Part shown: one piece after another, positions 1-64,000 of the stretch | How the letters are laid out: each line of letters starts with the position of its first letter | Numbering within the stretch: position 1 is the first letter of the stretch | Made by a program: the position numbers and the translations under genes | From: Nostoc linckia FACHB-104 | Lineage (GTDB): Bacteria > Cyanobacteriota > Cyanobacteriia > Cyanobacteriales > Nostocaceae | Reading direction: 5' to 3' | Assembly: GCF_014696615.1 (NCBI RefSeq) | Contig: NZ_JACJQJ010000008.1 | Span: forward strand, 62,001 to 126,000 | Length of the DNA: 64,000 nt | The notes under the pieces: generated by a model | Database searches by the model: none | What the model saw: the letters and a program-made list of their open reading frames with translations, nothing else | Told to the model about the DNA's origin: nothing

Positions 1-1
1 G

Positions 2-202
2 GCTGCCCAACAGGGAAAAAACTTGGCAGAGGTTCGTGCTAAGGTGGGCAAAAGTACTACACAAGGCTACTCCAGCCAAGACCAGTTAGCTTCTGTGGAT
101 ACTCATGTGCAAATGCTAACGCAAGCAGGGTTTTTAACAGTCGCAGTACCTTGGAAATACTATGGCTTGGCAGTGTTTGGCGGTTGGTTAGGCAAATTTT
201 AG
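2..202 (+). CDS. 3' end of a gene entering from the left; probable SAM-dependent methyltransferase
   Basis: An open frame runs from the window edge to a TAG at 200-202 and gives the last 66 residues of a protein. The end reads AGFLTVAVPWKYYGLAVFGG, an aromatic-rich C-terminus that I associate with class I SAM-dependent methyltransferases (the last strands of the Rossmann fold, after the cofactor site). The catalytic and cofactor-binding parts lie outside the window, so the family is a judgement from the tail alone. The gene ends about 285 bases before the start chosen for the next gene, and no strong terminator hairpin was seen after it. Confidence 0.5.
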   Translation, partial: AAQQGKNLAEVRAKVGKSTTQGYSSQDQLASVDTHVQMLTQAGFLTVAVPWKYYGLAVFGGWLGKF

Positions 203-486
203 CTCTTCAACTTGCTCATACATCGTTTTTAGGTATATGAAATACATAGCTAAAGGTACAACAATGTTGTGCCTTTAGCATAATTGAGGGCAATTTTTAT
301 AGTATAGGCTTTTGCTATAACGTAATAATCAGGATTTCAACGAAAATTAGGCATAAAATCCCTAAAAGAGTCTTTTAACTTTACCTCTGTGGCTTGCAAG
401 ATTCGCAACCTGAATTAGCAATAGTTTCAGGGATTCCGGGAATACTGAAGGAGAGGCAAATCAAGACTTTAAGAAATTTTACTTTT

Positions 487-3168
487 ATGAATTGGTATTG
501 TGCTATCAGTATTGTGGGAATATTGGGTATTTGCAATCTCACATTTGCACGCACCTGTGATGCTCAGATTGCAGCAGATGGTACTTTACCTACAATAGTT
601 AATTCTAGCGATCATCTGAATTTCACGATTAGTGGCGGTAGCCAAGTTGGAGATAATCTATTTCATAGTTTTAACCAATTTTCTGTACCAACTGGTGGTT
701 CTGCCAATTTTAATCATAATTTCTTGATTAAAAATATTATTAGTCGTGTTACTGGTATTGAACCTTCCTTGATTGATGGCAGAATTCGTACTCTTGGCAA
801 GGCCAATCTCTTCTTAATTAATCCTAATGGAATTATCTTTGGCTCTAAATCAAAATTAGATATTGGTGGTTCATTTTTTGCCACAACAGCCAACAGTATA
901 AAATTTGCTGATGGTAAAGAATTTAATACTACTACTGATACAAATCAGCCTTTACTAACTGTCAGTTTACCTATCGGATTACAGTATGGTAAATCATCAC
1001 CTATTGAAGTGAATGGAGCTAATCTTACAGTTCCCAAAAATCAAACACTGGCTTTAATCGGTGGTGATGTGACTATCAATAAAAGTAACTTAATTGCAAA
1101 TAGCGGACATATTGAATTAGGTGGAGTAGCAGGTTCAGGTATAGTTGGGCTTTCATTAATAGGAAGCCAGCCGCAATTTAGTTTTCCTAATGATTTGGCG
1201 AGAGCTAATGTATTAATTAATAATAATGCTTTGGTAACAACTACTGGGAGTGGAGGCGGTAGTATCCAACTAACAGGAAAGCAGTTAACTATTGAAAACT
1301 CGCGTGTATCTACTTCTACGCTAGGCGCAATTGCAGGCGCAAATATAATTTTAAATGCTTCAGATGCTGTTATCGTTACCAGCGATCGCACTGATAAAAG
1401 ATTTATCGATGGATTGTTTGCGGAAAATGATGGTAGTGGCGCTAGCTTAGGAATCACCATCAATACTAATAAACTTCAGGTTGAGGGCGAAGCTAGAATA
1501 TCTACAGTCACTTCATCTAACTCCTTAGGAAAAGGAGGAGATATAACCATTAATGCTACGGATGCAATTGAACTCAGTGGTGTTGACGCAAGGGACGAAA
1601 AGTCTTTCACTACTGGTTTAGTAACAGATATTTATGGTAGTGGATCTGGGGGAAATTTAACTGTTAATACAACAAAACTAACTGTTAAAAACGGAGCGCA
1701 ACTATCCGCAGCTACCTTTAGTGATGCAAAAGGTGGAAACTTAACAGTCAATGCCAAAAATGCTGTAGAACTATTGGGTGTTTCACCTTCTGATATTGTA
1801 GCAAGTGGTTTGTATACAGCAGTTCAAGAAGAAAGTAGCGGACAAGCAGGAGATTTAATAGTTAATACTGGACATCTTATTATCAGCGATGGAGCACAAA
1901 TTTTTTCTGGTACCCTGAGCATAGGGAATGGTGGAAACATAATTATTAATGCAAGTGATTATGTCAACTTAACAGGGGTTGCACCTATTACTAAATATTT
2001 CGGTGGTGTGTTTAGTGCTGGAGGTTTTGATACTCAAGGTAATCCTGCTGAAGGAAATGCAGGAAATTTAACAATTAATACTAACGATTTAATAGTTCAA
2101 AATGGAGCCAAAATTAGTGTTGGAACGCAGGGTTTGGGTAAGGTCGGCACAATGACTCTTAACGCCACCAACTTGATTCAGTTATTGGGTAAAAGCTCTT
2201 CTGAGAATGAGCAATTAGATCCTTCAACCGATTTAGGGCTCCAATTTAGCAGTCTATTTGCCAATGTCCTAAATAGTAATAATAGGAACGATGCTGGCAA
2301 CATAGATATTAATACAGATAAATTCTTAGTTCAAGCAGGAGCTAGGGTAAGCGTTGATAATGAAGGATTGGGAAAAGGTGGCAACATTAATATTCAAGCT
2401 AACTCAATCTTGCTCGATAATTTCGGTAATTTTCAACAGAATGCAGGCGGAATTCAAGCTACAACTAAATCGGGCGAAGGTGGCAATATCAATTTACAAA
2501 TAAAAGATATTTTGTTAATGCGTAATGGCAGTAAAATTACTACTGATGCTACAGCTGGTAATGGAAATGGTGGCAACATAACTATTAGTGCCAATTTATT
2601 AGCATCTGCTGAAAATAGTGACATTACAGCTAATGCCATTCAAGGTCAAGGCGGAAATGTTCAAATTACAACTCAAGGTATCTTTGGGATTGAATTTCGT
2701 CCGCAACTAACTCCTCAAAGCGATATTACAGCTAGTTCTCAGTTTGGCCTAAATGGTGCTGTAGAAATTAAAACTCTGGCAGTTGATCCTGGCAAAGGAA
2801 TTGTGGTATTACCAGTACAGCCAAATGATGCTTCATCATTAATCACTCAAGGTTGTGGACAAAATAAATCTAGTGACTCTAGTCGCTTTATTGTGACTGG
2901 ACGGGGTGGCTTACCGCAAAATCCAGAGGTAGCTTTGGGGAGCGATACAGTTTTAGAAGATATTCAAACAGTTCCTATTGTGGCAAAGCGCGATCGCTCT
3001 TTAGTGACTGTCACTCCTATAAATTTACCATTGCAGACTGCCGATGAGATTGTAGAAGCTCAAGGACTGATAATTACTCCCCAAGGAGAAATATTATTAA
3101 CAGCACAAGCACCAGCTACAACTCCTCATAGTTCTGGACTCAATGCAACTAGCTGTTCTAGTAATTAG
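487..3168 (+). CDS. TpsA1: two-partner-secretion exoprotein with FHA-type N-terminal domain (divergent, solitary copy)
   Basis: The frame is open from a TTG at 394, but I choose the ATG at 487 because it begins a clean signal peptide (MNWYCAISIVGILG, ending near CDAQ) and leaves the TGGGAA-like box of this family (CGGGAA, GGGAA at 438-442) outside the gene, 44 nt upstream. The product is about 893 residues: signal peptide, TPS secretion domain with the NPNGI motif (roughly residues 30-170), then Gly/Asn-rich beta-helix repeats of the GGN-I-hydrophobic type to about residue 780. The C-terminus is homologous to, but clearly diverged from, that of the array copies: it has GCGQNKS, a FIVTGRGGLPQNP block and a last cysteine three residues from the end, but lacks the SDRTWSD-RDISAF block. 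Expected role: secreted or surface-anchored adhesin exported by a TpsB pore, the only visible one being at 11223-12989. It is separated from the array by the YcaO locus and ssrA. Confidence 0.85.
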   Translation: MNWYCAISIVGILGICNLTFARTCDAQIAADGTLPTIVNSSDHLNFTISGGSQVGDNLFHSFNQFSVPTGGSANFNHNFLIKNIISRVTGIEPSLIDGRIRTLGKANLFLINPNGIIFGSKSKLDIGGSFFATTANSIKFADGKEFNTTTDTNQPLLTVSLPIGLQYGKSSPIEVNGANLTVPKNQTLALIGGDVTINKSNLIANSGHIELGGVAGSGIVGLSLIGSQPQFSFPNDLARANVLINNNALVTTTGSGGGSIQLTGKQLTIENSRVSTSTLGAIAGANIILNASDAVIVTSDRTDKRFIDGLFAENDGSGASLGITINTNKLQVEGEARISTVTSSNSLGKGGDITINATDAIELSGVDARDEKSFTTGLVTDIYGSGSGGNLTVNTTKLTVKNGAQLSAATFSDAKGGNLTVNAKNAVELLGVSPSDIVASGLYTAVQEESSGQAGDLIVNTGHLIISDGAQIFSGTLSIGNGGNIIINASDYVNLTGVAPITKYFGGVFSAGGFDTQGNPAEGNAGNLTINTNDLIVQNGAKISVGTQGLGKVGTMTLNATNLIQLLGKSSSENEQLDPSTDLGLQFSSLFANVLNSNNRNDAGNIDINTDKFLVQAGARVSVDNEGLGKGGNINIQANSILLDNFGNFQQNAGGIQATTKSGEGGNINLQIKDILLMRNGSKITTDATAGNGNGGNITISANLLASAENSDITANAIQGQGGNVQITTQGIFGIEFRPQLTPQSDITASSQFGLNGAVEIKTLAVDPGKGIVVLPVQPNDASSLITQGCGQNKSSDSSRFIVTGRGGLPQNPEVALGSDTVLEDIQTVPIVAKRDRSLVTVTPINLPLQTADEIVEAQGLIITPQGEILLTAQAPATTPHSSGLNATSCSSN

Positions 3169-3788
3169 ATAGAAATCAAAATAATTGCTGTTGCAAATTT
3201 ATCTCAGATTACCATTTCTGATCCAGAGAGATACAGATTATTGATGTGTTGCAAAGATTTTCTGAATTAATAAAAGCAGAAATTTGTAGAGATTGCATAA
3301 ATTTATCAATCTCATAAATCAGTATTTTTACGGTTTCATTATTTCCATATAACTAGATTAATTGAGGTTTTTCTAGATAATGCGGATATTTTTAAATTCC
3401 CATCTAGTTAAAATTTTCTAAATATACCTTATAATGTCTATTCTTGGTCAACTTTTCTTTGATTAACCAAATAGAATAAGTAATTCTTTTTAAAGAATAT
3501 ATTAAGTAGCCAAACTCTAATTTGCGTACTATTACTATATATTTTTTAAAGGTATTTTTTTAGTATGTAATTTACATTGAGGCAACTTTAGCCAACAATA
3601 TCATTAAAGGTAAAATTCATTAATTGTCAGAGGATGTAGACCGAACAAGCAACCATTTTATTTAGTAAATAGGTTGTTTAAGAGCTACATATTTGACTAC
3701 TAGTGAATACCTTTTGTGATTTATCTCTCAAGGGTAAATCTGGTTAGCTATTGCTACAAATTTAATTTACACACTGGTAATTAATTAT
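3169..3788. other. AT-rich intergenic region without a recognised gene
   Basis: About 620 bases, strongly AT-rich, between tpsA1 and the first S74-domain protein. I see no convincing coding frame, RNA gene or strong terminator. It should carry the promoter of the following locus, but no box stands out enough to call. Confidence 0.5.
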
Positions 3789-4328
3789 ATGGATGGTAAC
3801 CCTCAGAATTTGAGCGAGGCAGAGAGCTTGATTGAGGATTTAAACGATGAACAATTAGCGGCTTGTTTTGGTGGCTGTGATATTCAGGTTACTACTGGTG
3901 ACAATGATGTCGCACAAGTGCCCTTATATGAACTGCCCCTATTAGGAGAAACCAAGATCAAAATTACTTTTTTAGGAATCTATTACGATCCTAATGGCTC
4001 ACAACGCTATAGAAGCGATCGCAATGTGAAAGAAGCTGTAGGTGAGGCTGATGTCCACAGTATTCTTCAGGGTATTGCCAGTTTACCAATTACCTCCTGG
4101 CAATACAAAGACCAAGGTGAAACAATCCGCCATATTGGCCCGATGGCTCAGGACTTTGCAGCCACCTTCAAGGTTGGGGAGAGCGATCGCACTATCAATG
4201 TTGTAGATGCTAATGGCGTAGCTTTGGCAGCTATTCAAGCACTTTATCAAGTAATTCAAAAGCAAGATTCTCAAATTAATGAACTGCAAACACAGTTACT
4301 TGAGTTAAAGCAACAAATTATTCAGTAG
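3789..4328 (+). CDS. Precursor-like protein: double-glycine leader, short core and C-terminal S74-type chaperone/autoprotease domain (copy 1)
   Basis: The 179-residue product has three parts. Residues 1-29 form an acidic leader of the double-glycine bacteriocin type (EDLNDEQLAACFGG). Residues 30-76 begin with Cys and end in YDPNGSQRYRS. From residue 76 on lies a domain matching the Peptidase_S74 intramolecular chaperone of phage tail proteins: SDRNVKEAV, a tryptophan/tyrosine strand (SWQYKDQG), HIGPMAQDF, and a terminal heptad coiled coil (residues ~147-179). In phage endosialidases this domain trimerises, then cuts itself off at the Ser of the SD motif using a Ser-Lys dyad; here Ser76 and Lys81 keep the same spacing. 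Inference: cleavage at GG and at Ser76 would release a ~47-residue peptide. The YcaO protein downstream and the paralogue at 4503 support a RiPP-precursor role. It could instead be a secreted S74 protein unrelated to RiPPs. Confidence 0.7.
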   Translation: MDGNPQNLSEAESLIEDLNDEQLAACFGGCDIQVTTGDNDVAQVPLYELPLLGETKIKITFLGIYYDPNGSQRYRSDRNVKEAVGEADVHSILQGIASLPITSWQYKDQGETIRHIGPMAQDFAATFKVGESDRTINVVDANGVALAAIQALYQVIQKQDSQINELQTQLLELKQQIIQ

Positions 4329-4502
4329 TTCCATTGATTTTTTCGGATTTCTCAGTAATATACCAGCATTTTTTTGATTTCAATAAATACTTTAAAAAAA
4401 CAGAATTATAGCTTTGTTTGACATCTGGATAAATAAATTAGTAAAAAATAGAGAATATTGAATTTATTTAACAAACAGTTAATTTATGGGAGCTAAGAAA
4501 TT

Positions 4503-5024
4503 ATGGATAGCAAAAATCAAGAATCGCTGATTCAGGAGAGTTTGATTGCAGAATTAACTGATACTGATTTAGCTAATTGTGTTGGTGGTTGCGGCTACAT
4601 TAATCCAGGCGATCGCAAAATTATTGCTAACGATGGTGTCATGAACGCTCCCGGACTCGAACACAATCCAAATATGGAGTATGATCCCAATGGTTCTCTC
4701 CGCTACAGAAGCGATCGCCATCTCAAAGAATCTATAGCTGAGGTCGATATCTACGCCATTCTTAAAGGTATCGCTAATTTACCGATTAGTACCTGGCAAT
4801 ACAAAGACCAAGGTGAAACAATTCGCCGTATTGGCCCGATGGCTCAAGACTTTGCAGCTACTTTCAACCTAGGAGAGAGCGATCGCACTATCAACGTTGT
4901 AGATGCTCATGGTGTAGCTTTTGCCGCGATTCAAGCACTTTACCATGTAGTGCAACAGCAAGAGTCTCAAATCAATGAATTGCAAACACAATTACTTGAG
5001 TTAAAGCAACAACAGCAATTTTAA
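4503..5024 (+). CDS. Precursor-like protein: double-glycine leader, short core and C-terminal S74-type domain (copy 2)
   Basis: This 173-residue paralogue of the 3789-4328 product lies 174 bases after it and has a better ribosome binding site (GGGAG about 12 nt before ATG). The leader is again exactly 29 residues to the double glycine (AELTDTDLANCVGG) and the core again starts with Cys30. The core (residues 30-70, CGYINPGDRKI...) differs almost completely from that of copy 1 apart from the last stretch YDPNGSLRYRS, whereas the S74 domain (SDRHLKES, Ser70, Lys75, GPMAQDFAATF) and coiled coil are nearly identical. A constant leader, variable core and constant tail is the usual signature of modified-peptide precursors. 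The core has few Ser/Thr/Cys, so which residues the cyclodehydratase would act on is unclear. Confidence 0.7.
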   Translation: MDSKNQESLIQESLIAELTDTDLANCVGGCGYINPGDRKIIANDGVMNAPGLEHNPNMEYDPNGSLRYRSDRHLKESIAEVDIYAILKGIANLPISTWQYKDQGETIRRIGPMAQDFAATFNLGESDRTINVVDAHGVAFAAIQALYHVVQQQESQINELQTQLLELKQQQQF

Positions 5025-5110
5025 ATTGTTTGTGAACATCTTTATGATGTTTTTTCTCGGCTACTCTGCAGATAGGCCTTCTTTGCTCAAATTTGAGATA
5101 GGGAAGATAT

Positions 5111-5236
5111 CAATACTGCTCGGTTAAGGATTTTCAACTCGGAATTTAGTTTGGGGAAATGGTCAAAGGGTAAGGATTATAGGTTTTTTCTTGCCCCTTT
5201 TCCCCTTCCCCTTTTGCCTTTAACCGACAAGTATTG
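5111..5236. mobile_element. MITE-like element of 126 bp with terminal inverted repeats and 10-bp target duplication
   Basis: The left end CAATACTGCTCGGTTAA (5111-5127) and right end TTAACCGACAAGTATTG (5220-5236) are inverted repeats (CAATACT and CGGTTAA match exactly, with a 3-base mismatch block between). Directly outside both ends stands the same 10-mer GGGAAGATAT (5101-5110 and 5237-5246), as expected of a target-site duplication. The interior is pyrimidine-rich on its right side (CCCCTTTTCCCC) and has no coding frame. A related left end lies at 9658-9710. It sits between the second precursor and the mini-ORF before the YcaO gene, so it may separate transcription of the two. Confidence 0.7.
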
Positions 5237-5505
5237 GGGAAGATATAACTCCTAGGGTAGCCATTCCGTATCTTTACTGTTCTGAATCATCATTGCTGCT
5301 GAATGACATATCTGAAATTGCTGAAATAATTACATAAGTGATTTTATTTATTCAGTAATATCCTAGTCAATATTTAAGTTTAAATAAAGTCCAAAAAAAT
5401 CATTTTGGACAAACACTACAAATATTTTTAAAATTTGTGCTAATTATTAGAGATTAGCAAAGCATATTTTTAGATAATAATCAAATTACTGCTTTTTTAA
5501 ATATT

Positions 5506-5583
5506 ATGTCTATGAACAATCAAGAAACAGTCACCAGAGCAAGTTTAATTAAAAAATTATTTAACTACCATAATTATGCTTAG
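5506..5583 (+). CDS. Mini-ORF resembling a truncated RiPP leader, overlapping the cyclodehydratase start
   Basis: A 25-codon frame starts at ATG 5506 (or ATG 5512) and ends at TAG 5581, overlapping the ATG of the next gene (5576) by eight bases in another frame. From its second Met it reads MNNQETVTRASLIKKL and then ends with FNYHNYA. This aligns with the leaders of the two precursor-like proteins (KNQESLIQESLIAEL), sharing N-Q-E, S-L-I and the final Leu. It lacks the double glycine, the core and the S74 domain. It may be a remnant of a third precursor or a leader peptide that couples translation of the cyclodehydratase. The similarity is short and could be chance. Confidence 0.45.
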   Translation: MSMNNQETVTRASLIKKLFNYHNYA

Positions 5584-7816
5584 TCAGCCGAAGTTTAAAG
5601 CACACTTCCATGTGGAAATATCTCCTCCTAAAACTGTATTCCTATTAAGTGAGAAAGGGCATTTCGTGTTAAATGGGCGTTTATATTGCCTACTAGCATC
5701 ACTACTCAACGGGCTTTACTCTGTGGCTGAAATAACTCAACAGCTGCAAGGACAAGCCACCGCTAATGAGATTATCTATGCACTACAACAGCTAGAACGT
5801 AAAGGATATATTACTAACGCAAATAATCTACCACTGAGAGAATCGGCTTTTTGGGAACTGCTGAATCAAGATACTCGCGTTGTCAGCCAACGCTTCCAAG
5901 AATCGAAAGTTAGCATTACCACATTTGGTAGTGTCACCTCTGAACCATTGCATAACATCTTGGAATCCCTCAACATTCCCATTGGCGATTTTGGTAAGTT
6001 TGCTGTTGTTGTCACAGATGATTATCTCCAGCCTGGTTTAGCAAGTTTTAACCGAGAAGCTTTACATGACAAGCGTTCTTGGTTGCTAGTCAAGCCAGTC
6101 GGTGCTGTAATTTGGATTGGCCCCATCTTTAAACCTGGACATACTGGATGTTGGGAATGTTTAGCACAACGTCTGCGGATGAATCGTGAGGTTGAGTCTT
6201 TTTTACAAGCGCAACAACAAACTCTCAACTCGTTTCCAATTTCCCGTGCGGCTTTACCTTCAACTGTCAACACTGGGTTAAATCTCGCAGCTACAGAAAT
6301 TGCTAAATGGTTAAGTAACTCAGAACAGCATCCTTTAGAAGGAACTTTGTTAAGTTTTGATTTGCTTAATCTCAACTTGCAACGCCATACTTTGGTTCGC
6401 CGTCCGCAATGTCATTGCTGTGGTGAGCCGACTGATTTAAGTCAACGCCAACTTCAACCATTGGTGTTAAATAGCCTACCCAAGCAGTTGAGTCATGATG
6501 ACGGGTATCGCAATTATTTGGCTGAAAAGGCTTTGCAAAAATACGAACATCACATCAGTCCCATTACGGGAATTATCAGCAGTTTATTTCAACCTTTTCC
6601 CCAGAATGATTTGATTCATGCTTATGTTGTAGAGCATAGTTTTCCTAAAGAAGGTAGACAGTTAGAAGATTTACGCCAGACAGCGCGCCTGAAAAGCTTT
6701 GGTAAAGGAAAAACGGCCGCCCAAGCGAAAATGAGTGCCGTTGGGGAAGCAATTGAGCGCTACTGTGGAACCTATACGGGAGAAGAACCAAGGATAAAAG
6801 CTGCTTACAGCAATCTTGGCGCACAAGCTATTCATCCTTACGACTGTATGCACTACAGCACAAATCAATATTGCGATCGCCAAACTTGGAATCAGCAACA
6901 TGAGATTATTCAATGGGTACCTGTTCCCTTTGATGAAAATCAAGAGATTGAATGGACTCCCATTTGGTCACTCAGCAATCAGCAATTCAAATATCTGCCC
7001 ACAGCATATTGTTATTATGGCTATCCCTTAGCTGAAGATGCTTGCTTTTGTTATGCAGATACCAATGGAACTGCTGCGGGAACTTGTAAAGAAGAAGCTA
7101 TTCTCCAAGGATTTATGGAGTTGGTAGAGCGAGATGCAGTAGCAATTTGGTGGTACAACCGTCTCCCAAGACCAGCTGTTGATTTAAATAGTTTTGATGA
7201 GCCTTATCTAAATAAATTAAAAAACTATTATCAATTGATTGGACGCGATTTTTGGGTATTAGACCTAACTAGTGATTTAAATATTCCCACCTTTGCTGCT
7301 ATTTCTCGACGGATTAATCACCAGCCAGAAGATATTCTTTTTGGCTTTGGTACCCACTTTCATCCCCAAGTAGCCCTATTACGTGCTGTCACGGAAATGA
7401 ATCAAATGATATTTCTTTCTAATGGGGCTAATCCAAATTCTTCTGCCAAATTTACTCGTCAGGATATGCAAAATTGGTGCCAAACAGCAACATTAAACAA
7501 CCAAGTTTATCTTGCTCCCGATGCCAATGTAATTCCTAAAGTTTACGGAGACTATCCTGTTTACCACAGTCGGGACTTGCGAGCAGATGTGTTGGCTTGT
7601 GTTGATTTAGCAGCTAAACATGGATTAGAAATATTAGTTCTCGAGCAAACAAGTCCAGATATTGGGATGCCTGTTGTGAAGGTTGTAGTTCCTGGGTTAC
7701 GCCATTTTTGGGCACAGTTTGCGCCAGGTAGGCTTTACGATGTACCCGTGCAACTAGGATGGTTAAAAGCAAAATTAACAGAAGACCAACTAAATCCAAT
7801 TCCTATGTTTCTTTAG
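5576..7816 (+). CDS. TOMM-type cyclodehydratase: leader-binding/E1-like domain fused to YcaO
   Basis: The 746-residue product has the fused C-D architecture of azoline-forming RiPP enzymes, which turn Cys/Ser/Thr of a precursor into thiazolines or oxazolines using ATP. Residues ~1-90 look like a peptide-binding winged-helix region (QLERKGYI). Residues ~100-330 are the E1-like part, with the zinc cysteines C192-W-E-C195 and C279-H-C-C282. Residues ~335-746 are YcaO: SFGKGKTAAQAK and GEAIERYCGTY near 375-400, EEAILQGFMELVERD near 505-520 (the conserved E/Q/E/D metal-ATP residues), and the C-terminus NPIPMFL, resembling the proline-rich tail of cyclodehydratases though not a full PxPxP. The start overlaps the mini-ORF 5506-5583. 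No dehydrogenase, C39 transporter or other maturation gene is visible nearby. Substrates are inferred from proximity to be the products at 3789-5024. Confidence 0.88.
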   Translation: MLSQPKFKAHFHVEISPPKTVFLLSEKGHFVLNGRLYCLLASLLNGLYSVAEITQQLQGQATANEIIYALQQLERKGYITNANNLPLRESAFWELLNQDTRVVSQRFQESKVSITTFGSVTSEPLHNILESLNIPIGDFGKFAVVVTDDYLQPGLASFNREALHDKRSWLLVKPVGAVIWIGPIFKPGHTGCWECLAQRLRMNREVESFLQAQQQTLNSFPISRAALPSTVNTGLNLAATEIAKWLSNSEQHPLEGTLLSFDLLNLNLQRHTLVRRPQCHCCGEPTDLSQRQLQPLVLNSLPKQLSHDDGYRNYLAEKALQKYEHHISPITGIISSLFQPFPQNDLIHAYVVEHSFPKEGRQLEDLRQTARLKSFGKGKTAAQAKMSAVGEAIERYCGTYTGEEPRIKAAYSNLGAQAIHPYDCMHYSTNQYCDRQTWNQQHEIIQWVPVPFDENQEIEWTPIWSLSNQQFKYLPTAYCYYGYPLAEDACFCYADTNGTAAGTCKEEAILQGFMELVERDAVAIWWYNRLPRPAVDLNSFDEPYLNKLKNYYQLIGRDFWVLDLTSDLNIPTFAAISRRINHQPEDILFGFGTHFHPQVALLRAVTEMNQMIFLSNGANPNSSAKFTRQDMQNWCQTATLNNQVYLAPDANVIPKVYGDYPVYHSRDLRADVLACVDLAAKHGLEILVLEQTSPDIGMPVVKVVVPGLRHFWAQFAPGRLYDVPVQLGWLKAKLTEDQLNPIPMFL

Positions 7817-7879
7817 ACCTGTGTTGCTGCTAGGAATTCAAACATTATCCGGAATTGCTTTTTAGCATATATTTAACCT

Positions 7880-8830
7880 ATGGAATCCATCGATACTAGT
7901 TGTAAAGCTGGTATAATTCAAGATAATCAAAAGCCTAAAAAACATCATAAATCTGACAGATTCTCAGATAATTATTTTAAATTTATCGATTATTTTCCTG
8001 ATTTAATACTCATCACCACACGCAGTCAAGGTTATTGTGTAGAGATTAATCAGTCATTTCTCAATGTAACGGGCTACAGTCGCGAGAATGTTGTTGGACA
8101 CCCGATTACAGTATTAGACATGGGATTGAATACAGCAACATACTCAAAAATCTACAAAAAATTAATAAATCAACAAACTGTTGAAAATTTAGAAATTGAA
8201 TTTTGTTTAAAAAATGGTGACAAGCGCATAGGTTTACTATCAGTCAAACTTTTAGAATGGCAAGGAAAAACTTATTTGCTAAATATCATTCGTGATATTA
8301 CAGAGCGTAAAGCAATTGAAGAGAATTTACGCCGAATTGCGATGCATGATCCGCTAACAGGATTACCAAATCGAGCTTACTTTATGCAGCAATTAGATTA
8401 TGTAATTGCATGTAAGCAATATTATGATAACTATTTTTATTCTATATTATTTCTAGATTTGGACGATTTTAAGGCAATTAATGATAACTTTGGTCATGAT
8501 ACTGGAGATAAATTTTTAATTGAAATTAGCAAAAAGCTAAAAGCTAAACTGCGATGGGGGGATTTTATTGCTCGTCTTGGTGGAGATGAATTTGTAATTT
8601 TGTTGGAAGATATTAAAGATTTTCGTGGTGCATCTCGGATTGCTAATCAAGTAATTGCGGCTCTTAAACAACCTGTTTTAGTTAATGGTCATCTTCTTTC
8701 ATGTTCAGTCAGTATTGGCATATCAACCATCTCAGCAGATGATAAATTACCTGAACAATTATTACGCAAGGCAGATGCGGCCATGTATCAGGCAAAAGCA
8801 TTTGGCAAGAGTCGTTACCATATTAGTTAA
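7880..8830 (+). CDS. PAS-GGDEF diguanylate cyclase
   Basis: The 316-residue protein has no membrane segment. A PAS sensor domain with its PAC extension occupies roughly residues 30-150 (YFPDLILITTRSQGYCVEIN, then LNIIRDITERKAIEENLRRI). The GGDEF domain follows, opening with the usual HDPLTGLPNR and carrying an intact active site GGDEF at 234-238. Five residues before it stands RWGD, the RxxD inhibitory site, so product inhibition by c-di-GMP is expected. Predicted activity: 2 GTP to c-di-GMP, cytoplasmic. It begins 63 bases after the YcaO gene on the same strand, so they could share a transcript, but a functional link is not shown. What the PAS domain binds is unknown. Confidence 0.9.
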   Translation: MESIDTSCKAGIIQDNQKPKKHHKSDRFSDNYFKFIDYFPDLILITTRSQGYCVEINQSFLNVTGYSRENVVGHPITVLDMGLNTATYSKIYKKLINQQTVENLEIEFCLKNGDKRIGLLSVKLLEWQGKTYLLNIIRDITERKAIEENLRRIAMHDPLTGLPNRAYFMQQLDYVIACKQYYDNYFYSILFLDLDDFKAINDNFGHDTGDKFLIEISKKLKAKLRWGDFIARLGGDEFVILLEDIKDFRGASRIANQVIAALKQPVLVNGHLLSCSVSIGISTISADDKLPEQLLRKADAAMYQAKAFGKSRYHIS

Positions 8831-8880
8831 TGGAAATAGGGAATAGAGAATAGGGTATGGGAAATGAAGATATGAATCAA

Positions 8881-8910
8881 TTCAAAATTCAAAGTTCAAA
8901 ATTCAAAATT
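8881..8910. repeat. Short tandem repeat of the TTCAAAA type
   Basis: Four tandem units of a heptamer (TTCAAAA / TTCAAAG) directly before the hairpin cluster. Similar units recur at 9841-9863. Heptamer repeats of this kind are common in heterocystous cyanobacteria. Confidence 0.6.
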
Positions 8911-8918
8911 AAAGACAG

Positions 8919-8996
8919 CCACCCACAAGGGGTGGGGTTTCTATCTACCTTGGGAAACAAGGATTTTTTCGCCCACTAGGGGCGAGGTTTTAAACC
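8919..8996. other. Cluster of four consecutive hairpins; possible transposon end remnant or structured RNA
   Basis: Within 78 bases there are four adjacent inverted repeats: CCACCC/GGGTGG (8919-8924, 8930-8935, loop ACAAG), CCTTG/CAAGG (8948-8952, 8958-8962), TCGCCC/GGGCGA (8969-8974, 8980-8985, loop ACTAG) and the palindrome GGTTTTAAACC (8986-8996). The look is that of the right end of IS200/IS605-type elements of cyanobacteria, where such hairpins belong to the tnpB guide-RNA region, but no tnpA or tnpB frame is present. A further inverted repeat, GATGAATGT/ACATTCATC, lies at 9050-9058 and 9081-9089. The rest of the 8831-9370 gap shows nothing I can name. Confidence 0.4.
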
Positions 8997-9370
8997 TAAC
9001 TTTTTCCGATAAAGAATTACATTGACTTAATATGTAGTTATTCTTAAGGGATGAATGTAAAGTAAAGATGTTCTAGAAGAACATTCATCATGCAATTTCG
9101 AGTGTCCCTTTTCTTGCTAATAGAAATTTAAATAATGTTTGCAGTACCTATATAGCAGAGAAAAGGTTAAAGGAGAAAGGGGATATTTTTAGTTGAAATT
9201 TTCGCAAGACAGCATAACCTGTCGCCAAACTATTAGAAGCGATCGCCTGATCCAATTTTATATAAGTAATTTTTATATTTAATATTAGTATTTCTAATTT
9301 TAAGCACTGTTGACGGTTTGTAACAATCCAGTTAGATTTGTTTACATAAGTAAATAAATATAAAAATCTT

Positions 9371-9538
9371 ATGTATACAAACACCAATAAAGAAAAAATA
9401 TTAAATAAATACGCTACTGAACCACAAATCTACGCTGTTTACCCAGATCCCGAGAAACAACGCCGCTACGCACTAAAAGCAGGATTCGCTACATTGCTTG
9501 TCAGTGCCTTAATATTAGTATCTTTGGTTGTTAGCTAA
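9371..9538 (+). CDS. psb34: Psb34-like one-helix protein (ssl1498 family)
   Basis: A 55-residue frame from ATG 9371 to TAA 9536-9538. The N-terminal half is soluble (LNKYATEPQIYAVYPDPEKQ), followed by a basic turn QRRY and one membrane helix of about 20 residues ending in LVSLVVS. This is the layout and much of the wording of the cyanobacterial ssl1498/Psb34 family, thylakoid one-helix proteins related to the high-light-inducible family that bind photosystem II assembly intermediates. The Leu-Asn-x-Tyr/Phe-Ala-x-Glu-Pro segment and the Pro-x-x-Gln-Gln/Arg-Arg-Tyr segment are what I recognise. It is a single-gene unit with its own terminator just downstream. The family name is from memory; the protein being real is near certain. 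Confidence 0.82.
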   Translation: MYTNTNKEKILNKYATEPQIYAVYPDPEKQRRYALKAGFATLLVSALILVSLVVS

Positions 9539-9594
9539 GATTTTTTACCTTCGGTATCAGTATCTCTCATCGTTATTTGGTTTTCTCCCCCTTA

Positions 9595-9621
9595 CCTCAG
9601 CTTGGTGGCTGAGGTTTTTTT
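9595..9621 (+). terminator. Rho-independent terminator of the psb34-like gene
   Basis: A perfect 7-bp stem CCTCAGC/GCTGAGG (9595-9601, 9608-9614) with loop TTGGTG is followed at once by seven T (9615-9621). It lies 57 bases after the stop codon. Confidence 0.88.
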
Positions 9622-9657
9622 ATTGGGGTTGATGGTAAGGGAAATGAAGAGGAGAAG

Positions 9658-9710
9658 CAATACTACTCGGTTAAGAGTTTTGAACTCAAAATAGCTTTTG
9701 GGAAAAAGGA
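9658..9710. repeat. Partial copy of the MITE-like element found at 5111-5236
   Basis: CAATACTACTCGGTTAA followed by GAGTTTTGAACTC and GGGAAAAAGG matches the left half of the element at 5111 with scattered changes. I do not see a matching right end or target duplication, so it is either truncated or badly decayed. Confidence 0.5.
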
Positions 9711-9827
9711 CTTTCAAGTCAGCCATTCACGCCGGGTTTTGGCACAACCAAGCATGAAAATTTGTCTTTCCCATGCCCATTTTCAAGTTAGAGAAAGCTG
9801 AGGAGGAAGAATCTGCCACTATGAAAA

Positions 9828-9935
9828 GGGGATAATACCAATTCAAAATTCAAAATTCAAAATTAAGAAAACCATATGTAGCAAGGGTTTTTGAGTTTGG
9901 ATCTGTTGCTGAATTTTGGAGAATTGGTATTACCC
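9828..9935. repeat. Imperfect inverted repeat (AATACCAATT...AATTGGTATT type)
   Basis: The left arm GGGGATAATACCAATTC (9829-9845) pairs with the right arm GAATTGGTATTACCCC (9920-9935). Inside the left arm are TTCAAAA heptamers that also pair with GAATTTTG at 9911-9918. The same outer arms occur in the element at 26413-26515, so this is a dispersed non-autonomous repeat. The remainder of the gap to ssrA shows no supported gene. Confidence 0.55.
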
Positions 9936-10206
9936 CTCTTTTGTTACTACGAGGAGAGAAAAATATACCCCTAACTTTGAATGCTAAACAAAATAATGAA
10001 TTGAGCGATCGCATATCTCCTTTGTCATTTAAATTCCCTTGTTGAAAATAGACGTAAACATAGGGTAGGGGTTTGGGATTATTCTCTGCCGAAGGTAACA
10101 AAAGAGGGATAATTTATTTTCTGGAAGTCCCTTACCATATTTTGAGGCTAAAAACAAAATCCACCTGAATATCAAATTATCAGGTGGACTTGTTCAATAT
10201 TATTAG

Positions 10207-10592
10207 TGGATCCGAGCAGAGTCGAACTGCTGTCCAAATTGGGTATTGACCTTCCGCTCATTCACAGGTTTAGCCTATCTAACCCTCAAGGCGGGAATCG
10301 TTCATTATCCCGAACGTAGGATGCTCTGATTAAGTCTTAGCTAGCAAGCCAACCAGAGAACACTTGCTAGAGCATCCGTTGGGGTTGGTCTCTAGCCCTT
10401 AACGGAGTCGGACTAAAGACGCTCGAACCTATAAGAGGCGTTTAGGCAGCTACTAGAGCTTCCCGACGAGCAAATTTTACGATATTGTTCGCATTTACTT
10501 TTGTTTTGAGCCTTGGATTTGCGAGAGGAGACTCACTCTCGACCTGAATCACAGAACAGCGTTCGCCAACCTGTCGAAACCGTGACGGACCC
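10207..10592 (-). ncRNA. ssrA: tmRNA (ssrA)
   Basis: On the minus strand the RNA begins GGGTCCGTCACGGTTTCGAC and ends TTCGACTCTGCTCGGATCCA; the ends form a 7-bp acceptor stem (GGGTCCG with CGGATCC) and a T-arm GTTCGACTC. CCA is not encoded. The tag frame lies at 10442-10492 and codes for ANNIVKFARREALVAA followed by TAA, the cyanobacterial proteolysis tag with its ALVAA end. The RNA rescues stalled ribosomes together with SmpB. It is a single-piece tmRNA, not the permuted two-piece form of some marine cyanobacteria. A TATAAT box on the minus strand (10610-10615) lies 17 bases upstream of the mature 5' end and is a plausible -10 element; no clear -35 box is seen. Confidence 0.97.
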
Positions 10593-11222
10593 ATGTGCTT
10601 CATACTTCAATTATAATACGCGCTTTGGGAAATGTGTGTTGAGACTAATAATTTTCTGAGCAAATATTATTTAGTATAATTAATAACTTTATTTTCTACG
10701 TGGTTTACCCATGTTTAGCCTACAACACTTTTGTAAAATGGTTTTTATTTTTTGAGGTGGGAAGTTAAACTTTCGGAAATTACGTATAATCTTGCTATTT
10801 AAATACAAAACTACAGTATAATTTCGGCTTACTAATGCGCTTGAGCGTCAGTATGATATGACCAGACATATATCAATAGGTACATTAAAGTAGTCATTAA
10901 AGCTTAGGTACGCTCTTGGGTTTAATCAGAGTGCATGAAAACATTTTGTCAATATTCAAGAGATTATGGCGGATAGCCATAATTTTAAATTGTTTGCCCT
11001 CCTCTTCTTAATTTACTTCCCTATTCCCCAGTCCCCATTCGTGAATTTGGTGTTCCGGTCAGTTGGATACAGAAACAATTTGCAGCATCTTTAGATATTA
11101 CTTACTTTAGGATTCAGTTTTGGGAAATGGGCTTGCTAAGCTTCAATCGCTAACTTATACAAACGATTTAAGCGTTGTTAAAGGAGGTACACAAACACAA
11201 GGGAAAATTATTACAAAATATT
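10593..11222. other. Intergenic region between ssrA and tpsB, with promoter-like sequences
   Basis: About 630 bases without a convincing gene. It holds the ssrA promoter on its left edge, two TATAAT boxes on the plus strand (10785-10790 and 10817-10822), and the family box TGGGAA at 11121-11126. An AAAGGAGGT at 11180-11188 looks like a strong ribosome binding site but has no in-frame start at the right distance. The tpsB frame is open upstream to a TTG at 11175. Confidence 0.4.
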
Positions 11223-12989
11223 ATGCAGAATCAATGTGTTTTTTTCAACCAGCAAATATTAACATCAAATTTTTTATTAAAACCTCTAACTTTCAGCATT
11301 GTTATAGCAGCAGTGTTGGGTAACTGTCAGAATACCTATGCCCAAACAGCTAATCCTCAAACCTTACCACCTGGCAGAGTAGAAGAAGTTCCGGTGACAC
11401 CGTTACCTGCGGATGTGCTACCGCAGCCACCAGAAACCAATCCCATACTACCCCCGCTACAATTACCAGATCAGTCCACTCCCTCTCAAGACGATCCCAA
11501 TGCTAAGTTTCGAGTAGATCGCATTGAAGTGGTAGGAAGTACAGTTTTCAAACCAGAACAGTTTGCCTCGATTACAGCTCCTTTTGTGGGTAAGGAACTC
11601 ACTTTTGCCGAGTTGTTACAAATCAAAGACGCAATTACCAAGCTGTACACTGATAACGGTTATGTCACCACAGGCGCATTGATTACACCGCAGACAGTAG
11701 AAGCTGGGGTAATCAAAATTCAGGTAATCGAAGGTAGTCTCCAGGAAATCAAGATTAGTGGTAATCGGCGATTGCGTAGTCAATATATTCGCGATCGCAT
11801 TCGACTGGGTGCAGGAACTCCCTTGAATGTGCCGCGCTTAATCGAAAAGTTGCAACTACTCCGCCTCGATCCACGCATTCAAAACCTCTCAGCTGAGTTA
11901 CAGATGGGGGTAACTCCGGGAAGCAATATATTACAAGTCGAAGTCCAAGAAGCCGACACCTTCAGCCTCACAGCATCTATAGATAATGGGCGATCGCCTA
12001 GTGTGGGTAGTTTCCGTCGGGGTGTGGATCTACAAGAAGCCAATTTACTCGGTTTAGGCGACACTCTCAGTATCGGATACGCCAATACCGATGGTAGTAA
12101 TACAGTCAATCTGAATTACACCCTCCCAATTAATGCCCATAATGGGACACTCTCTTTCGGCTTTAACAAAGGTTGGAATCGGGTAATTGAAGAACCATTC
12201 AGCGTTCTTGATATTCAATCGAATACCACATCTTACGAATTTGGCTATCGACAACCATTAATACAAAAACCTTCCCAGGAATTAGCGGTTGGGCTATCGT
12301 TCTCGCGTCAAGAAAGCCAAACTGAGTTAGGTATCGATAATATTGGGCCGTTTCGACTTTCACCCGGCGCAGATGCTCAAGGAAGAACCAATATTTCTGC
12401 CTTCCGCTTTTTTCAGGAATATACCCAACGTACTACCAGCCAAGTTTTTGCCGCGCGATCGCAATTTAGTTTAGGTGTAGATTGGTTTGGTGCCAATGTT
12501 AATGCAGATGAACCAGATAGCCGCTTTTTCTCTTGGCGAGGACAAGCGCAGTGGGTACGACAGTTAGCACCAGACACCCTATTTTTAGCGAGGGGCGATT
12601 TACAACTAGCAGCAGATTCCCTCGTACCGCTAGAGCAATTTGGTCTTGGTGGACAATTAAGTGTACGAGGCTATCGCCAAGATACATTGCTGACAGATAA
12701 TGGAATGCTATTCTCAGCAGAATTTCGGTTACCGATTTTGCGTGCCCCAAAAATAGGGGGAGTACTACAGCTGACACCCTTCATTGATGTAGGTAAAGGT
12801 TGGAATGTTAAGGGTAGCGATCCCTCACCAAGTACTTTGGTAGGTACTGGTGTAGGGCTGCTATGGAAGCAAAACAATAACTTCTCAGCCCGTATAGATT
12901 GGGGTATTCCCTTGACATCTGTAGAAGGGGAAAAGCGTAGTCTCCAAGAAAATGGTTTGTATTTCTCAGTGCAATATTCGCCATTTTGA
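11223..12989 (+). CDS. TpsB: outer-membrane pore of two-partner secretion (ShlB/FhaC/HecB family)
   Basis: Starting at ATG 11223 gives 588 residues with a signal peptide ending near NTYAQ; the frame is open from TTG 11175, which would add 16 charged residues before it, so I prefer the ATG. A proline-rich linker (residues ~45-92) leads into two POTRA domains (~95-170 and ~172-245: FRVDRIEVVGSTVF, IKISGNRRLRSQYI), which bind the TPS domain of the partner in the periplasm. The rest is a 16-strand barrel, with the VRGY loop-6 motif at 481-484 and a C-terminal strand ending VQYSPF. The role is ATP-independent export of TpsA proteins across the outer membrane. It is the only tpsB in the window, 122 bases before the first array gene on the same strand, so it presumably serves many TpsA partners. 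Confidence 0.93.
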   Translation: MQNQCVFFNQQILTSNFLLKPLTFSIVIAAVLGNCQNTYAQTANPQTLPPGRVEEVPVTPLPADVLPQPPETNPILPPLQLPDQSTPSQDDPNAKFRVDRIEVVGSTVFKPEQFASITAPFVGKELTFAELLQIKDAITKLYTDNGYVTTGALITPQTVEAGVIKIQVIEGSLQEIKISGNRRLRSQYIRDRIRLGAGTPLNVPRLIEKLQLLRLDPRIQNLSAELQMGVTPGSNILQVEVQEADTFSLTASIDNGRSPSVGSFRRGVDLQEANLLGLGDTLSIGYANTDGSNTVNLNYTLPINAHNGTLSFGFNKGWNRVIEEPFSVLDIQSNTTSYEFGYRQPLIQKPSQELAVGLSFSRQESQTELGIDNIGPFRLSPGADAQGRTNISAFRFFQEYTQRTTSQVFAARSQFSLGVDWFGANVNADEPDSRFFSWRGQAQWVRQLAPDTLFLARGDLQLAADSLVPLEQFGLGGQLSVRGYRQDTLLTDNGMLFSAEFRLPILRAPKIGGVLQLTPFIDVGKGWNVKGSDPSPSTLVGTGVGLLWKQNNNFSARIDWGIPLTSVEGEKRSLQENGLYFSVQYSPF

Positions 12990-13042
12990 TCAAAGCGAGA
13001 TAAAACCTTTGAATATAGCGCTCGCTCATTTCTGGGTATGTG

Positions 13043-13060
13043 GACTTAATTTATTAAGTC
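13043..13060. promoter_or_regulatory. Perfect palindrome before the first array tpsA; possible operator or attenuator
   Basis: GACTTAAT-TT-ATTAAGTC is a perfect 8-bp inverted repeat with a 2-base centre, 52 bases before the start of the gene at 13112. It could be a regulator site; it has no T-run, so a terminator is unlikely. Confidence 0.3.
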
Positions 13061-13111
13061 AATTTGAACTGTGGGCTATCAAGAGCGTACTAAAAAAGGA
13101 AAACAACTTCT

Positions 13112-15574
13112 ATGAAATTGGGCTGGCTAAAGAACATATTGCACAGTGGAATAGTTGTGGGTGCTACACTTGTCTGGAGTAGTTCTACCAACGCCCAAGT
13201 TGTACCGGATGGCACACTCAATACCACAGTCTCCGAAGGTAATAATAACTTTACCATCATCAACGGTACCCAGCAGGGAAATAATCTATTTCATAGCTTC
13301 AGCCAATTCTCTATACCTACAGGTAATTCTGCCCTATTTGACCATGAGATCAATGTGCAGAATATCTTCGCCCGTGTCACAGGTGGTAGTGTATCGAATA
13401 TTAATGGCATAATCCAAGCCAACGGTAGCGCCAATTTGTTTTTGCTAAATCCTGCTGGTATTCTATTTGGGCCTAATGCTCAATTGAATATTGGGGGTTC
13501 GTTTGTGGGGACGACTGCTAATAGTATCGTATTTGCAGATGGCTCGAAATTTAGTGCAACTGATACTTCATCATCTCCCTTATTAACTATTAGCGTTCCC
13601 GTTGGCTTACAGCTTGGTAGTAATCCGGGTTCAATTACCATTCAAGGACTAGGAAACAATGCCCAGTTAAGTGAATCGCTACCGGTATCTGGGCTAAACC
13701 TCGGTACCAGCGGATTACAACTCCAATCTGGAAAAACCCTAGCATTAGTAGGTGGCAATATTGCTGTAAATGGCGGACTAATCTCTGCACCTGGGGGACA
13801 AATCGCATTGGGTAGTATCAATAACGCCAGCGTAGTTCTCAATTCTATCCCTCAAGGATTTACGCTGACTTATCCCAATACTGCGAGTTTTGGAAATATT
13901 GAGCTTTCCCAACGAGCTTTAGTCTCTACACACGATGTCACTGGGGGAGGTAGAGGAGCCATTCAAGTTCAGGGAAAACAGGTAAGCATCCAAGATGGTT
14001 CCTTGATATTAGTACAAAATCGCAGTAACCAAACTGCTGGTGATATTGCCATCAATGCTACAGAGTCTTTAAACATCATTGGCAAGTCTCCAGATTTTAA
14101 GAGTTCCAGTAGTTTAGTAAATGAAACTTTATCCTCTGGTGCGGCGGGACATGTTATTGTCACAACCCCACGATTGAATATCGATCGCGGTGGGTATATT
14201 TTAACCCGTACCTTTAGTGCAGGGTCGGCTGGCAACATTGTAGTTAATGCTGATGATATGCGGGTCAATGGTTTTGCATTTGGCGATCCTTCTGCTTTTC
14301 GAGCAGTGAGCCTGGTATCAGCCGTTTCCTTTGGTAATGGCAAGGGTGGAAATATTTCCATTTCGACTCAAAACCTATCTGTTTCCGCTGGAGGCAATAT
14401 CGCCGCCAGACCCTATGGTGTTGGTAAGGGTGGCGATGTCAATGTGAAGGCAGATACGATTCAAGTGATAGGTGCGGGAGCGCCAACAGGTACCTATTTT
14501 AGTTTAATTTCTGCTGCTACATTTGGGCCTGGTGATGCAGGTAATTTGAAAATCGATACCCGCAAGCTGTCAGTTCAAAGTGGTGGTAGAGTATCGGCTT
14601 CTAGCATCATTTTAGGAAACGCTGGTTCCCTTACTATCAATGCCTCTGAATCAATTGATGTGAGTGGTGTAAAAGATGCAGAAAATCCCAGCTATATCGG
14701 TACAGCCGTGCTTCCTGTTGCTCTGTTTAGTAAAATTTCCCGTGCTAATGCAGGTAACACCACGATCAATGCCCCAACTTTTAACATTAGCAATGGTGCA
14801 AAAGTTTTTGTCGAAAACTTAGGCTCTGGTACAGCTGGTACTCTACAAATTAATGCCAATACTCTCAAACTCGACAATACGGCAAAAATCTCGGCATCTA
14901 CAAAAGCTGGAGAAGGGGGTAATATTAATCTCCAACTCCGAGATTTATTACTCATGCGTCATGGTAGTTTGATGAGTGCAGAAGCAGGTGGTAGTGGCAA
15001 TGGTGGCAATATTACGATCAATGCTCCTGTAGTTGTGGGTTTAGAAAATAGTGACATTATTGCTAATGCCGTCAAAGGACGGGGGGGTAATATTGAAATC
15101 ACTACTCAAAGCATCTTTGGATTGAAGTACCGGAACCAACTCACTCAGGAAAATGATATTACTGCAAGTTCCCAATTTGGTGTGAGTGGTATTGTTCAAG
15201 TCAATACTGTCGGTGTTGATCCCAATTCTGGGTTAGTGGAATTACCAGCAAATGTTACTGACTCTTCGCAACAAATTGCTAGTGGCTGTTCTGCAAATCA
15301 AGGCAGTAGCTTTGTTGCCACGGGAAGAGGGGGAATACCGCAAAATCCTATAAAGGAAGTGATGAGCGATCGCACTTGGTCTGACACTCGCGATTTAAGT
15401 GCATTTCACCAGTCAGAGTCCGTACAAGCACAAGTACCTCAATCACCAGAAACACTTGTCCAAGCTACATCTTGGCATCGTAATGCACTGGGAAAAATTG
15501 AGTTGGTTGCAGACAAATCTCCCTTGCAGGTACAACCACCTTTAACCTGCGCTGCTGTAGCTGACAAATCATAA
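13112..15574 (+). CDS. TpsA2: first TPS exoprotein of the tandem array
   Basis: The 820-residue product shows the plan shared by the array: signal peptide (to STNAQ), TPS domain with LFHSFSQFSIPTG and NPAGI (about residues 30-160), parallel beta-helix built from GGNI-x-hydrophobic-x-A repeats, the block GLENSDIIANAVKGRGGN, then DITASSQFG and a C-terminal module. That module has one Cys in ASGC, SSFVATGRGG, SDRTWSDTRDLSAF and a second Cys in LTCAAV near the end. AAAGGAAAA precedes the ATG as a ribosome binding site. The upstream box is degenerate (TGGGCT, 13072-13077) but sits 34 nt from the start. Closest relative in the window: TpsA3. Function as adhesin or matrix protein is inferred from the family. 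Confidence 0.9.
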   Translation: MKLGWLKNILHSGIVVGATLVWSSSTNAQVVPDGTLNTTVSEGNNNFTIINGTQQGNNLFHSFSQFSIPTGNSALFDHEINVQNIFARVTGGSVSNINGIIQANGSANLFLLNPAGILFGPNAQLNIGGSFVGTTANSIVFADGSKFSATDTSSSPLLTISVPVGLQLGSNPGSITIQGLGNNAQLSESLPVSGLNLGTSGLQLQSGKTLALVGGNIAVNGGLISAPGGQIALGSINNASVVLNSIPQGFTLTYPNTASFGNIELSQRALVSTHDVTGGGRGAIQVQGKQVSIQDGSLILVQNRSNQTAGDIAINATESLNIIGKSPDFKSSSSLVNETLSSGAAGHVIVTTPRLNIDRGGYILTRTFSAGSAGNIVVNADDMRVNGFAFGDPSAFRAVSLVSAVSFGNGKGGNISISTQNLSVSAGGNIAARPYGVGKGGDVNVKADTIQVIGAGAPTGTYFSLISAATFGPGDAGNLKIDTRKLSVQSGGRVSASSIILGNAGSLTINASESIDVSGVKDAENPSYIGTAVLPVALFSKISRANAGNTTINAPTFNISNGAKVFVENLGSGTAGTLQINANTLKLDNTAKISASTKAGEGGNINLQLRDLLLMRHGSLMSAEAGGSGNGGNITINAPVVVGLENSDIIANAVKGRGGNIEITTQSIFGLKYRNQLTQENDITASSQFGVSGIVQVNTVGVDPNSGLVELPANVTDSSQQIASGCSANQGSSFVATGRGGIPQNPIKEVMSDRTWSDTRDLSAFHQSESVQAQVPQSPETLVQATSWHRNALGKIELVADKSPLQVQPPLTCAAVADKS

Positions 15575-15636
15575 AAGTTACAAAAAATACTCGCTTGGGA
15601 AAAATAGATACAGAATCGAAAATTAGGAATCGGTGA

Positions 15637-18123
15637 ATGAAATTAGCATTTGTTGGCTTTGCTGTTTTTGGTGTAGTCTGCATCTGTGCTGTTGACAACA
15701 ATGTTGTTCACGCCCAAGTAACACCTGATCATACTCTCAACACTGTTGTGAATGGTAGTAATAATTACATCATAACCAATGGCACTCGTGTCGGCAACAA
15801 TCTATTTCATAGCTTTAGCCAATTCTCTATCCCTACTGGTGATTCTGTTTTGTTCAACAATGCTACTAGTGTCGAAAACATCTTCGCCCGTGTCACAGGG
15901 GGGAACATATCAAATATAGATGGCACAATCAGCACCCAAGGTAGTGCCAATTTATTCTTACTCAATCCTGTGGGGATTTTGTTTGGAGCTAACGCTAAAT
16001 TCAGCATCGGTGGTTCTTTTGTAGGGACAACTGCCGATAGCATCGTATTTGCGGATGGGTTGAAGTTTAGCACCACCAACACAACATCGCCAGCCTTATT
16101 AACTATGAGCGTCCCTGTGGGATTACAACTTGGCAGCAATGCAGGAACAATTACCGTTCAAGGAGATGGACACAATGGCCATGTTAGTACAATTTTTCAG
16201 GTATCTGGACTCAACATGGGATTAGAGCTACAATCTGGCAAAACCTTAGCATTAGTAGGTGGAAATATTGTCTTAGATGGCGGTTTAGTCTCTGTACCAG
16301 GAGGACAAATAGAACTGGGTAGCATCAGTAATGACAATGTGACGCTCAATTCCACTACTCAAGGATTCACCCTGAGTTATCCCAATACGGGAAGTTTTGG
16401 TAATATCACCCTGAGCAAATTAGCTTTGGTATCTACAGACGATATCAATATTGTCAATCAAGGAAATAGCGGAGCGATACACATTCAAGGGAAGCAGGTC
16501 AGCATCCGTGATGGTTCTTTGGTATTTGTTCAGAATCGTAGTAACCAAGCTGCTGGTAATATTGTTGTTAATGCTACAGAATCATTGAATATTATCGGTA
16601 AATCGCCTAATTTTAAAAGTTCTAGCAGTTTAGTCAATGACACTGTATCTTCTGCGGCAGCAGGAGATATCATCGTTAATACCCCGAAGTTAAATATTGA
16701 TCAAGCTGGTTACATTATCAACCGCACATTTAGTAATGCTTTTGGGGGCAACATTATCATCAATAGCGACACAATAGATGTCAGTGGGTTTGCACCCAAT
16801 GTCAATGAGTTTGCACCGAACGATTTTGCTCGTTTTGGATCTGTTAGCCAGATAACAGCTAGCTCTTTTAGCGCAGGACAGGGTGGAGATATTTCTATTA
16901 CTACCCAAGATTTATCTGTTTCAGCCGGAGCCAACATAACAACTAGACTTCATTCTTCAGGTAAAGGCGGCAATGTTAATATCAAGGCAGATACAATTCA
17001 GGTATTAGGTGCAGATGCACCAAGAGGTCTGTACCATAGTGTAATTTCGGCTTCCTCATTCGGGACTGGAGATGCAGGAATTTTGAATATTGACACCCGT
17101 AAACTGTCTGTTCAAGGTGGTGGAAGAGTATCGACTTCGAGCTTAGTTTTAGGAAATGCAGGTTCACTGACTATCAATGCTTCAGAATCGATTGATGTGA
17201 GTGGTAGGAAACCTGGAGATTCTTCCAGTTTTATTGGTAGTGCGGTTATTCCGCTGGCTCCGTATGAAAAGATTTCCCGTGCTAATGCAGGTAACACTAC
17301 AATTAACACACCCGCTGTTAACGTTTCTGATGATGCGATGATTCTTGTCAAAAATATTGGCTCTGGAGCAGCTGGTAATCTACTCATTAATGCCAATACT
17401 TTGACACTCAAAAATGGTGGAAACATTTTAGCCAATACAATATCAGGTAAAGGCGGTAACATCAATCTAAAACTGCGGGATGTATTATTGATGCGTCATG
17501 GTAGCTTGATAAATGCCGAAGCAGGTAGTAATGGCAATGGTGGGAATATTAATATTAACTCTCCCAATGTTATTGGTCTAGAAAATAGTGACATCATTGC
17601 CAATGCTGTACAAGGAAAAGGTGGCAATATTCAAATCACCACTCAGGGAATAATGGGTTTGGAGTACCGTAACCTTCTCAACCCTAGAGAAATTTTGAGT
17701 AATGACATTAGCGCTAGTTCCCAATTCAGTGTCAGTGGTACAGTCCAAATTAATAATGTTGGTGTTGACCCGAATTCCGCTTTAGTGGAATTACCAGAGA
17801 ATGTAAGCGATGCATCCCAACAAATAGCTAGCGGCTGTTCTAATACTAATAGTAGTAGTTTCGTGGCAACAGGAAGGGGTGGTGTACCGCAAAATCCTCT
17901 GCAAGAAGTGAGGAGCGATCGCACTTGGTCTGATATCCGCAATATCTCTGCATACCGTCAAAATAAACTAGTTACAACCTTCATCTCCAAATCACCAACA
18001 ACCCTCATCCAAGCAACAGGATGGCGACGTAATGCTCAAGGAAAAATTGAGTTAGTTGTGGATAATTCTTCTACCCAGGTGCAAACATCTTTAACTTGTG
18101 CTGCTGTTCCCAAGGATTTATAG
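15637..18123 (+). CDS. TpsA3: TPS exoprotein
   Basis: 828 residues, beginning MKLAFVGFAVFGVVCICAVD and cleaved near VHAQ. The TPS motif is NPVGI instead of NPNGI. The beta-helix is most similar to TpsA2: both share QDGS/RDGSL-VQNRSNQ-AGDI and the segment IIGKSP-FKSSSSLVN, so they are recent sisters. Before DITASSQF there is an inserted loop NLLNPREILSN that also occurs in TpsA4 and TpsA7. The start region and the box TGGGAA (15596-15601, 35 nt before ATG) closely match those of TpsA9 and TpsA10, which suggests exchange of 5' ends. It follows TpsA2 by 62 bases. Confidence 0.9.
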   Translation: MKLAFVGFAVFGVVCICAVDNNVVHAQVTPDHTLNTVVNGSNNYIITNGTRVGNNLFHSFSQFSIPTGDSVLFNNATSVENIFARVTGGNISNIDGTISTQGSANLFLLNPVGILFGANAKFSIGGSFVGTTADSIVFADGLKFSTTNTTSPALLTMSVPVGLQLGSNAGTITVQGDGHNGHVSTIFQVSGLNMGLELQSGKTLALVGGNIVLDGGLVSVPGGQIELGSISNDNVTLNSTTQGFTLSYPNTGSFGNITLSKLALVSTDDINIVNQGNSGAIHIQGKQVSIRDGSLVFVQNRSNQAAGNIVVNATESLNIIGKSPNFKSSSSLVNDTVSSAAAGDIIVNTPKLNIDQAGYIINRTFSNAFGGNIIINSDTIDVSGFAPNVNEFAPNDFARFGSVSQITASSFSAGQGGDISITTQDLSVSAGANITTRLHSSGKGGNVNIKADTIQVLGADAPRGLYHSVISASSFGTGDAGILNIDTRKLSVQGGGRVSTSSLVLGNAGSLTINASESIDVSGRKPGDSSSFIGSAVIPLAPYEKISRANAGNTTINTPAVNVSDDAMILVKNIGSGAAGNLLINANTLTLKNGGNILANTISGKGGNINLKLRDVLLMRHGSLINAEAGSNGNGGNININSPNVIGLENSDIIANAVQGKGGNIQITTQGIMGLEYRNLLNPREILSNDISASSQFSVSGTVQINNVGVDPNSALVELPENVSDASQQIASGCSNTNSSSFVATGRGGVPQNPLQEVRSDRTWSDIRNISAYRQNKLVTTFISKSPTTLIQATGWRRNAQGKIELVVDNSSTQVQTSLTCAAVPKDL

Positions 18124-18210
18124 TACGAAATCAAAACTCTTCATCTGTCACAAAAATACCTTGATTGGGAACTCTAATACTATCTATTCAAGAGATTATT
18201 AATATATATT

Positions 18211-20709
18211 ATGAGCGCGATCGCCAATTGGGGAGCATTAACCATTGGGTTTTTAACTTCCAGCTTAGTATTACCAGCCTATTCTCAGGTGGTATCAGAT
18301 GGAACTATTAATACTACTGTCAACTCAATTAACAATAATTTTACCATTCTTAATGGTATCAATAAAGGTGATAATTTATTTCACAGCTTCAGTAATTTTT
18401 CTGTGCCGACAGGTGGCTCGGCAACTTTTGATTTAAAAAACACACCTGATATCACGACTATATTTAGTCGGGTAACTGGTGGAAATATTTCTCGTATTGA
18501 TGGGTTAATTCAAACTCTTCATAGTAATAATCCAGTGAGTTTATTTTTGATGAATCCCAATGGGATTGTATTTGGACAAAATGCCAGCTTGAATATTAGT
18601 GGTTCATTTGTCGGGACGACAGCAAATAGAATTAAATTTGCCGATGGGATGGAATTTAGTGCTGTAAATGCTTCTAAACCACCACTGCTAACAATGAGTG
18701 TTCCCCTTGGATTACAGATGGGACAAAATTCAGGGGCGATTGGTCTGCAAGGGAGTGGACATAACATCACCGCCGGATTTTTTGCTCCTGCTGATCGCAG
18801 CCAAAATCCCATCGGATTACAAGTTAGGGCGGGAAATACTTTAGCATTGATTGGCTCAGGTGTGAACTTCTCTGGCGGTGTTGTCACCACGAAGGGAGGA
18901 GGACATCTGGAAGTAGGGAGTGTTAGTGATGGGTTAGTTAAACTTAACTTCACTACAGCAGGGTTGGTTGGTGATTATTCAGCAGTCAATAACTTTAACG
19001 ATATTCATTTGGCGCAACAATCTTTGTTAGATGCAAGCGGTAGCGGTGGCTCAATCCAATTACAAGGACGGAATATGAGCTTGACAGAAGGTTCTGCTGT
19101 TTTGCTGCAAAACTTTGGCATCCAACAACCATCTTATGGAATTACCGTCAAAGCCACTGGGGCTGTTAGTCTCACCGGAAATACATCCGATGGCAAATTA
19201 AACAGTTTTATCCAAATAGACAACTTAGGCATTACACCATCTGGGGATATTAATCTTTCTGCGGAACAGTTAGTACTGAAAGATGGAGCAAACATCCATA
19301 ACTGGACGTTTACACCAATAGATGGCGGCAATATTACAGCAAATGTTAAAAGTATGATTGATGTTGATGGCTTTGTCCCCACAAATCCTATTGTTTCAAC
19401 CTCAATCACTTCCATTACATTAAACTCTGGCAAAGCAGGTGATATGAACCTCTCAGCTAGTAACTTGAGAGTTTTGAATAGTGGTAGTGTTAGTACTTTA
19501 TCCGCAGGCTCAGGACAGGCTGGAATTTTACGATTTGATATTGCAGATTTGCTGGAAATTGCTGGTAATAACCCCTTTACAACATTGTCAAGTGCAGTAA
19601 TTTCATCGGCTAGCAACACAGGAGATTCTGGTACCACTATCATCAATACATCTAGATTATTGATTCGAGACAGTGGCATACTGGGTTCTAGCACGGTGGC
19701 TTCAGGTGCAGCAGGTAATGTCATAGTTAATGCTTCGGAATCTGTAGAGGTTAGAGGTAGAGCATCTGGCTCAATTCTTCCTGCTCGTATTGCCTCAAGT
19801 GCCGAAATCCTCGATCCAGTCACTCAAGCTGCGCTTAAACTTCCTGCCATTCCCACAGGTAAAGCTGGTTCTCTTACCATTAATACCCCAATATTAAGTG
19901 TCACAGATGGGGCATTTGTTACTGTCAAAAATGATGGGCCTAACAGTGCAGGAGACTTGCAGATTAATACCAACTCAATTTTTCTCAACAATCAAGGTAG
20001 CATCAGCGCAACAACGACTTCTGGCAATGGTGGAGATGTCAAATTAAACTTACAAGATTACTTATTGATGCGCCGTAATAGCCAGATTTCCGCTATGGCT
20101 AGGGGTCAAGGCAATGGTGGTAACTTGGCAATTAAATCACCAATAATAATGGGATTAGAAAACAGTGATATCATTGCCAATGCTGTGCAAGGAAAAGGTG
20201 GCAATATTGCCATCACTACTCAAGGTATTCTTGGTTTAGTATTCCGCAATACTCTTACCCCCAGAGAAGACCTGACCAACGATATTACAGCCAGTTCCCA
20301 ATTCAATGTTAGTGGCACAGTGAATATTAATAACGTCGGTGTTGACCCTAATTCTGGCTTAGTAGAACTACCTGTAAATCTCACCGACCCCTCCCAAAAA
20401 ATTGCCGCAGGGTGTGCAGAAAGCAGTGGTAGTAGTTTTGTCGTCACAGGAAGAGGTGGTGTAGCGCAAAATCCTAATCAAGAAGTGAGGAGCGATCGCA
20501 CTTGGTCTGATACCCGAGATATCTCTGCATTTCACAACACAAAACCACTACAAGCCCAAAGTTCCCAACCTCCTAAGGCTCTTGTACAAGCAACTTCTTG
20601 GCATCGTCGTGCTGATGGCAAAATCGACATAGTTGCCCCTCAAACTGCTAATATACAAACATCTTTAACCTGTGCTGCGGTTCCTGATAGTCAATTTCCT
20701 AACTTTTAG
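18211..20709 (+). CDS. TpsA4: TPS exoprotein
   Basis: 832 residues; signal peptide MSAIANWGALTIGFLTSSLV to AYSQ. A HIP1 octamer covers codons 2 to 5. This is the first member of the subgroup with SFSNFSVPTGGSATFDL, HSNNPVSLFLMNPNGIVFG and an internal segment DRSQNPIGLQVRAGNTLALI, shared with TpsA5, TpsA9 and TpsA10. The C-terminal module reads RGGVAQNP where nearly all others have RGGVPQNP, and the protein ends PDSQFPNF, an extension also seen in TpsA6 and TpsA10. TGGGAA at 18166-18171 lies 39 nt before ATG. No good Shine-Dalgarno sequence is present. Confidence 0.9.
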   Translation: MSAIANWGALTIGFLTSSLVLPAYSQVVSDGTINTTVNSINNNFTILNGINKGDNLFHSFSNFSVPTGGSATFDLKNTPDITTIFSRVTGGNISRIDGLIQTLHSNNPVSLFLMNPNGIVFGQNASLNISGSFVGTTANRIKFADGMEFSAVNASKPPLLTMSVPLGLQMGQNSGAIGLQGSGHNITAGFFAPADRSQNPIGLQVRAGNTLALIGSGVNFSGGVVTTKGGGHLEVGSVSDGLVKLNFTTAGLVGDYSAVNNFNDIHLAQQSLLDASGSGGSIQLQGRNMSLTEGSAVLLQNFGIQQPSYGITVKATGAVSLTGNTSDGKLNSFIQIDNLGITPSGDINLSAEQLVLKDGANIHNWTFTPIDGGNITANVKSMIDVDGFVPTNPIVSTSITSITLNSGKAGDMNLSASNLRVLNSGSVSTLSAGSGQAGILRFDIADLLEIAGNNPFTTLSSAVISSASNTGDSGTTIINTSRLLIRDSGILGSSTVASGAAGNVIVNASESVEVRGRASGSILPARIASSAEILDPVTQAALKLPAIPTGKAGSLTINTPILSVTDGAFVTVKNDGPNSAGDLQINTNSIFLNNQGSISATTTSGNGGDVKLNLQDYLLMRRNSQISAMARGQGNGGNLAIKSPIIMGLENSDIIANAVQGKGGNIAITTQGILGLVFRNTLTPREDLTNDITASSQFNVSGTVNINNVGVDPNSGLVELPVNLTDPSQKIAAGCAESSGSSFVVTGRGGVAQNPNQEVRSDRTWSDTRDISAFHNTKPLQAQSSQPPKALVQATSWHRRADGKIDIVAPQTANIQTSLTCAAVPDSQFPNF

Positions 20710-20824
20710 GAATTGGTCACAAAGATATTGCCTAGACAATACCTTCCTTAGACATCACATTAGAGAACGGATAAGACATACTTATTTAGTTATTGAGTAA
20801 GAAATGTTACTAGTACGTATAGAA

Positions 20825-20865
20825 TGGGAATCCTCATACTATACGCTTAAAAAAGTATTAACGCT
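20825..20865 (+). promoter_or_regulatory. Representative copy of the conserved leader box (TGGGAA at fixed distance before tpsA starts)
   Basis: Before TpsA5 the leader reads TGGGAATCCTCATACT and later AGTATTAACGCT to the ATG. The TGGGAA (or AGGGAA) box occurs at 15596, 18166, 20825, 23424 (A), 26530, 29281 (A), 31839, 34358, 36959, 39539 and 42544; the distance from its last A to the start codon is 35 nt in seven copies, 36 in two, and 31 or 39 in the others. Weaker or more distant copies stand before TpsA1 (44 nt), TpsA2 (TGGGCT, 34 nt), TpsB (11121) and TpsA14 (46993). TpsA5, A7 and A11 also share TAC about 14 to 16 bases before the box and AGTATT 12 bases before ATG. It may be a promoter element or a structured mRNA leader. 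Confidence 0.6.
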
Positions 20866-23343
20866 ATGAGGCAGATTCTATATCAAGTGACAAGTGGGTT
20901 ACTAACTTGCGGAGTTTTACTGCCTGTGAATGCTCAAGTAATATCTGATTTTACTACTAACACTATTGTCAATCAAAGCGGCAATGATTTTACTATTCTC
21001 AATGGTATTGAAAAGGGTAATAATTTATTTCACAGTTTTAGTAATTTCTCAGTGACTACAGGTGGTTCGGCAAAATTTGATTTAACTAATACACCAAATA
21101 TTACAAGTATATTTAGTCGGGTTACGGGTGGAAATGTTTCTCAGATTGATGGGTTAATTCAAACAGTAAATAGTAATAATCCTGTAAGTCTATTTTTGAT
21201 GAATCCCAATGGGATTGTATTTGGTAAAAATGCGGCTTTAAATATCGGCGGGTCATTTGTGGGGACAACAGCAAATGGTATTAAGTTTGCTGATGGGGTA
21301 GAGTTTAGTGCTGTGAATGCTTCTAGCCCACCTTTGTTAACAATGAGCGTACCTGTAGGTTTACAGATGGGACAAAATCCTGGTAGCATCACAGTTCAGG
21401 GAAATCAAAACCAGTTGACAGATAGTACTGGCTTTGGTACAGCTAACGCGAGCAAAAGTCCCGTCGGATTACAAGTTGGAGAAAATCATACACTGGCATT
21501 GATTGGTGGTGGTATAAACTTCTATGGTGGTGTTGCTTCCACCAAGAGTAGCGGACATCTAGAAATTGGTAGTGTAAGCACTGGGCTAGTTGGACTGAAT
21601 CCTACTTCTACGGGTTGGGTGCCAGATTACTCCACAGTATTGAAATTAGACGATGTTCATCTGGCAGAACAATCACTGCTCAATGCTACTGGTTACAATG
21701 GCTCAATCAAAATCCAAGGACAAAACATCAGCTTAACTGAGGGTTCTGCTGTTTTGCTCCAAAACTTGGGAATACAAGAGTCTGGGGGAATTACGGTCAA
21801 TGCCACAGGTTCCCTCAACTTAATGGGGAACACAGCCAATGGTGAATTAGGAAGTTTCCTCCAAATCAACAATTTCGGCACAGGTAAAGTAGGAGATATT
21901 TCTATCTCAGCTGCCCAGCTATCCCTCCAGGATGGGGCAAGAATTGTCACTAGAACCCGGACTCAAACAGCTGGTGGAAACATTATCACGAATGTGGGTG
22001 GCACAACCGATATCAGAGGCTTTAACAGTGCTAATCCAGCCGTTTATACTGCGATTATCACATTTTCATTAAATAGCGGCAATGCCGGGAACATAACGGT
22101 ATCCACGGATAATCTCAGGATTCTGGATTCTGGTGCAATTAGTTCTGTGGCTGTTAACTCTGGAGAGACTGGCAAAATACAAGTTAATGCAGCAAATCTC
22201 ATTAAAATTGCGGGTTACAATCCTCTGGCATTTTCAGAAAGTTCGCTATCTACGTTTACTCAGGGTTCTGGTAATGCTAATAGCACAGTCATCAACACAT
22301 CTAAATTAGTGATTCAAGGCGGTGCATCTCTGGGGTCTTCTACCTTAGCAACAGGTTCAGCAGGTAGTGTAGAAATTAAAGCTTCAGAGTCTATATATGT
22401 TGAGGGTCGTGCTACTCAGGGTAATGCTGCTGGGACAGTCTCTCGTGTCTTTTCCAACGCTGAGATTCTCAGTCCAGCTATTCAAGCTGCATTTGAACTA
22501 CCAGCCATTCCTACTGGCAATTCAGGTTCTGTAATAATTAACACACCATCATTACGCCTCATAGATGGAGGGGTAGTTAGCGTCACAAATGATGGCCCTG
22601 GCAAAGGCGGAGATGTGCGAATTAATGCCAACTCGATTTTTATAGACAATCAAGGTAGTATCAGCGCATCAACAGCTTCTGGTAATGGTGGAGATGTCAG
22701 ATTAGACTTGCAAGATGATTTATTGATGCGTCACAATAGTGCCATTTCCGCTACTGCTGTGGGCTATGGAAATGGTGGTAATTTGTCAATTAACTCACCT
22801 GTGATTGTTGGTTTAGAAAACAGCGACATCATTGCCAATGCAGTTCAAGGTCGAGGTGGCAATATTAACATCACTACTCAAGGTATTTTCGGTCTTCAAT
22901 ATCGTCCTCAACTAACAATAGAAAACGACATCACTGCCAGTTCCCAATTTGGTGTTAACGGTACAGTTGATATTAACAATTTTGGTGTTGATCCCAATTC
23001 TGGTTTAGTAAAACTACCTGCAAATGTCACTGACCCATCACAGCAAATTGCTACAGGTTGTCGTGGTAATAGTACTAGTAGTTTTGTCGCCACGGGAAGG
23101 GGTGGTGTACCGCAAAATCCTCTGCAAGAAGTGATGAGCGATCGCACTTGGTCTGATACCCGAGATATCTCTGCATTCAGACAAACACAAGCTTTACAAG
23201 CTCAAATTTCCCAACCTCCCAAGGTTCTTGTGCAAGCTACATCTTGGCATCTTAACGCAATCGGCAAAATTGAGCTAGTCGCAGCACCATCTCCTGCCAA
23301 TATACAACCACAATTAACTTGTGCTGCACTTCCCCAGAATTAA
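20866..23343 (+). CDS. TpsA5: TPS exoprotein
   Basis: 825 residues with a short signal peptide (MRQILYQVTSGLLTCGVLL to VNAQ). It belongs to the TpsA4 subgroup (NSNNPVSLFLMNPNGIVFGK). The last third is mosaic: bases 22982-23159 are identical to 25832-26009 in TpsA6, and bases 23253-23324 are identical to 29120-29191 in TpsA7, although the rest of these genes differs widely. The protein ends CAALPQN. The box is described at 20825; the gene is preceded by 156 bases of non-coding DNA and lacks a clear Shine-Dalgarno sequence. Confidence 0.9.
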   Translation: MRQILYQVTSGLLTCGVLLPVNAQVISDFTTNTIVNQSGNDFTILNGIEKGNNLFHSFSNFSVTTGGSAKFDLTNTPNITSIFSRVTGGNVSQIDGLIQTVNSNNPVSLFLMNPNGIVFGKNAALNIGGSFVGTTANGIKFADGVEFSAVNASSPPLLTMSVPVGLQMGQNPGSITVQGNQNQLTDSTGFGTANASKSPVGLQVGENHTLALIGGGINFYGGVASTKSSGHLEIGSVSTGLVGLNPTSTGWVPDYSTVLKLDDVHLAEQSLLNATGYNGSIKIQGQNISLTEGSAVLLQNLGIQESGGITVNATGSLNLMGNTANGELGSFLQINNFGTGKVGDISISAAQLSLQDGARIVTRTRTQTAGGNIITNVGGTTDIRGFNSANPAVYTAIITFSLNSGNAGNITVSTDNLRILDSGAISSVAVNSGETGKIQVNAANLIKIAGYNPLAFSESSLSTFTQGSGNANSTVINTSKLVIQGGASLGSSTLATGSAGSVEIKASESIYVEGRATQGNAAGTVSRVFSNAEILSPAIQAAFELPAIPTGNSGSVIINTPSLRLIDGGVVSVTNDGPGKGGDVRINANSIFIDNQGSISASTASGNGGDVRLDLQDDLLMRHNSAISATAVGYGNGGNLSINSPVIVGLENSDIIANAVQGRGGNINITTQGIFGLQYRPQLTIENDITASSQFGVNGTVDINNFGVDPNSGLVKLPANVTDPSQQIATGCRGNSTSSFVATGRGGVPQNPLQEVMSDRTWSDTRDISAFRQTQALQAQISQPPKVLVQATSWHLNAIGKIELVAAPSPANIQPQLTCAALPQN

Positions 23344-23460
23344 TTTCCAAAAAACAGAACTTACCAGTATCGGCAACACTTCAATTACATAAGTTACCCA
23401 ATCTGTTGAGCAAGAAAGGATTTAGGGAATATTAAAGTAGGTATAAGCGGAAAATAGAAG

Positions 23461-26205
23461 ATGCGATCGCTTTCTGATAACTTAGGTTGGATTTATCGCA
23501 TATTAGCAAGTTTGATAGTGCTACCACTAGGGATTATCTTTCTTGAGAACATCTGTGTGAATGCTCAGGTGACTTCAGATAATAGCCTCAATACCACTAT
23601 CTCTGGAAACGGCCTGAACTTCATAATCGATAATGGTACAACCACAGGCAATAATTTATTTCACAGCTTCAGTCAATTCTCCATACCTACGGGAGGTTCT
23701 GTTCTATTCAACAATGCCAACACTATCCAGAATATTTTTGCGCGAGTTACCGGAGGTAGTGCATCAAGTATTGATGGTTGGATTCGTGCAAATGGTGCTG
23801 CTAACCTGTTTTTGCTCAACCCTGCAGGGATTGTATTTGGCCCCAATGCTCAGTTGAATATTGGAGGTTCTTTTGTTGCCAGCACTGCTAACAATGTGAT
23901 TTTTGTTGATGGTACAAAGTTTAATACTACCGATACAACTTCACCACCTTTGTTGACCATGAGTGTACCTGTAGGGTTACAGTTGGGGACTAATGCTGGC
24001 CAAATTACTGTGCAAGGGCCAGCTGCATCCGACCCATTATTAAGAACGCCCACACTGTCTTTGAATGCGAATCAGACTTTAGCCTTGGTAGGTAGTCAGA
24101 TCAATGTGGATAGTGCCAATATCTCTGCCTCCGATGGGCAGATTGAGTTATGGGCAGTAAAAAATGCTCAGGTGGCAATTAACAACCAAACACCTTGGGA
24201 AATAACGAGTTCTGCGGCTACTGCAAACTGGGGGACAATTACAATCCAGCAAGTTTCCTTAATCGATGCAAGTGGAATTAACGGAGGAGCAATTAATATC
24301 CGCGGACGCGGGTTGACTGTGCAGGATGGATCAAATATTAGTTCTACTACCTTTGCTGGTCAAGGTAAGGGCATTACTATTAGCACAACAGATTTTGTCA
24401 ATCTTTTAGGCACTTCTGATCCCAGTCAACCATCATTTCCTGGTATCAAAACTTCTGTAGGCAATACATTTGGAGTATTGGCGCTTCCGGGGCCAATAGC
24501 AACAGGACGAGCAGGCGATATCACTATTGAAACCAGACGCTTGGGGTTAGCCAATGGTAGCTGGCTCCAATCCGCAACTTCTGGCGATAACTCTAGAACC
24601 GGAGATGTGACTGTTCGTGCTGCTGATGTAGATCTAGTAGGATATGAAAATTTCAGTGGATATATTGTAGATACGATTGGCAGTTTAATTGTCGCTGGGA
24701 GCAACAATCAGAGTGGACAAGTTACTGTTGATGCTCAACGGATTCGCTTACTCAATGGTAGCCGTATCAGTAGCAGCATTTTAGGCGGGAATGGTGAAGC
24801 AGGAAAAGTTTCTATTCGAGCTGAGGAGAGTTTGGAGATTCGAGGAGTTAGTTTTTATGATAGCACTTACGGTGGAGGTATATCCAGTGCTGTTCTCAGT
24901 TCGATGGAAGCTGGTACCACAGGTCAAGGAGGGCACATTGAGATTGATACAGGTAGTTTGATTGTGTCTAGTGGTGGGGCGATTACTAGTGAGATAGCAG
25001 GTTCTAAAGCATTCTTTGGACTACAAATACCAGGGGCAAATGGTACAGCTGGGAGCATTAATATTCGAGCTAAGGATATACAAGTTAGCGATCCGGTAAT
25101 TGATGGATATAGTCAAAGTATTACGGGTATTACAGCTTCTATAGGCAATGGTGCTGTTGGTTCAGGTGGAACGATTAACTTGACGGCAGACAGTTTACGT
25201 GTGTTTAACGGTGGACAAATCACCTCATCTAGCCAAGGTCAAGGCACTGCGGGCAATATCAATCTACAGGTAAAAAACATTGATGTGCAAGGTGTCTCCC
25301 CAACTTTAGTTAGAGAGCAATATCTCAAGAGTACAATTACGGCATCCTCAACCACAAACTTTGCTGCTGGGTCAGTGAATATTACAACTGACAGTTTAAA
25401 TATTCGCGATCGCGCAGAAATTACAGTCAGCAATTCTGGCACTGGAGATGCTGGTAACCTCAATATTAACGCCCGTAATCTTTTGCTAGATAATGGAGCT
25501 AACCTGCAAGCCGAAGTTAATGGTGGTAATTATGGTAACATTAGCCTCTTAGCAAGTGATGCATTGTTATTGCGGCACGGCAGCAATATTATTACCGATG
25601 CTCATGGTGGTTCTACAGGGGGCAACATTAATATTAATGCTGGGTCGATTGTCGCTGTACCTATAGAAAATAGCGATATTTCGGCTAATGCTGTACTAGG
25701 AAGTGGTGGCAACATCCAAATCACTACTCAAGGTATTTTTGGGTTGCAATTTCAAAACCAACTTACACCCAATAGCGACATTACCGCCAGTTCGCAATTT
25801 GGGCTCAGTGGAACTGTAGAAGTGAATACTGTTGGTGTTGATCCCAATTCTGGTTTAGTAAAACTACCTGCAAATGTCACTGACCCATCACAGCAAATTG
25901 CTACAGGTTGTCGTGGTAATAGTACTAGTAGTTTTGTCGCCACGGGAAGGGGTGGTGTACCGCAAAATCCTCTGCAAGAAGTGATGAGCGATCGCACTTG
26001 GTCTGATACTCGTGATATCTCTGCATTCCACAACACACAATCAGCACAAGACCAAATACCCCAATCTGCAAAACTGCTTCTCCAAGCCACGTCTTGGCAT
26101 CGTCGTGCTGATGGCAAAATTGAGTTAGTTGCGGCTCAAACTGCCCATTTACAACCATCTTTAACCTGTGCTGCTGTTCCTGATGGTCAGTTCCCCAGTT
26201 TTTAA
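23461..26205 (+). CDS. TpsA6: TPS exoprotein of the longer subgroup shared with TpsA14
   Basis: 914 residues; signal peptide MRSLSDNLGWIYRILASLIV to VNAQ. The start codon overlaps a HIP1 octamer. After the TPS domain (NPAGIVFGPNAQL) the segment QTLALVGSQINVDSANIS and GQIELWAVKNAQVAINNQ, the INGGAINIRGRGLTVQDGS motif and IVAVPIENSDISANAVLGSG set it with TpsA14 rather than with its neighbours. The 178 bases at 25832-26009 are identical to TpsA5, which points to gene conversion across subgroups. The box is AGGGAA (23424-23429), 31 nt before ATG, the shortest spacing in the set. Confidence 0.9.
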   Translation: MRSLSDNLGWIYRILASLIVLPLGIIFLENICVNAQVTSDNSLNTTISGNGLNFIIDNGTTTGNNLFHSFSQFSIPTGGSVLFNNANTIQNIFARVTGGSASSIDGWIRANGAANLFLLNPAGIVFGPNAQLNIGGSFVASTANNVIFVDGTKFNTTDTTSPPLLTMSVPVGLQLGTNAGQITVQGPAASDPLLRTPTLSLNANQTLALVGSQINVDSANISASDGQIELWAVKNAQVAINNQTPWEITSSAATANWGTITIQQVSLIDASGINGGAINIRGRGLTVQDGSNISSTTFAGQGKGITISTTDFVNLLGTSDPSQPSFPGIKTSVGNTFGVLALPGPIATGRAGDITIETRRLGLANGSWLQSATSGDNSRTGDVTVRAADVDLVGYENFSGYIVDTIGSLIVAGSNNQSGQVTVDAQRIRLLNGSRISSSILGGNGEAGKVSIRAEESLEIRGVSFYDSTYGGGISSAVLSSMEAGTTGQGGHIEIDTGSLIVSSGGAITSEIAGSKAFFGLQIPGANGTAGSINIRAKDIQVSDPVIDGYSQSITGITASIGNGAVGSGGTINLTADSLRVFNGGQITSSSQGQGTAGNINLQVKNIDVQGVSPTLVREQYLKSTITASSTTNFAAGSVNITTDSLNIRDRAEITVSNSGTGDAGNLNINARNLLLDNGANLQAEVNGGNYGNISLLASDALLLRHGSNIITDAHGGSTGGNININAGSIVAVPIENSDISANAVLGSGGNIQITTQGIFGLQFQNQLTPNSDITASSQFGLSGTVEVNTVGVDPNSGLVKLPANVTDPSQQIATGCRGNSTSSFVATGRGGVPQNPLQEVMSDRTWSDTRDISAFHNTQSAQDQIPQSAKLLLQATSWHRRADGKIELVAAQTAHLQPSLTCAAVPDGQFPSF

Positions 26206-26412
26206 ATCTGATCAATTAGGAATTGTCAAACAGAAATTGCGTAAGCGTAGACCGTCTTAGACATCGCCTCAGACCAAGTATCATTTCTTGTCTGGCTTAA
26301 GACTGATGATTAAGGCTGCAGAGGAGAGAATTTCTAGGTTTCAACACAGATGCACGCCCATCATCATTGATCGCTAGAGATAAGGTATAAAACATATTTC
26401 GTCAATAAATGT

Positions 26413-26515
26413 TATACCAATTCAAATAATGTTTGCGACACATCAATATATTCTAGAGGGCACGGCACGCCGTGCCCCTACAATCTGTCGCATTCTTTTT
26501 TCAAATTGGTATTAC
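26413..26515. repeat. Long imperfect hairpin element with GGCACGGC-AC-GCCGTGCC centre
   Basis: In the 365-base gap between TpsA6 and TpsA7, TATACCAATTCAAAT (26413-26427) pairs with the right arm CAAATTGGTATTA (26502-26514); inner arms GCGACA-AT and CTGTCGC also pair, and the centre is a perfect GGCACGGC-AC-GCCGTGCC stem (26459-26476). The whole ~100-base unit would fold into one cruciform. The outer arms match the repeat at 9828-9935. This is a dispersed, non-coding, MITE-like repeat. The rest of the gap (26206-26412) shows nothing I can name. Confidence 0.65.
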
Positions 26516-26570
26516 TAGTACAGCTATGGTGGGAATACTGAGACTAGGAGTTTAAACTAGTATTAGCACC

Positions 26571-29210
26571 ATGAAAGCGATTACTTATCTTGCAACCTTC
26601 ACCACTGGGTTATTGACTGCAGGTTCACTATTCCCAGCCATAGCTCAAGTGACATCTGATGGTAGTACTAACACTCTTGTTAACTCCAATGGCAATGATT
26701 TTCATATTCTCAATGGTCTAGAAAAAGGTAATAATTTATTTCATAGCTTCAGCCAGTTTTCTATTCCCACTAATGGTTCTGTATTCTTTAACAATGCTGC
26801 CAATATCGAAAATATTTTTAGTCGTGTGACTGGTGGTGATGTTTCCAATATTGATGGGTTAATTAAAACCAACGGTAGCGCCAATCTATTCTTGCTCAAT
26901 CCCAGTGGAATTATTTTTAGGCCCAATGCCAGATTGAATATTGGTGGTTCCTTTGTTGGTACTACCGCCGAAAGTATCAAATTTGCTGATGGTACTGAGT
27001 TTAGTGCTATTAATACAAATGCTACAACATTATTGACTATGAGTGTGCCAATTGGCTTGCAAATGGGCAGCAATTCCAGCTCAATTAACATTTATGGGGC
27101 AAAATTAGCAATTCCAGCGAGAAATACATTTGCAATTGTGGGAAATAACTTAACTTTTGATAAGAGTACAATTACCGCTACCGATGGAAGAGTTGAATTA
27201 GGGAGCGTTGCAGGAAACAATATTGTGGGAATATCTGCAAACACTGCTGGATTCAGCTTAGATTTCAATGCTGTGACTCAGTTCCAAAATATGAAATTTA
27301 GTAACGCAGCTATAGTTGATACAAGTGGAAACCAAGGTGGTGCGATCGCTCTCCAAGGGCAAAAAATTACCCTATCTGGCTCTTCAACTATCACTTCCCA
27401 CACTTTAGGTACAGGCTCAGGACAAGGTATTCTCGTCAAAGCCTCCGATTCCCTGGAACTCATTGGTCAGCCAGCCCTTTCTAACACTACGATTGCCGCT
27501 TACTCCCAACCAAAAGCTAGGGGACGAGGTGGTGATGTGACAATTGAAACATCCAATCTCAATGTTTTAAATGGCGCACAAATTAACACCCGTGCTTATG
27601 GAATTGGAGATTCGGGTAATATTACAGTCAAGGCTACAACTGTCAATGTGATTGGGGAAGCAATCTATACCCCTACAAAACAGCGATTTAGTGTGAGTAC
27701 TCTAGCATCTAATACGATGAATGGTTCCCAAGGTCGGGGTGGGAATGTCACGCTCAATGCTAGACAAGTCAACATTCGGGATGGGGCAGAATTGCGATCT
27801 ACCGCTAGAGGAACGGGTGATGGCGGGAATATTATAGTCACAGCCAAGAACTTAAGTGTGACAGGTGAAACTGCAACAGATGAACCTGCATTTTTGACAG
27901 GGATGAGTACCAGCATCCGTGAAAATGCAACAGGCAGAGGTGGAGATATCATTCTCAATGTCGATAAACTAGAGGTCTTGAATGGCCCCGGTATTCGGAC
28001 TGGTACTTATGGTGAAGGAACATCGGGTGATATTATTGTTAATGCTGATGAGGTAACTTTGGGTGGCAGTTCCTCAACTGGAGTTGCAACCAGATTTTTT
28101 GCATCAACAAACGGTAACTACGATTTCTCTACTGAAAAACTGATTAGTCTAGGTCAGGGGCAGGGTGGCAACATTACTTTTAATGTTGGTAAACTCAACT
28201 TACTTGATGGAGGACGAATTTCCACCTCAACTGAGACTTATGGTAAAGCCGGAAATATTGCTATTCAAGCCAATTCCATCAATATTGCAGGTGTCAGTCA
28301 AGTACCGAGTGGGCAACTGCTTTACTCTTTGGATGCTACTGGGCCGAGTGGGTTGTATGCTTCTTCTACGGGCCCTGGTACTGCGGGTTCTGTACATCTG
28401 ACCACGGAGAATTTGAGTATTAGCGATCGCGCCGAAATTGTAGTTAGCGGTAAAGGCACAGGAAATGCCGGTAATATGCTCATTCAGGCTAATTATCTAA
28501 AATTGGCTCAAGCTAGCAAACTTCGTTCTGAAGCCAATGCAGGTGAAGGAGGTAATATTGACCTAAAACTGCATGATTTCTTACTAATGCGTAATGGCAG
28601 TTTCATCAGCGCAGAGGCAGGTGGTAATGGTGGAAATATTACGATTAACGCCCCCAATATTGTCGGTTTAGAAAACAGCGACATTATTGCTAATGCAGTC
28701 CAAGGAAGGGGCGGTAATATTCACATTGCAACTCAGGGAATCATTGGATTGAAGTATGACAATCTTCTCAATCCTAGAGAAGTTTTGACAAATGATATTA
28801 CCGCTAGTTCCCAATTCAATATCAATGGCACTGTGCAAATCACTAATATTGGTGTCGATCCAAATTCTGGGTTAGTAGAATTATCAGACAATCTCACTGA
28901 CCCATCTCAGCAAATTACTAGTGGTTGTTCTAATAATACTGGTAGTAGCTTTGTTGCCACCGCAAGGGGTGGAATACCACAAAATCCCATGCAGGAAGTG
29001 AGGAGCGATCGCACTTGGTCTGATACTCGTGATATCTCTGCATTCCATAAAACACAGCCAGCACAAGACCAAATACCCCAACCGTCAAAGCCTCTTGTCC
29101 AAGCTACATCTTGGCATCGTAACGCAATCGGCAAAATTGAGCTAGTCGCAGCACCATCTCCTGCCAATATACAACCACAATTAACTTGTGCAGCGCTTCC
29201 TCAAAGTTAA
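26571..29210 (+). CDS. TpsA7: TPS exoprotein
   Basis: 879 residues; signal peptide MKAITYLATFTTGLLTAGSL to AIAQ, related to those of TpsA12 and TpsA13 (FTTGLL). The TPS motif is NPSGIIFR, with Arg where others have Gly. The middle part carries extra beta-helix turns, such as VFNGGQ-like LNGAQINTRAYGIGDSG and STETYGKAG, without a close partner in the window, so this copy forms its own branch. The tail contains RNLLNPRE-like DNLLNPREVLTN and 72 bases (29120-29191) identical to TpsA5. The box TGGGAA (26530-26535) is 35 nt from ATG. Confidence 0.9.
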   Translation: MKAITYLATFTTGLLTAGSLFPAIAQVTSDGSTNTLVNSNGNDFHILNGLEKGNNLFHSFSQFSIPTNGSVFFNNAANIENIFSRVTGGDVSNIDGLIKTNGSANLFLLNPSGIIFRPNARLNIGGSFVGTTAESIKFADGTEFSAINTNATTLLTMSVPIGLQMGSNSSSINIYGAKLAIPARNTFAIVGNNLTFDKSTITATDGRVELGSVAGNNIVGISANTAGFSLDFNAVTQFQNMKFSNAAIVDTSGNQGGAIALQGQKITLSGSSTITSHTLGTGSGQGILVKASDSLELIGQPALSNTTIAAYSQPKARGRGGDVTIETSNLNVLNGAQINTRAYGIGDSGNITVKATTVNVIGEAIYTPTKQRFSVSTLASNTMNGSQGRGGNVTLNARQVNIRDGAELRSTARGTGDGGNIIVTAKNLSVTGETATDEPAFLTGMSTSIRENATGRGGDIILNVDKLEVLNGPGIRTGTYGEGTSGDIIVNADEVTLGGSSSTGVATRFFASTNGNYDFSTEKLISLGQGQGGNITFNVGKLNLLDGGRISTSTETYGKAGNIAIQANSINIAGVSQVPSGQLLYSLDATGPSGLYASSTGPGTAGSVHLTTENLSISDRAEIVVSGKGTGNAGNMLIQANYLKLAQASKLRSEANAGEGGNIDLKLHDFLLMRNGSFISAEAGGNGGNITINAPNIVGLENSDIIANAVQGRGGNIHIATQGIIGLKYDNLLNPREVLTNDITASSQFNINGTVQITNIGVDPNSGLVELSDNLTDPSQQITSGCSNNTGSSFVATARGGIPQNPMQEVRSDRTWSDTRDISAFHKTQPAQDQIPQPSKPLVQATSWHRNAIGKIELVAAPSPANIQPQLTCAALPQS

Positions 29211-29321
29211 TTTAGCCCAGCCAACTCTTTTCGCATTCCAAACAATTTAGCGAGTGTTAATGTTCAGCAGCATGGTATTTAGGGAATATTAACTTATCTG
29301 TGTATAAAAGGAGACTCAAAA

Positions 29322-31817
29322 GTGCGATCGCTTTTTGTTGGCTTAGCTTTACTTAATCGCATATTGACAAGTTTCATACTGCTGCCATTAGCAATCATGT
29401 TGATAGATGATAGATTTGCGAATGCTCAGGTAACTTCAGATGGTACTACCAATACCATTGTTAACCTCAATGGTAATGATTTCACTATTATTAATGGTAG
29501 CGAAAAAGGTAATAATTTATTTCATAGCTTTAGTAATTTTTCTCTACCTACAGGTACTTCTGCAACTTTTGATTTAGTAAATACACCTAATATTAAAACT
29601 ATATTTAGTCGGGTAACTGGGGGCAATATTTCTCAGATTGACGGGGCGATTAGTACACTTCATAGTAATAACCCCGTAAGTTTATTTTTAATGAATCCTG
29701 CGGGAATTATCTTTGGTAAAGATGCCACTTTAAATATTGGCGGTTCATTTATTGCTACAACAGCTAATAGTATAAAATTTCCTGATGGGGCTGAATTTAG
29801 CGCCGTGAATACCCAAGTTACACCATTATTCAGCATGAATGTTCCTATTGGGCTGCAAATGGGTAAACAGCCTGGATCTATACAAGTCCAAGGTAATGGA
29901 CATGGCATAAGCATTAATAATGTTCTCGCTCCTGTAGTTCACAATCCTAGCTCAACAATGTTGCAAGTACAGCCAGGAAAAACTCTAGCTTTGATAGGTG
30001 GAAATCTGAGTTTGAATGGTGCAACTCTCATGGCTAAAACTGGGCATATAGAGTTAGGTAGTTTGGCAGATGCAGGTTTAGTTTCTTTAGCACCAACTAC
30101 TCAGGGGTATACATTTGAGTATGGTAACGGACAAAGTTTTAGTGATATTCAACTAATACAAAAATCGCTATTAGAAGTTAGTGGAGTAAATGCAGGTTCA
30201 ATTCAGCTTCAAGGGCGTAAGATTGAATTTACTGATGGTTCGCTATTGCTATCAACAAATCTGGGCAATCTCCCCAGTGGAAATATTAACTTGCAAGCAT
30301 CAGAAGTAATCAATTTTATTGGCACAACATCCGATGGAAAAATTCGGAGTTGGATTCGTAGTGAAGCTTTGGGAAAAGGGAATGGAGCGAATATCCAAAT
30401 TATGACTCCCCATTTAGCACTCCTGCAAGGTGCAGGGATAAATAATATAACTTATGGAGTTGCTGACAGTGGCAATCTTCAGATTCAAGCAGCAAATATA
30501 GAAATCTCAGGCTTCTCACCTCTGAATACTGCTGGCGTATCCACCATGACCACTAGCACATACAGTACGGGGAAAGCTGGCGATATCTCTATTGATGGTG
30601 ATACTTTACTAATATCTGATGGGAGCTCATTATCATCAGTAACTTTTGGTAAAGGTTCTAGTGGCGGGGTAAGAATTAGTAATCAAAATACCACAGTCAT
30701 CGGAGAAAATCCTTTTGGAGTTTATAGCAATATTAGTACCACTACGTTTGCCTTGGGAAACGCCAAAGATTTGACACTTAATACTGGTACCTTACAAATT
30801 CTAGATGGAGGTGCAATCGGTTCATCCGCATTTTTTGTTGGTAATGGGGGAAATGTCAATATCACTGCTAGCGAAGCGATCGCCATTAGTGGTAAAAGTC
30901 CTAACAATAACAGTAGTATTAACTCTGCTGTAAGTTTTGTAAGCCCACAGCTACGGCAATTATTTGGTTTGCCGAATATACTAACAGCCAATGCAGGTAC
31001 ACTCAGCATTACTACACCAAACTTGATGCTGACAAATGGTGGTACAGTGAGCGTGACTAGCCAAGGTGCTGGCAATGGTGGCAATCTCAATATTACTGCA
31101 GATAACATTCAATTAAAAAATCACAGCTTAATTCAGGCACAAACCGAATCTGGTAATGGTGGTGACATCAGCTTGCAAGTAGGCAAATTTGTTCTCATGC
31201 GCGATCGCAGTCATATTACTGCCACAGCTGGTGGTTCCGGTAATGGAGGGAATATCAACATTAATGCACCTACTATTACTGCATGGCAAAACAGCGACAT
31301 TATTGCCAATGCGGTGCTTGGAACTGGGGGAAATATCCAAATTGGCACTCAAGCTATTTTAGGATTAGAATTCCGTCCCCAACTCACTGATGATAGTGAT
31401 ATTACCGCCTCCTCGCAATTTGGGGTTAGTGGTACAGTTGAAATTCACAATATCGGTATCGATCCCAACTCAGGCTTAATACAATTGCCAACTAATGTCA
31501 CCGATCCATCCCAGCAAATAGCTAGTGGTTGTGCTGATGCTAATGGCAGTAGTTTTGTAGCTACAGGAAGAGGTGGTGTACCACAAAATCCTCTGCAAGA
31601 AGTGAGGAGCGATCGCACTTGGTCTGATGTTCGCGATATCTCTGCGTTCCACAACACACAACCAGTACAAGCCCAAATACCTCAATCTCCAGAAGTTCTT
31701 GTCCAAGCTACATCTTGGCGACGTAATGCACTAGGCAAAATTGAGTTAATTGCCGCTAAATCTTCTGTACAGGTACAACCACCTTTAACCTGTGCTGCTG
31801 TAGCCAAAAAATCATGA
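29322..31817 (+). CDS. TpsA8: TPS exoprotein with GTG start
   Basis: 831 residues from GTG 29322, supported by AAGGAG eight bases upstream, a signal peptide to FANAQ, and the AGGGAA box 35 nt before it (29281-29286). A HIP1 octamer overlaps the start codon as in TpsA6. The TPS domain has NPAGIIFGKDATL. The beta-helix region resembles TpsA11 in part (SVTFGKGSSGGVRI, SINSAVSF). The usual GLENSDIIANAV is replaced by AWQNSDIIANAV. Its last ~150 bases, the gap and the start of TpsA9 are nearly identical to the TpsA9/TpsA10 junction, so it borders a tandem duplication. Confidence 0.9.
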   Translation: MRSLFVGLALLNRILTSFILLPLAIMLIDDRFANAQVTSDGTTNTIVNLNGNDFTIINGSEKGNNLFHSFSNFSLPTGTSATFDLVNTPNIKTIFSRVTGGNISQIDGAISTLHSNNPVSLFLMNPAGIIFGKDATLNIGGSFIATTANSIKFPDGAEFSAVNTQVTPLFSMNVPIGLQMGKQPGSIQVQGNGHGISINNVLAPVVHNPSSTMLQVQPGKTLALIGGNLSLNGATLMAKTGHIELGSLADAGLVSLAPTTQGYTFEYGNGQSFSDIQLIQKSLLEVSGVNAGSIQLQGRKIEFTDGSLLLSTNLGNLPSGNINLQASEVINFIGTTSDGKIRSWIRSEALGKGNGANIQIMTPHLALLQGAGINNITYGVADSGNLQIQAANIEISGFSPLNTAGVSTMTTSTYSTGKAGDISIDGDTLLISDGSSLSSVTFGKGSSGGVRISNQNTTVIGENPFGVYSNISTTTFALGNAKDLTLNTGTLQILDGGAIGSSAFFVGNGGNVNITASEAIAISGKSPNNNSSINSAVSFVSPQLRQLFGLPNILTANAGTLSITTPNLMLTNGGTVSVTSQGAGNGGNLNITADNIQLKNHSLIQAQTESGNGGDISLQVGKFVLMRDRSHITATAGGSGNGGNININAPTITAWQNSDIIANAVLGTGGNIQIGTQAILGLEFRPQLTDDSDITASSQFGVSGTVEIHNIGIDPNSGLIQLPTNVTDPSQQIASGCADANGSSFVATGRGGVPQNPLQEVRSDRTWSDVRDISAFHNTQPVQAQIPQSPEVLVQATSWRRNALGKIELIAAKSSVQVQPPLTCAAVAKKS

Positions 31818-31879
31818 AAGTTACAAAATTTACTCTATTGGGAAAAATAGATGCAACATAAAAAATCAGGAATCTGTGA

Positions 31880-34336
31880 ATGAAATTAACATTTGTTGGG
31901 TTTGCTGTTCTGAATGCAATCTGCATCTGTGCTGTTGACAAAAATATTGTTCACGCACAAATAACCCCCGATAACACCCTGGACACTGTTGTCAATGGTA
32001 GTAGTAATTACACAATCACCAACGGCGCTCGTGTCGGCAACAATTTATTTCATAGCTTTAGCCAATTCTCTATCCCTACAGGTGGTTCTGCATCATTTAA
32101 TAATCTTACTGATATTCAAAATATTTTTAGTCGAGTGACTGGTGGTAATATTTCCAACATTGATGGCATCATCAGTACCAATGGTAATGCCAACTTATTC
32201 TTACTCAACCCCGCCGGAATTATTTTTGGGCCAAATGCTAGCTTAAATGTTGGTGGTTCCTTCATCGCAACTACAGCTAATAGTATTAAGTTCACTGATG
32301 GGACAGAATTTAGTGCCGTGCAAAGTGCGGGTAAACCTTTGCTGACAATGAGTGTACCTGTGGGTTTGCAAATGCGGCAGAATTCGGGGGGAATTACGGT
32401 CGAGGGTTTGGGACATGGCCTCATAACTGGGTCTTTTACACCTCTAGATCGCAGTCAAAATCCCACAGGGCTACAAGTTAAGGCAGGCAATACCGTCGCA
32501 CTGATTGGCAACCAAGTCAACTTCTCAGGTGGGATTATGACAGTCAACGGAGGTGGACATCTAGAAATAGGAAGTGTTCAACAGGGGGAAGTCGGACTCA
32601 ATGCCACACTTAGGGGATGGGTGGGAAACTACTCCCAGATTCAGCAATTCAATGATGTCCATCTAGCCCAAAAATCCCTGCTAGATACCAGTGGTAACAA
32701 TGGTTCAATTCAAGTACAAGGAAAAAATATCAGCTTGAGTGAAGGCTCTACTTTGCTGCTGCAAAACCTGGGAGCGCAATCACAAGGAATTACTGTCCAC
32801 GCCACCGAGTCTTTGAATTTAACAGGCAACGCCCCTCAACAAGGATTGAGCAGTGCAATCAGAATCGAAAACTTAGGAATAGGTTCATCAGGAGATGTTG
32901 TGGTTTTTGCTAATCAACTCTCCATGCAGGATGGTGCCAGGATTAATAATCTTAATTTCACTACAGCAATCGGCGGAAATATTAAGGTTGATGTTGAAGA
33001 TTTAATTGATATCAATGGTTTTATCTTTGCTGTCCCATCAGAAACCTCCGTTATCGGAACAGTTGCCACTAACTCTGGTAAAGCTGGTGATATTAATATC
33101 TCGTCGGGCAACCTCAGACTTACCAGTGGGGGAAATGTTAATTCTGTAACTGCGGGTTCTGGGGAGAGCGGAGCGATATTGATCAATACCACAGGACTGA
33201 TCGAAGTTACTGGAAACAATCCATTAGTCTTAGCACCTAGCGGTATCTCTTCTACAACTTTTAGCACGGGCAATGCCAATAGTATATTGGTTAACACATC
33301 CAGATTAATCGCTAGTGACGGAGGAAGTCTGGGATCTGGCACTTTGAATCGGGGTTTAGCGGGGAATGTGACGATTAATGCGTCAGAGTTTGTAGAGGTG
33401 AGAGGTAAAGCACCTGGATCAATTAGAGCCAGTAACATTGCTTCCTCGTCTGAGATTCTTGACCCAATTTTGCAAGCCACTTTTAAACTACCGCCCATTC
33501 CTAGTGGTGATGCTGGTGCTTTAACAATTAATACCCCATCATTACGGGTTACTAATGGTGCATTCGTGAGTGTGAAGAATGATGGCCCAGGCAAAGCAGG
33601 AGATTTACAAATTAACGCTAATTCCTTGTTGCTCAGCAACCAAGGTAATATCAGTGCATCCACTGCTTCGGGCAATGGCGGAGATGTCAGATTAAACTTG
33701 CAAGAGTATCTGTTGATGCGTCACGATAGCCTGATTTCAGCCACTGCTTTAGGTAAAGGTAATGGTGGTAACTTGTCAATTAACTCACCAGTCATAGTCG
33801 GATTAGAAAATAGCGACATCATTGCCAATGCTGTTCAAGGTCGTGGTGGTAATATTGATATTACTACTCAAGGTATTTTTGGACTAAAATATCGCAACCA
33901 ATTGACAAGCGAAAGCGATATTACAGCTAGTTCTCAATTTGGAGTGAATGGTACAGTTAATATTAATAATTTTGGTGTTGACCCCAATTCTAGTTTAATC
34001 GAATTACCAGCAAATGTGACTGATTCATCACAACAAATTGCTAGTGGTTGTGCTGATACTAATGGTAGTAGTTTTATCGCTACAGGAAGGGGTGGTTTGC
34101 CGCAAAATCCTCTGCAAGAAGTGAGGAGCGATCGCACTTGGTCTGATACCCGAGATATCTCTGCGTTCCACAGCACACAACCAGTACAAGCCCAAATACC
34201 TCAATCTCCAGAAGTTCTTGTCCAAGCTACATTTTGGCGACGTAATGCACTAGGCAAAATTGAGTTAATTGCCGCTAAATCTCCGTTGCAGGTACAACCA
34301 CCTTTAACCTGTGCTGCTGTAGCCAAAAAATCATGA
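31880..34336 (+). CDS. TpsA9: TPS exoprotein, 5' twin of TpsA10
   Basis: 818 residues; signal peptide MKLTFVGFAVLNAICICAVD to VHAQ. The first ~200 residues and the gap before the gene are almost identical to TpsA10, and the two starts are 2,519 bases apart, which is one gene plus spacer: a tandem duplication unit. Beyond the TPS domain the proteins diverge (RINNLNFTTAIGG, VPSETSVIGTVA here). TPS motif NPAGIIFGPNASL. The C-terminal module shows SSFIATGRGGLPQNP. The box TGGGAA (31839-31844) is 35 nt from ATG. Confidence 0.9.
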   Translation: MKLTFVGFAVLNAICICAVDKNIVHAQITPDNTLDTVVNGSSNYTITNGARVGNNLFHSFSQFSIPTGGSASFNNLTDIQNIFSRVTGGNISNIDGIISTNGNANLFLLNPAGIIFGPNASLNVGGSFIATTANSIKFTDGTEFSAVQSAGKPLLTMSVPVGLQMRQNSGGITVEGLGHGLITGSFTPLDRSQNPTGLQVKAGNTVALIGNQVNFSGGIMTVNGGGHLEIGSVQQGEVGLNATLRGWVGNYSQIQQFNDVHLAQKSLLDTSGNNGSIQVQGKNISLSEGSTLLLQNLGAQSQGITVHATESLNLTGNAPQQGLSSAIRIENLGIGSSGDVVVFANQLSMQDGARINNLNFTTAIGGNIKVDVEDLIDINGFIFAVPSETSVIGTVATNSGKAGDINISSGNLRLTSGGNVNSVTAGSGESGAILINTTGLIEVTGNNPLVLAPSGISSTTFSTGNANSILVNTSRLIASDGGSLGSGTLNRGLAGNVTINASEFVEVRGKAPGSIRASNIASSSEILDPILQATFKLPPIPSGDAGALTINTPSLRVTNGAFVSVKNDGPGKAGDLQINANSLLLSNQGNISASTASGNGGDVRLNLQEYLLMRHDSLISATALGKGNGGNLSINSPVIVGLENSDIIANAVQGRGGNIDITTQGIFGLKYRNQLTSESDITASSQFGVNGTVNINNFGVDPNSSLIELPANVTDSSQQIASGCADTNGSSFIATGRGGLPQNPLQEVRSDRTWSDTRDISAFHSTQPVQAQIPQSPEVLVQATFWRRNALGKIELIAAKSPLQVQPPLTCAAVAKKS

Positions 34337-34398
34337 AAGTTACAAAATTTACTCTATTGGGAAAAATAGATGCAACATAAAAAATCAGGAATCTGTGA

Positions 34399-36864
34399 AT
34401 GAAATTAACATTTGTTGGGTTTGCTGTTTTGAATGCAATCTGCATCTGTGCTGTTGACAAAAATATTGTTCACGCACAAATAACCCCCGATAACACCCTG
34501 GGTACTGTTGTCAATGGTAGTAGTAATTACACCATCACCAACGGCGCTCGTGTCGGCAACAATTTATTTCATAGCTTTAGCCAATTTTCTATCCCTACAG
34601 GTGGTTCTGCATCATTTGATAATCCTACTGATATTCAAAATATTTTTAGTCGAGTGACTGGTGGTAATATTTCCAACATTGATGGCATCATTAGTACCAA
34701 TGGTAATGCCAACTTATTCTTACTCAACCCCGCCGGAATTATCTTTGGCAAAAATGCCAGCTTAAATATTGGTGGTTCCTTCATCGCAACTACAGCTAAT
34801 AGTATTAAGTTCACCGATGGGATAGAATTTAGTGCCGTGCAAAGTGCGGGTAAACCTTTGCTGACAATGAGTGTACCTGTGGGTTTGCAAATGGGTCAAA
34901 ATTCGGGGGGGATTACTGTTGAGGGTTTAGGACATCGGATCACAGGTCAGATCTTTACACCTTTAGATCGCACTCAGAATCCTACAGGTTTACAAGTTAA
35001 GGCAGGCAATACCTTAGCACTGATCGGTAATGATGTGAATTTATCAGGTGGGATTGTGGCAATTACAGGAGGTGGAGATCTAGAAGTAGGGAGCGTACAA
35101 CAGGGGTTAGTGGGACTTAATCCCAGTTTGACAGGATGGAAAGGCGATTATTCCCAAGTTGAGAAATTTAATGATATCCATCTAGCTCAACAATCTCTGC
35201 TAGATGCTAGTGGTAGCAATGGCTCAATTCAAATCCAAGGGAAAAACATCAACTTAAGCGAAGGCTCGGCTGTTGTGCTGCAAAACTTGGGGGAACAATC
35301 ACAAGGAATTACTCTTCGTGCCAGAGAGTCTTTGAGTTTAACAGGTAACACCCCTGACCAAAGACTAGGCAGCATCATCAAAATTGACAATTTGGGAACA
35401 GGTTCACCAGGAGATATTTTGATTGCAGCTAATCAACTCTCCCTGGAAGATGGGGGGCAAATTTGGCATTCGACCTTTACCAAAGGAGTTGGTGGGAATA
35501 TTACTGTCAATGTTGAAGGCTTGATAGACTTGAATGGCTTTGTCCCTGGCAATCCGGCTATCCCCTCCTCGATTTTAACAACCACTACTAGCTCTAGTCA
35601 TGGAGGTGATATTCTTGTTTCTACCAGTAACCTCAGAATTAGGAATGGGGCTATTATTGCTTCTTCTACTGTTGCGTCTGGACAAACTGGAAGGGTAGGG
35701 GTCAATGCCAAAGACACAATCGAAATCTTTGGCAATAACTCTCTTTCAAAATTACCCAGTTCAATTGCTTCGCCAACGACTTTTACGGGTAATGCAATAG
35801 AGACTGTGGTGAACACATCCAGACTAATTATCCGAGACGGAGGATTTGTGGGATCTAACACTCTCGCTCAGGGTTCAGCAGCAAGTGTAACGATTAATGC
35901 TTCAGATTTTATCGAGGTGAGTGGTCGCGCATTTGGCTCAATTACATTCAGTCGCATTGCTTCCACCTCGGAAATTCTCGACCCTGTTTTTCAAGCCATT
36001 TATGGACTACCAGCCATTCCTACTGGTGATGCAGGTGCTTTGACGATTAATACACCATCATTACGGGTGACTGATGGTGCATTGGTAACGGTGAAAAATG
36101 ATGGGCCAGGTAAAGCTGGCGATTTACAAATTAACGCTAAGGCAATTTTTCTGGACAACCAAGGTAGTATCTCTGCATCAACTGCCTCTGGTAACGGGGG
36201 AAATATTAACTTGAATCTGCAAGATTACCTGCTAATGCGGCATAGTAGCTTAATTTCTGCCACGTCTGCGGGGACAGGTAATGGTGGTAATTTGTCGATT
36301 AACTCACCTGCGATTGTGGGATTAGAAAATAGCGATATTATCGCCAACGCTGTTCAAGGTCGTGGTGGCAATATTAACATCACTACTCAAGGTATTTTTG
36401 GACTACAATATCGTAACCAATTGACAAGCGACAGCGATATTACAGCTAGTTCTCAATTTGGGGTGAATGGTACAGTTGATATTAATAATTTTGGTGTTGA
36501 ACCCAACTCTGGCTTAGTTGAATTACCTGCAAATATTACTGATTCATCACAACAAATTGCTAGTGGTTGTTCTAATAATACTGGTAGTAGTTTCGTAGCT
36601 ACAGGAAGGGGTGGTGTACCGCAAAATCCTCTGCAGGAAGTGAGGAGCGATCGCACTTGGTCTGATACCCGTGATATCTCTGCGTTCCTCAACACACAAC
36701 CAGTACAAGCCCAAATTTCCCAACCTCCCAAGTCTCTTGTCCAAGCTACATCTTGGCATCGTCGTGCTGATGGCAAAATTGAAATAGTTGCGGCGCGCAC
36801 TGCTAATGTACAACCATCTTTAACCTGTGCAGCTGTTCCTAATGGTCAATTTTCCCACTTTTAG
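34399..36864 (+). CDS. TpsA10: TPS exoprotein, 3' twin of TpsA9
   Basis: 821 residues, with the same signal peptide as TpsA9. The TPS domain differs at only a few sites (FGKNASLNIGG instead of FGPNASLNVGG). The helix region keeps the TpsA4-type segment DRTQNPTGLQVKAGNTLALI. The tail switches to a version ending AAVPNGQFSHF, as in TpsA4 and TpsA6, rather than the AVAKKS end of TpsA9, so 5' and 3' ends have different histories. The box (34358-34363) is 35 nt from ATG and the 62-base spacer equals the one before TpsA9. Confidence 0.9.
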   Translation: MKLTFVGFAVLNAICICAVDKNIVHAQITPDNTLGTVVNGSSNYTITNGARVGNNLFHSFSQFSIPTGGSASFDNPTDIQNIFSRVTGGNISNIDGIISTNGNANLFLLNPAGIIFGKNASLNIGGSFIATTANSIKFTDGIEFSAVQSAGKPLLTMSVPVGLQMGQNSGGITVEGLGHRITGQIFTPLDRTQNPTGLQVKAGNTLALIGNDVNLSGGIVAITGGGDLEVGSVQQGLVGLNPSLTGWKGDYSQVEKFNDIHLAQQSLLDASGSNGSIQIQGKNINLSEGSAVVLQNLGEQSQGITLRARESLSLTGNTPDQRLGSIIKIDNLGTGSPGDILIAANQLSLEDGGQIWHSTFTKGVGGNITVNVEGLIDLNGFVPGNPAIPSSILTTTTSSSHGGDILVSTSNLRIRNGAIIASSTVASGQTGRVGVNAKDTIEIFGNNSLSKLPSSIASPTTFTGNAIETVVNTSRLIIRDGGFVGSNTLAQGSAASVTINASDFIEVSGRAFGSITFSRIASTSEILDPVFQAIYGLPAIPTGDAGALTINTPSLRVTDGALVTVKNDGPGKAGDLQINAKAIFLDNQGSISASTASGNGGNINLNLQDYLLMRHSSLISATSAGTGNGGNLSINSPAIVGLENSDIIANAVQGRGGNINITTQGIFGLQYRNQLTSDSDITASSQFGVNGTVDINNFGVEPNSGLVELPANITDSSQQIASGCSNNTGSSFVATGRGGVPQNPLQEVRSDRTWSDTRDISAFLNTQPVQAQISQPPKSLVQATSWHRRADGKIEIVAARTANVQPSLTCAAVPNGQFSHF

Positions 36865-36999
36865 GAATTTTTTCAAGAGATATTGATATCGTCTCAAGCA
36901 ATGATTATAAGACAATTATTTAGTTATTAATTGATAAATGTTACTCATACAAATAGACTGGGAATGCTAATACTGTGCATTTCAAAAAGTATTTCCTGC

Positions 37000-39492
37000 A
37001 TGAGAGTAATTTACAAATCAACAAACCAAAAAATTAATGCTTTAAAAGCAATATTATCCACTTGCGTATGCAATGTGGCTTTAGTCTTACCTACTATGGC
37101 TCAGGTAACATCTGATGGTAGTACTAACACTATTGTTAACTCTAACAACAATAATTTTATTATTCTCAATGGACTAGACAAAGGTAATAATTTATTTCAT
37201 AGCTTTAGTAATTTCTCAGTCCCTACAGGTGGTTCAGCAACTTTTGATCTAGTGAATACACCAAATACTACAAATATATTTAATCGAGTTACAGGTAGTA
37301 ATATTTCTAGTATTGATGGGTTAATTAGCACAGTTCATGGCAATAACCAAGTTAGTTTATTTTTAATGAATCCGAATGGCATTTTATTTGGCCCAAATGC
37401 CAGATTAAATATTAGTGGCTCATTTGTAGGGACAACTGCGAATAGTATTAAGTTTGCAGATGGTACAGAATTTAGCGCTGTGAATTTAACCGAAAAGCCA
37501 TTATTAACCATGAGTGTACCGATAGGCTTGCAGTTTGCTCAAAACTCAGGAAAAATTGCCTTACAAGGAACTGGACATCATCTCACCTCTCTAAATCCGC
37601 TGATTACTCCTTATATTCCTACAGTATTAGAGGGGAATTTAGCTGTGACATCGGGACAAACATTAGCACTTTTGGGTTCTTCTATTGACCTTAATGGTGG
37701 GATTTTGGTTGCTCCCCAGGGACGAGTTGAACTCGGTGGTGTAGCTGAAGGTGAAGTTACACTCAATAAAGTCAGTCCAGGGTTTAACCTGGATTATCAA
37801 AACATTTCTACATTTGGTGATATTAATCTTGCAGGGCGATCGCTGGTGAATGTTAATGGCATTAATGCGGGTTCTATTCAAGTACAAGGTCGCAAAGTTA
37901 GCCTCACAGATGGCTCTGTATTATGGGTACAAAATCGAGGAGTTCAAAAGGCTGGAGATATTGATGTTTTCGCCTCTGATACTCTGAAATTGTCTGGTGC
38001 GACTACTGATATGAAAATCCGTACCAGTATAATCAACGAGACTGTAAGCAGTGGTATGAGTGGTAATATTAACGTTTTCACACCAAATTTAAGCGTTAAC
38101 TACGGCGCGGTAGTCGGTAACCGTAATTATAAATCTGCCGATAGCGGTCATATCAACATCACAACTTCTAATTTGAATGTCAATGGTTACATTTCTACCG
38201 ACCCTTCAGTTTATGCGGCAATTGGAACACTAACATTCTCTACAGGAAAAGCTGGTGATGTGAAAGTCACAACACAGAATTTATCTGTGTTAGATGGTGC
38301 TTATCTCGGTTCCACAACCTTTGGACTTGGTACAAGTGGTGCAGTTACAATTGATGCCGATAGCGTAAATGTCATTGGCGCAACTCCCATCAGTATTGCT
38401 AGCGTAATTGCTACTACAAGTATTGGTACTGGTGGCAATGCTGGCAAACTGAGACTAAATACTCGCACACTCACAATCAAGGACAGTGGTAGTGTGACAA
38501 CTGCGAGTCTTGGGGTAGGTAATGCCGGTGATTTGACTGTTAATGCGACGGAATCCATTAATCTAAGTGGTCGATCGCCAAGTGTTACCTATGGTAGTAA
38601 TATTTCTTCAACTATTAGCTCTCTGAGTGCCAAATATTATACCCAATTATCAAATGTGAGTGAAATTCCTAGAGGCTCTTCGGGACAAGTGACTGTCAAT
38701 ACTCCTCTCCTCAAAATTAGTGATGAAGCCAGAATTAATACTGGTAACTATGGCATTGGGAATGCAGGCACACTGAACATCAATACCGAAATGGTGGAGT
38801 TAAATAAGGGCTATTTAGCTAGTTTTACAGCTTCAGGACAAGGCGGTGATATGAATATCCACACAAACGCGCTCATTCTTCGAGATCAGAGTTTCATTAT
38901 CGGAACTGCTTTAGGTTCAGGAGATGGCGGCAATATTATGATTAATTCGCCCGTGATTGTGGGATTTAACAACAGTGACATTATGGCTAACGCAGTCACA
39001 GGTCGCGGTGGTAACATTCAAATCACAACTCAAGGTATCTTTGGACTGAAGTTTCGCCCCCAACTTACTCCAGAAAATGACATTACAGCCAGTTCTCAAT
39101 TTGGTGTTAACGGTACAGTACAAATCAATAATGTTGGTATTGACCCCAACTCTGGTTTAGTAGAACTACCTGCAAATATTACTGACCCATCACAGCAAAT
39201 TGCTACAGGATGTGCAGATACTAGTGATAGTAGTTTTGTGGCTACAGGAAGAGGTGGTGTACCGCAAAATCCTATGCAAGAAGTGGGGAGCGATCGCACT
39301 TGGTCTGATATCCGTGATATCTCTGCATTCCACACCACAAAACCAGTACAAGCCCAAATACCCCAACCACCACAAGGTCTTTTGCAAGCTACATCTTGGC
39401 ATCGTAACGCCCAAGGCAAAATTGAGTTAGTTGCTACTACAACTGGCAATGTACAACCATCTTTAACCTGTGCTGCTGTTCCTCAACGTTAA
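37000..39492 (+). CDS. TpsA11: TPS exoprotein
   Basis: I place the start at ATG 37000, giving 830 residues with the region MRVIYKSTNQKINALKAILS leading to TMAQ; the frame is open from TTG 36931 but that would include the TGGGAA box (36959-36964), which lies exactly 35 nt before 37000 as in its relatives. The TPS domain has FNRVTGSNISSIDG instead of FSRVTGGNIS and NPNGILFG. The helix shares TpsA8-like features and VQNRG-QKAGDI with TpsA2/TpsA3. The common GLENSDIIANAV is GFNNSDIMANAVTG here. The tail is canonical and ends CAAVPQR. Confidence 0.88.
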   Translation: MRVIYKSTNQKINALKAILSTCVCNVALVLPTMAQVTSDGSTNTIVNSNNNNFIILNGLDKGNNLFHSFSNFSVPTGGSATFDLVNTPNTTNIFNRVTGSNISSIDGLISTVHGNNQVSLFLMNPNGILFGPNARLNISGSFVGTTANSIKFADGTEFSAVNLTEKPLLTMSVPIGLQFAQNSGKIALQGTGHHLTSLNPLITPYIPTVLEGNLAVTSGQTLALLGSSIDLNGGILVAPQGRVELGGVAEGEVTLNKVSPGFNLDYQNISTFGDINLAGRSLVNVNGINAGSIQVQGRKVSLTDGSVLWVQNRGVQKAGDIDVFASDTLKLSGATTDMKIRTSIINETVSSGMSGNINVFTPNLSVNYGAVVGNRNYKSADSGHINITTSNLNVNGYISTDPSVYAAIGTLTFSTGKAGDVKVTTQNLSVLDGAYLGSTTFGLGTSGAVTIDADSVNVIGATPISIASVIATTSIGTGGNAGKLRLNTRTLTIKDSGSVTTASLGVGNAGDLTVNATESINLSGRSPSVTYGSNISSTISSLSAKYYTQLSNVSEIPRGSSGQVTVNTPLLKISDEARINTGNYGIGNAGTLNINTEMVELNKGYLASFTASGQGGDMNIHTNALILRDQSFIIGTALGSGDGGNIMINSPVIVGFNNSDIMANAVTGRGGNIQITTQGIFGLKFRPQLTPENDITASSQFGVNGTVQINNVGIDPNSGLVELPANITDPSQQIATGCADTSDSSFVATGRGGVPQNPMQEVGSDRTWSDIRDISAFHTTKPVQAQIPQPPQGLLQATSWHRNAQGKIELVATTTGNVQPSLTCAAVPQR

Positions 39493-39580
39493 TGGTGAAA
39501 TCAAAACCATAGAGTAAGTGTTAGAAATTATACTCTTGTGGGAACGCTAACTTGTGTCACAGCAAGGGAGTTTTCAAGGC

Positions 39581-42496
39581 ATGAGGGCAATCAAATTTCT
39601 CTCAACATTCACCACTGGATTATTAGCTGTAGGAATTCCATTACCTGCTATGGCTCAGGTCATATCTGATGGTACAACTAACACCATTGTCAACTCTAGT
39701 GGCAATAATTTCATTATTTTAAATGGGATTGAAAAAGGTAATAATTTATTTCATAGTTTCAGTAATTTCTCAGTCCCTACAGGTGATTCAGCAACTTTTA
39801 ATTTAGTCAATACACCAAATATTACAAATATATTTAGTCGGGTAACTGGTGGCAATATTTCTACTATTGATGGCTTAATTGGCACAGTTGGTAGCAATCA
39901 CCCAATCAATTTATTTTTGATGAATCCTCATGGCATTGTGTTTGGTAAAAATGCCATGTTGAATATTGGCGGGTCGTTTGTTGGGACAACCGCAAGTAGT
40001 ATTAAATTTGCCGATGGCAGCGAATTTAGTGCCGTAAATCCCACTAGCTCACCATTATTAACGATGAGTGTACCTGTTGGTTTACAGATGGGTAGTTCTG
40101 CCAGTCAGATTCAAGTGCAGGGTAAAGGTAATGATGGCATTGTACCAACGAATAATTTAGGTATAGTAGCAAGCCCAGGAAAGACTTTTGCCTTAGTGGG
40201 GGGAGAGATTAGATTTAGTGGTGGTGTGATTACTGCACCTTTTGGTCGAATTGAAGTAGGCGCAGTCAATAGTGGAACGGTGAGTTTGACACCCACACCC
40301 GCAGGATGGCACTTAGGCTATGCACAAGTGACAGATTTGGGAGATATTCAATTGAAAGAACGTTCCTCACTGTGGAATCCCTACCCAATAGGCAATCCCT
40401 TTGGCGGTATTCAAGTAGTAGCAAGAGATATTACCTTGAATCAATCCCAAATTGCTGGTGCAACTGTCGGTAGTAGACAGGGTGGAAATATTACAGTTAA
40501 TGCAGGGCGATCGCTCTCTTTAAGTGGAGTTAATCCTAATGCTTACGCTCCCAGTGCTTGGATTGTAAATCAGGTGGCGCAGGGTGCTACAGGGAATGGT
40601 GGAAGTGTGAATATTCAGGCGGGAACATTGACTTTGCAGGATGGTGCAGCCATTGAAACTCTCAGCCTTGGTGCGGGGGCTGCAGGTCAAGTCAATATCA
40701 TCGCAGATACTATCACCGCTAAGGGCGCTGTGTCTTTGAAATCGCCCTTAGCGCCATCTGGTAGCAGCAGTAGCCGCATTGCTAGCCAAACTTTTGCATC
40801 GGGTAATGGTGGAAATATCAATGTAGTTGCCCGTAAACTCACTCTCGAAGATAGTGGTCTAGTGGGAACAATAATCTTTCCAGGAGCAACCGGAAAAGGG
40901 GGAGATATTTCTGTTGATGTCGCTGATGAGATTTATGCTACTGGGGTCAGTCCCATTAGTTTAACCTTCAGTGGCATTGCTGCATATACATTCGGGATTG
41001 GTAATAGTGGTCATGTCAACATCAACACAGAGAAATTAAATATCACAGAAGGGGGAGCAATTGTTACCTTTGTTGTTCGCTTGAAAGGAATACCAGGGAC
41101 AGGCATTGGCAATGCAGGCGATGTTTCAGTAATAGCACGGCAAGGTATTAATTTGGTGGGTACATCACCAGTTATACCAACTCAACTCACCTTTCTTGGT
41201 AGTTCTACGACTGGCTCTGGCAATGGCGGCAATGTGTCAGTTATAACGCCTATTCTTTCATTGCAAGCCGGAGCAGGTTTAGCAACAACTACTGTACCTG
41301 TGATTGGCAACTTTGGCGATCCCAAGCAGTCAAATAATCTGGGAAATAGTGGCAATATCAGCGTGAATGTTGCAGAGCGTTTAACAGTTACTGGCATCAA
41401 TAAATTTACATTAGCTACTAGTTTCTTAGGAAGTGGTAACTATGGCAATGGCAAAACTGGAGATGTCAAGCTGCAAACTAATCAATTGTTCGTTCAAAAT
41501 GGTGGGGCAATTGCTAATGGTACTGCTGCTACTGGCGATGCTGGAACGTTAACCATTCAGGCAAATAACATTCTGGTAGAAGGTAAGAATAACCGTCCCT
41601 CAGTGATTGGTGCTAGCGCACCCACATTTAACGAAAGCACCCGAAGATTTTATAATCTACCGAATGTGCCGACAGGCAACACAGGTGTGTTGAACATCAA
41701 TACCCAACAGCTAACAGTTCGCAATGGTGGAAGTATTAGTGTTACTCATGAAGGTACAGGTAACGCTGGACAATTAAATATCACAGCCAATAGTATATTT
41801 TTAGATCAAGGGAATATCAATGCTACTACTGCATCAGGAAAAGGTGGTAACACCAGCTTTTTTCTAAGAGATGCTCTCGTCATTCGTCATGGAAGTAAAA
41901 TTACTACTGAAGCACGCAGCAGTGGCAATGGAGGCAATATCACTATCAATACGCCAGTAATTGTTGGTTTAGAAAACAGCGATATCATTGCTAATGCTTT
42001 TGACGGTAATGGCGGTAATATTCAAATTACTACCCAAGGTATATTCGGTCTACAATTCCGTCAGCAACTAACAGCAGAAAACGACATCACCGCTAGTTCT
42101 CAATTTGGTCTCAACGGCACAGTAGAGATTAATAATTTTGGTATTGACCCTAACTCTGGTTTAGTGGAATTATCTACAAAGATTACCGATCCATCGCAGC
42201 AAATTGCTACAGGTTGTTCTCGTAAGAGTGTCAGTAGTTTTGTTGCTACGGGAAGAGGTGGAATACCACAAAATCCAGCTCAGGAAGTGAGAAGCATTAA
42301 CCCTTGGATTGATCTGCGTGATATCTCCGCATTCCACAACACAAAGCCTCTACAAGCCCAAATACCCCAACCACCACAAGGTCTTTTGCAAGCTACATCT
42401 TGGCATCGTCGCGCTGATGGCAAAATTGAATTAATTGCGGCTCAAAGTACCCATATACAACCATCATTAACCTGTGCAGCGGTTACTCAACGTTAA
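39581..42496 (+). CDS. TpsA12: long TPS exoprotein, twin of TpsA13
   Basis: The start at ATG 39581 matches that of TpsA13; the upstream GTG at 39554 would add nine residues absent there. AAGGGAG lies about 10 bases before ATG, the best ribosome binding site in the array together with TpsA13. The 971-residue protein has TPS motif NPHGIVFGKNAML and is nearly identical to TpsA13 for the first ~380 residues, including the unusual block KERSSLWNPYP-GNPFGG, then diverges gradually. The tail is atypical: RSINPWIDLRDISAF replaces SDRTWSDTRDISAF and the HIP1 octamer of the other tails is missing. The box (39539-39544) is 36 nt from ATG. Confidence 0.9.
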   Translation: MRAIKFLSTFTTGLLAVGIPLPAMAQVISDGTTNTIVNSSGNNFIILNGIEKGNNLFHSFSNFSVPTGDSATFNLVNTPNITNIFSRVTGGNISTIDGLIGTVGSNHPINLFLMNPHGIVFGKNAMLNIGGSFVGTTASSIKFADGSEFSAVNPTSSPLLTMSVPVGLQMGSSASQIQVQGKGNDGIVPTNNLGIVASPGKTFALVGGEIRFSGGVITAPFGRIEVGAVNSGTVSLTPTPAGWHLGYAQVTDLGDIQLKERSSLWNPYPIGNPFGGIQVVARDITLNQSQIAGATVGSRQGGNITVNAGRSLSLSGVNPNAYAPSAWIVNQVAQGATGNGGSVNIQAGTLTLQDGAAIETLSLGAGAAGQVNIIADTITAKGAVSLKSPLAPSGSSSSRIASQTFASGNGGNINVVARKLTLEDSGLVGTIIFPGATGKGGDISVDVADEIYATGVSPISLTFSGIAAYTFGIGNSGHVNINTEKLNITEGGAIVTFVVRLKGIPGTGIGNAGDVSVIARQGINLVGTSPVIPTQLTFLGSSTTGSGNGGNVSVITPILSLQAGAGLATTTVPVIGNFGDPKQSNNLGNSGNISVNVAERLTVTGINKFTLATSFLGSGNYGNGKTGDVKLQTNQLFVQNGGAIANGTAATGDAGTLTIQANNILVEGKNNRPSVIGASAPTFNESTRRFYNLPNVPTGNTGVLNINTQQLTVRNGGSISVTHEGTGNAGQLNITANSIFLDQGNINATTASGKGGNTSFFLRDALVIRHGSKITTEARSSGNGGNITINTPVIVGLENSDIIANAFDGNGGNIQITTQGIFGLQFRQQLTAENDITASSQFGLNGTVEINNFGIDPNSGLVELSTKITDPSQQIATGCSRKSVSSFVATGRGGIPQNPAQEVRSINPWIDLRDISAFHNTKPLQAQIPQPPQGLLQATSWHRRADGKIELIAAQSTHIQPSLTCAAVTQR

Positions 42497-42585
42497 AAGT
42501 GAGATGAAAATCTCTATTTTTACTGTTAATAATTACACCATATTGGGAACACTAACTTGTGTGATAGCAAGGGAGTTTTCAAGGC

Positions 42586-45528
42586 ATGAGGGCAATCAAA
42601 TTTCTCTCAACATTCACCACTGGATTATTAGCTGCGGGAATTCCATTACCTGCTATGGCTCAGGTCATATCTGATGGTACAACTAACACCATTGTTAACT
42701 CTAGTGGCAATAATTTTATTATTTTAAATGGGATTGAAAAAGGTAATAATTTATTTCATAGTTTCAGTAACTTCTCAGTCCCTACAGGTGGTTCAGCAAC
42801 TTTTAATTTAGTCAATATACCAAATATTACAAATATATTTAGTCGGGTAACTGGTGGCAATATTTCTACTATTGATGGCTTAATTGGCACAGTTGGTAGC
42901 AATCACCCAGTCAATTTATTTTTGATGAATCCTCATGGCATTGTGTTTGGTAAAAATGCCATGTTGAATATTGGCGGGTCGTTTGTTGGGACAACCGCAA
43001 GTAGTATTAAATTTGCCGATGGCAGCGAATTTAGTGCCGTAAATCCCACTAGCTCACCATTATTAACGATGAGTGTACCTGTTGGTTTACAGATGGGTAG
43101 TTCTGCTAGTCAGATTCAAGTGCAGGGTAAAGGTAATGATGGCATTGTACCAACGAATAATTTGGGAATAGTAGCAAGCCCAGGAAAGACTTTTGCCTTA
43201 GTGGGGGGAGATATCACATTTACTGGTGGTGTGATTACTGCACCTTTTGGTCGAATTGAAGTAGGTGCAGTCAATAGTGGGATGGTAAGTCTAACACCCA
43301 CACCCGCAGGATGGCACTTAGGCTATGCACAAGTGACAGATTTGGGAGATATTCAATTGAAAGAACGTTCCTCACTATGGAATCCCTACCCAATGGGTAA
43401 TCCCTTTGGCGGTATTCAAGTAGTAGCAAGAGATATTACCTTGAATCAATCGCAAATTGCTGGTGCAACTGCTGGCATGGAACAGGGTGGAAATATTACA
43501 GTTAATGCAGGGCGATCGCTCTCATTGAGTGGCGTAAATCCCGATGCTTATGCTCCCAGTGCTTGGATTGTCAATCAGGTGGCGCAGGGTGCTACAGGGA
43601 ATGGTGGAAGTGTGAATATTCAGGCGGGAACATTGATTTTGCAGGATGGTGCAGCCATTGAAACTTTCAGCTTGGGTGCGGGAGCAGCAGGCAAGGTGGA
43701 AGTGTTAGCCGATACCATTAATGCTAGTGGTACTGTTGCCGTAACATCTCCCTTACGTCTATTTAGTAATACCACCAATAGCCGCATTGCCAGTGAAACT
43801 TATGCATCGGGAGATGGGGGAGATGTCAGTGCGATCGCTCGCAAACTGATTCTTGCAGATGGTGCAGCAGTGGAAACAGCTGTTTTTCCAGGAGCAACCG
43901 GAAAAGGGGGAAATATTTCTGTTCAGGTCGCAGATGAGATTTATGTATCCGGACTTGCGCCTTTTCATCAAAGTGGTATTGCTGCTTATACATACGGGAT
44001 TCGTAATAGTGGCAATATCAGCGTTTCTTCAGGGACATTTAATCTGATCAATGGAGGAGCAATGATAACTTTTACTTCTCGCTTGCCAGGTTTAGCAGGT
44101 ACGGGTATTGGTAATGCTGGAGATATAGAGGTAGTAGCACAAGAAAGTATTAATCTAGTAGGAACATCACCAATTTCCCCTATCCAGAGCAGCTTTATTG
44201 GCAGTGTGACTACCGGCTCAGGTACTACCGGCAATTTGTCCATAAAAACACCGATCCTATCGATGCAAGACGGCGCTTCTTTAGGAGCCACTACCTTACC
44301 TGTGATTGGTAGTATGGGAGATCCCAACCAGGGCAATAATCTGGGGAACAATGGCAACATCACTTTAAATATAAGCGATCGCTTAATCGTCAGTGGTATT
44401 AATCCTTTTACTGGCGACAGCACCCTCTTAGGCAGTTTCACTGGTGGAAATAGCAATACTGGGGATGTAACGATCCAAACGAATCAATTGCTTGTGCTTG
44501 ATGGCGGGGTAATTGGCAACACGACGTTTGGAGTTGGTAATGCAGGAACTTTAACTATCCAGGCACAGGACATTCTGATAGATAGTAAAAATAACGTAGT
44601 TGGTGGGATTGTAGCTAACGCCCGCATTTTGAATGAAAGTCAACGCCAATTTTATGGTCTCCCAAATTCTCCCACAGGCAACACAGGTGTTTTGAAAATC
44701 AATACTGATCAGCTAACCCTTCGTAATGGAGGTATTATTAGCGTCACCCATGAAGGTACAGGTAATGCAGGAGAGTTAAATATCCAAGCTAATCAAATCT
44801 CTTTAAATGCTGGAGAAATCAGTGCTACCACGGCATCAGGAAAAGGCGGCAACATTAATCTAGCAGTAAAAAATACACTCTTGAGCCGTAATGGCAGTCA
44901 AATTACTGCTGAAGCAGGTAGTAACGGTAATGGTGGTAACATCAACATTAATGCTCCGGTGATTGTTGGGTTAGAAGACAGTGATATCATTGCTAATGCT
45001 TTAAATGGTAATGGCGGTAATATTCAAATTAGTACTCAAGGCATCTTCGGTCTGCAATACCGCAACCAATTGACAAGTGAAAGTGATATTACCGCCAGTT
45101 CTCAATTTGGCATCAACGGTACAGTAGATATTCATAATTTTGGTGTTGACCCCAATTCTGGTTTAGTGCAATTACCCGGGAATATTACTGACTCATCACA
45201 GCAAATTGCTACAGGATGTGCAGACACTAGTGGTAGTACTTTTGTCGCCACTGGCAGAGGTGGTGTGCCGCAAAATCCTATGCAAGAAGTGGGGAGCGAT
45301 CGCCCTTGGGTAGACTTGCGCGATATCTCTGCATTTCATAAAACTAGCACAGTGACAACCAAAACACCTGAATCTCCCAAGGTTCTGCTTCAAGCTACAT
45401 CTTGGCATCGTAACGCCCAAGGCAAAATAGAATTAGTTGCTAATCAATCTTCTGCTCAAGTGCAACCATCATTAACTTGTGCTGCTGTTCCTAACAAAGG
45501 TGTTAGCTCAGTAAAGGAACCTCAATAG
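42586..45528 (+). CDS. TpsA13: long TPS exoprotein, last of the tandem run
   Basis: 980 residues, starting 3,005 bases after TpsA12 with an almost identical leader (TGGGAACACTAACTTGTG; box 42544-42549, 36 nt from ATG). Differences from TpsA12 concentrate in the middle and last third. The tail reads SDRPWVDLRDISAF, intermediate between TpsA12 and the rest, and ends with an extra VPNKGVSSVKEPQ. Its last 26 bases overlap the 3' end of the antisense kinase gene (stop at 45503-45505), so this is a convergent, tail-to-tail arrangement without space for a terminator hairpin between them. Confidence 0.9.
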   Translation: MRAIKFLSTFTTGLLAAGIPLPAMAQVISDGTTNTIVNSSGNNFIILNGIEKGNNLFHSFSNFSVPTGGSATFNLVNIPNITNIFSRVTGGNISTIDGLIGTVGSNHPVNLFLMNPHGIVFGKNAMLNIGGSFVGTTASSIKFADGSEFSAVNPTSSPLLTMSVPVGLQMGSSASQIQVQGKGNDGIVPTNNLGIVASPGKTFALVGGDITFTGGVITAPFGRIEVGAVNSGMVSLTPTPAGWHLGYAQVTDLGDIQLKERSSLWNPYPMGNPFGGIQVVARDITLNQSQIAGATAGMEQGGNITVNAGRSLSLSGVNPDAYAPSAWIVNQVAQGATGNGGSVNIQAGTLILQDGAAIETFSLGAGAAGKVEVLADTINASGTVAVTSPLRLFSNTTNSRIASETYASGDGGDVSAIARKLILADGAAVETAVFPGATGKGGNISVQVADEIYVSGLAPFHQSGIAAYTYGIRNSGNISVSSGTFNLINGGAMITFTSRLPGLAGTGIGNAGDIEVVAQESINLVGTSPISPIQSSFIGSVTTGSGTTGNLSIKTPILSMQDGASLGATTLPVIGSMGDPNQGNNLGNNGNITLNISDRLIVSGINPFTGDSTLLGSFTGGNSNTGDVTIQTNQLLVLDGGVIGNTTFGVGNAGTLTIQAQDILIDSKNNVVGGIVANARILNESQRQFYGLPNSPTGNTGVLKINTDQLTLRNGGIISVTHEGTGNAGELNIQANQISLNAGEISATTASGKGGNINLAVKNTLLSRNGSQITAEAGSNGNGGNININAPVIVGLEDSDIIANALNGNGGNIQISTQGIFGLQYRNQLTSESDITASSQFGINGTVDIHNFGVDPNSGLVQLPGNITDSSQQIATGCADTSGSTFVATGRGGVPQNPMQEVGSDRPWVDLRDISAFHKTSTVTTKTPESPKVLLQATSWHRNAQGKIELVANQSSAQVQPSLTCAAVPNKGVSSVKEPQ

Positions 45529-46717
45529 TAAAGCAACTTCCCTTGCCAACCTCGCTATGAACCCAGACATTACCAGCATGTTGTTCGACAATTTGCTTGA
45601 CTAAAACTAGCCCTAATCCACTACCTTCATATTGACGGCTCAAACCGCTATCCAATTGCACAAAAGGTTGAAAGAGTTTGTCAATATCTTCTGGGGTTAT
45701 ACCAATGCCAGTATCAGTTACAGATATTACGAGCCAAGGATGATGATTTTGCTGAGAGTCAATATGTTTAATTTCTGTTTTATAAACTGATGTGGGAACA
45801 GATTCAACTGTTAGTGTAACCTTACCACCCTTGGGAGTAAATTTAATTGCATTACTCAGTAAATGTATTATTGATTGAGTTATACGTTGTTTGTCAATCG
45901 TAATTTTATTTAAATTGGGCTGAATTTCTGTAAGTACTTGAATATTTTTATTTGCTGCTTTTTGACTAATTCTAGCGATCACATCGTTACAAATTTCTTC
46001 AATATTAACTGATGTTATTTCCAGTTCTATTGTTCCTCTTTCGAGTCTTGATACATCGAGAATATCGTTGATTAAAGTCAACAAATCTTCTCCACTCTGT
46101 TCAATAGTTAATAGTGCTTTTTTTTGTTGCTCGTTAATAGTACCAAAAATTTCATCTTTGAGCCCTTCTGCCATACCTAAGATAGCATTAAGAGGAGTAC
46201 GCAGTTCATGACTCATCACCGAAAGAAAATTACTTTTTGCTCGGTTGGCAATTTCTGCTTTGTCTTTAGCTTTAATCAGTTCAGCAGTGCGTTCTTGGAC
46301 AAGTTCTTCCAATTCCACCTGTAATGAATACAAAGAAACATGGGTTTTTACCCTTGCTAATACTTCTTTTTCTTGGAAGGGTTTGCAAATGTAATCGACT
46401 GCTCCTAACTCTAAAGCTTGAACTTTACTGCTAGTATCAGATAAAGCTGTCATAAAGATAATTGGAATTTTCTCAGTACCAGAATTAGCCTTCAACCTCC
46501 GGCAAGTTTCAAACCCATTGATTCCTGGCATCATCACATCTAGCATTATTAAATATGGGTGAGCATATCCTGCTTGTTCAATAGCTGATTCTCCATCTGT
46601 GGCCATTAATGTTTTCCAGCCACATCCATTTATCATTTCCGATAAAACTTTGAGATTATGAGGATTATCATCTACTAAAAGAATATGCTTTAATTTGGCA
46701 GAACTATCTTTTATCAT
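45503..46717 (-). CDS. Response regulator/histidine kinase (REC-HisKA-HATPase)
   Basis: 404 residues, cytoplasmic. An N-terminal receiver ([16 protein letters not shown], phospho-acceptor Asp in MLDVMMPG, Lys in ICKPFQ, about residues 12-130) is joined by a coiled coil ([16 protein letters not shown]) to a HisKA domain with [10 protein letters not shown] (His near residue 172) and a HATPase domain with [12 protein letters not shown] and GSGLGL. Such REC-first kinases act as intermediate partners in phosphorelays. The receiver is a close paralogue of that in the kinase at 57079 (shared [13 protein letters not shown] and [13 protein letters not shown]). It is the only minus-strand gene between 10.6 and 58.5 kb and splits TpsA14 from the array. 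Confidence 0.93.
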   Translation of the reverse strand: MIKDSSAKLKHILLVDDNPHNLKVLSEMINGCGWKTLMATDGESAIEQAGYAHPYLIMLDVMMPGINGFETCRRLKANSGTEKIPIIFMTALSDTSSKVQALELGAVDYICKPFQEKEVLARVKTHVSLYSLQVELEELVQERTAELIKAKDKAEIANRAKSNFLSVMSHELRTPLNAILGMAEGLKDEIFGTINEQQKKALLTIEQSGEDLLTLINDILDVSRLERGTIELEITSVNIEEICNDVIARISQKAANKNIQVLTEIQPNLNKITIDKQRITQSIIHLLSNAIKFTPKGGKVTLTVESVPTSVYKTEIKHIDSQQNHHPWLVISVTDTGIGITPEDIDKLFQPFVQLDSGLSRQYEGSGLGLVLVKQIVEQHAGNVWVHSEVGKGSCFTIEVPLLS

Positions 46718-47197
46718 TTTTAATCCCTTGGCAAATTATAGTTACCAGCATTCCTCTGCTGTAGGTAACAAAAGCAAGTTATACCTGTCTTTTGATAATT
46801 GATTTGCATTATTCGCAGACTCTAGTATGCCTCCACGATTGGCTTATAGTTCCCAAAAATACGCAATAATTCACCTGATAAACCATATATTTTGCTTATT
46901 TGTTACCTTTTAGACTGCTTCTGCCTGCATCCGCTTATTTTTGGTTAATATCTTAATTTATCAATTTCTCTCTGTTACAAGCAATATTATTTTGGGAACT
47001 ATACATTCAGAGCCAGTTCACTCAATATTAGTTGATAAGAATAAATTATATGCACATAAAAAAGTTTCAGGCAGAGTTTTTTGGGTAGGCATACCCCGTA
47101 TTAGGTATTGTGCTACATCTTCGCTTTAAATCACAGATTTTTTATCAAATGTTTGTACTGAACTGGCTCTTTAATAGGTATGGTTAGAGACTGACTA
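46718..47197. other. Divergent promoter region between the kinase and TpsA14
   Basis: 480 bases between divergent genes, so promoters on both strands are expected. GTTACAAGCAATATTATTTT runs into the TGGGAA box (46993-46998), here 199 nt from the next start instead of 35, suggesting that about 165 bases were inserted or that the start region was replaced. A 62-codon frame within 46941-47129 has no recognisable features and I do not call it. Confidence 0.45.
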
Positions 47198-49918
47198 ATG
47201 AAAGCAACTTTTGTCTGGTTAGGTTGGGTAAATATAGCGCTTCTGCCATTGGGCACAATGCTCATAGGAAGTGGTTATGCCAACGCCCAAGTGACTACTG
47301 ACGGTACTCTCAACACCACCGTCATTCAAAGCAGCGATGATTTCAGCATCATTCATGGTAGTGCGGCTGGTAATAATTTGTTTCATAGTTTTCAGCAGTT
47401 TTCTGTTCCCACGGGTGGTTCAGCCACATTTGATTTAATCAATACCCCCAATATCTCTAACATCTTTAGCCGAGTCACAGGGGGTACTGTTTCTAATATT
47501 GATGGCATGATTCGGACGATGAATAATAATAATCCCGTGAGCCTATTTTTGCTCAATCCTAGTGGCATTATGTTTGGGCCGAATGCCCGTCTCAATATTA
47601 GTGGTTCATTTGTGGGCACAACTGCCGATAGCATTAAATTTGCAGACGGGTTCAAGTTTAACGCTACTGAGACTACACCACCGCCATTATTAACTATGAG
47701 CGTACCAGTGGGGCTGCAAATGGGAGCAAATGCGGGAAAAATTAGCTCTCAAGGAACGCCAGCCCTCAACTTCTGGTTTCGCCCCTCGCAAATCTTCAAA
47801 GCTCAAACTATGGCATTGGTGGGTAGTCAAATAGATATTAATAATACTAGCCTTGCCAATCCCGATGGCAGAGTTGAATTATGGGCTTTGCAAAATGCTG
47901 AGGTTGGGTTGAATAATCAAGCCGGATTGCAATTCACTAGTCCCACCGCAGCTGATTGGGGAATAGTTACCCTCAGACAATCCTCACTCATTGATACTAC
48001 TGGGATCAATGGTGGAGCCATCAACATTCGGGGGCGTGGTTTGACACTTCAGGATGGTTCGGGAATTGCTTCTGGCACTAATAAATTTGGTCAAGGGGAA
48101 GGTATTACAGTCAAAACTACAGAATTTGTAGATTTGTTGGGAGCCTCTGCCCCTGAAAATTATGAAACTTCTGGATTATTCACTAGTGTATTTGACACTG
48201 GAGCTAAGGCAGGAGACATTACCATTGAAACTGAACGTTTACGAATTGCGAATGGAGCTTGGTTGCAGTCTATAAATAATGGCTTTATCTTTGATTTCTC
48301 CGACTTCTCAACTTTTCAGCTTACCCCAATCACAGATTCTAGTACGGGAAATATTACCATTCGTGCCAAGGATGTGGAAGTGAATGGATACAACCCATTT
48401 GTCTCCCCTTTCACCAATATTGCTAATTTTCGTCCTAGCGCTATTACCACTTTAGTAAATGGTGGTAACAGGAATAATAGCGGCAAAATCACCATTGAGG
48501 CTGATCGAGTGCGGTTGCTGAATGGAGGTCGCATTAGTACTGATTTACTTGGCTTTGGCTCAATCACCACTGGTAAATCTGGCGACATCTCAATCCAAGC
48601 TGCTGAAAGCCTGGAAATTCAAGGAGTTACACCTTCTGGACTGACTGGTGCTGTCATCAGCTCAATTCAACCTTTTGCAGATGGTCAAGCAGGCAATATA
48701 ACTATTGACACTGCACATTTACAAATAGCAGATGGAGGGGCTGTATCTAGTGCCTTATCAGGTCTTGGTAAAGCGGGAAATATAGAGATTAATGCTAAGA
48801 ATGTAGAGGTTAGTCAACCAGTCATCGATAGTTTTAGCAATACAGTCAGTGGGATTACTGTTGCCGTGGGTAAGAATGCTGTCGGTCAGGGAGGTAATAT
48901 CACTATACAGGGCGATCGCTTGCGTATTTTTGACGGTGGTCAGGTAACTTCATCGAGCTTGGGTCAAGGCTCTGCTGGTAGTGTGAATTTACGGGTTAAT
49001 CATATTGACGTGCAGGGTAAATCTCAACCTTTAGCCGATGGCCAAATACTGCCCAGTACTATCACCGCATCCTCGGCAAATGCCTTTACTGCACGCTCAG
49101 TTAATATCACAACTGATAGTTTAAGCGTTCGTGATGGCGCAGAAATTAGTGTGAGCAATTCTGGCACAGGGGATGCAGGTAACCTCAATATCAATGCCCG
49201 TAATATCTTCTTAGACAATCAAGGGAGTTTACGAGCCGAAGTTAATGGAGGTAGCCGTGGTAACATCCGGCTTCAGTCCAGTGATGTTGTGTTGTTGCGG
49301 CATGGCAGTAAAATTATTACCAATGCTTATGGTACTTCCACAGGGGGTAACATTGAAATTAATGCCGGGTCGATTGTTGCTGTCCCTACAGAAAACAGCG
49401 ATATTTCCGCAAATGCTGTGCTGGGCAGCGGAGGAAATATCAGTATTACTACTCACAGCATCTTCGGATTGCAGTTTCAAGACCAACTCACACCTAATAG
49501 TGATATCACCGCCAGTTCGCAATTTGGAGTTAGCGGTATTGTTCAAGTTGATACTATCGGTGTCGATCCCAATTCTGGCTTAGTTGAACTACCAGCAAAT
49601 GTCACCGATCCATCGCAGCAAATTGCGACAGGTTGTGCGGGTAGCCAAGGCAGTAGTTTTGTGGCTACAGGTCGGGGTGGCGTACCGCAAAATCCCCTAG
49701 AGCAAGTCATAGACGATCGCGCTTGGGATGATATCCGTGATATCTCTGCATTTCGACAACGGCGTGCGGTAGTAGTACAAGTACCAACACTTACACAACC
49801 TGTTGTGCAAGCTACAGGCTGGTATCGCAATGCTGAGGGCAAAATTCAGTTAGTTGCAGATCAATCTGCTGCTCCTGTGCAACCATCATTAACCTGTGCT
49901 GCTGTTCCTAGTAGTTAA
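47198..49918 (+). CDS. TpsA14: TPS exoprotein outside the tandem run
   Basis: 906 residues; signal peptide MKATFVWLGWVNIALLPLG to ANAQ. TPS domain with SFQQFSVPTGGSATFDL and NPSGIMFGPNARL. Its nearest relative is TpsA6: both have QIDINNTSLANPDGRVELWA-like ELWA blocks, NIRGRGLT-QDGS, TVAVGKNAVGQGGNI and IVAVP-ENSDISANAVLGSGGN. The tail departs from the array consensus (DDRAWDDIRDISAFRQRRA, ATGWYRNAEGKIQLVA) but keeps both cysteines. It is followed by the CHAT and DUF928 genes on the same strand, 182 bases downstream. Confidence 0.9.
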   Translation: MKATFVWLGWVNIALLPLGTMLIGSGYANAQVTTDGTLNTTVIQSSDDFSIIHGSAAGNNLFHSFQQFSVPTGGSATFDLINTPNISNIFSRVTGGTVSNIDGMIRTMNNNNPVSLFLLNPSGIMFGPNARLNISGSFVGTTADSIKFADGFKFNATETTPPPLLTMSVPVGLQMGANAGKISSQGTPALNFWFRPSQIFKAQTMALVGSQIDINNTSLANPDGRVELWALQNAEVGLNNQAGLQFTSPTAADWGIVTLRQSSLIDTTGINGGAINIRGRGLTLQDGSGIASGTNKFGQGEGITVKTTEFVDLLGASAPENYETSGLFTSVFDTGAKAGDITIETERLRIANGAWLQSINNGFIFDFSDFSTFQLTPITDSSTGNITIRAKDVEVNGYNPFVSPFTNIANFRPSAITTLVNGGNRNNSGKITIEADRVRLLNGGRISTDLLGFGSITTGKSGDISIQAAESLEIQGVTPSGLTGAVISSIQPFADGQAGNITIDTAHLQIADGGAVSSALSGLGKAGNIEINAKNVEVSQPVIDSFSNTVSGITVAVGKNAVGQGGNITIQGDRLRIFDGGQVTSSSLGQGSAGSVNLRVNHIDVQGKSQPLADGQILPSTITASSANAFTARSVNITTDSLSVRDGAEISVSNSGTGDAGNLNINARNIFLDNQGSLRAEVNGGSRGNIRLQSSDVVLLRHGSKIITNAYGTSTGGNIEINAGSIVAVPTENSDISANAVLGSGGNISITTHSIFGLQFQDQLTPNSDITASSQFGVSGIVQVDTIGVDPNSGLVELPANVTDPSQQIATGCAGSQGSSFVATGRGGVPQNPLEQVIDDRAWDDIRDISAFRQRRAVVVQVPTLTQPVVQATGWYRNAEGKIQLVADQSAAPVQPSLTCAAVPSS

Positions 49919-50100
49919 TTGTTTCGGATTAATCACATGAACAGTAACTATATCAACAAGGGAAAAGTGAAAAACCTGATACCTCTTCTCTAATTCATTT
50001 AAAAACCAGCACTAAAAGCTGAAATTGATAGATTGCATCATCAGTTGGGCAATATTTAAGAAAGTGCTGTGACTAATTTTTAACCTATGAGTAATGAGTT

Positions 50101-52653
50101 ATGACTTTTTCCATCACACAACGTCGTTATCTATATATCAGTCTGAGTCTTCTGAGCTTGTGTTTGGCTGTGACTATCACACCTGCGAGAGCATCTGTGG
50201 AAGTATCTACAAATCCTATTCTCAACGCTTCAGGATCTACCAATCAACTAGAAGAGGGACGGAACCTCTATCGCTCAGGGCAATTTACAGAAGCGGTGAA
50301 AGTTTGGCAAACAGCAGTACAGCAATATCACACTCAAGGCGATCGCCTCAATGAAGCCTTGAGTTTAAGTTACCTGTCGCTGGCACAACAGGAGCTGAAT
50401 CAATGGACAGTAGCCAGTCAATCTATTGAGAAAAGTGTGAAACTTTTACAAACACTTTCACCACCTGCTGATGCAATTGTCTGGGCGCAAATATTAAATA
50501 CCAGAGGGAATTTGCAACTACACACTGGTAAAGCCGAAGTTGCCATAGAAAGTTGGCAACAAGCTCAAAAATTTTATGAGCAAGCAGGCGACCAGATGGG
50601 CAATTTGGGTAGTCAAATCAACCAAGCACAGGCTTTACAAAGTTTAGGATTTTATCGCCGTTCTAAACAGCAGTTAGAGGTGCTCACGCAAAAATTGGCA
50701 GCAATGCCAGATTCAGAAGTCAAAGTTAGTGGGTTGCGATCGCTTGGTTTAGCTCTGCAAATGATTGGTGATTCTGGCAAGAGCCAGAAGGTATTAGAGC
50801 AAAGTTTAGCAGCAGCGAAGAAAATAGGCGCTACACCTCATTTAAGTTCTATCCTGTTAAATTTGGGCAAAACTGCCGTAGACATACAAGATCCGGATGC
50901 GGCATTAGATTACTTTGAACAGGCACAAAAAATCACAACTAATCCAAGCGATCAATTACAGGCGAGTTTAGCTAAGTTTAAACTTTTCATTGACTACGAC
51001 AAGCTAGAACTAGCTGCTCCTTTAGCACCACAACTACAACAACAACTTGCAGAACTGCCTACCAGCCACACCTCCCTCTACGCAGCGATCAATTTTGTTG
51101 CTACCCTCAATCGCTTAGAAAATCCTGAGCAAATCCTACCTCTCAAGGATTTGGCGCAGATGATGGCGGTGACAGTCAAGTCTGCACAGCAACTGCAAGA
51201 TACACAAGCAGAAGCTTATGCACTGCATCAATGGGGAAAACTCTATAGTCGGACACAGCAGTTAGCGCAGGCCAAAGAATTAGCGCAGAAATCCCTCAAT
51301 ATTGCCCGCCAACTCGAAGCCGAAGATATCATTGCTCAATCGGCTTGGCAGGTGGGTAAGTTGTATAAACAACAAGGCGATCGCCCAAAAGCAATTAAAG
51401 CTTATAGCGAAGCAGTTAAGGCTTTAAAAGCACTGCGGGGCGATTTGGTGGCGATTAATCCTGATGTCCAGTTCTCTTTCCGTGAAAGTGTAGAGCCTGT
51501 TTACCGGGAACTAGTAGGTTTACTGTTAGACGAGCAACCAACTCAAACAGAACTCATGCAAGCCCGTGAGTTAATCGAATCACTGCAAATTGCCGAACTC
51601 GATAACTTTTTCCGCGAAGCCTGTTTAGATAGAGCCAAGCAGATTGACCAGGTTGACCCCACAGCAACAATCGTTTATCCAATTATTTTGCCCGATCGCC
51701 TAGCAGTCATTCTCTCTCAAACTGGACACCCACTGCGTTATTATGTGACGCGCAAATCTCAAGCGGAAATTGAAAATACTCTCGACAAATTATTAGTTGG
51801 CTTTAACCCTGTCTCCGATTCTAAAGAGCGCGATCGCGTTTCTCAACAAATTTACGATTGGCTAATTCGCCCAGCAGAAACAGACCAAGCTTTCAAAGAT
51901 ACTAAAACATTGGTATTTGTTCTGGATGGTCGCTTACGTAATATTCCGATGGCAGCTTTATATGACGGTAAGCAATACCTCATCGAAAAATATGCTGTGG
52001 CCCTTTCACCAGGAATGCAATTAATAGCCGCGCGATCGCTCCAGCAAAATCATATTGATGCGATCGTTGGTGGTATCAGTGAATCTCGTAGTGGCTTTAG
52101 CGCTTTGCCTGCTGTGGAATCAGAAGTGAGGCAAATCTCCAAGACAGTACCTTCTTCGATGTTGCTCAATAAACAATTCACCAGTCAAGCTCTTGCGGAT
52201 CGCGTCAAATCTAGTAGTGCTGATGTTGTCCATTTAGCAACCCACGGGCAATTTAGTTCCCGCCTGGAAGACACTTTCCTACTTACTTGGGATGGAGAAG
52301 TTAATGTCAAAGAGTTATCCGAACTGTTGAAAAATCGTGGTAACGAGCCATCGAAAGCGATTGAGTTGCTCGTATTGAGTGCCTGTGATACAGCAACTGG
52401 TGACGATCGCGCTGTGCTGGGATTAGCAGGATTAGCTGTCAAGTCTGGTGCTCGTTCCACTATTGCCACCCTCTGGCCTGTAAAAGATAAAGCAGCTGCT
52501 ATGCTCATGACTCGCTTCTACGATCAACTGCGACAACCCAACATCACTAAAGCTGAAGCACTACGACAAGCCCAAATCAACCTAATTCGCCAAACTGATT
52601 TTGTCGATCCATTCTTTTGGTCTGCTTTTGTTTTAGTCGGTAGTTGGCAGTAA
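50101..52653 (+). CDS. TPR-CHAT protein, putative caspase-like protease, exported
   Basis: 850 residues. A signal peptide (to about PARAS, residue 30) suggests a periplasmic or cell-surface location. TPR repeats fill residues ~45-430 (EEGRNLYRSGQFTEAVKVWQ, then many similar helices). The C-terminal CHAT domain (~550-850) keeps the caspase-type dyad: His715 in HLATHGQF and Cys762 in LSACDTATG, followed by GLAGLAVKSGARSTIATLW and the end FFWSAFVLVGSW. CHAT domains cleave proteins, and in other bacteria act in conflict or regulated proteolysis systems. Placement after fourteen tpsA genes suggests TpsA processing or surface regulation, which is inference. TTGGGCAATATT before the start loosely resembles the tpsA box. 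Confidence 0.9.
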   Translation: MTFSITQRRYLYISLSLLSLCLAVTITPARASVEVSTNPILNASGSTNQLEEGRNLYRSGQFTEAVKVWQTAVQQYHTQGDRLNEALSLSYLSLAQQELNQWTVASQSIEKSVKLLQTLSPPADAIVWAQILNTRGNLQLHTGKAEVAIESWQQAQKFYEQAGDQMGNLGSQINQAQALQSLGFYRRSKQQLEVLTQKLAAMPDSEVKVSGLRSLGLALQMIGDSGKSQKVLEQSLAAAKKIGATPHLSSILLNLGKTAVDIQDPDAALDYFEQAQKITTNPSDQLQASLAKFKLFIDYDKLELAAPLAPQLQQQLAELPTSHTSLYAAINFVATLNRLENPEQILPLKDLAQMMAVTVKSAQQLQDTQAEAYALHQWGKLYSRTQQLAQAKELAQKSLNIARQLEAEDIIAQSAWQVGKLYKQQGDRPKAIKAYSEAVKALKALRGDLVAINPDVQFSFRESVEPVYRELVGLLLDEQPTQTELMQARELIESLQIAELDNFFREACLDRAKQIDQVDPTATIVYPIILPDRLAVILSQTGHPLRYYVTRKSQAEIENTLDKLLVGFNPVSDSKERDRVSQQIYDWLIRPAETDQAFKDTKTLVFVLDGRLRNIPMAALYDGKQYLIEKYAVALSPGMQLIAARSLQQNHIDAIVGGISESRSGFSALPAVESEVRQISKTVPSSMLLNKQFTSQALADRVKSSSADVVHLATHGQFSSRLEDTFLLTWDGEVNVKELSELLKNRGNEPSKAIELLVLSACDTATGDDRAVLGLAGLAVKSGARSTIATLWPVKDKAAAMLMTRFYDQLRQPNITKAEALRQAQINLIRQTDFVDPFFWSAFVLVGSWQ

Positions 52654-52947
52654 GTATTACTGAAGTAATAGTACTGTTTTGATAGTAAATGATTAAACAT
52701 ACTATATCCGCACTTAAAACTCATCAATCAAGTGTTTTTCTCAGTAATATCACTGTCTATCTTTTTCAGTAACAAGTATGATATTTATCAAAAATTAGCT
52801 GGAAATTATTAGATAATAGGGAAATTAAGCCTATACTAAAACTGTGTATTCCGCTTAAAAGAGCTGTGATTAGATTAATGACACAAGTTTACTTATCAAG
52901 TCGGAATAAAGTATTAAATATCACGCCTTGCAAACGAGGTAAAGATA

Positions 52948-54057
52948 ATGAAACGTCAATATTTAGCTAGTACATTGAGCGTCGTCGCTCTGATGGCTAG
53001 TACCACCTGGTCAAGTGCTTATGCGTTGACATTTACCCCACCTCCGAACAATGGTGCGCCTAGCCAAGCCACTGGAGGGGCTTCTCGCGGTAGTTTATTT
53101 ACTCCTCCTGCTTCGGGAAAGGGTGCGCCTAGCCAAGCCACAGGAGGAGCTTCTCGCGGTAGCTTATTTACTCCTACAGCCGGAAAAGGTGCGCCTAGAC
53201 AAGCGACAGGAGGGGCTTCTCGCGGTAGTTTATTCACTCCTACATCTGGAAAAGGAACGCCTAGACAAGCGACAGGAGGGGCTTCTCGCGGTAGCTTATT
53301 TACTCCTACAGCGGGAAAAGGAACGCCTAGACAAGCGACAGGAGGGGCTTCTCGCGGTAGCTTATTTACTCCTACAGCGGGAAAAGGAACGCCTAGACAA
53401 GCATCAGGAGGGGCTTCTCGCGGTGACTTGTTTACACCAGTTTCTGGGAAAGGTGCACCACAACAAGCAGCAGGAGGGGCTTCTCGCGTTGGTACATACG
53501 AATTAAATCCTTCAACGGTAGCAGCAACAGGGCCAGCCGCACTCATTGCGCTCTTACCCGAAAGCTTTTATGGCACAACATTGTCAGAACATCCGACAAT
53601 TCTGGTCTATATTCCAGCTTCCAATGCCGTAGAAGCTGTATTCAGTCTCAAGGATGAAGCGGGTAATACACAGCATCAAATGACTATTCCTGTTGCTGGT
53701 AAATCTGGAGTAATTGCTGTGCAATTGCCAGCAGATGCACCTGCTTTAGCTGTGAACAAAAATTACCATTGGTTTTTGGCGCTGAAAGTGGATGGAGAAC
53801 TTAGCCCCAGTACACCTTACGTCGATGGTTGGATTCAACGCATCCAGCCCAATGCGGAATTAGCAACAGCGATGCAGGATCAAGATGCTTTGAAGCGGGC
53901 AACAGCTTTAGGTAAAAACGGGGTTTGGTATGACTGTGTAGCCACACTTGCTATGTTACACACCGATCAACCAACTAATGTGAACCTCAGCAAGCAATGG
54001 GAAGAACTCCTCTCCTCAGTCAGCTTGAAAGAGTTGGCAACGCTTCCGTTCAATTAA
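52948..54057 (+). CDS. DUF928 protein with seven-fold expanded signature repeat
   Basis: 369 residues. Signal peptide MKRQYLASTLSVVALMASTT to AYA; GAGGTAAAGATA gives a good ribosome binding site. Residues ~33-190 consist of tandem copies of GAPSQATGGASRGSLFTP, 22 residues each. The C-terminal half (~190-369) is the DUF928 domain I recognise: ALLPESFYGTTLSEHPTILV, a beta-sandwich-like middle (PVAGKSGVIAVQLP), NKNYHWFLALKVDG and WYDCVATLAML. DUF928 proteins are of unknown function and, as I recall, often sit beside CHAT and CHASE2 genes in cyanobacteria; typical members have a single Gly/Arg-rich motif where this one has seven. It is probably exported. Confidence 0.85.
   Translation: MKRQYLASTLSVVALMASTTWSSAYALTFTPPPNNGAPSQATGGASRGSLFTPPASGKGAPSQATGGASRGSLFTPTAGKGAPRQATGGASRGSLFTPTSGKGTPRQATGGASRGSLFTPTAGKGTPRQATGGASRGSLFTPTAGKGTPRQASGGASRGDLFTPVSGKGAPQQAAGGASRVGTYELNPSTVAATGPAALIALLPESFYGTTLSEHPTILVYIPASNAVEAVFSLKDEAGNTQHQMTIPVAGKSGVIAVQLPADAPALAVNKNYHWFLALKVDGELSPSTPYVDGWIQRIQPNAELATAMQDQDALKRATALGKNGVWYDCVATLAMLHTDQPTNVNLSKQWEELLSSVSLKELATLPFN
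53050..53505 (+). repeat. In-frame 66-bp tandem repeat inside the DUF928 gene
   Basis: Seven copies of the GGASR core are spaced by 66 bases (one spacing is 69). The central copies (about 53230-53420) are almost identical at base level, for example GGGGCTTCTCGCGGTAGCTT recurs, while the outer copies have drifted. This pattern indicates recent expansion by slippage or unequal exchange from the middle. Confidence 0.92.
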
Positions 54058-54066
54058 TTTTTAGTA

Positions 54067-54100
54067 TTTCGTAGCCAGTGCTTCAGTGCTGGCTGCGAAA
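54067..54100. terminator. Inverted repeat after the DUF928 gene, possible terminator
   Basis: TTTCGTAGCCAGTGC pairs with GTGCTGGCTGCGAAA around a TTCA loop, with a few mismatches. There is no T-run, so it may be a dispersed palindrome acting as a transcript end. It starts 10 bases after the stop codon. Confidence 0.5.
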
Positions 54101-54277
54101 TTATTTACCCTAAAATTGGCAATGGGTAATAGGTATGTGGAATAAGGCTTTTAGTTAAATGGTATTAAAGAGTTTTAAAATTACAAATTACGTATTTGCT
54201 TCTTACCGGAGGCGAGTCTTACGAATTAGTAATTATTAATTATATTGACTGCAATAAATTAACTGTGTGGCCCAAAT

Positions 54278-57082
54278 ATGTGGCGCAAATTTAAGGCTTT
54301 TATTCAACAAACTCGGAGCATTTTAATTATTACCCCTAGTGTTGCCCTAACGGTTATAGTTGGGCAGTCTTTGGGACTTTTTAATTTGCCAGAATGGAAA
54401 ATTCGCGATTCATGGTTTCGTCAGTCGTCGCCAGACAAGATAGCTGACGAAATTGTGATAGTGACAATCGATGAACAGGATATTCAATCGGTGCGGAAAT
54501 GGCCCATTCCAGATTGGGCATTAGCTGAATTACTAGATAAAATTCGCGCGCAAAAACCTAGAGCTATCGGTTTGGATCTCTATCGAGATTTACCAGAAGG
54601 TACTGGAAATGAAAAACTAGTAAAAGTTTTTAGTAGCACTCCTAACTTAATTGGAGTAGAGAAAATCACTGGTGAACGTGTTAATCCTCCAGCCGAATTG
54701 AAAAAACGTGATCAGGTGGGATTAGCTGATTTGGTGTTGGATGGCGATCGCTTTGTGCGTCGTGCCCTTTTAACAGCTGAAGATGCTAAAGAAAAAGGCA
54801 CTCTCAAAGCTGGAATGGCAACCTTAGTTGCACTTAAGTACTTAGAAGCAGATGGCATTAGTTTAGAAAGCATTGACCCCAAACAACAAAAATTTCAATT
54901 GGGTCAAGAAACCTACGTACCTCTAAAAAATCAAGAAGCTGGTTATGCTGATGATGATTTAGGCGGCTATCAAATTCTGCTCAACTGGTATGGTTCTGAA
55001 GCTGCATTTCATACAGTAAAGATGCGGGATGTTTTAGCTGGGCGAATTCCAGCAAACTTCATGCGCGATCGCATGGTGTTTATTGGCTCAGTTGCATCTA
55101 GTACTAATGATTTTTTCAGTACGCCTTTTTCCTCTGGGTTATCTGCACAAAAACCAACTCCAGGTGTAGTAATCCATGCCAATATTGCTCACCAATTAGT
55201 AAGAGGGGCAAAAACTGGTCAAACCACTCTCCACGGTATTTCTGGCATTTCTACATCAATTTGGATTGTTTTTTGGGCTTTGCTGGGTTCAACTGGTAGT
55301 TGGTTGGTAGCCAGTACTCGCACTGGATGGCGGGTTCCTGGTGGTAAAATGCTGTGGGCAACTTTAGGCACCGGTGGGCTGTGTTTGGGTGGTACTTACA
55401 GTGCATTTTTGTACGGTATTGTGATTCCGGTAACACCCGCTTTAGCCGCTTTTATTAGTAGTGTGATTGCTACAACCAATGCCTATAAACAACAAAAATT
55501 AGAACAAACAAATCGCCAACTAGAAATTGCTAACGATCAACTCTTGGACTATTCCAAAACCCTAGAGACAAAAGTTGAAGAACGTACTCAGGAATTACTA
55601 GAAGCCAAGCAAGCCGCTGATGCTGCTAACCAAGCCAAGAGCGAGTTTCTGGCAAATATGAGTCACGAGTTACGCACACCCCTAAATGGGATTCTGGGTT
55701 TTGCCCAGGTACTAGAAGGCTCGCCAAACTTAACAGCAAAAAACCTGGAAGGAGTCCGGATTATCCACCAATGTGGCTCACATTTGCTGATGCTGATCAA
55801 TGACATTCTCGACCTCTCTAAAATTGAAGCGCGAAAATTGGAATTAGTAACAACTAATGTGCATTTGTCAAGCTTCTTACATAGTGTGACCGAGATTTGT
55901 GGTATTCGAGCCGAGCAGAAAAAGATAGCATTCAATATTTTAATTAGCGATCGCCTACCGTCTGTAATTCAAGCTGATGAAAAACGGTTGCGCCAATTAT
56001 TGATAAATTTACTGGGTAATGCCATCAAATTTACGGATACTGGTGGTGTGACGTTCAAAGTAGAATTACTGGAAGCTGAGAAAGAGCAAGGGAGCAGGGA
56101 GCAGGGAGCAGGGGAGAAAGAATCAATAACGAACCCCAAAATTCGCTTCCAAATTGAAGATACGGGTATTGGGATGCCGCACGACCAAATAGAGAAAATC
56201 TTTTTGCCTTTTGAGCAAGTCGGTAAAGGCGGACAGCGATCTGATGGTACTGGTTTAGGATTGGCGATTAGCCAAAGGATTGCGGCATTGATGGGGAGCG
56301 AAATTCAGGTGCAAAGCCGCTTGGGTGAAGGTAGCGTCTTTTGGCTAGATTTAGCAGTATCAGTACCACTTTCCCATGACTGGCATACAGATGAGTCTGC
56401 CACCCAGCAAAAAATTAGCGGCATTCAGGGTAGTGCGCCTCAGATTCTCATTGTCGATGATGATGAAAATCACCGTGCTTTATTAATTAATTTATTACAA
56501 CAAATTGGTTGTCGAATTTTAGAAGCCAGCGAAGGCAAACAAGGGCTAGCATTAGCCAAAGAAAGCATCCCGGATGTGATTTTGCTTGATTTAGCTATGC
56601 CCAATATGGATGGTTTTGAGTTCATGGTCAATCTACAATCGCAGTCACAAACTCGTTCGATTCCGATTATTGTTTCGAGTGCCAATGTATTTGAAGAAAA
56701 TCGCCAGCGTAGTTTACAAGCTGGGGCGACAGCATTTGTACCCAAACCCCTGCAAGTTGAGGAACTGTTAAATGCCTTGCGATCGGTGTTGAAAGTGCAA
56801 TGGATTTATGCCCAACCTGCACCGCAACAGCCATCTGCATCACTTGAGCCGCCATCAGAGAGCGAATTTGTTTTGCCATCGCAAGATATCTTACAACATA
56901 TGTATCATTTGGCAATGATGGGAGATATTCCGGCGATTGAGGGAATTATAGAAGAGTTAGTGGAGCAAAACAGCCAATACAGTAATTTTGCGAACGAGTT
57001 GAAACAACTGACCGCTAATTTCCAAACGGGTAAAATCCGTAAATTACTTAAATCATTTATCACCACGGAGTCACGTCAATGA
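54278..57082 (+). CDS. CHASE2 hybrid sensor histidine kinase
   Basis: 934 residues. One N-terminal membrane helix (~14-33) precedes an extracytoplasmic CHASE2 domain (~40-310: [41 protein letters not shown]), then membrane helices (~325-400), a coiled coil ([16 protein letters not shown]), HisKA with [10 protein letters not shown] (His463), HATPase ([18 protein letters not shown]) and a C-terminal receiver (Asp771 in LLDLAMPN, Lys in FVPKPLQ), with a ~130-residue tail. CHASE2 senses an unknown external signal; the receiver implies a phosphorelay. An oddity is a low-complexity insert [15 protein letters not shown] within the ATPase domain, encoded by a heptamer repeat. The gene overlaps the next kinase by ATGA. 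Confidence 0.95.
56091..56111 (+). repeat. Heptamer tandem repeat (GGAGCAG x3) inside the kinase gene
   Basis: Three perfect units of GGAGCAG, followed by a decayed fourth, code in frame for part of a hydrophilic loop between the N box and G1 box of the ATPase domain. Such heptamers are normally intergenic in these genomes. Confidence 0.85.
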
Positions 57083-58380
57083 TGACTGATCCTCTCTCAA
57101 AAGCAATGCATATTTTATTAGTGGATGACAATCCCAACAATCTCAAGGTGCTATCAGAAGCGATTCAAGGATATGGCTGGAAAGCACTTATGGCCACAGA
57201 TGGCGAATCTGCGATCGAACAAACAGAATACGCTCATCCTGATCTAATTCTTTTAGATGTGATGATGCCAGGTATAGATGGATTTGAAACTTGTCGCAGG
57301 TTAAAAGCCAATCCTATCACTCAAAATACGCCCATTATTTTCATGACAGCTTTATCTGATACAACAGATAAAGTCAAAGGCTTAGAAATTGGGGCAGTTG
57401 ACTACATTACCAAACCTTTTCAACAAGAAGAAGTCATTGCCAGATTAAAGCTACACCTCAAAATCTCCTATCTGACTCGAACATTAGAACAACGGGTGCA
57501 AGAACGCACCGCTGAATTAAGCCAGTCTCTACAAAGGTTGCAACAAACTCAACTGCAACTCATTCAAAGCGAGAAAATGTCCACCTTAGGACAACTAGTT
57601 GCAGGTATTGGTCATGAGATTAATAACCCGGTTGGTTTTCTGGATGGCAATACCTCTCATATTAAGGGATATGTCAACGATTTGCTGCGGCTGATATATC
57701 TTTATCAAGAGAAGCTACCAGATCCCGATCCAGAAATTGAAGATTTAGTTGATGAAATCGACTTTGAGTATATTACTGAGGATCTGCCTAAATTGCTATC
57801 ATCGATGGATCAGGGAATTTCTCGCCTGAAAGATATCAGCTTGTCTTTGAGAACCTTTGCCCGTGCTGATATGTCATCCAAGGTAGAGTATCAAATTCAT
57901 GAAGGAATTGATAGCACCTTGATGCTGTTGAAACATCGCCTCAAAGATAGTGGCGATCGCCCTCGAATTCATACTATCACTGAATACGGTGAGTTACCCC
58001 CAATCAGTTGCTATCCGGGACAACTGAATCAGGTATTTATGAATATCATTGCTAATGCCATTGATGCCTTTGATGAATACTATCATAACCACTCTCATCA
58101 AGCACCGCTAAATGAACAGAATAATCTGACTATCACAACTTCGTTTGATCCTCAGCAGCAAAGCGTCACAATTTGCATTCAAGATAATGGCCCCGGTATG
58201 CCTCCAGAAGTGCAAGCTAGAGTTTTTGAGCCATCATTTACCACCAAACCTGTTGGTAAAGGTACTGGATTAGGTTTAGCGATTAGCTACCAAATTATTG
58301 TTGATAAACATAATGGACAAATTAGATGCTTCTCAATGCCTGGGGAAGGAACCAAATTCATTATTATCCTGCCTATTTAA
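57079..58380 (+). CDS. Response regulator/histidine kinase (REC-HATPase) coupled to the CHASE2 kinase
   Basis: 433 residues, no membrane segment. The receiver (residues ~10-130; [17 protein letters not shown]) is paralogous to that of the 45503-46717 kinase. A coiled coil ([20 protein letters not shown]) leads to a kinase core of another class, with [14 protein letters not shown] (phospho-acceptor His near residue 183), NAIDAF, DNGPGM and [10 protein letters not shown]. The ATG overlaps the TGA of the CHASE2 kinase in ATGA, so translation is likely coupled and the two probably act in one relay, the CHASE2 receiver or this receiver being the link. Both could control the tps region upstream, but no DNA-binding output is encoded in the window. 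Confidence 0.95.
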
Positions 58381-58468
58381 CAGGCTATTAAATAATTTTA
58401 AAACCTGATTTTTATATTGATTTTTGAATTAAATTAACTCAAATATTAAAATATAAAATTTATTGTAG

Positions 58469-58495
58469 GATGCGTTAGCGTCAGCGTAACGCATC
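58469..58495. terminator. Hairpin between convergent genes, possible bidirectional terminator
   Basis: GATGCGTTA (58469-58477) and TAACGCATC (58487-58495) form a perfect 9-bp stem with a nine-base loop. It sits between the convergent kinase and hypB genes. The same wording is a common dispersed palindrome in cyanobacteria. Confidence 0.55.
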
Positions 58496-58508
58496 ACATT
58501 TATAGCAA

Positions 58509-59360
58509 TTATCCCATCACAGGCAAGCTAACTTTTTTTGATAACCAATCATACCAAGTTTCTAACCCAGCACCTGTAGTAGAAGAAACTTGAAAAATCT
58601 GAATTTCTGGATTTACTTGACGTGCATATTCTAGGCATTTTTGCACATCAAATTGCACATAAGGCAATAAATCGGTTTTAGTGAGAATCATCACCTCACT
58701 AGCGCGAAACATATGCGGATATTTAATTGGTTTATCTTCTCCTTCAGTGACAGAGAGAATGACAACTTTTGCTTGTTCGCCTAAATCAAATAATGCTGGA
58801 CAAACTAAGTTACCCACATTTTCAATCATCACCACTGAGTTTAAAGGTGGGTTGAGTTGTTGTAAACCTCTTTCGATCATCGAAGCATCTAAATGACAGC
58901 CAGTACCTGTATTTATTTGGACAACTTTACAACCAGTTTCTTGAATTTTTCTGGCATCATTAGTTGTTTCTTGATCGCCTTCAATAACGCTAATATTTAA
59001 TTTAGATTTTAAATCATTAATAGTGCGAGTTAATAGCGTTGTTTTCCCTGCGCCAGGAGAACTCATTAAATTTAAGGCAAGGATATTTCTGCCTTTAAAC
59101 CAGCCGCGATTTTGAGCAGCTAGCAGATTATTTTTTGCTAAAATATCTTGTTCTAAACTGATTGTAGTGCCATGCATTTTGGCATGAATCTGCGATGCTT
59201 CTTGATGATGGTCATGATTGTGAGAATGGGTAATTACAGTACCATCAGGTAAGGTGTGAGTGTGATTGTCATCATGATGATGGTGATGATTTACTTCACC
59301 TGTGGCTAAATTAGTTACTTTGCTTTCTGCATCGTCAGAACAACCGCAAGTTACACACAT
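58509..59360 (-). CDS. hypB: HypB, GTPase and nickel donor for hydrogenase maturation
   Basis: 283 residues. The N-terminus has the high-affinity nickel motif CVTCGC, followed by a histidine-rich stretch (NHHHHHDDNHTH and HSHNHDHH, residues ~24-53) that can store nickel. The G domain carries the Walker A SSPGAGKTTLL (~105-116), a switch region IEGDQET, and TKTDLL for guanine recognition. HypB works with HypA to insert nickel into the [NiFe] hydrogenase large subunit. It overlaps hypA by 10 bases and is the last gene of the minus-strand cluster. Confidence 0.97.
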   Translation of the reverse strand: MCVTCGCSDDAESKVTNLATGEVNHHHHHDDNHTHTLPDGTVITHSHNHDHHQEASQIHAKMHGTTISLEQDILAKNNLLAAQNRGWFKGRNILALNLMSSPGAGKTTLLTRTINDLKSKLNISVIEGDQETTNDARKIQETGCKVVQINTGTGCHLDASMIERGLQQLNPPLNSVVMIENVGNLVCPALFDLGEQAKVVILSVTEGEDKPIKYPHMFRASEVMILTKTDLLPYVQFDVQKCLEYARQVNPEIQIFQVSSTTGAGLETWYDWLSKKVSLPVMG

Positions 59361-59692
59361 ATTTCCTCGATTTCTATTTCCTTAATTTTTAGTTCTTCAC
59401 CAGTTATTAAATTTAATTGCACGCTACCACATTCACAAATACCGAAGGGTTTATCTAAGGCAATTTTTTTACTACATTGGCGACATTCTGCCAATCCAGG
59501 AATTTCTAATATTTCTAATTTTGCGCCTTCTAGAACTGTACCTTGAGCGCAAATATCAAAACAAAAACGAATGGCATCAGGCATAATGGCTGATAACTTG
59601 CCAATTTCTAATGTTACTCTTTGGACTTTTTGACCCTGGGCGTGTTCTGCGACTATGGCAACAATATTTTGTGTAATTCCGAGTTCGTGCAT
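59351..59692 (-). CDS. hypA: HypA, nickel metallochaperone
   Basis: 113 residues, standard length. It begins MHELGITQN; His2 and Glu3 with the amino terminus form the nickel site. The zinc-binding part has CRQC and, 14 residues later, CECGS, so the second cysteine pair is CxC rather than the more usual CxxC. It lies between hypE (126-base gap) and hypB (overlap). The gap to hypE holds a GC-rich dispersed sequence (about 59727-59758). Confidence 0.96.
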   Translation of the reverse strand: MHELGITQNIVAIVAEHAQGQKVQRVTLEIGKLSAIMPDAIRFCFDICAQGTVLEGAKLEILEIPGLAECRQCSKKIALDKPFGICECGSVQLNLITGEELKIKEIEIEEICV

Positions 59693-59818
59693 AGATTTAG
59701 GAAGGAAAATTAGAACCGCCGAGATAGACGCGGAGCGGCTACCCGCAGGGTACGCTGATAAAAGCAGATAATTTATTGATGTTGATTGGCAAGTGATGTC
59801 AAGAATAGTTAGTAAAAA

Positions 59819-60922
59819 TTAACAAATTCGAGGTAATTGATCGCCTACTAACATATCAACAATTCGTTCGGCATTGAAAATAGTTTTTAATAAAACTACA
59901 CCTGAAGGTGAGGGGATAGCTTCACCAATAATTGAAGCATCTTTGCCTGCTGGGTGAGATTGCATGGCTGCTAAAACTGTTTCTGCTTGTTGTCCGGGTA
60001 CTACTACTACTAACTTACCTTCGTTGGCAAGATATAAGGGATCTAAACCAAGAAGTTCGCAAACTCCTTTGACTTCTTCCCGCACTGGAATAGATTTTTC
60101 ATAGAGGCGGATTCCCACATCCGAACTCAGGGCAAATTCGTTTAAAACTGTGGCTAAACCACCACGAGTTGCATCCCGCATTGCATGAACTTCTGGGCAA
60201 ACATTGAGGATGGTTTCTACTAAACCATGCAATGGTTGACAGTCGCTTTCAATATTAGTATCTAATGCTAATTCACCACGAGCAATTAAAATTGCTGCGC
60301 CATGATTGCCTAATTCGCCATTAATAATTATGGCATCTCCTGGTTGAATTTTATGGGCTGAAATCTCAATTCCTAGAGGAATTACACCAATACCGGCGGT
60401 ATTAATAAACAGTTTATCGGCTGCACCACGATGTACGACTTTTGTGTCACCAGTCACAATTTGAACGCCAGCTTGATTCGCGGCTGCTTTCATACTGGTA
60501 ACTACACGGCGTAAGGTTTCTACTGCTAGGCCTTCTTCTAAAATCACGCTACAGGTGAGATATAAAGGTTTTGCACCACTCACGGCTAAATCATTAATTG
60601 TGCCATTGATAGCTAATTCTCCAATATCACTACCTGGAAAAAATAAGGGATCTACAACATAGGAATCAGTGGTAAAAGCTAATCTGTCTCCCTGTTGCAT
60701 GAGATTAGCTAAGTTAAAACTAGCTTGGTCTTCTAGTTGGGAGAGAATGGGATTATCAAAACTTTGGACAAAAATATCATCTATTAAATCGCGCATGGCT
60801 TTACCACCACTACCATGTGCGAGGGTAATATGAGTATCTCTCACTTTTGGTTGGCGACGGCGAATTTTTTCAATTTTTTGAAATAGGGAATTTTGTGCTG
60901 AGTTGGTTGGTAAAACATCCAT
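59819..60922 (-). CDS. hypE: HypE, carbamoyl dehydratase of hydrogenase maturation
   Basis: 367 residues. The PurM-like fold is recognisable by ITLAHGSGGKAMRDLIDDIF, LAFTTDSYVVDPLFFPGSDI, VSGAKPLYL and DATRGGLATVLNE. The protein ends PRIC, with the terminal Cys that accepts the carbamoyl group from HypF and is dehydrated to the cyanide ligand of the active-site iron. The length is slightly above usual through an extended N-terminus (residues 1-25, basic). Confidence 0.97.
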   Translation of the reverse strand: MDVLPTNSAQNSLFQKIEKIRRRQPKVRDTHITLAHGSGGKAMRDLIDDIFVQSFDNPILSQLEDQASFNLANLMQQGDRLAFTTDSYVVDPLFFPGSDIGELAINGTINDLAVSGAKPLYLTCSVILEEGLAVETLRRVVTSMKAAANQAGVQIVTGDTKVVHRGAADKLFINTAGIGVIPLGIEISAHKIQPGDAIIINGELGNHGAAILIARGELALDTNIESDCQPLHGLVETILNVCPEVHAMRDATRGGLATVLNEFALSSDVGIRLYEKSIPVREEVKGVCELLGLDPLYLANEGKLVVVVPGQQAETVLAAMQSHPAGKDASIIGEAIPSPSGVVLLKTIFNAERIVDMLVGDQLPRIC

Positions 60923-61034
60923 GTTGAATTTTTGTAATTTATTGTTTTAGGAAATTGGCTAAGGCGGTGCGTTGCGCTACGTGACAACACACCCTACTTT
61001 TTATCTAATAAATTATTGGTGATAGTTTTAATGA

Positions 61035-61445
61035 TTATGTAGCTTGCTTGCCTTCTTTTAGCAATAATTGCGACCAAGCAACAAAAGCTAGCAGAGGAAT
61101 TGTAGCAACCGTTTCAAATAAAATTAAAGTATTCATTTTTATGGACAGTTCCCAGATTGGGGTAATTATGTATTGTCCTAAAGTTAACTGACTCATGATT
61201 ATATAAATGTACAGACATAAATAAGCAGAATTGAAAGACCTCTTAATATATTGGTAATACCCAGCTAAACCTAAGGGTGTCATAATCAACCAACAAGAAT
61301 CTGTAATTTGAGATGTGAACCAAGATGCTTTTGCATATTGATTGAATAAGATAATATTGTCCCTGTAATGCAAAATGGAAGCAACAATATTAATGCCTAC
61401 TAAACAAAGTAGCCATATTTGACGTTGATGATTATCGGTGTTCAT
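61035..61445 (-). CDS. Small four-helix membrane protein of unknown function
   Basis: 136 residues with four predicted membrane segments (around 11-22, 52-65, 74-92 and 106-127). Tyr and Trp are frequent and there is no motif I recognise. It sits between the tautomerase gene (67 bases) and hypE (112 bases) on the same strand, inside the hyp cluster. It may be a passenger of the transcript or have a role in nickel or hydrogenase physiology; nothing in the sequence decides this. Confidence 0.75.
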   Translation of the reverse strand: MNTDNHQRQIWLLCLVGINIVASILHYRDNIILFNQYAKASWFTSQITDSCWLIMTPLGLAGYYQYIKRSFNSAYLCLYIYIIMSQLTLGQYIITPIWELSIKMNTLILFETVATIPLLAFVAWSQLLLKEGKQAT

Positions 61446-61511
61446 AGAAATTCCCCTCTATGCGATCGCTATTAATATAGGGGCACAACGTTAGTAGTTA
61501 TGCCCCCTACG

Positions 61512-61727
61512 TTATCTGCCTGTTTCTGCGTGTCTACCACTATGTTTATCAGAATGTAATTGACCACCAACAGCCCAATTTTCCCGTTCATATTCGTCAA
61601 TATGAACGGTGATCCATTCTGGTTTAGTCCCTAAAGCTGAAACCAGGGCATCTGTTACGGCTTGTACTAGTTTCCGCTTTTTTTCAATTGAGTGACCTTT
61701 GGCAATTTGAACTGTAACAAATGGCAT
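61512..61727 (-). CDS. 4-oxalocrotonate tautomerase family protein
   Basis: 71 residues starting MPFVTVQIAKGHSIEKKRKL: after Met removal the catalytic Pro1 is exposed, and the basic Arg/Lys region and the helix VQAVTDALVSALG fit the 4-OT fold, which forms hexamers. The C-terminal ten residues beyond GGQLHSDKHSG are extra. Family members tautomerise or isomerise small keto acids; the substrate here is unknown. Tautomerase-like genes occur in hyp clusters of other heterocystous cyanobacteria as I recall, with no explained role. Confidence 0.85.
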   Translation of the reverse strand: MPFVTVQIAKGHSIEKKRKLVQAVTDALVSALGTKPEWITVHIDEYERENWAVGGQLHSDKHSGRHAETGR

Positions 61728-61845
61728 AAGTTTATTTTTCCTCGAGTTGGATTACTTAGGAATTACAACAGTGTTCGCCGCAATTAATCACATCTTTTGA
61801 TATTTATTGATAGATGCAAAGCAGAATCCAAAAATCTTCAATAAA

Positions 61846-61880
61846 TGGGCATTGGGCATTGGGCATCGGGCATTGGGCAT
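61846..61880. repeat. Heptamer tandem repeat (TGGGCAT x5)
   Basis: Five units of TGGGCAT, the fourth reading CGGGCAT, in the 281-base gap between hypD and the tautomerase gene. It is a short tandemly repeated sequence typical of heterocystous cyanobacteria and may interrupt the hyp transcript into two parts. Confidence 0.9.
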
Positions 61881-62008
61881 TGAAGATTGATTTTTATTGT
61901 TCTTTGTAAGCGCTGTTTATAGAGTCTCTTGCATACTGCAAAGCAGAACCCGAAGGGTAGACGCAAAGAAGAAGGTAGACAAGAAGTCTAATTTCTAGCC
62001 CTAAACCT

Positions 62009-63178
62009 CTAGCTAGCAGTCCCACAAGCGGGGAGAGGTTCTTGAGATATGTTGACCTTGGGTGTTTCTTGGGTAATGGTGGAGAGTCTGCCATATTTAT
62101 AATAAGCTGCACAAGCACCTTCGGAAGATACCATGCAAGTACCAATTGGTGTTTCTGGCGTGCAGGCTGTACCAAAAACTTTACATTGCCAAGGTTTCAA
62201 TACACCTTTGAGGATTTCTCCACATTGACAAGCTTTATGGTCAGCAACTTTCTGGTTAGGAATGCTAAATTTTTGTTCAGCATCGAATTGCGCGTATTCG
62301 GGGCGAATTTGTAAGCCAGAATAAGGTATGTCACCTAAGCCACGCCATTCAAAAGTTTCTCGCGCCATAAACACTTGATTGATAGCTTTGAGGGCGACTT
62401 GATTTCCGGCTGGCTGGACAATGCGGTTATATTGGTTTTCGACTTCACAACGATTTTCTAATAGCTGTTGCAACAGCATCCAAATCGATTGCAGAATGTC
62501 TAAGGGTTCAAAGCCGGAGACCACGATGGGTTTATGATATTGTTGGGCAATAAATTGATATGGGTCAGTACCAATTACCATGCTGACATGACCAGGGCCG
62601 ACAAAGCCATCAAGTTGCAAATCGGGGTTATCTAGTAATGCTTGCAAGGCGGGGATCACGAGGACGTGATTGCAAAACATACTAAAATTGCTGATATTTT
62701 CGGCTGCTGCTTGCAGGATAGTGAAGGCGGTACTGGGGGCCGTGGTTTCAAAGCCTAAGCCGAAAAATACGACTTCTTTGTTGGGGTTTTCTTTAGCAAT
62801 TTTTAAGCTATCTAGAGGCGAGTACACCATGCGAATATCTGCGCCTGTGGCTTTGGCTTGTAGCAAGCTGGTTCTGGAACCGGGGACTCGCATAGCATCG
62901 CCAAAGGTGGTGAAGATGACGTGAGAATTTTGGGAAATAGCGATCGCATCATCTAATCTACCTCTAGGCATGACGCATACTGGACAACCAGGGCCATGAA
63001 TCAATTCGATGGACTGAGGCAAGATGTCTTCTATCCCATACTTAAATATAGAATGGGTATGCCCGCCACAGATTTCCATGATTTTGATCGGTTTATCTAA
63101 CTGCTGGCTTAATTTGGCAATTTCGCGGTATAAGCCTTCGGCTTTGGCTGGTTCGCGGAATTCATCAACGTATTTCAT
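62009..63178 (-). CDS. hypD: HypD, iron-sulfur scaffold for Fe(CN)2CO assembly
   Basis: 389 residues. Signature blocks are CGGHTHSIFKYGI, IHGPGCPVC (redox/ligand cysteines), FFGLGFETTAPSTA, FVGPGHVSMVIG and GFEPLDIL. The C-terminal part supplies the [4Fe-4S] cysteines in ACQCGEILKG, WQCKVFGTAC and GTCMVSSEGACAAYY. With HypC it carries the iron that receives CN and CO ligands. It is 56 bases downstream of hypC. Confidence 0.97.
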   Translation of the reverse strand: MKYVDEFREPAKAEGLYREIAKLSQQLDKPIKIMEICGGHTHSIFKYGIEDILPQSIELIHGPGCPVCVMPRGRLDDAIAISQNSHVIFTTFGDAMRVPGSRTSLLQAKATGADIRMVYSPLDSLKIAKENPNKEVVFFGLGFETTAPSTAFTILQAAAENISNFSMFCNHVLVIPALQALLDNPDLQLDGFVGPGHVSMVIGTDPYQFIAQQYHKPIVVSGFEPLDILQSIWMLLQQLLENRCEVENQYNRIVQPAGNQVALKAINQVFMARETFEWRGLGDIPYSGLQIRPEYAQFDAEQKFSIPNQKVADHKACQCGEILKGVLKPWQCKVFGTACTPETPIGTCMVSSEGACAAYYKYGRLSTITQETPKVNISQEPLPACGTAS

Positions 63179-63234
63179 CTGAAGATTTAGATTGAAGATT
63201 TTGGATTAATTTGAATATGATTTTTGAGCAAGAA

Positions 63235-63495
63235 TTATGCACCAACTTCTGCTTGCGCTGCTGCAAGTTCTTGCAATAGTTGTAATGTTTCTGCTGCTTC
63301 TGCTTCGTTAATTCGATTCATGGCAAAGCCTACATGAACTAATACCCAATCGCCAATGCAAGCTTCTGGGGGATGTTGTTCATCGACAATGCAAGAAATA
63401 TTTACTTGTCGCTTCACACCACCAACATTGACAATGGCTAGCTTATGATTAACGTCGGAGATTTCAACAATTTGACCGGGGATTCCCAAACACAT
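63235..63495 (-). CDS. hypC: HypC, hydrogenase maturation chaperone
   Basis: 86 residues starting MCLGIPGQIVEI; Cys2 after Met removal binds HypD and the hydrogenase precursor. VNISCI and GDWVLVHVGFAMNRI complete the OB-fold family pattern. The C-terminal helix is Ala/Glu-rich. Confidence 0.97.
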   Translation of the reverse strand: MCLGIPGQIVEISDVNHKLAIVNVGGVKRQVNISCIVDEQHPPEACIGDWVLVHVGFAMNRINEAEAAETLQLLQELAAAQAEVGA

Positions 63496-63694
63496 TTTTA
63501 TTTTCCTTTGGCAGTGTTATGCATTTAATTTGTCAATCAGTTGGGCAGATTATCATTTGTCATTAATCATTTGTATTTATTCAGGGCAAATGACTAATAA
63601 CGAATTACAATCTTGAGAAGAATAACGACGGATTAGCTAACCACAGAGATAATATAAGAGAAATTTCCGCAAGGTGTCAGTTTATTAAGGATAA

Positions 63695-64000
63695 TTAAGC
63701 GCTTAATTGTGCAGCTGCAATTACAGCTTGACCTAACGATATACCGCCATCGTTAGCTGGAACTAAGCTGTGAGTTAGGACTTTGATTCCCAATGTTTGT
63801 AAATCCCTAGTAACTTGCTCTAATAAAATATAGTTTTGAAATACGCCTCCTGTTAAGACGACCTGATTAATAACATGTTCTTGAGTCAGATATTTAACCA
63901 TTTGGGTAATTGCTTTGGCTAGACTCTGATGAAATTTTGTCGCTATCATCCCCTGGGATATCTGATTTTGCAAGTCTTTGAGCAAGGCTGACCACATAGG
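63695..64000 (-). CDS. hypF: HypF C-terminal part (gene continues beyond the window)
   Basis: The last ~101 residues of carbamoyltransferase HypF, which makes the carbamoyl group for HypE from carbamoyl phosphate. The visible part belongs to the Kae1-like domain: FHQSLAKAITQM, VVLTGGVFQNYILLEQ and HSLVPANDGGISLGQAVIAA, the last being the conserved nucleotide-site end. The reading frame runs off the right edge; full length should be about 770 residues. The 200-base gap to hypC has no recognised feature. Confidence 0.95.
   Translation of the reverse strand, partial: PMWSALLKDLQNQISQGMIATKFHQSLAKAITQMVKYLTQEHVINQVVLTGGVFQNYILLEQVTRDLQTLGIKVLTHSLVPANDGGISLGQAVIAAAQLSA

Follow-up and report, generated by a model that had tools for sequence, protein, structure and literature searches.

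The locus analysed here raises the question why a putatively self-cutting domain of the peptidase S74 type is placed behind a double-glycine leader and beside a YcaO cyclodehydratase, and whether these parts work together. The window, i.e. the whole stretch of DNA that was analysed, comprises 64,000 nucleotides; its features are listed in Table 1. On balance we consider it probable that the cassette represents a RiPP type in which a core modified by YcaO carries a self-removing S74 follower, is exported by means of the GG leader and functions together with a TpsA exoprotein. The two precursor reading frames and the YcaO frame were found on the same strand at the positions given in an earlier note on this DNA. 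Also its description of both leaders as 29 residues long and GG-ended, with both cores opening with cysteine, proved correct.

Table 1. Features of the cassette and its surroundings (window positions)
Feature	Position	Strand	Basis
TpsA1, TPS-secretion-domain exoprotein of filamentous haemagglutinin type	487..3168	+	PF05860 E 2.3e-56
Precursor A (179 aa)	3789..4328	+	ORF, alignment
Leader of A, residues 1-29, GG end; Ile/Leu/Leu at -15/-12/-7	3789..3875	+	alignment
Middle (core) segment of A, residues 30-75, 46 aa, C-terminal DPNGSQRYR	3876..4013	+
Ser71 of A, in DPNGSxR: proposed heterocyclisation site (putative role)	3999..4001	+
S74/ICA domain of A, residues 76-179: putative scissile Ser76, Lys81, Trp104, Tyr106, C-terminal coiled coil	4014..4325	+	PF13884, PHROG tail fibre, alignment, MyRF comparison
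Precursor B (173 aa)	4503..5024	+	ORF, alignment
Leader of B, residues 1-29, GG end	4503..4589	+	alignment
Middle (core) segment of B, residues 30-69, 40 aa	4590..4709	+
S74/ICA domain of B, residues 70-173: putative scissile Ser70, Lys75	4710..5021	+	PF13884, alignment
Fused E1-like/YcaO cyclodehydratase of LynD/TruD/MusD kind, winged-helix N terminus	5576..7816	+	TIGR03604, TIGR03882, PF02624, PF21084
PAS-GGDEF diguanylate cyclase, 3' of YcaO	7880..8830	+	domain match
TpsB-type outer-membrane transporter, candidate TpsA1 exporter	11175..12989	+	PF03865, PF08479

Peptidase_S74 (PF13884, curated cut-off 22) is recognised in A with 41.1 bits (E 2.1e-10, residues 76-127), in B with 41.5 bits (E 1.7e-10, residues 70-121) and, with 47.6 bits, in the precursor from a genome of another family (G219). 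The PHROG tail-fibre profiles extend the match in A and B to residues 168-176. The earlier assignment of residues 76-179 to this domain stands if these profiles are added, while Pfam by itself spans half of it. The C-terminal parts of A and B had been called near-identical; they share 75% identity over 118 columns, 14 of which lie upstream of the serine. Likewise a cut before the serine would free peptides of 46 and 40 residues and not of 47 and 41. In 21 of 21 S74 precursors the domain opens with SDRxxKE and the Ser-Lys dyad is intact. Among 18 aligned sequences the residues at +5 (Lys) and +30 (Tyr), counted from the putative scissile serine, never vary, and +28 is Trp almost throughout. In mouse MyRF the chain is cut before S587, the exchange S587A or K592A abolishes the cut and Y615/Y617 line the cutting hole (PMC8326128). 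Judged from the sequences, self-cleavage and trimerisation may be expected of A and B, too. Searching PDB sequences with a profile gave no significant ICA match (MyRF, 7dc3, at E 0.43 only). The AlphaFold models were both poor, with a mean pLDDT of 44 for the whole precursor and 52 for the S74 part; they show a long C-terminal helix in a block of about 68-83, most remaining parts being below 50, and Foldseek against PDB and BFVD returned no match with E ≤ 0.001.

Across the family the leader comprises 28-48 residues. All 34 precursors read possess Ile or Leu at position -15 and Leu at -12, followed by Leu (33) or Ile (1) at -7 and by Cys (28), Tyr (3), Val (2) or Thr (1) at -4; in the precursor of G242 the cut was placed at the second GG of GGG. 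According to PMC10885120, C39 peptidases read hydrophobic residues at -12, -7 and -4 together with GG, and the leaders of the 34 precursors fit the rule as it is given there, less well at -4. Common to the precursors is a (Y/L)DPNGSxR motif directly before the S74 start; the serine of the motif is kept in 34 of 34. The earlier note mentions neither this motif nor the TpsA gene upstream nor any relatives that lack S74. Otherwise the cores are poor in Cys, Ser and Thr; in B, Cys30 and Ser65 (4695-4697) are the sole ones. Where S74 is present the scissile serine follows 2-5 residues past the motif, and the S74-less relatives end 4-9 residues past it. In group A the core evolves faster (dN/dS 0.55) than leader (0.21) and S74 (0.12). 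In group B the core (0.23) is as constrained as the remainder (0.22-0.24), so the variable-core pattern is limited to group A.

The link between precursor and YcaO is real. A YcaO at least 70% identical occurs in 14 of 217 genomes of the family. A leader-type precursor was found in the same 14 genomes and, within the sensitivity of the precursor search, in none of the remaining 203. Among the 22 precursor loci read, YcaO and the TpsA exoprotein both adjoin the precursor in 17, these including all 12 loci with S74; the five orphan loci have neither. The earlier note had made its proposal depend on S74 precursors co-occurring with YcaO genes elsewhere, and this was found in 14 of 14 family genomes and at 12 of 12 S74 loci. 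A chance neighbourhood is untenable because the arrangement is conserved across genomes, and the genome-wide match of both occurrences (14 of 217) rules it out. The cassette occurs in some filamentous cyanobacteria. Four further genomes (G054, G113, G131, G147) gave matches in the precursor search over residues 69-170 only, without GG leader; by eye, three of these proteins open with a Tat-like signal and the fourth has 500 in-frame residues before the match.

The enzyme itself is of the fused E1-like/YcaO type that had been proposed (TIGR03604 277 bits, cut-off 219; TIGR03882 164 bits, cut-off 37). Among solved structures MusD, LynD and TruD are nearest, with E values from 2.4e-225 to 1.5e-214 over a nearly full-length alignment, and the C-terminal NPIPM resembles NPTPM of LynD. 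Formation of azoline rings on A and B would fit this relationship. Thiazoline formation at Cys30 as the main site was set aside on chemical grounds, since the G29-C30 bond needed for the ring is the one that the exporter would cut. The serine of DPNGSxR is the likelier ring site. No dehydrogenase was recognised near the cassette.

As for export, a C39 exporter lies within 5 of the 17 YcaO-linked clusters; none was found in the other 12, including that of the window, the genome of which encodes a 76% identical C39 exporter on another contig. A TpsA1 orthologue is adjacent in 17 of 17 YcaO-linked loci and in 0 of 5 orphan loci. For TpsA1 of the window the mechanical reading frame begins with TTG at 394, and the orthologues suggest the ATG at 487. 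The PAS-GGDEF gene follows YcaO in eight genomes of the genus searched (L033-L039 and the window). A protease of PatA/PatG (subtilisin-like) type was found neither by Pfam scan of 10 reading frames from the roughly 16 kb preceding the window cassette and of the scanned neighbours nor by eye, from the starts of reading frames, at the other loci.

The precursors of G204, G206, G208 and G242 lack the S74 domain, as do all five orphans, and precursors with and without it occupy the same gene position. In G095 a decayed S74 follows after a stop (0 of 300 shuffles; score 89). From the S74-less relatives and this one decayed copy we read the domain as an optional follower and not as a defining part of the family. 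On the YcaO tree S74 must have been gained or lost three times, and well-supported branches force two of these events. Remnants in G204, G206 and G208 looked suggestive in a first BLAST, the score of which came mostly from DPNGSxR itself. In the shuffle test seven other spans were not significant, so that repeated visible losses had to be dropped and only G095 stands. Recent transfer of this S74 from phages is unsupported: a scan of IMG/VR with A1 found no relative, and tblastn gave 17 phage records, all below 60% identity (matches starting at residue 70-89 among the eight listed), and 16 plasmid records, the eight listed having identities of 39-55% and, for the most part, the name tail fiber domain protein. 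From 243 genomes 30 PF13884 loci were fetched; two show a GG leader, 26 have none and two were unreadable (L163, at a contig end, and L192); 13 of the 26 possess at least 458 in-frame residues before the match.

In the mechanism that we favour, the LynD-like enzyme would bind the double-glycine leader and cyclise one residue within the core; the motif serine, which would give an oxazoline, is the likeliest. The S74 domain would fold, trimerise via its coiled coil and cut the chain before its own serine (A: R75|S76; B: R69|S70). It may thereby serve as a self-removing C-terminal chaperone or follower which parks, folds or spaces the peptide until release. A C39-type ABC exporter would then cut after GG and secrete the 46- or 40-residue peptide, which could act at the cell surface with the co-encoded TpsA exoprotein. 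As a C39 exporter is not expected to let a folded S74 trimer through, the cut would have to precede export or S74 would have to fold outside. A more specific version, which we consider less likely than not, is that S74 assembles three precursor chains and holds their cores together while YcaO closes the ring at the motif serine, and after self-cleavage a (once-)trimeric modified peptide reaches the TpsA filament.

The same parts could be read otherwise. S74 might stay on as a trimerisation tip, the product being a trimeric surface protein of core and S74 that is exported by its leader and decorated by YcaO. Such a product would suit the constant TpsA neighbour, the stronger conservation of S74 relative to the core in group A and the fibre-like or secreted look of the order's other S74 proteins (26 of the 30 fetched loci being without GG leader). 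We nevertheless find it rather unlikely, as the catalytic dyad has remained intact in every S74 precursor, the upstream part can evidently serve alone in the S74-less relatives which end shortly past the motif, and a folded trimer is ill-suited to a C39 exporter. The scarcity of Cys, Ser and Thr in the cores can be turned against the favoured mechanism in two ways. The S74 precursors might use the leader and exporter system without being YcaO substrates, the enzyme acting on another peptide such as the S74-less orphan at another place in the genome (L005:4963-5235), which has the same type of leader and motif. This seems improbable, since orphan precursors were found in five genomes only as against 17 loci with YcaO beside the precursor, and no family member besides the adjacent precursor was found in G192, G193, G219 and G242. 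YcaO might also install a thioamide or amidine instead of an azoline, to which we give similarly little credence in view of the fused E1 domain, both TIGR models above cut-off, the heterocyclases as closest solved relatives and the LynD-like C terminus of the enzyme.

The pairing of a putatively self-cutting S74 domain with a RiPP-type cassette looks undescribed. In the titles, abstract openings and listings searched, which mostly did not extend to subscription papers, no paper was found that joins S74/ICA domains with RiPPs or YcaO with peptidase S74. Leaders and followers are taken off by separate enzymes in those RiPP cases that the literature consulted describes. If correct, a trimerising, self-cutting chaperone follower would be a new route by which a modified peptide matures, and would show the tail-spike domain in another cellular role in addition to that in MyRF. 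As a tool it might become a fusion tag which brings a peptide together for its modification and drops off with no protease needed. Since close relatives naturally carry precursors with and without S74, what the domain does can be tested directly.

Single parts of the cassette are known from other systems. The cyanobactin heterocyclases LynD, TruD, MusD and PatD have the same E1-like and YcaO single chain, and an LxELSDEEL-like element of the leader recalls what we take to be cyanobactin recognition sequence I. In contrast with cyanobactins, the cassette shows a GG leader, one core per precursor (by look), an S74 follower and a C39 exporter in some clusters, and neither a PatA/PatG-type protease nor an oxidase was recognised beside it. 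With endosialidase tail spikes and MyRF it shares the domain family, Ser and Lys five residues apart and a predicted coiled-coil end; the aromatic residues at +28 and +30 correspond to those of MyRF. Its S74, however, sits behind a leader-core of 70-90 residues instead of a long fibre or transcription factor, and no triple β-helix was recognised upstream. Bottromycin-type precursors likewise lose a C-terminal part at maturation, which there is removed by a separate amidohydrolase (PMC10885120), whereas the follower of the cassette is predicted to cut itself. C39-exported TOMMs that carry an NHLP or Nif11 leader share with the cassette the GG leader, the fused cyclodehydratase and, in some of its clusters, the exporter; they differ from the cassette with its leader of the length given above, and no NHLP or Nif11 model matched the precursors scanned at E up to 1. 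Two more distant YcaO relatives (L062, L086) are accompanied by long leaders which by eye look like NHLP or Nif11.

The two precursors A and B of this filamentous cyanobacterium both match Peptidase_S74, the intramolecular chaperone autoprocessing (ICA) domain, above the Pfam cut-off, which bears out what the earlier note had proposed for their C-terminal parts, and the C-terminal profile ends of PHROG tail-fibre families align with them through residues 168–176. By the profile match and the Ser–Lys pair both would belong to the S74 family. The YcaO protein scores above cut-off with TIGR03604 and TIGR03882, has MusD, LynD and TruD as nearest solved structures, and is by its sequence a putative cyanobactin-type heterocyclase. 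The cassette appears to work like TOMM clusters, with which it shares the E1-like/YcaO enzyme, the adjacent leader-bearing precursor and, in some genomes, a C39 exporter, but as far as compared it lacks the features that define a cyanobactin cluster. What looks new is the combination of a TOMM-like cassette with an S74 precursor; no paper on this combination with YcaO was found in the literature searched, including passages of PMC4603692, PMC4663559 and PMC3140520.

Genes of the cassette in the window
Gene	Positions	Strand	Basis
Precursor A	3789-4328	+	ORF call
Precursor B	4503-5024	+	ORF call
YcaO ORF	5576-7816	+	ORF call

Aligned with relatives (18 sequences) each precursor shows three zones. 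The leader (residues 1–29) contains the invariant positions Leu14, Leu18, Asp20, Leu23, Ala24, Gly28 and Gly29. Counted from the cut, Ile/Leu at −15, Leu at −12 and Leu/Ile at −7 occur in 34/34 family members, and Cys stands at −4 in 28/34 precursors and, as the second Cys of a CxGGC pattern spanning the leader cut (residues 26–30), at +1 in 28/34. According to a review (PMC10885120), the C39 peptidase ComA reads hydrophobic residues at −15, −12, −7 and −4, and LahT those at −12, −7 and −4.

The middle (core) segment comprises residues 30–75 in A and 30–69 in B. Near its end the motif Pro-Asn-Gly-Ser-x-Arg is invariant in the alignment; its Ser is kept in 34/34 precursors, preceded by Gly in 33 and by Gln in one. 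Cys30 and Ser65 are the only ring candidates in the core of window B, and five S74 precursors have a core without any Cys (B of genomes G012, G016, G017 and Tolypothrix FACHB-123, plus that of G219). In the S74 domain Ser76, Asp77, Arg78, Lys81, Glu82 and Tyr106 are invariant, Trp104 is nearly so, and the C-terminal end is predicted to form a long helix. The mouse self-cleaving ICA protein MyRF is, according to PMC8326128, cleaved between P586 and S587, inactivated by S587A and K592A, dependent on a trimer for cleavage, and provided with Y615/Y617 lining the cutting hole. Its offsets +5, +28 and +30 from Ser, counted by hand, fall on Lys81, Trp104 and Tyr106 of the precursor; the Ser–Lys pair is named in PMC3742443 as a dyad common to MyRF and phage endosialidases. 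A profile search gave no significant ICA match among PDB sequences, and two predicted structure models, of the whole precursor and of its S74 part, were poor.

YcaO with at least 70% identity occurs in 14/217 family genomes (next best 58%), and the same 14 hold a leader-type precursor, so the co-occurrence in other genomes on which the earlier note had made its reading depend does exist. The precursor search was positive in 18 genomes, four of which match in the S74 part only, without GG leader. From 22 precursor loci read, 17 are YcaO-linked (the window, L033–L045, L094, L150, L151) and five are orphans (L005, L046–L049), in which neither YcaO nor TpsA1, the TPS-type exoprotein gene upstream of A, was found. 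S74 is present in 12/17 linked loci (21 proteins) and 0/5 orphans. A TpsA1 orthologue adjoins precursor/YcaO in 17/17 linked loci; its C-terminal part is matched in 32/217 family genomes (E 1e-30), all 14 cassette genomes among them, and TpsA1 is wider than the cassette and not exclusive to it. The orthologue of G208 (G208:C13:9938-10366) contains one in-frame TGA within the C-terminal match according to the search output. In the window's genome a methyltransferase-like gene (L004:15478-16200) immediately precedes TpsA1; judged by ORF start, one also occurs there in G015 (L034:5350-6123). C39-ABC exporters are encoded in 5/17 linked loci (L037, L038, L043, L150, L151); four are encoded in the genome of the window (E 1e-150), of which the closest is 76% identical to the L043 exporter and lies on another contig. 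Directly after YcaO a PAS-GGDEF gene follows in the eight genomes of the genus searched (window 7880-8830), and a CHASE2-cyclase takes its place in G219 (L150:3679-5580); both are second-messenger enzymes.

Beyond the family the spread was sampled only: 388 genomes of the order gave one additional genome with the full form, G219, the rest being already known, and 386 of the phylum gave no additional one. PF13884 gave 38 matches in 243 genomes of the order; of the 30 loci retrieved, two (window B and G219) have a GG leader, 26 are without it and two were unreadable. Relatives also possess another small secreted S74 form (L020, L021, L022, L184), with frames of 224–249 residues, Tat-like signals by eye and no GG leader.

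The 34 precursors read comprise 21 with S74, eight short ones beside YcaO and five orphans, and leader and motif are common to all of them. Short relatives without S74 beside YcaO came from the family search (G204, G206, G208, G095), a further S74-less precursor from the order search (G242, an Aphanothece MAG), and the S74-less orphans from five genomes of the window's genus. Short precursors stop 4–9 residues past the motif Arg and the scissile Ser of S74 precursors lies 2–5 residues past it; since both points nearly coincide, S74 cutting would yield a near-equivalent of the short gene products. Behind the short precursor of G095 (Mojavia pulchra MAG) there is a broken S74 remnant (score 89, 0/300 shuffles), and the same shuffle test revealed none in the other seven spans. 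The orphan of the window's genome (L005:4963-5235, G000:C35) precedes genes that by eye resemble those for ribosomal proteins L35 and L20; its type was found in four more genomes of the genus, the stretch read being without YcaO.

In group A (orthologues of A, eight genomes) the ratio of mean dN to mean dS amounts to 0.21 (leader), 0.55 (core) and 0.12 (S74), against 0.24, 0.23 and 0.22 in group B (23–27 of 28 pairs used, those with dS ≤0.05 or undefined excluded). Purifying selection acts on S74 in both groups; a variable core is evident only in group A. Between A and B within genomes dN amounts to 0.12–0.21 in S74 and 0.85–1.28 in the core. For the five closest genomes the S74 tree places the A and B copies in one group (support 99/97), pointing to exchange between them.

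A heterocyclase of this type would most naturally be expected to form a ring at a Ser, Thr or Cys. A ring at Cys30 would use the Gly29 carbonyl, i.e., the very bond that a C39 peptidase cuts. Because of this conflict, the few candidates in the core and the presence of the motif Ser in every precursor read, we place the modification with moderate confidence at that Ser. S74 would next trimerise and then cut. As C39 exporters transport unfolded chains, an S74 cut before export would be the simpler order.

Elsewhere in the window 14 TPS-type exoprotein genes (800–980 residues) form by look a long array (394-49918), the first one HMM-checked, with one TpsB-type transporter in it (11175-12989). The protein encoded at 52948-54057 carries a GGASRG(S/D)LFTP-type repeat six times, and hydrogenase maturation-like genes hypB, hypA, hypE and hypD were recognised by look on the minus strand (58509-63178). 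In G451 (L152:2534-8432), where no YcaO was recognised, several copies of a different GG-leader peptide family (LSELSPAGSELFQD...GG) sit near an aldo/keto-reductase-like gene (by eye).
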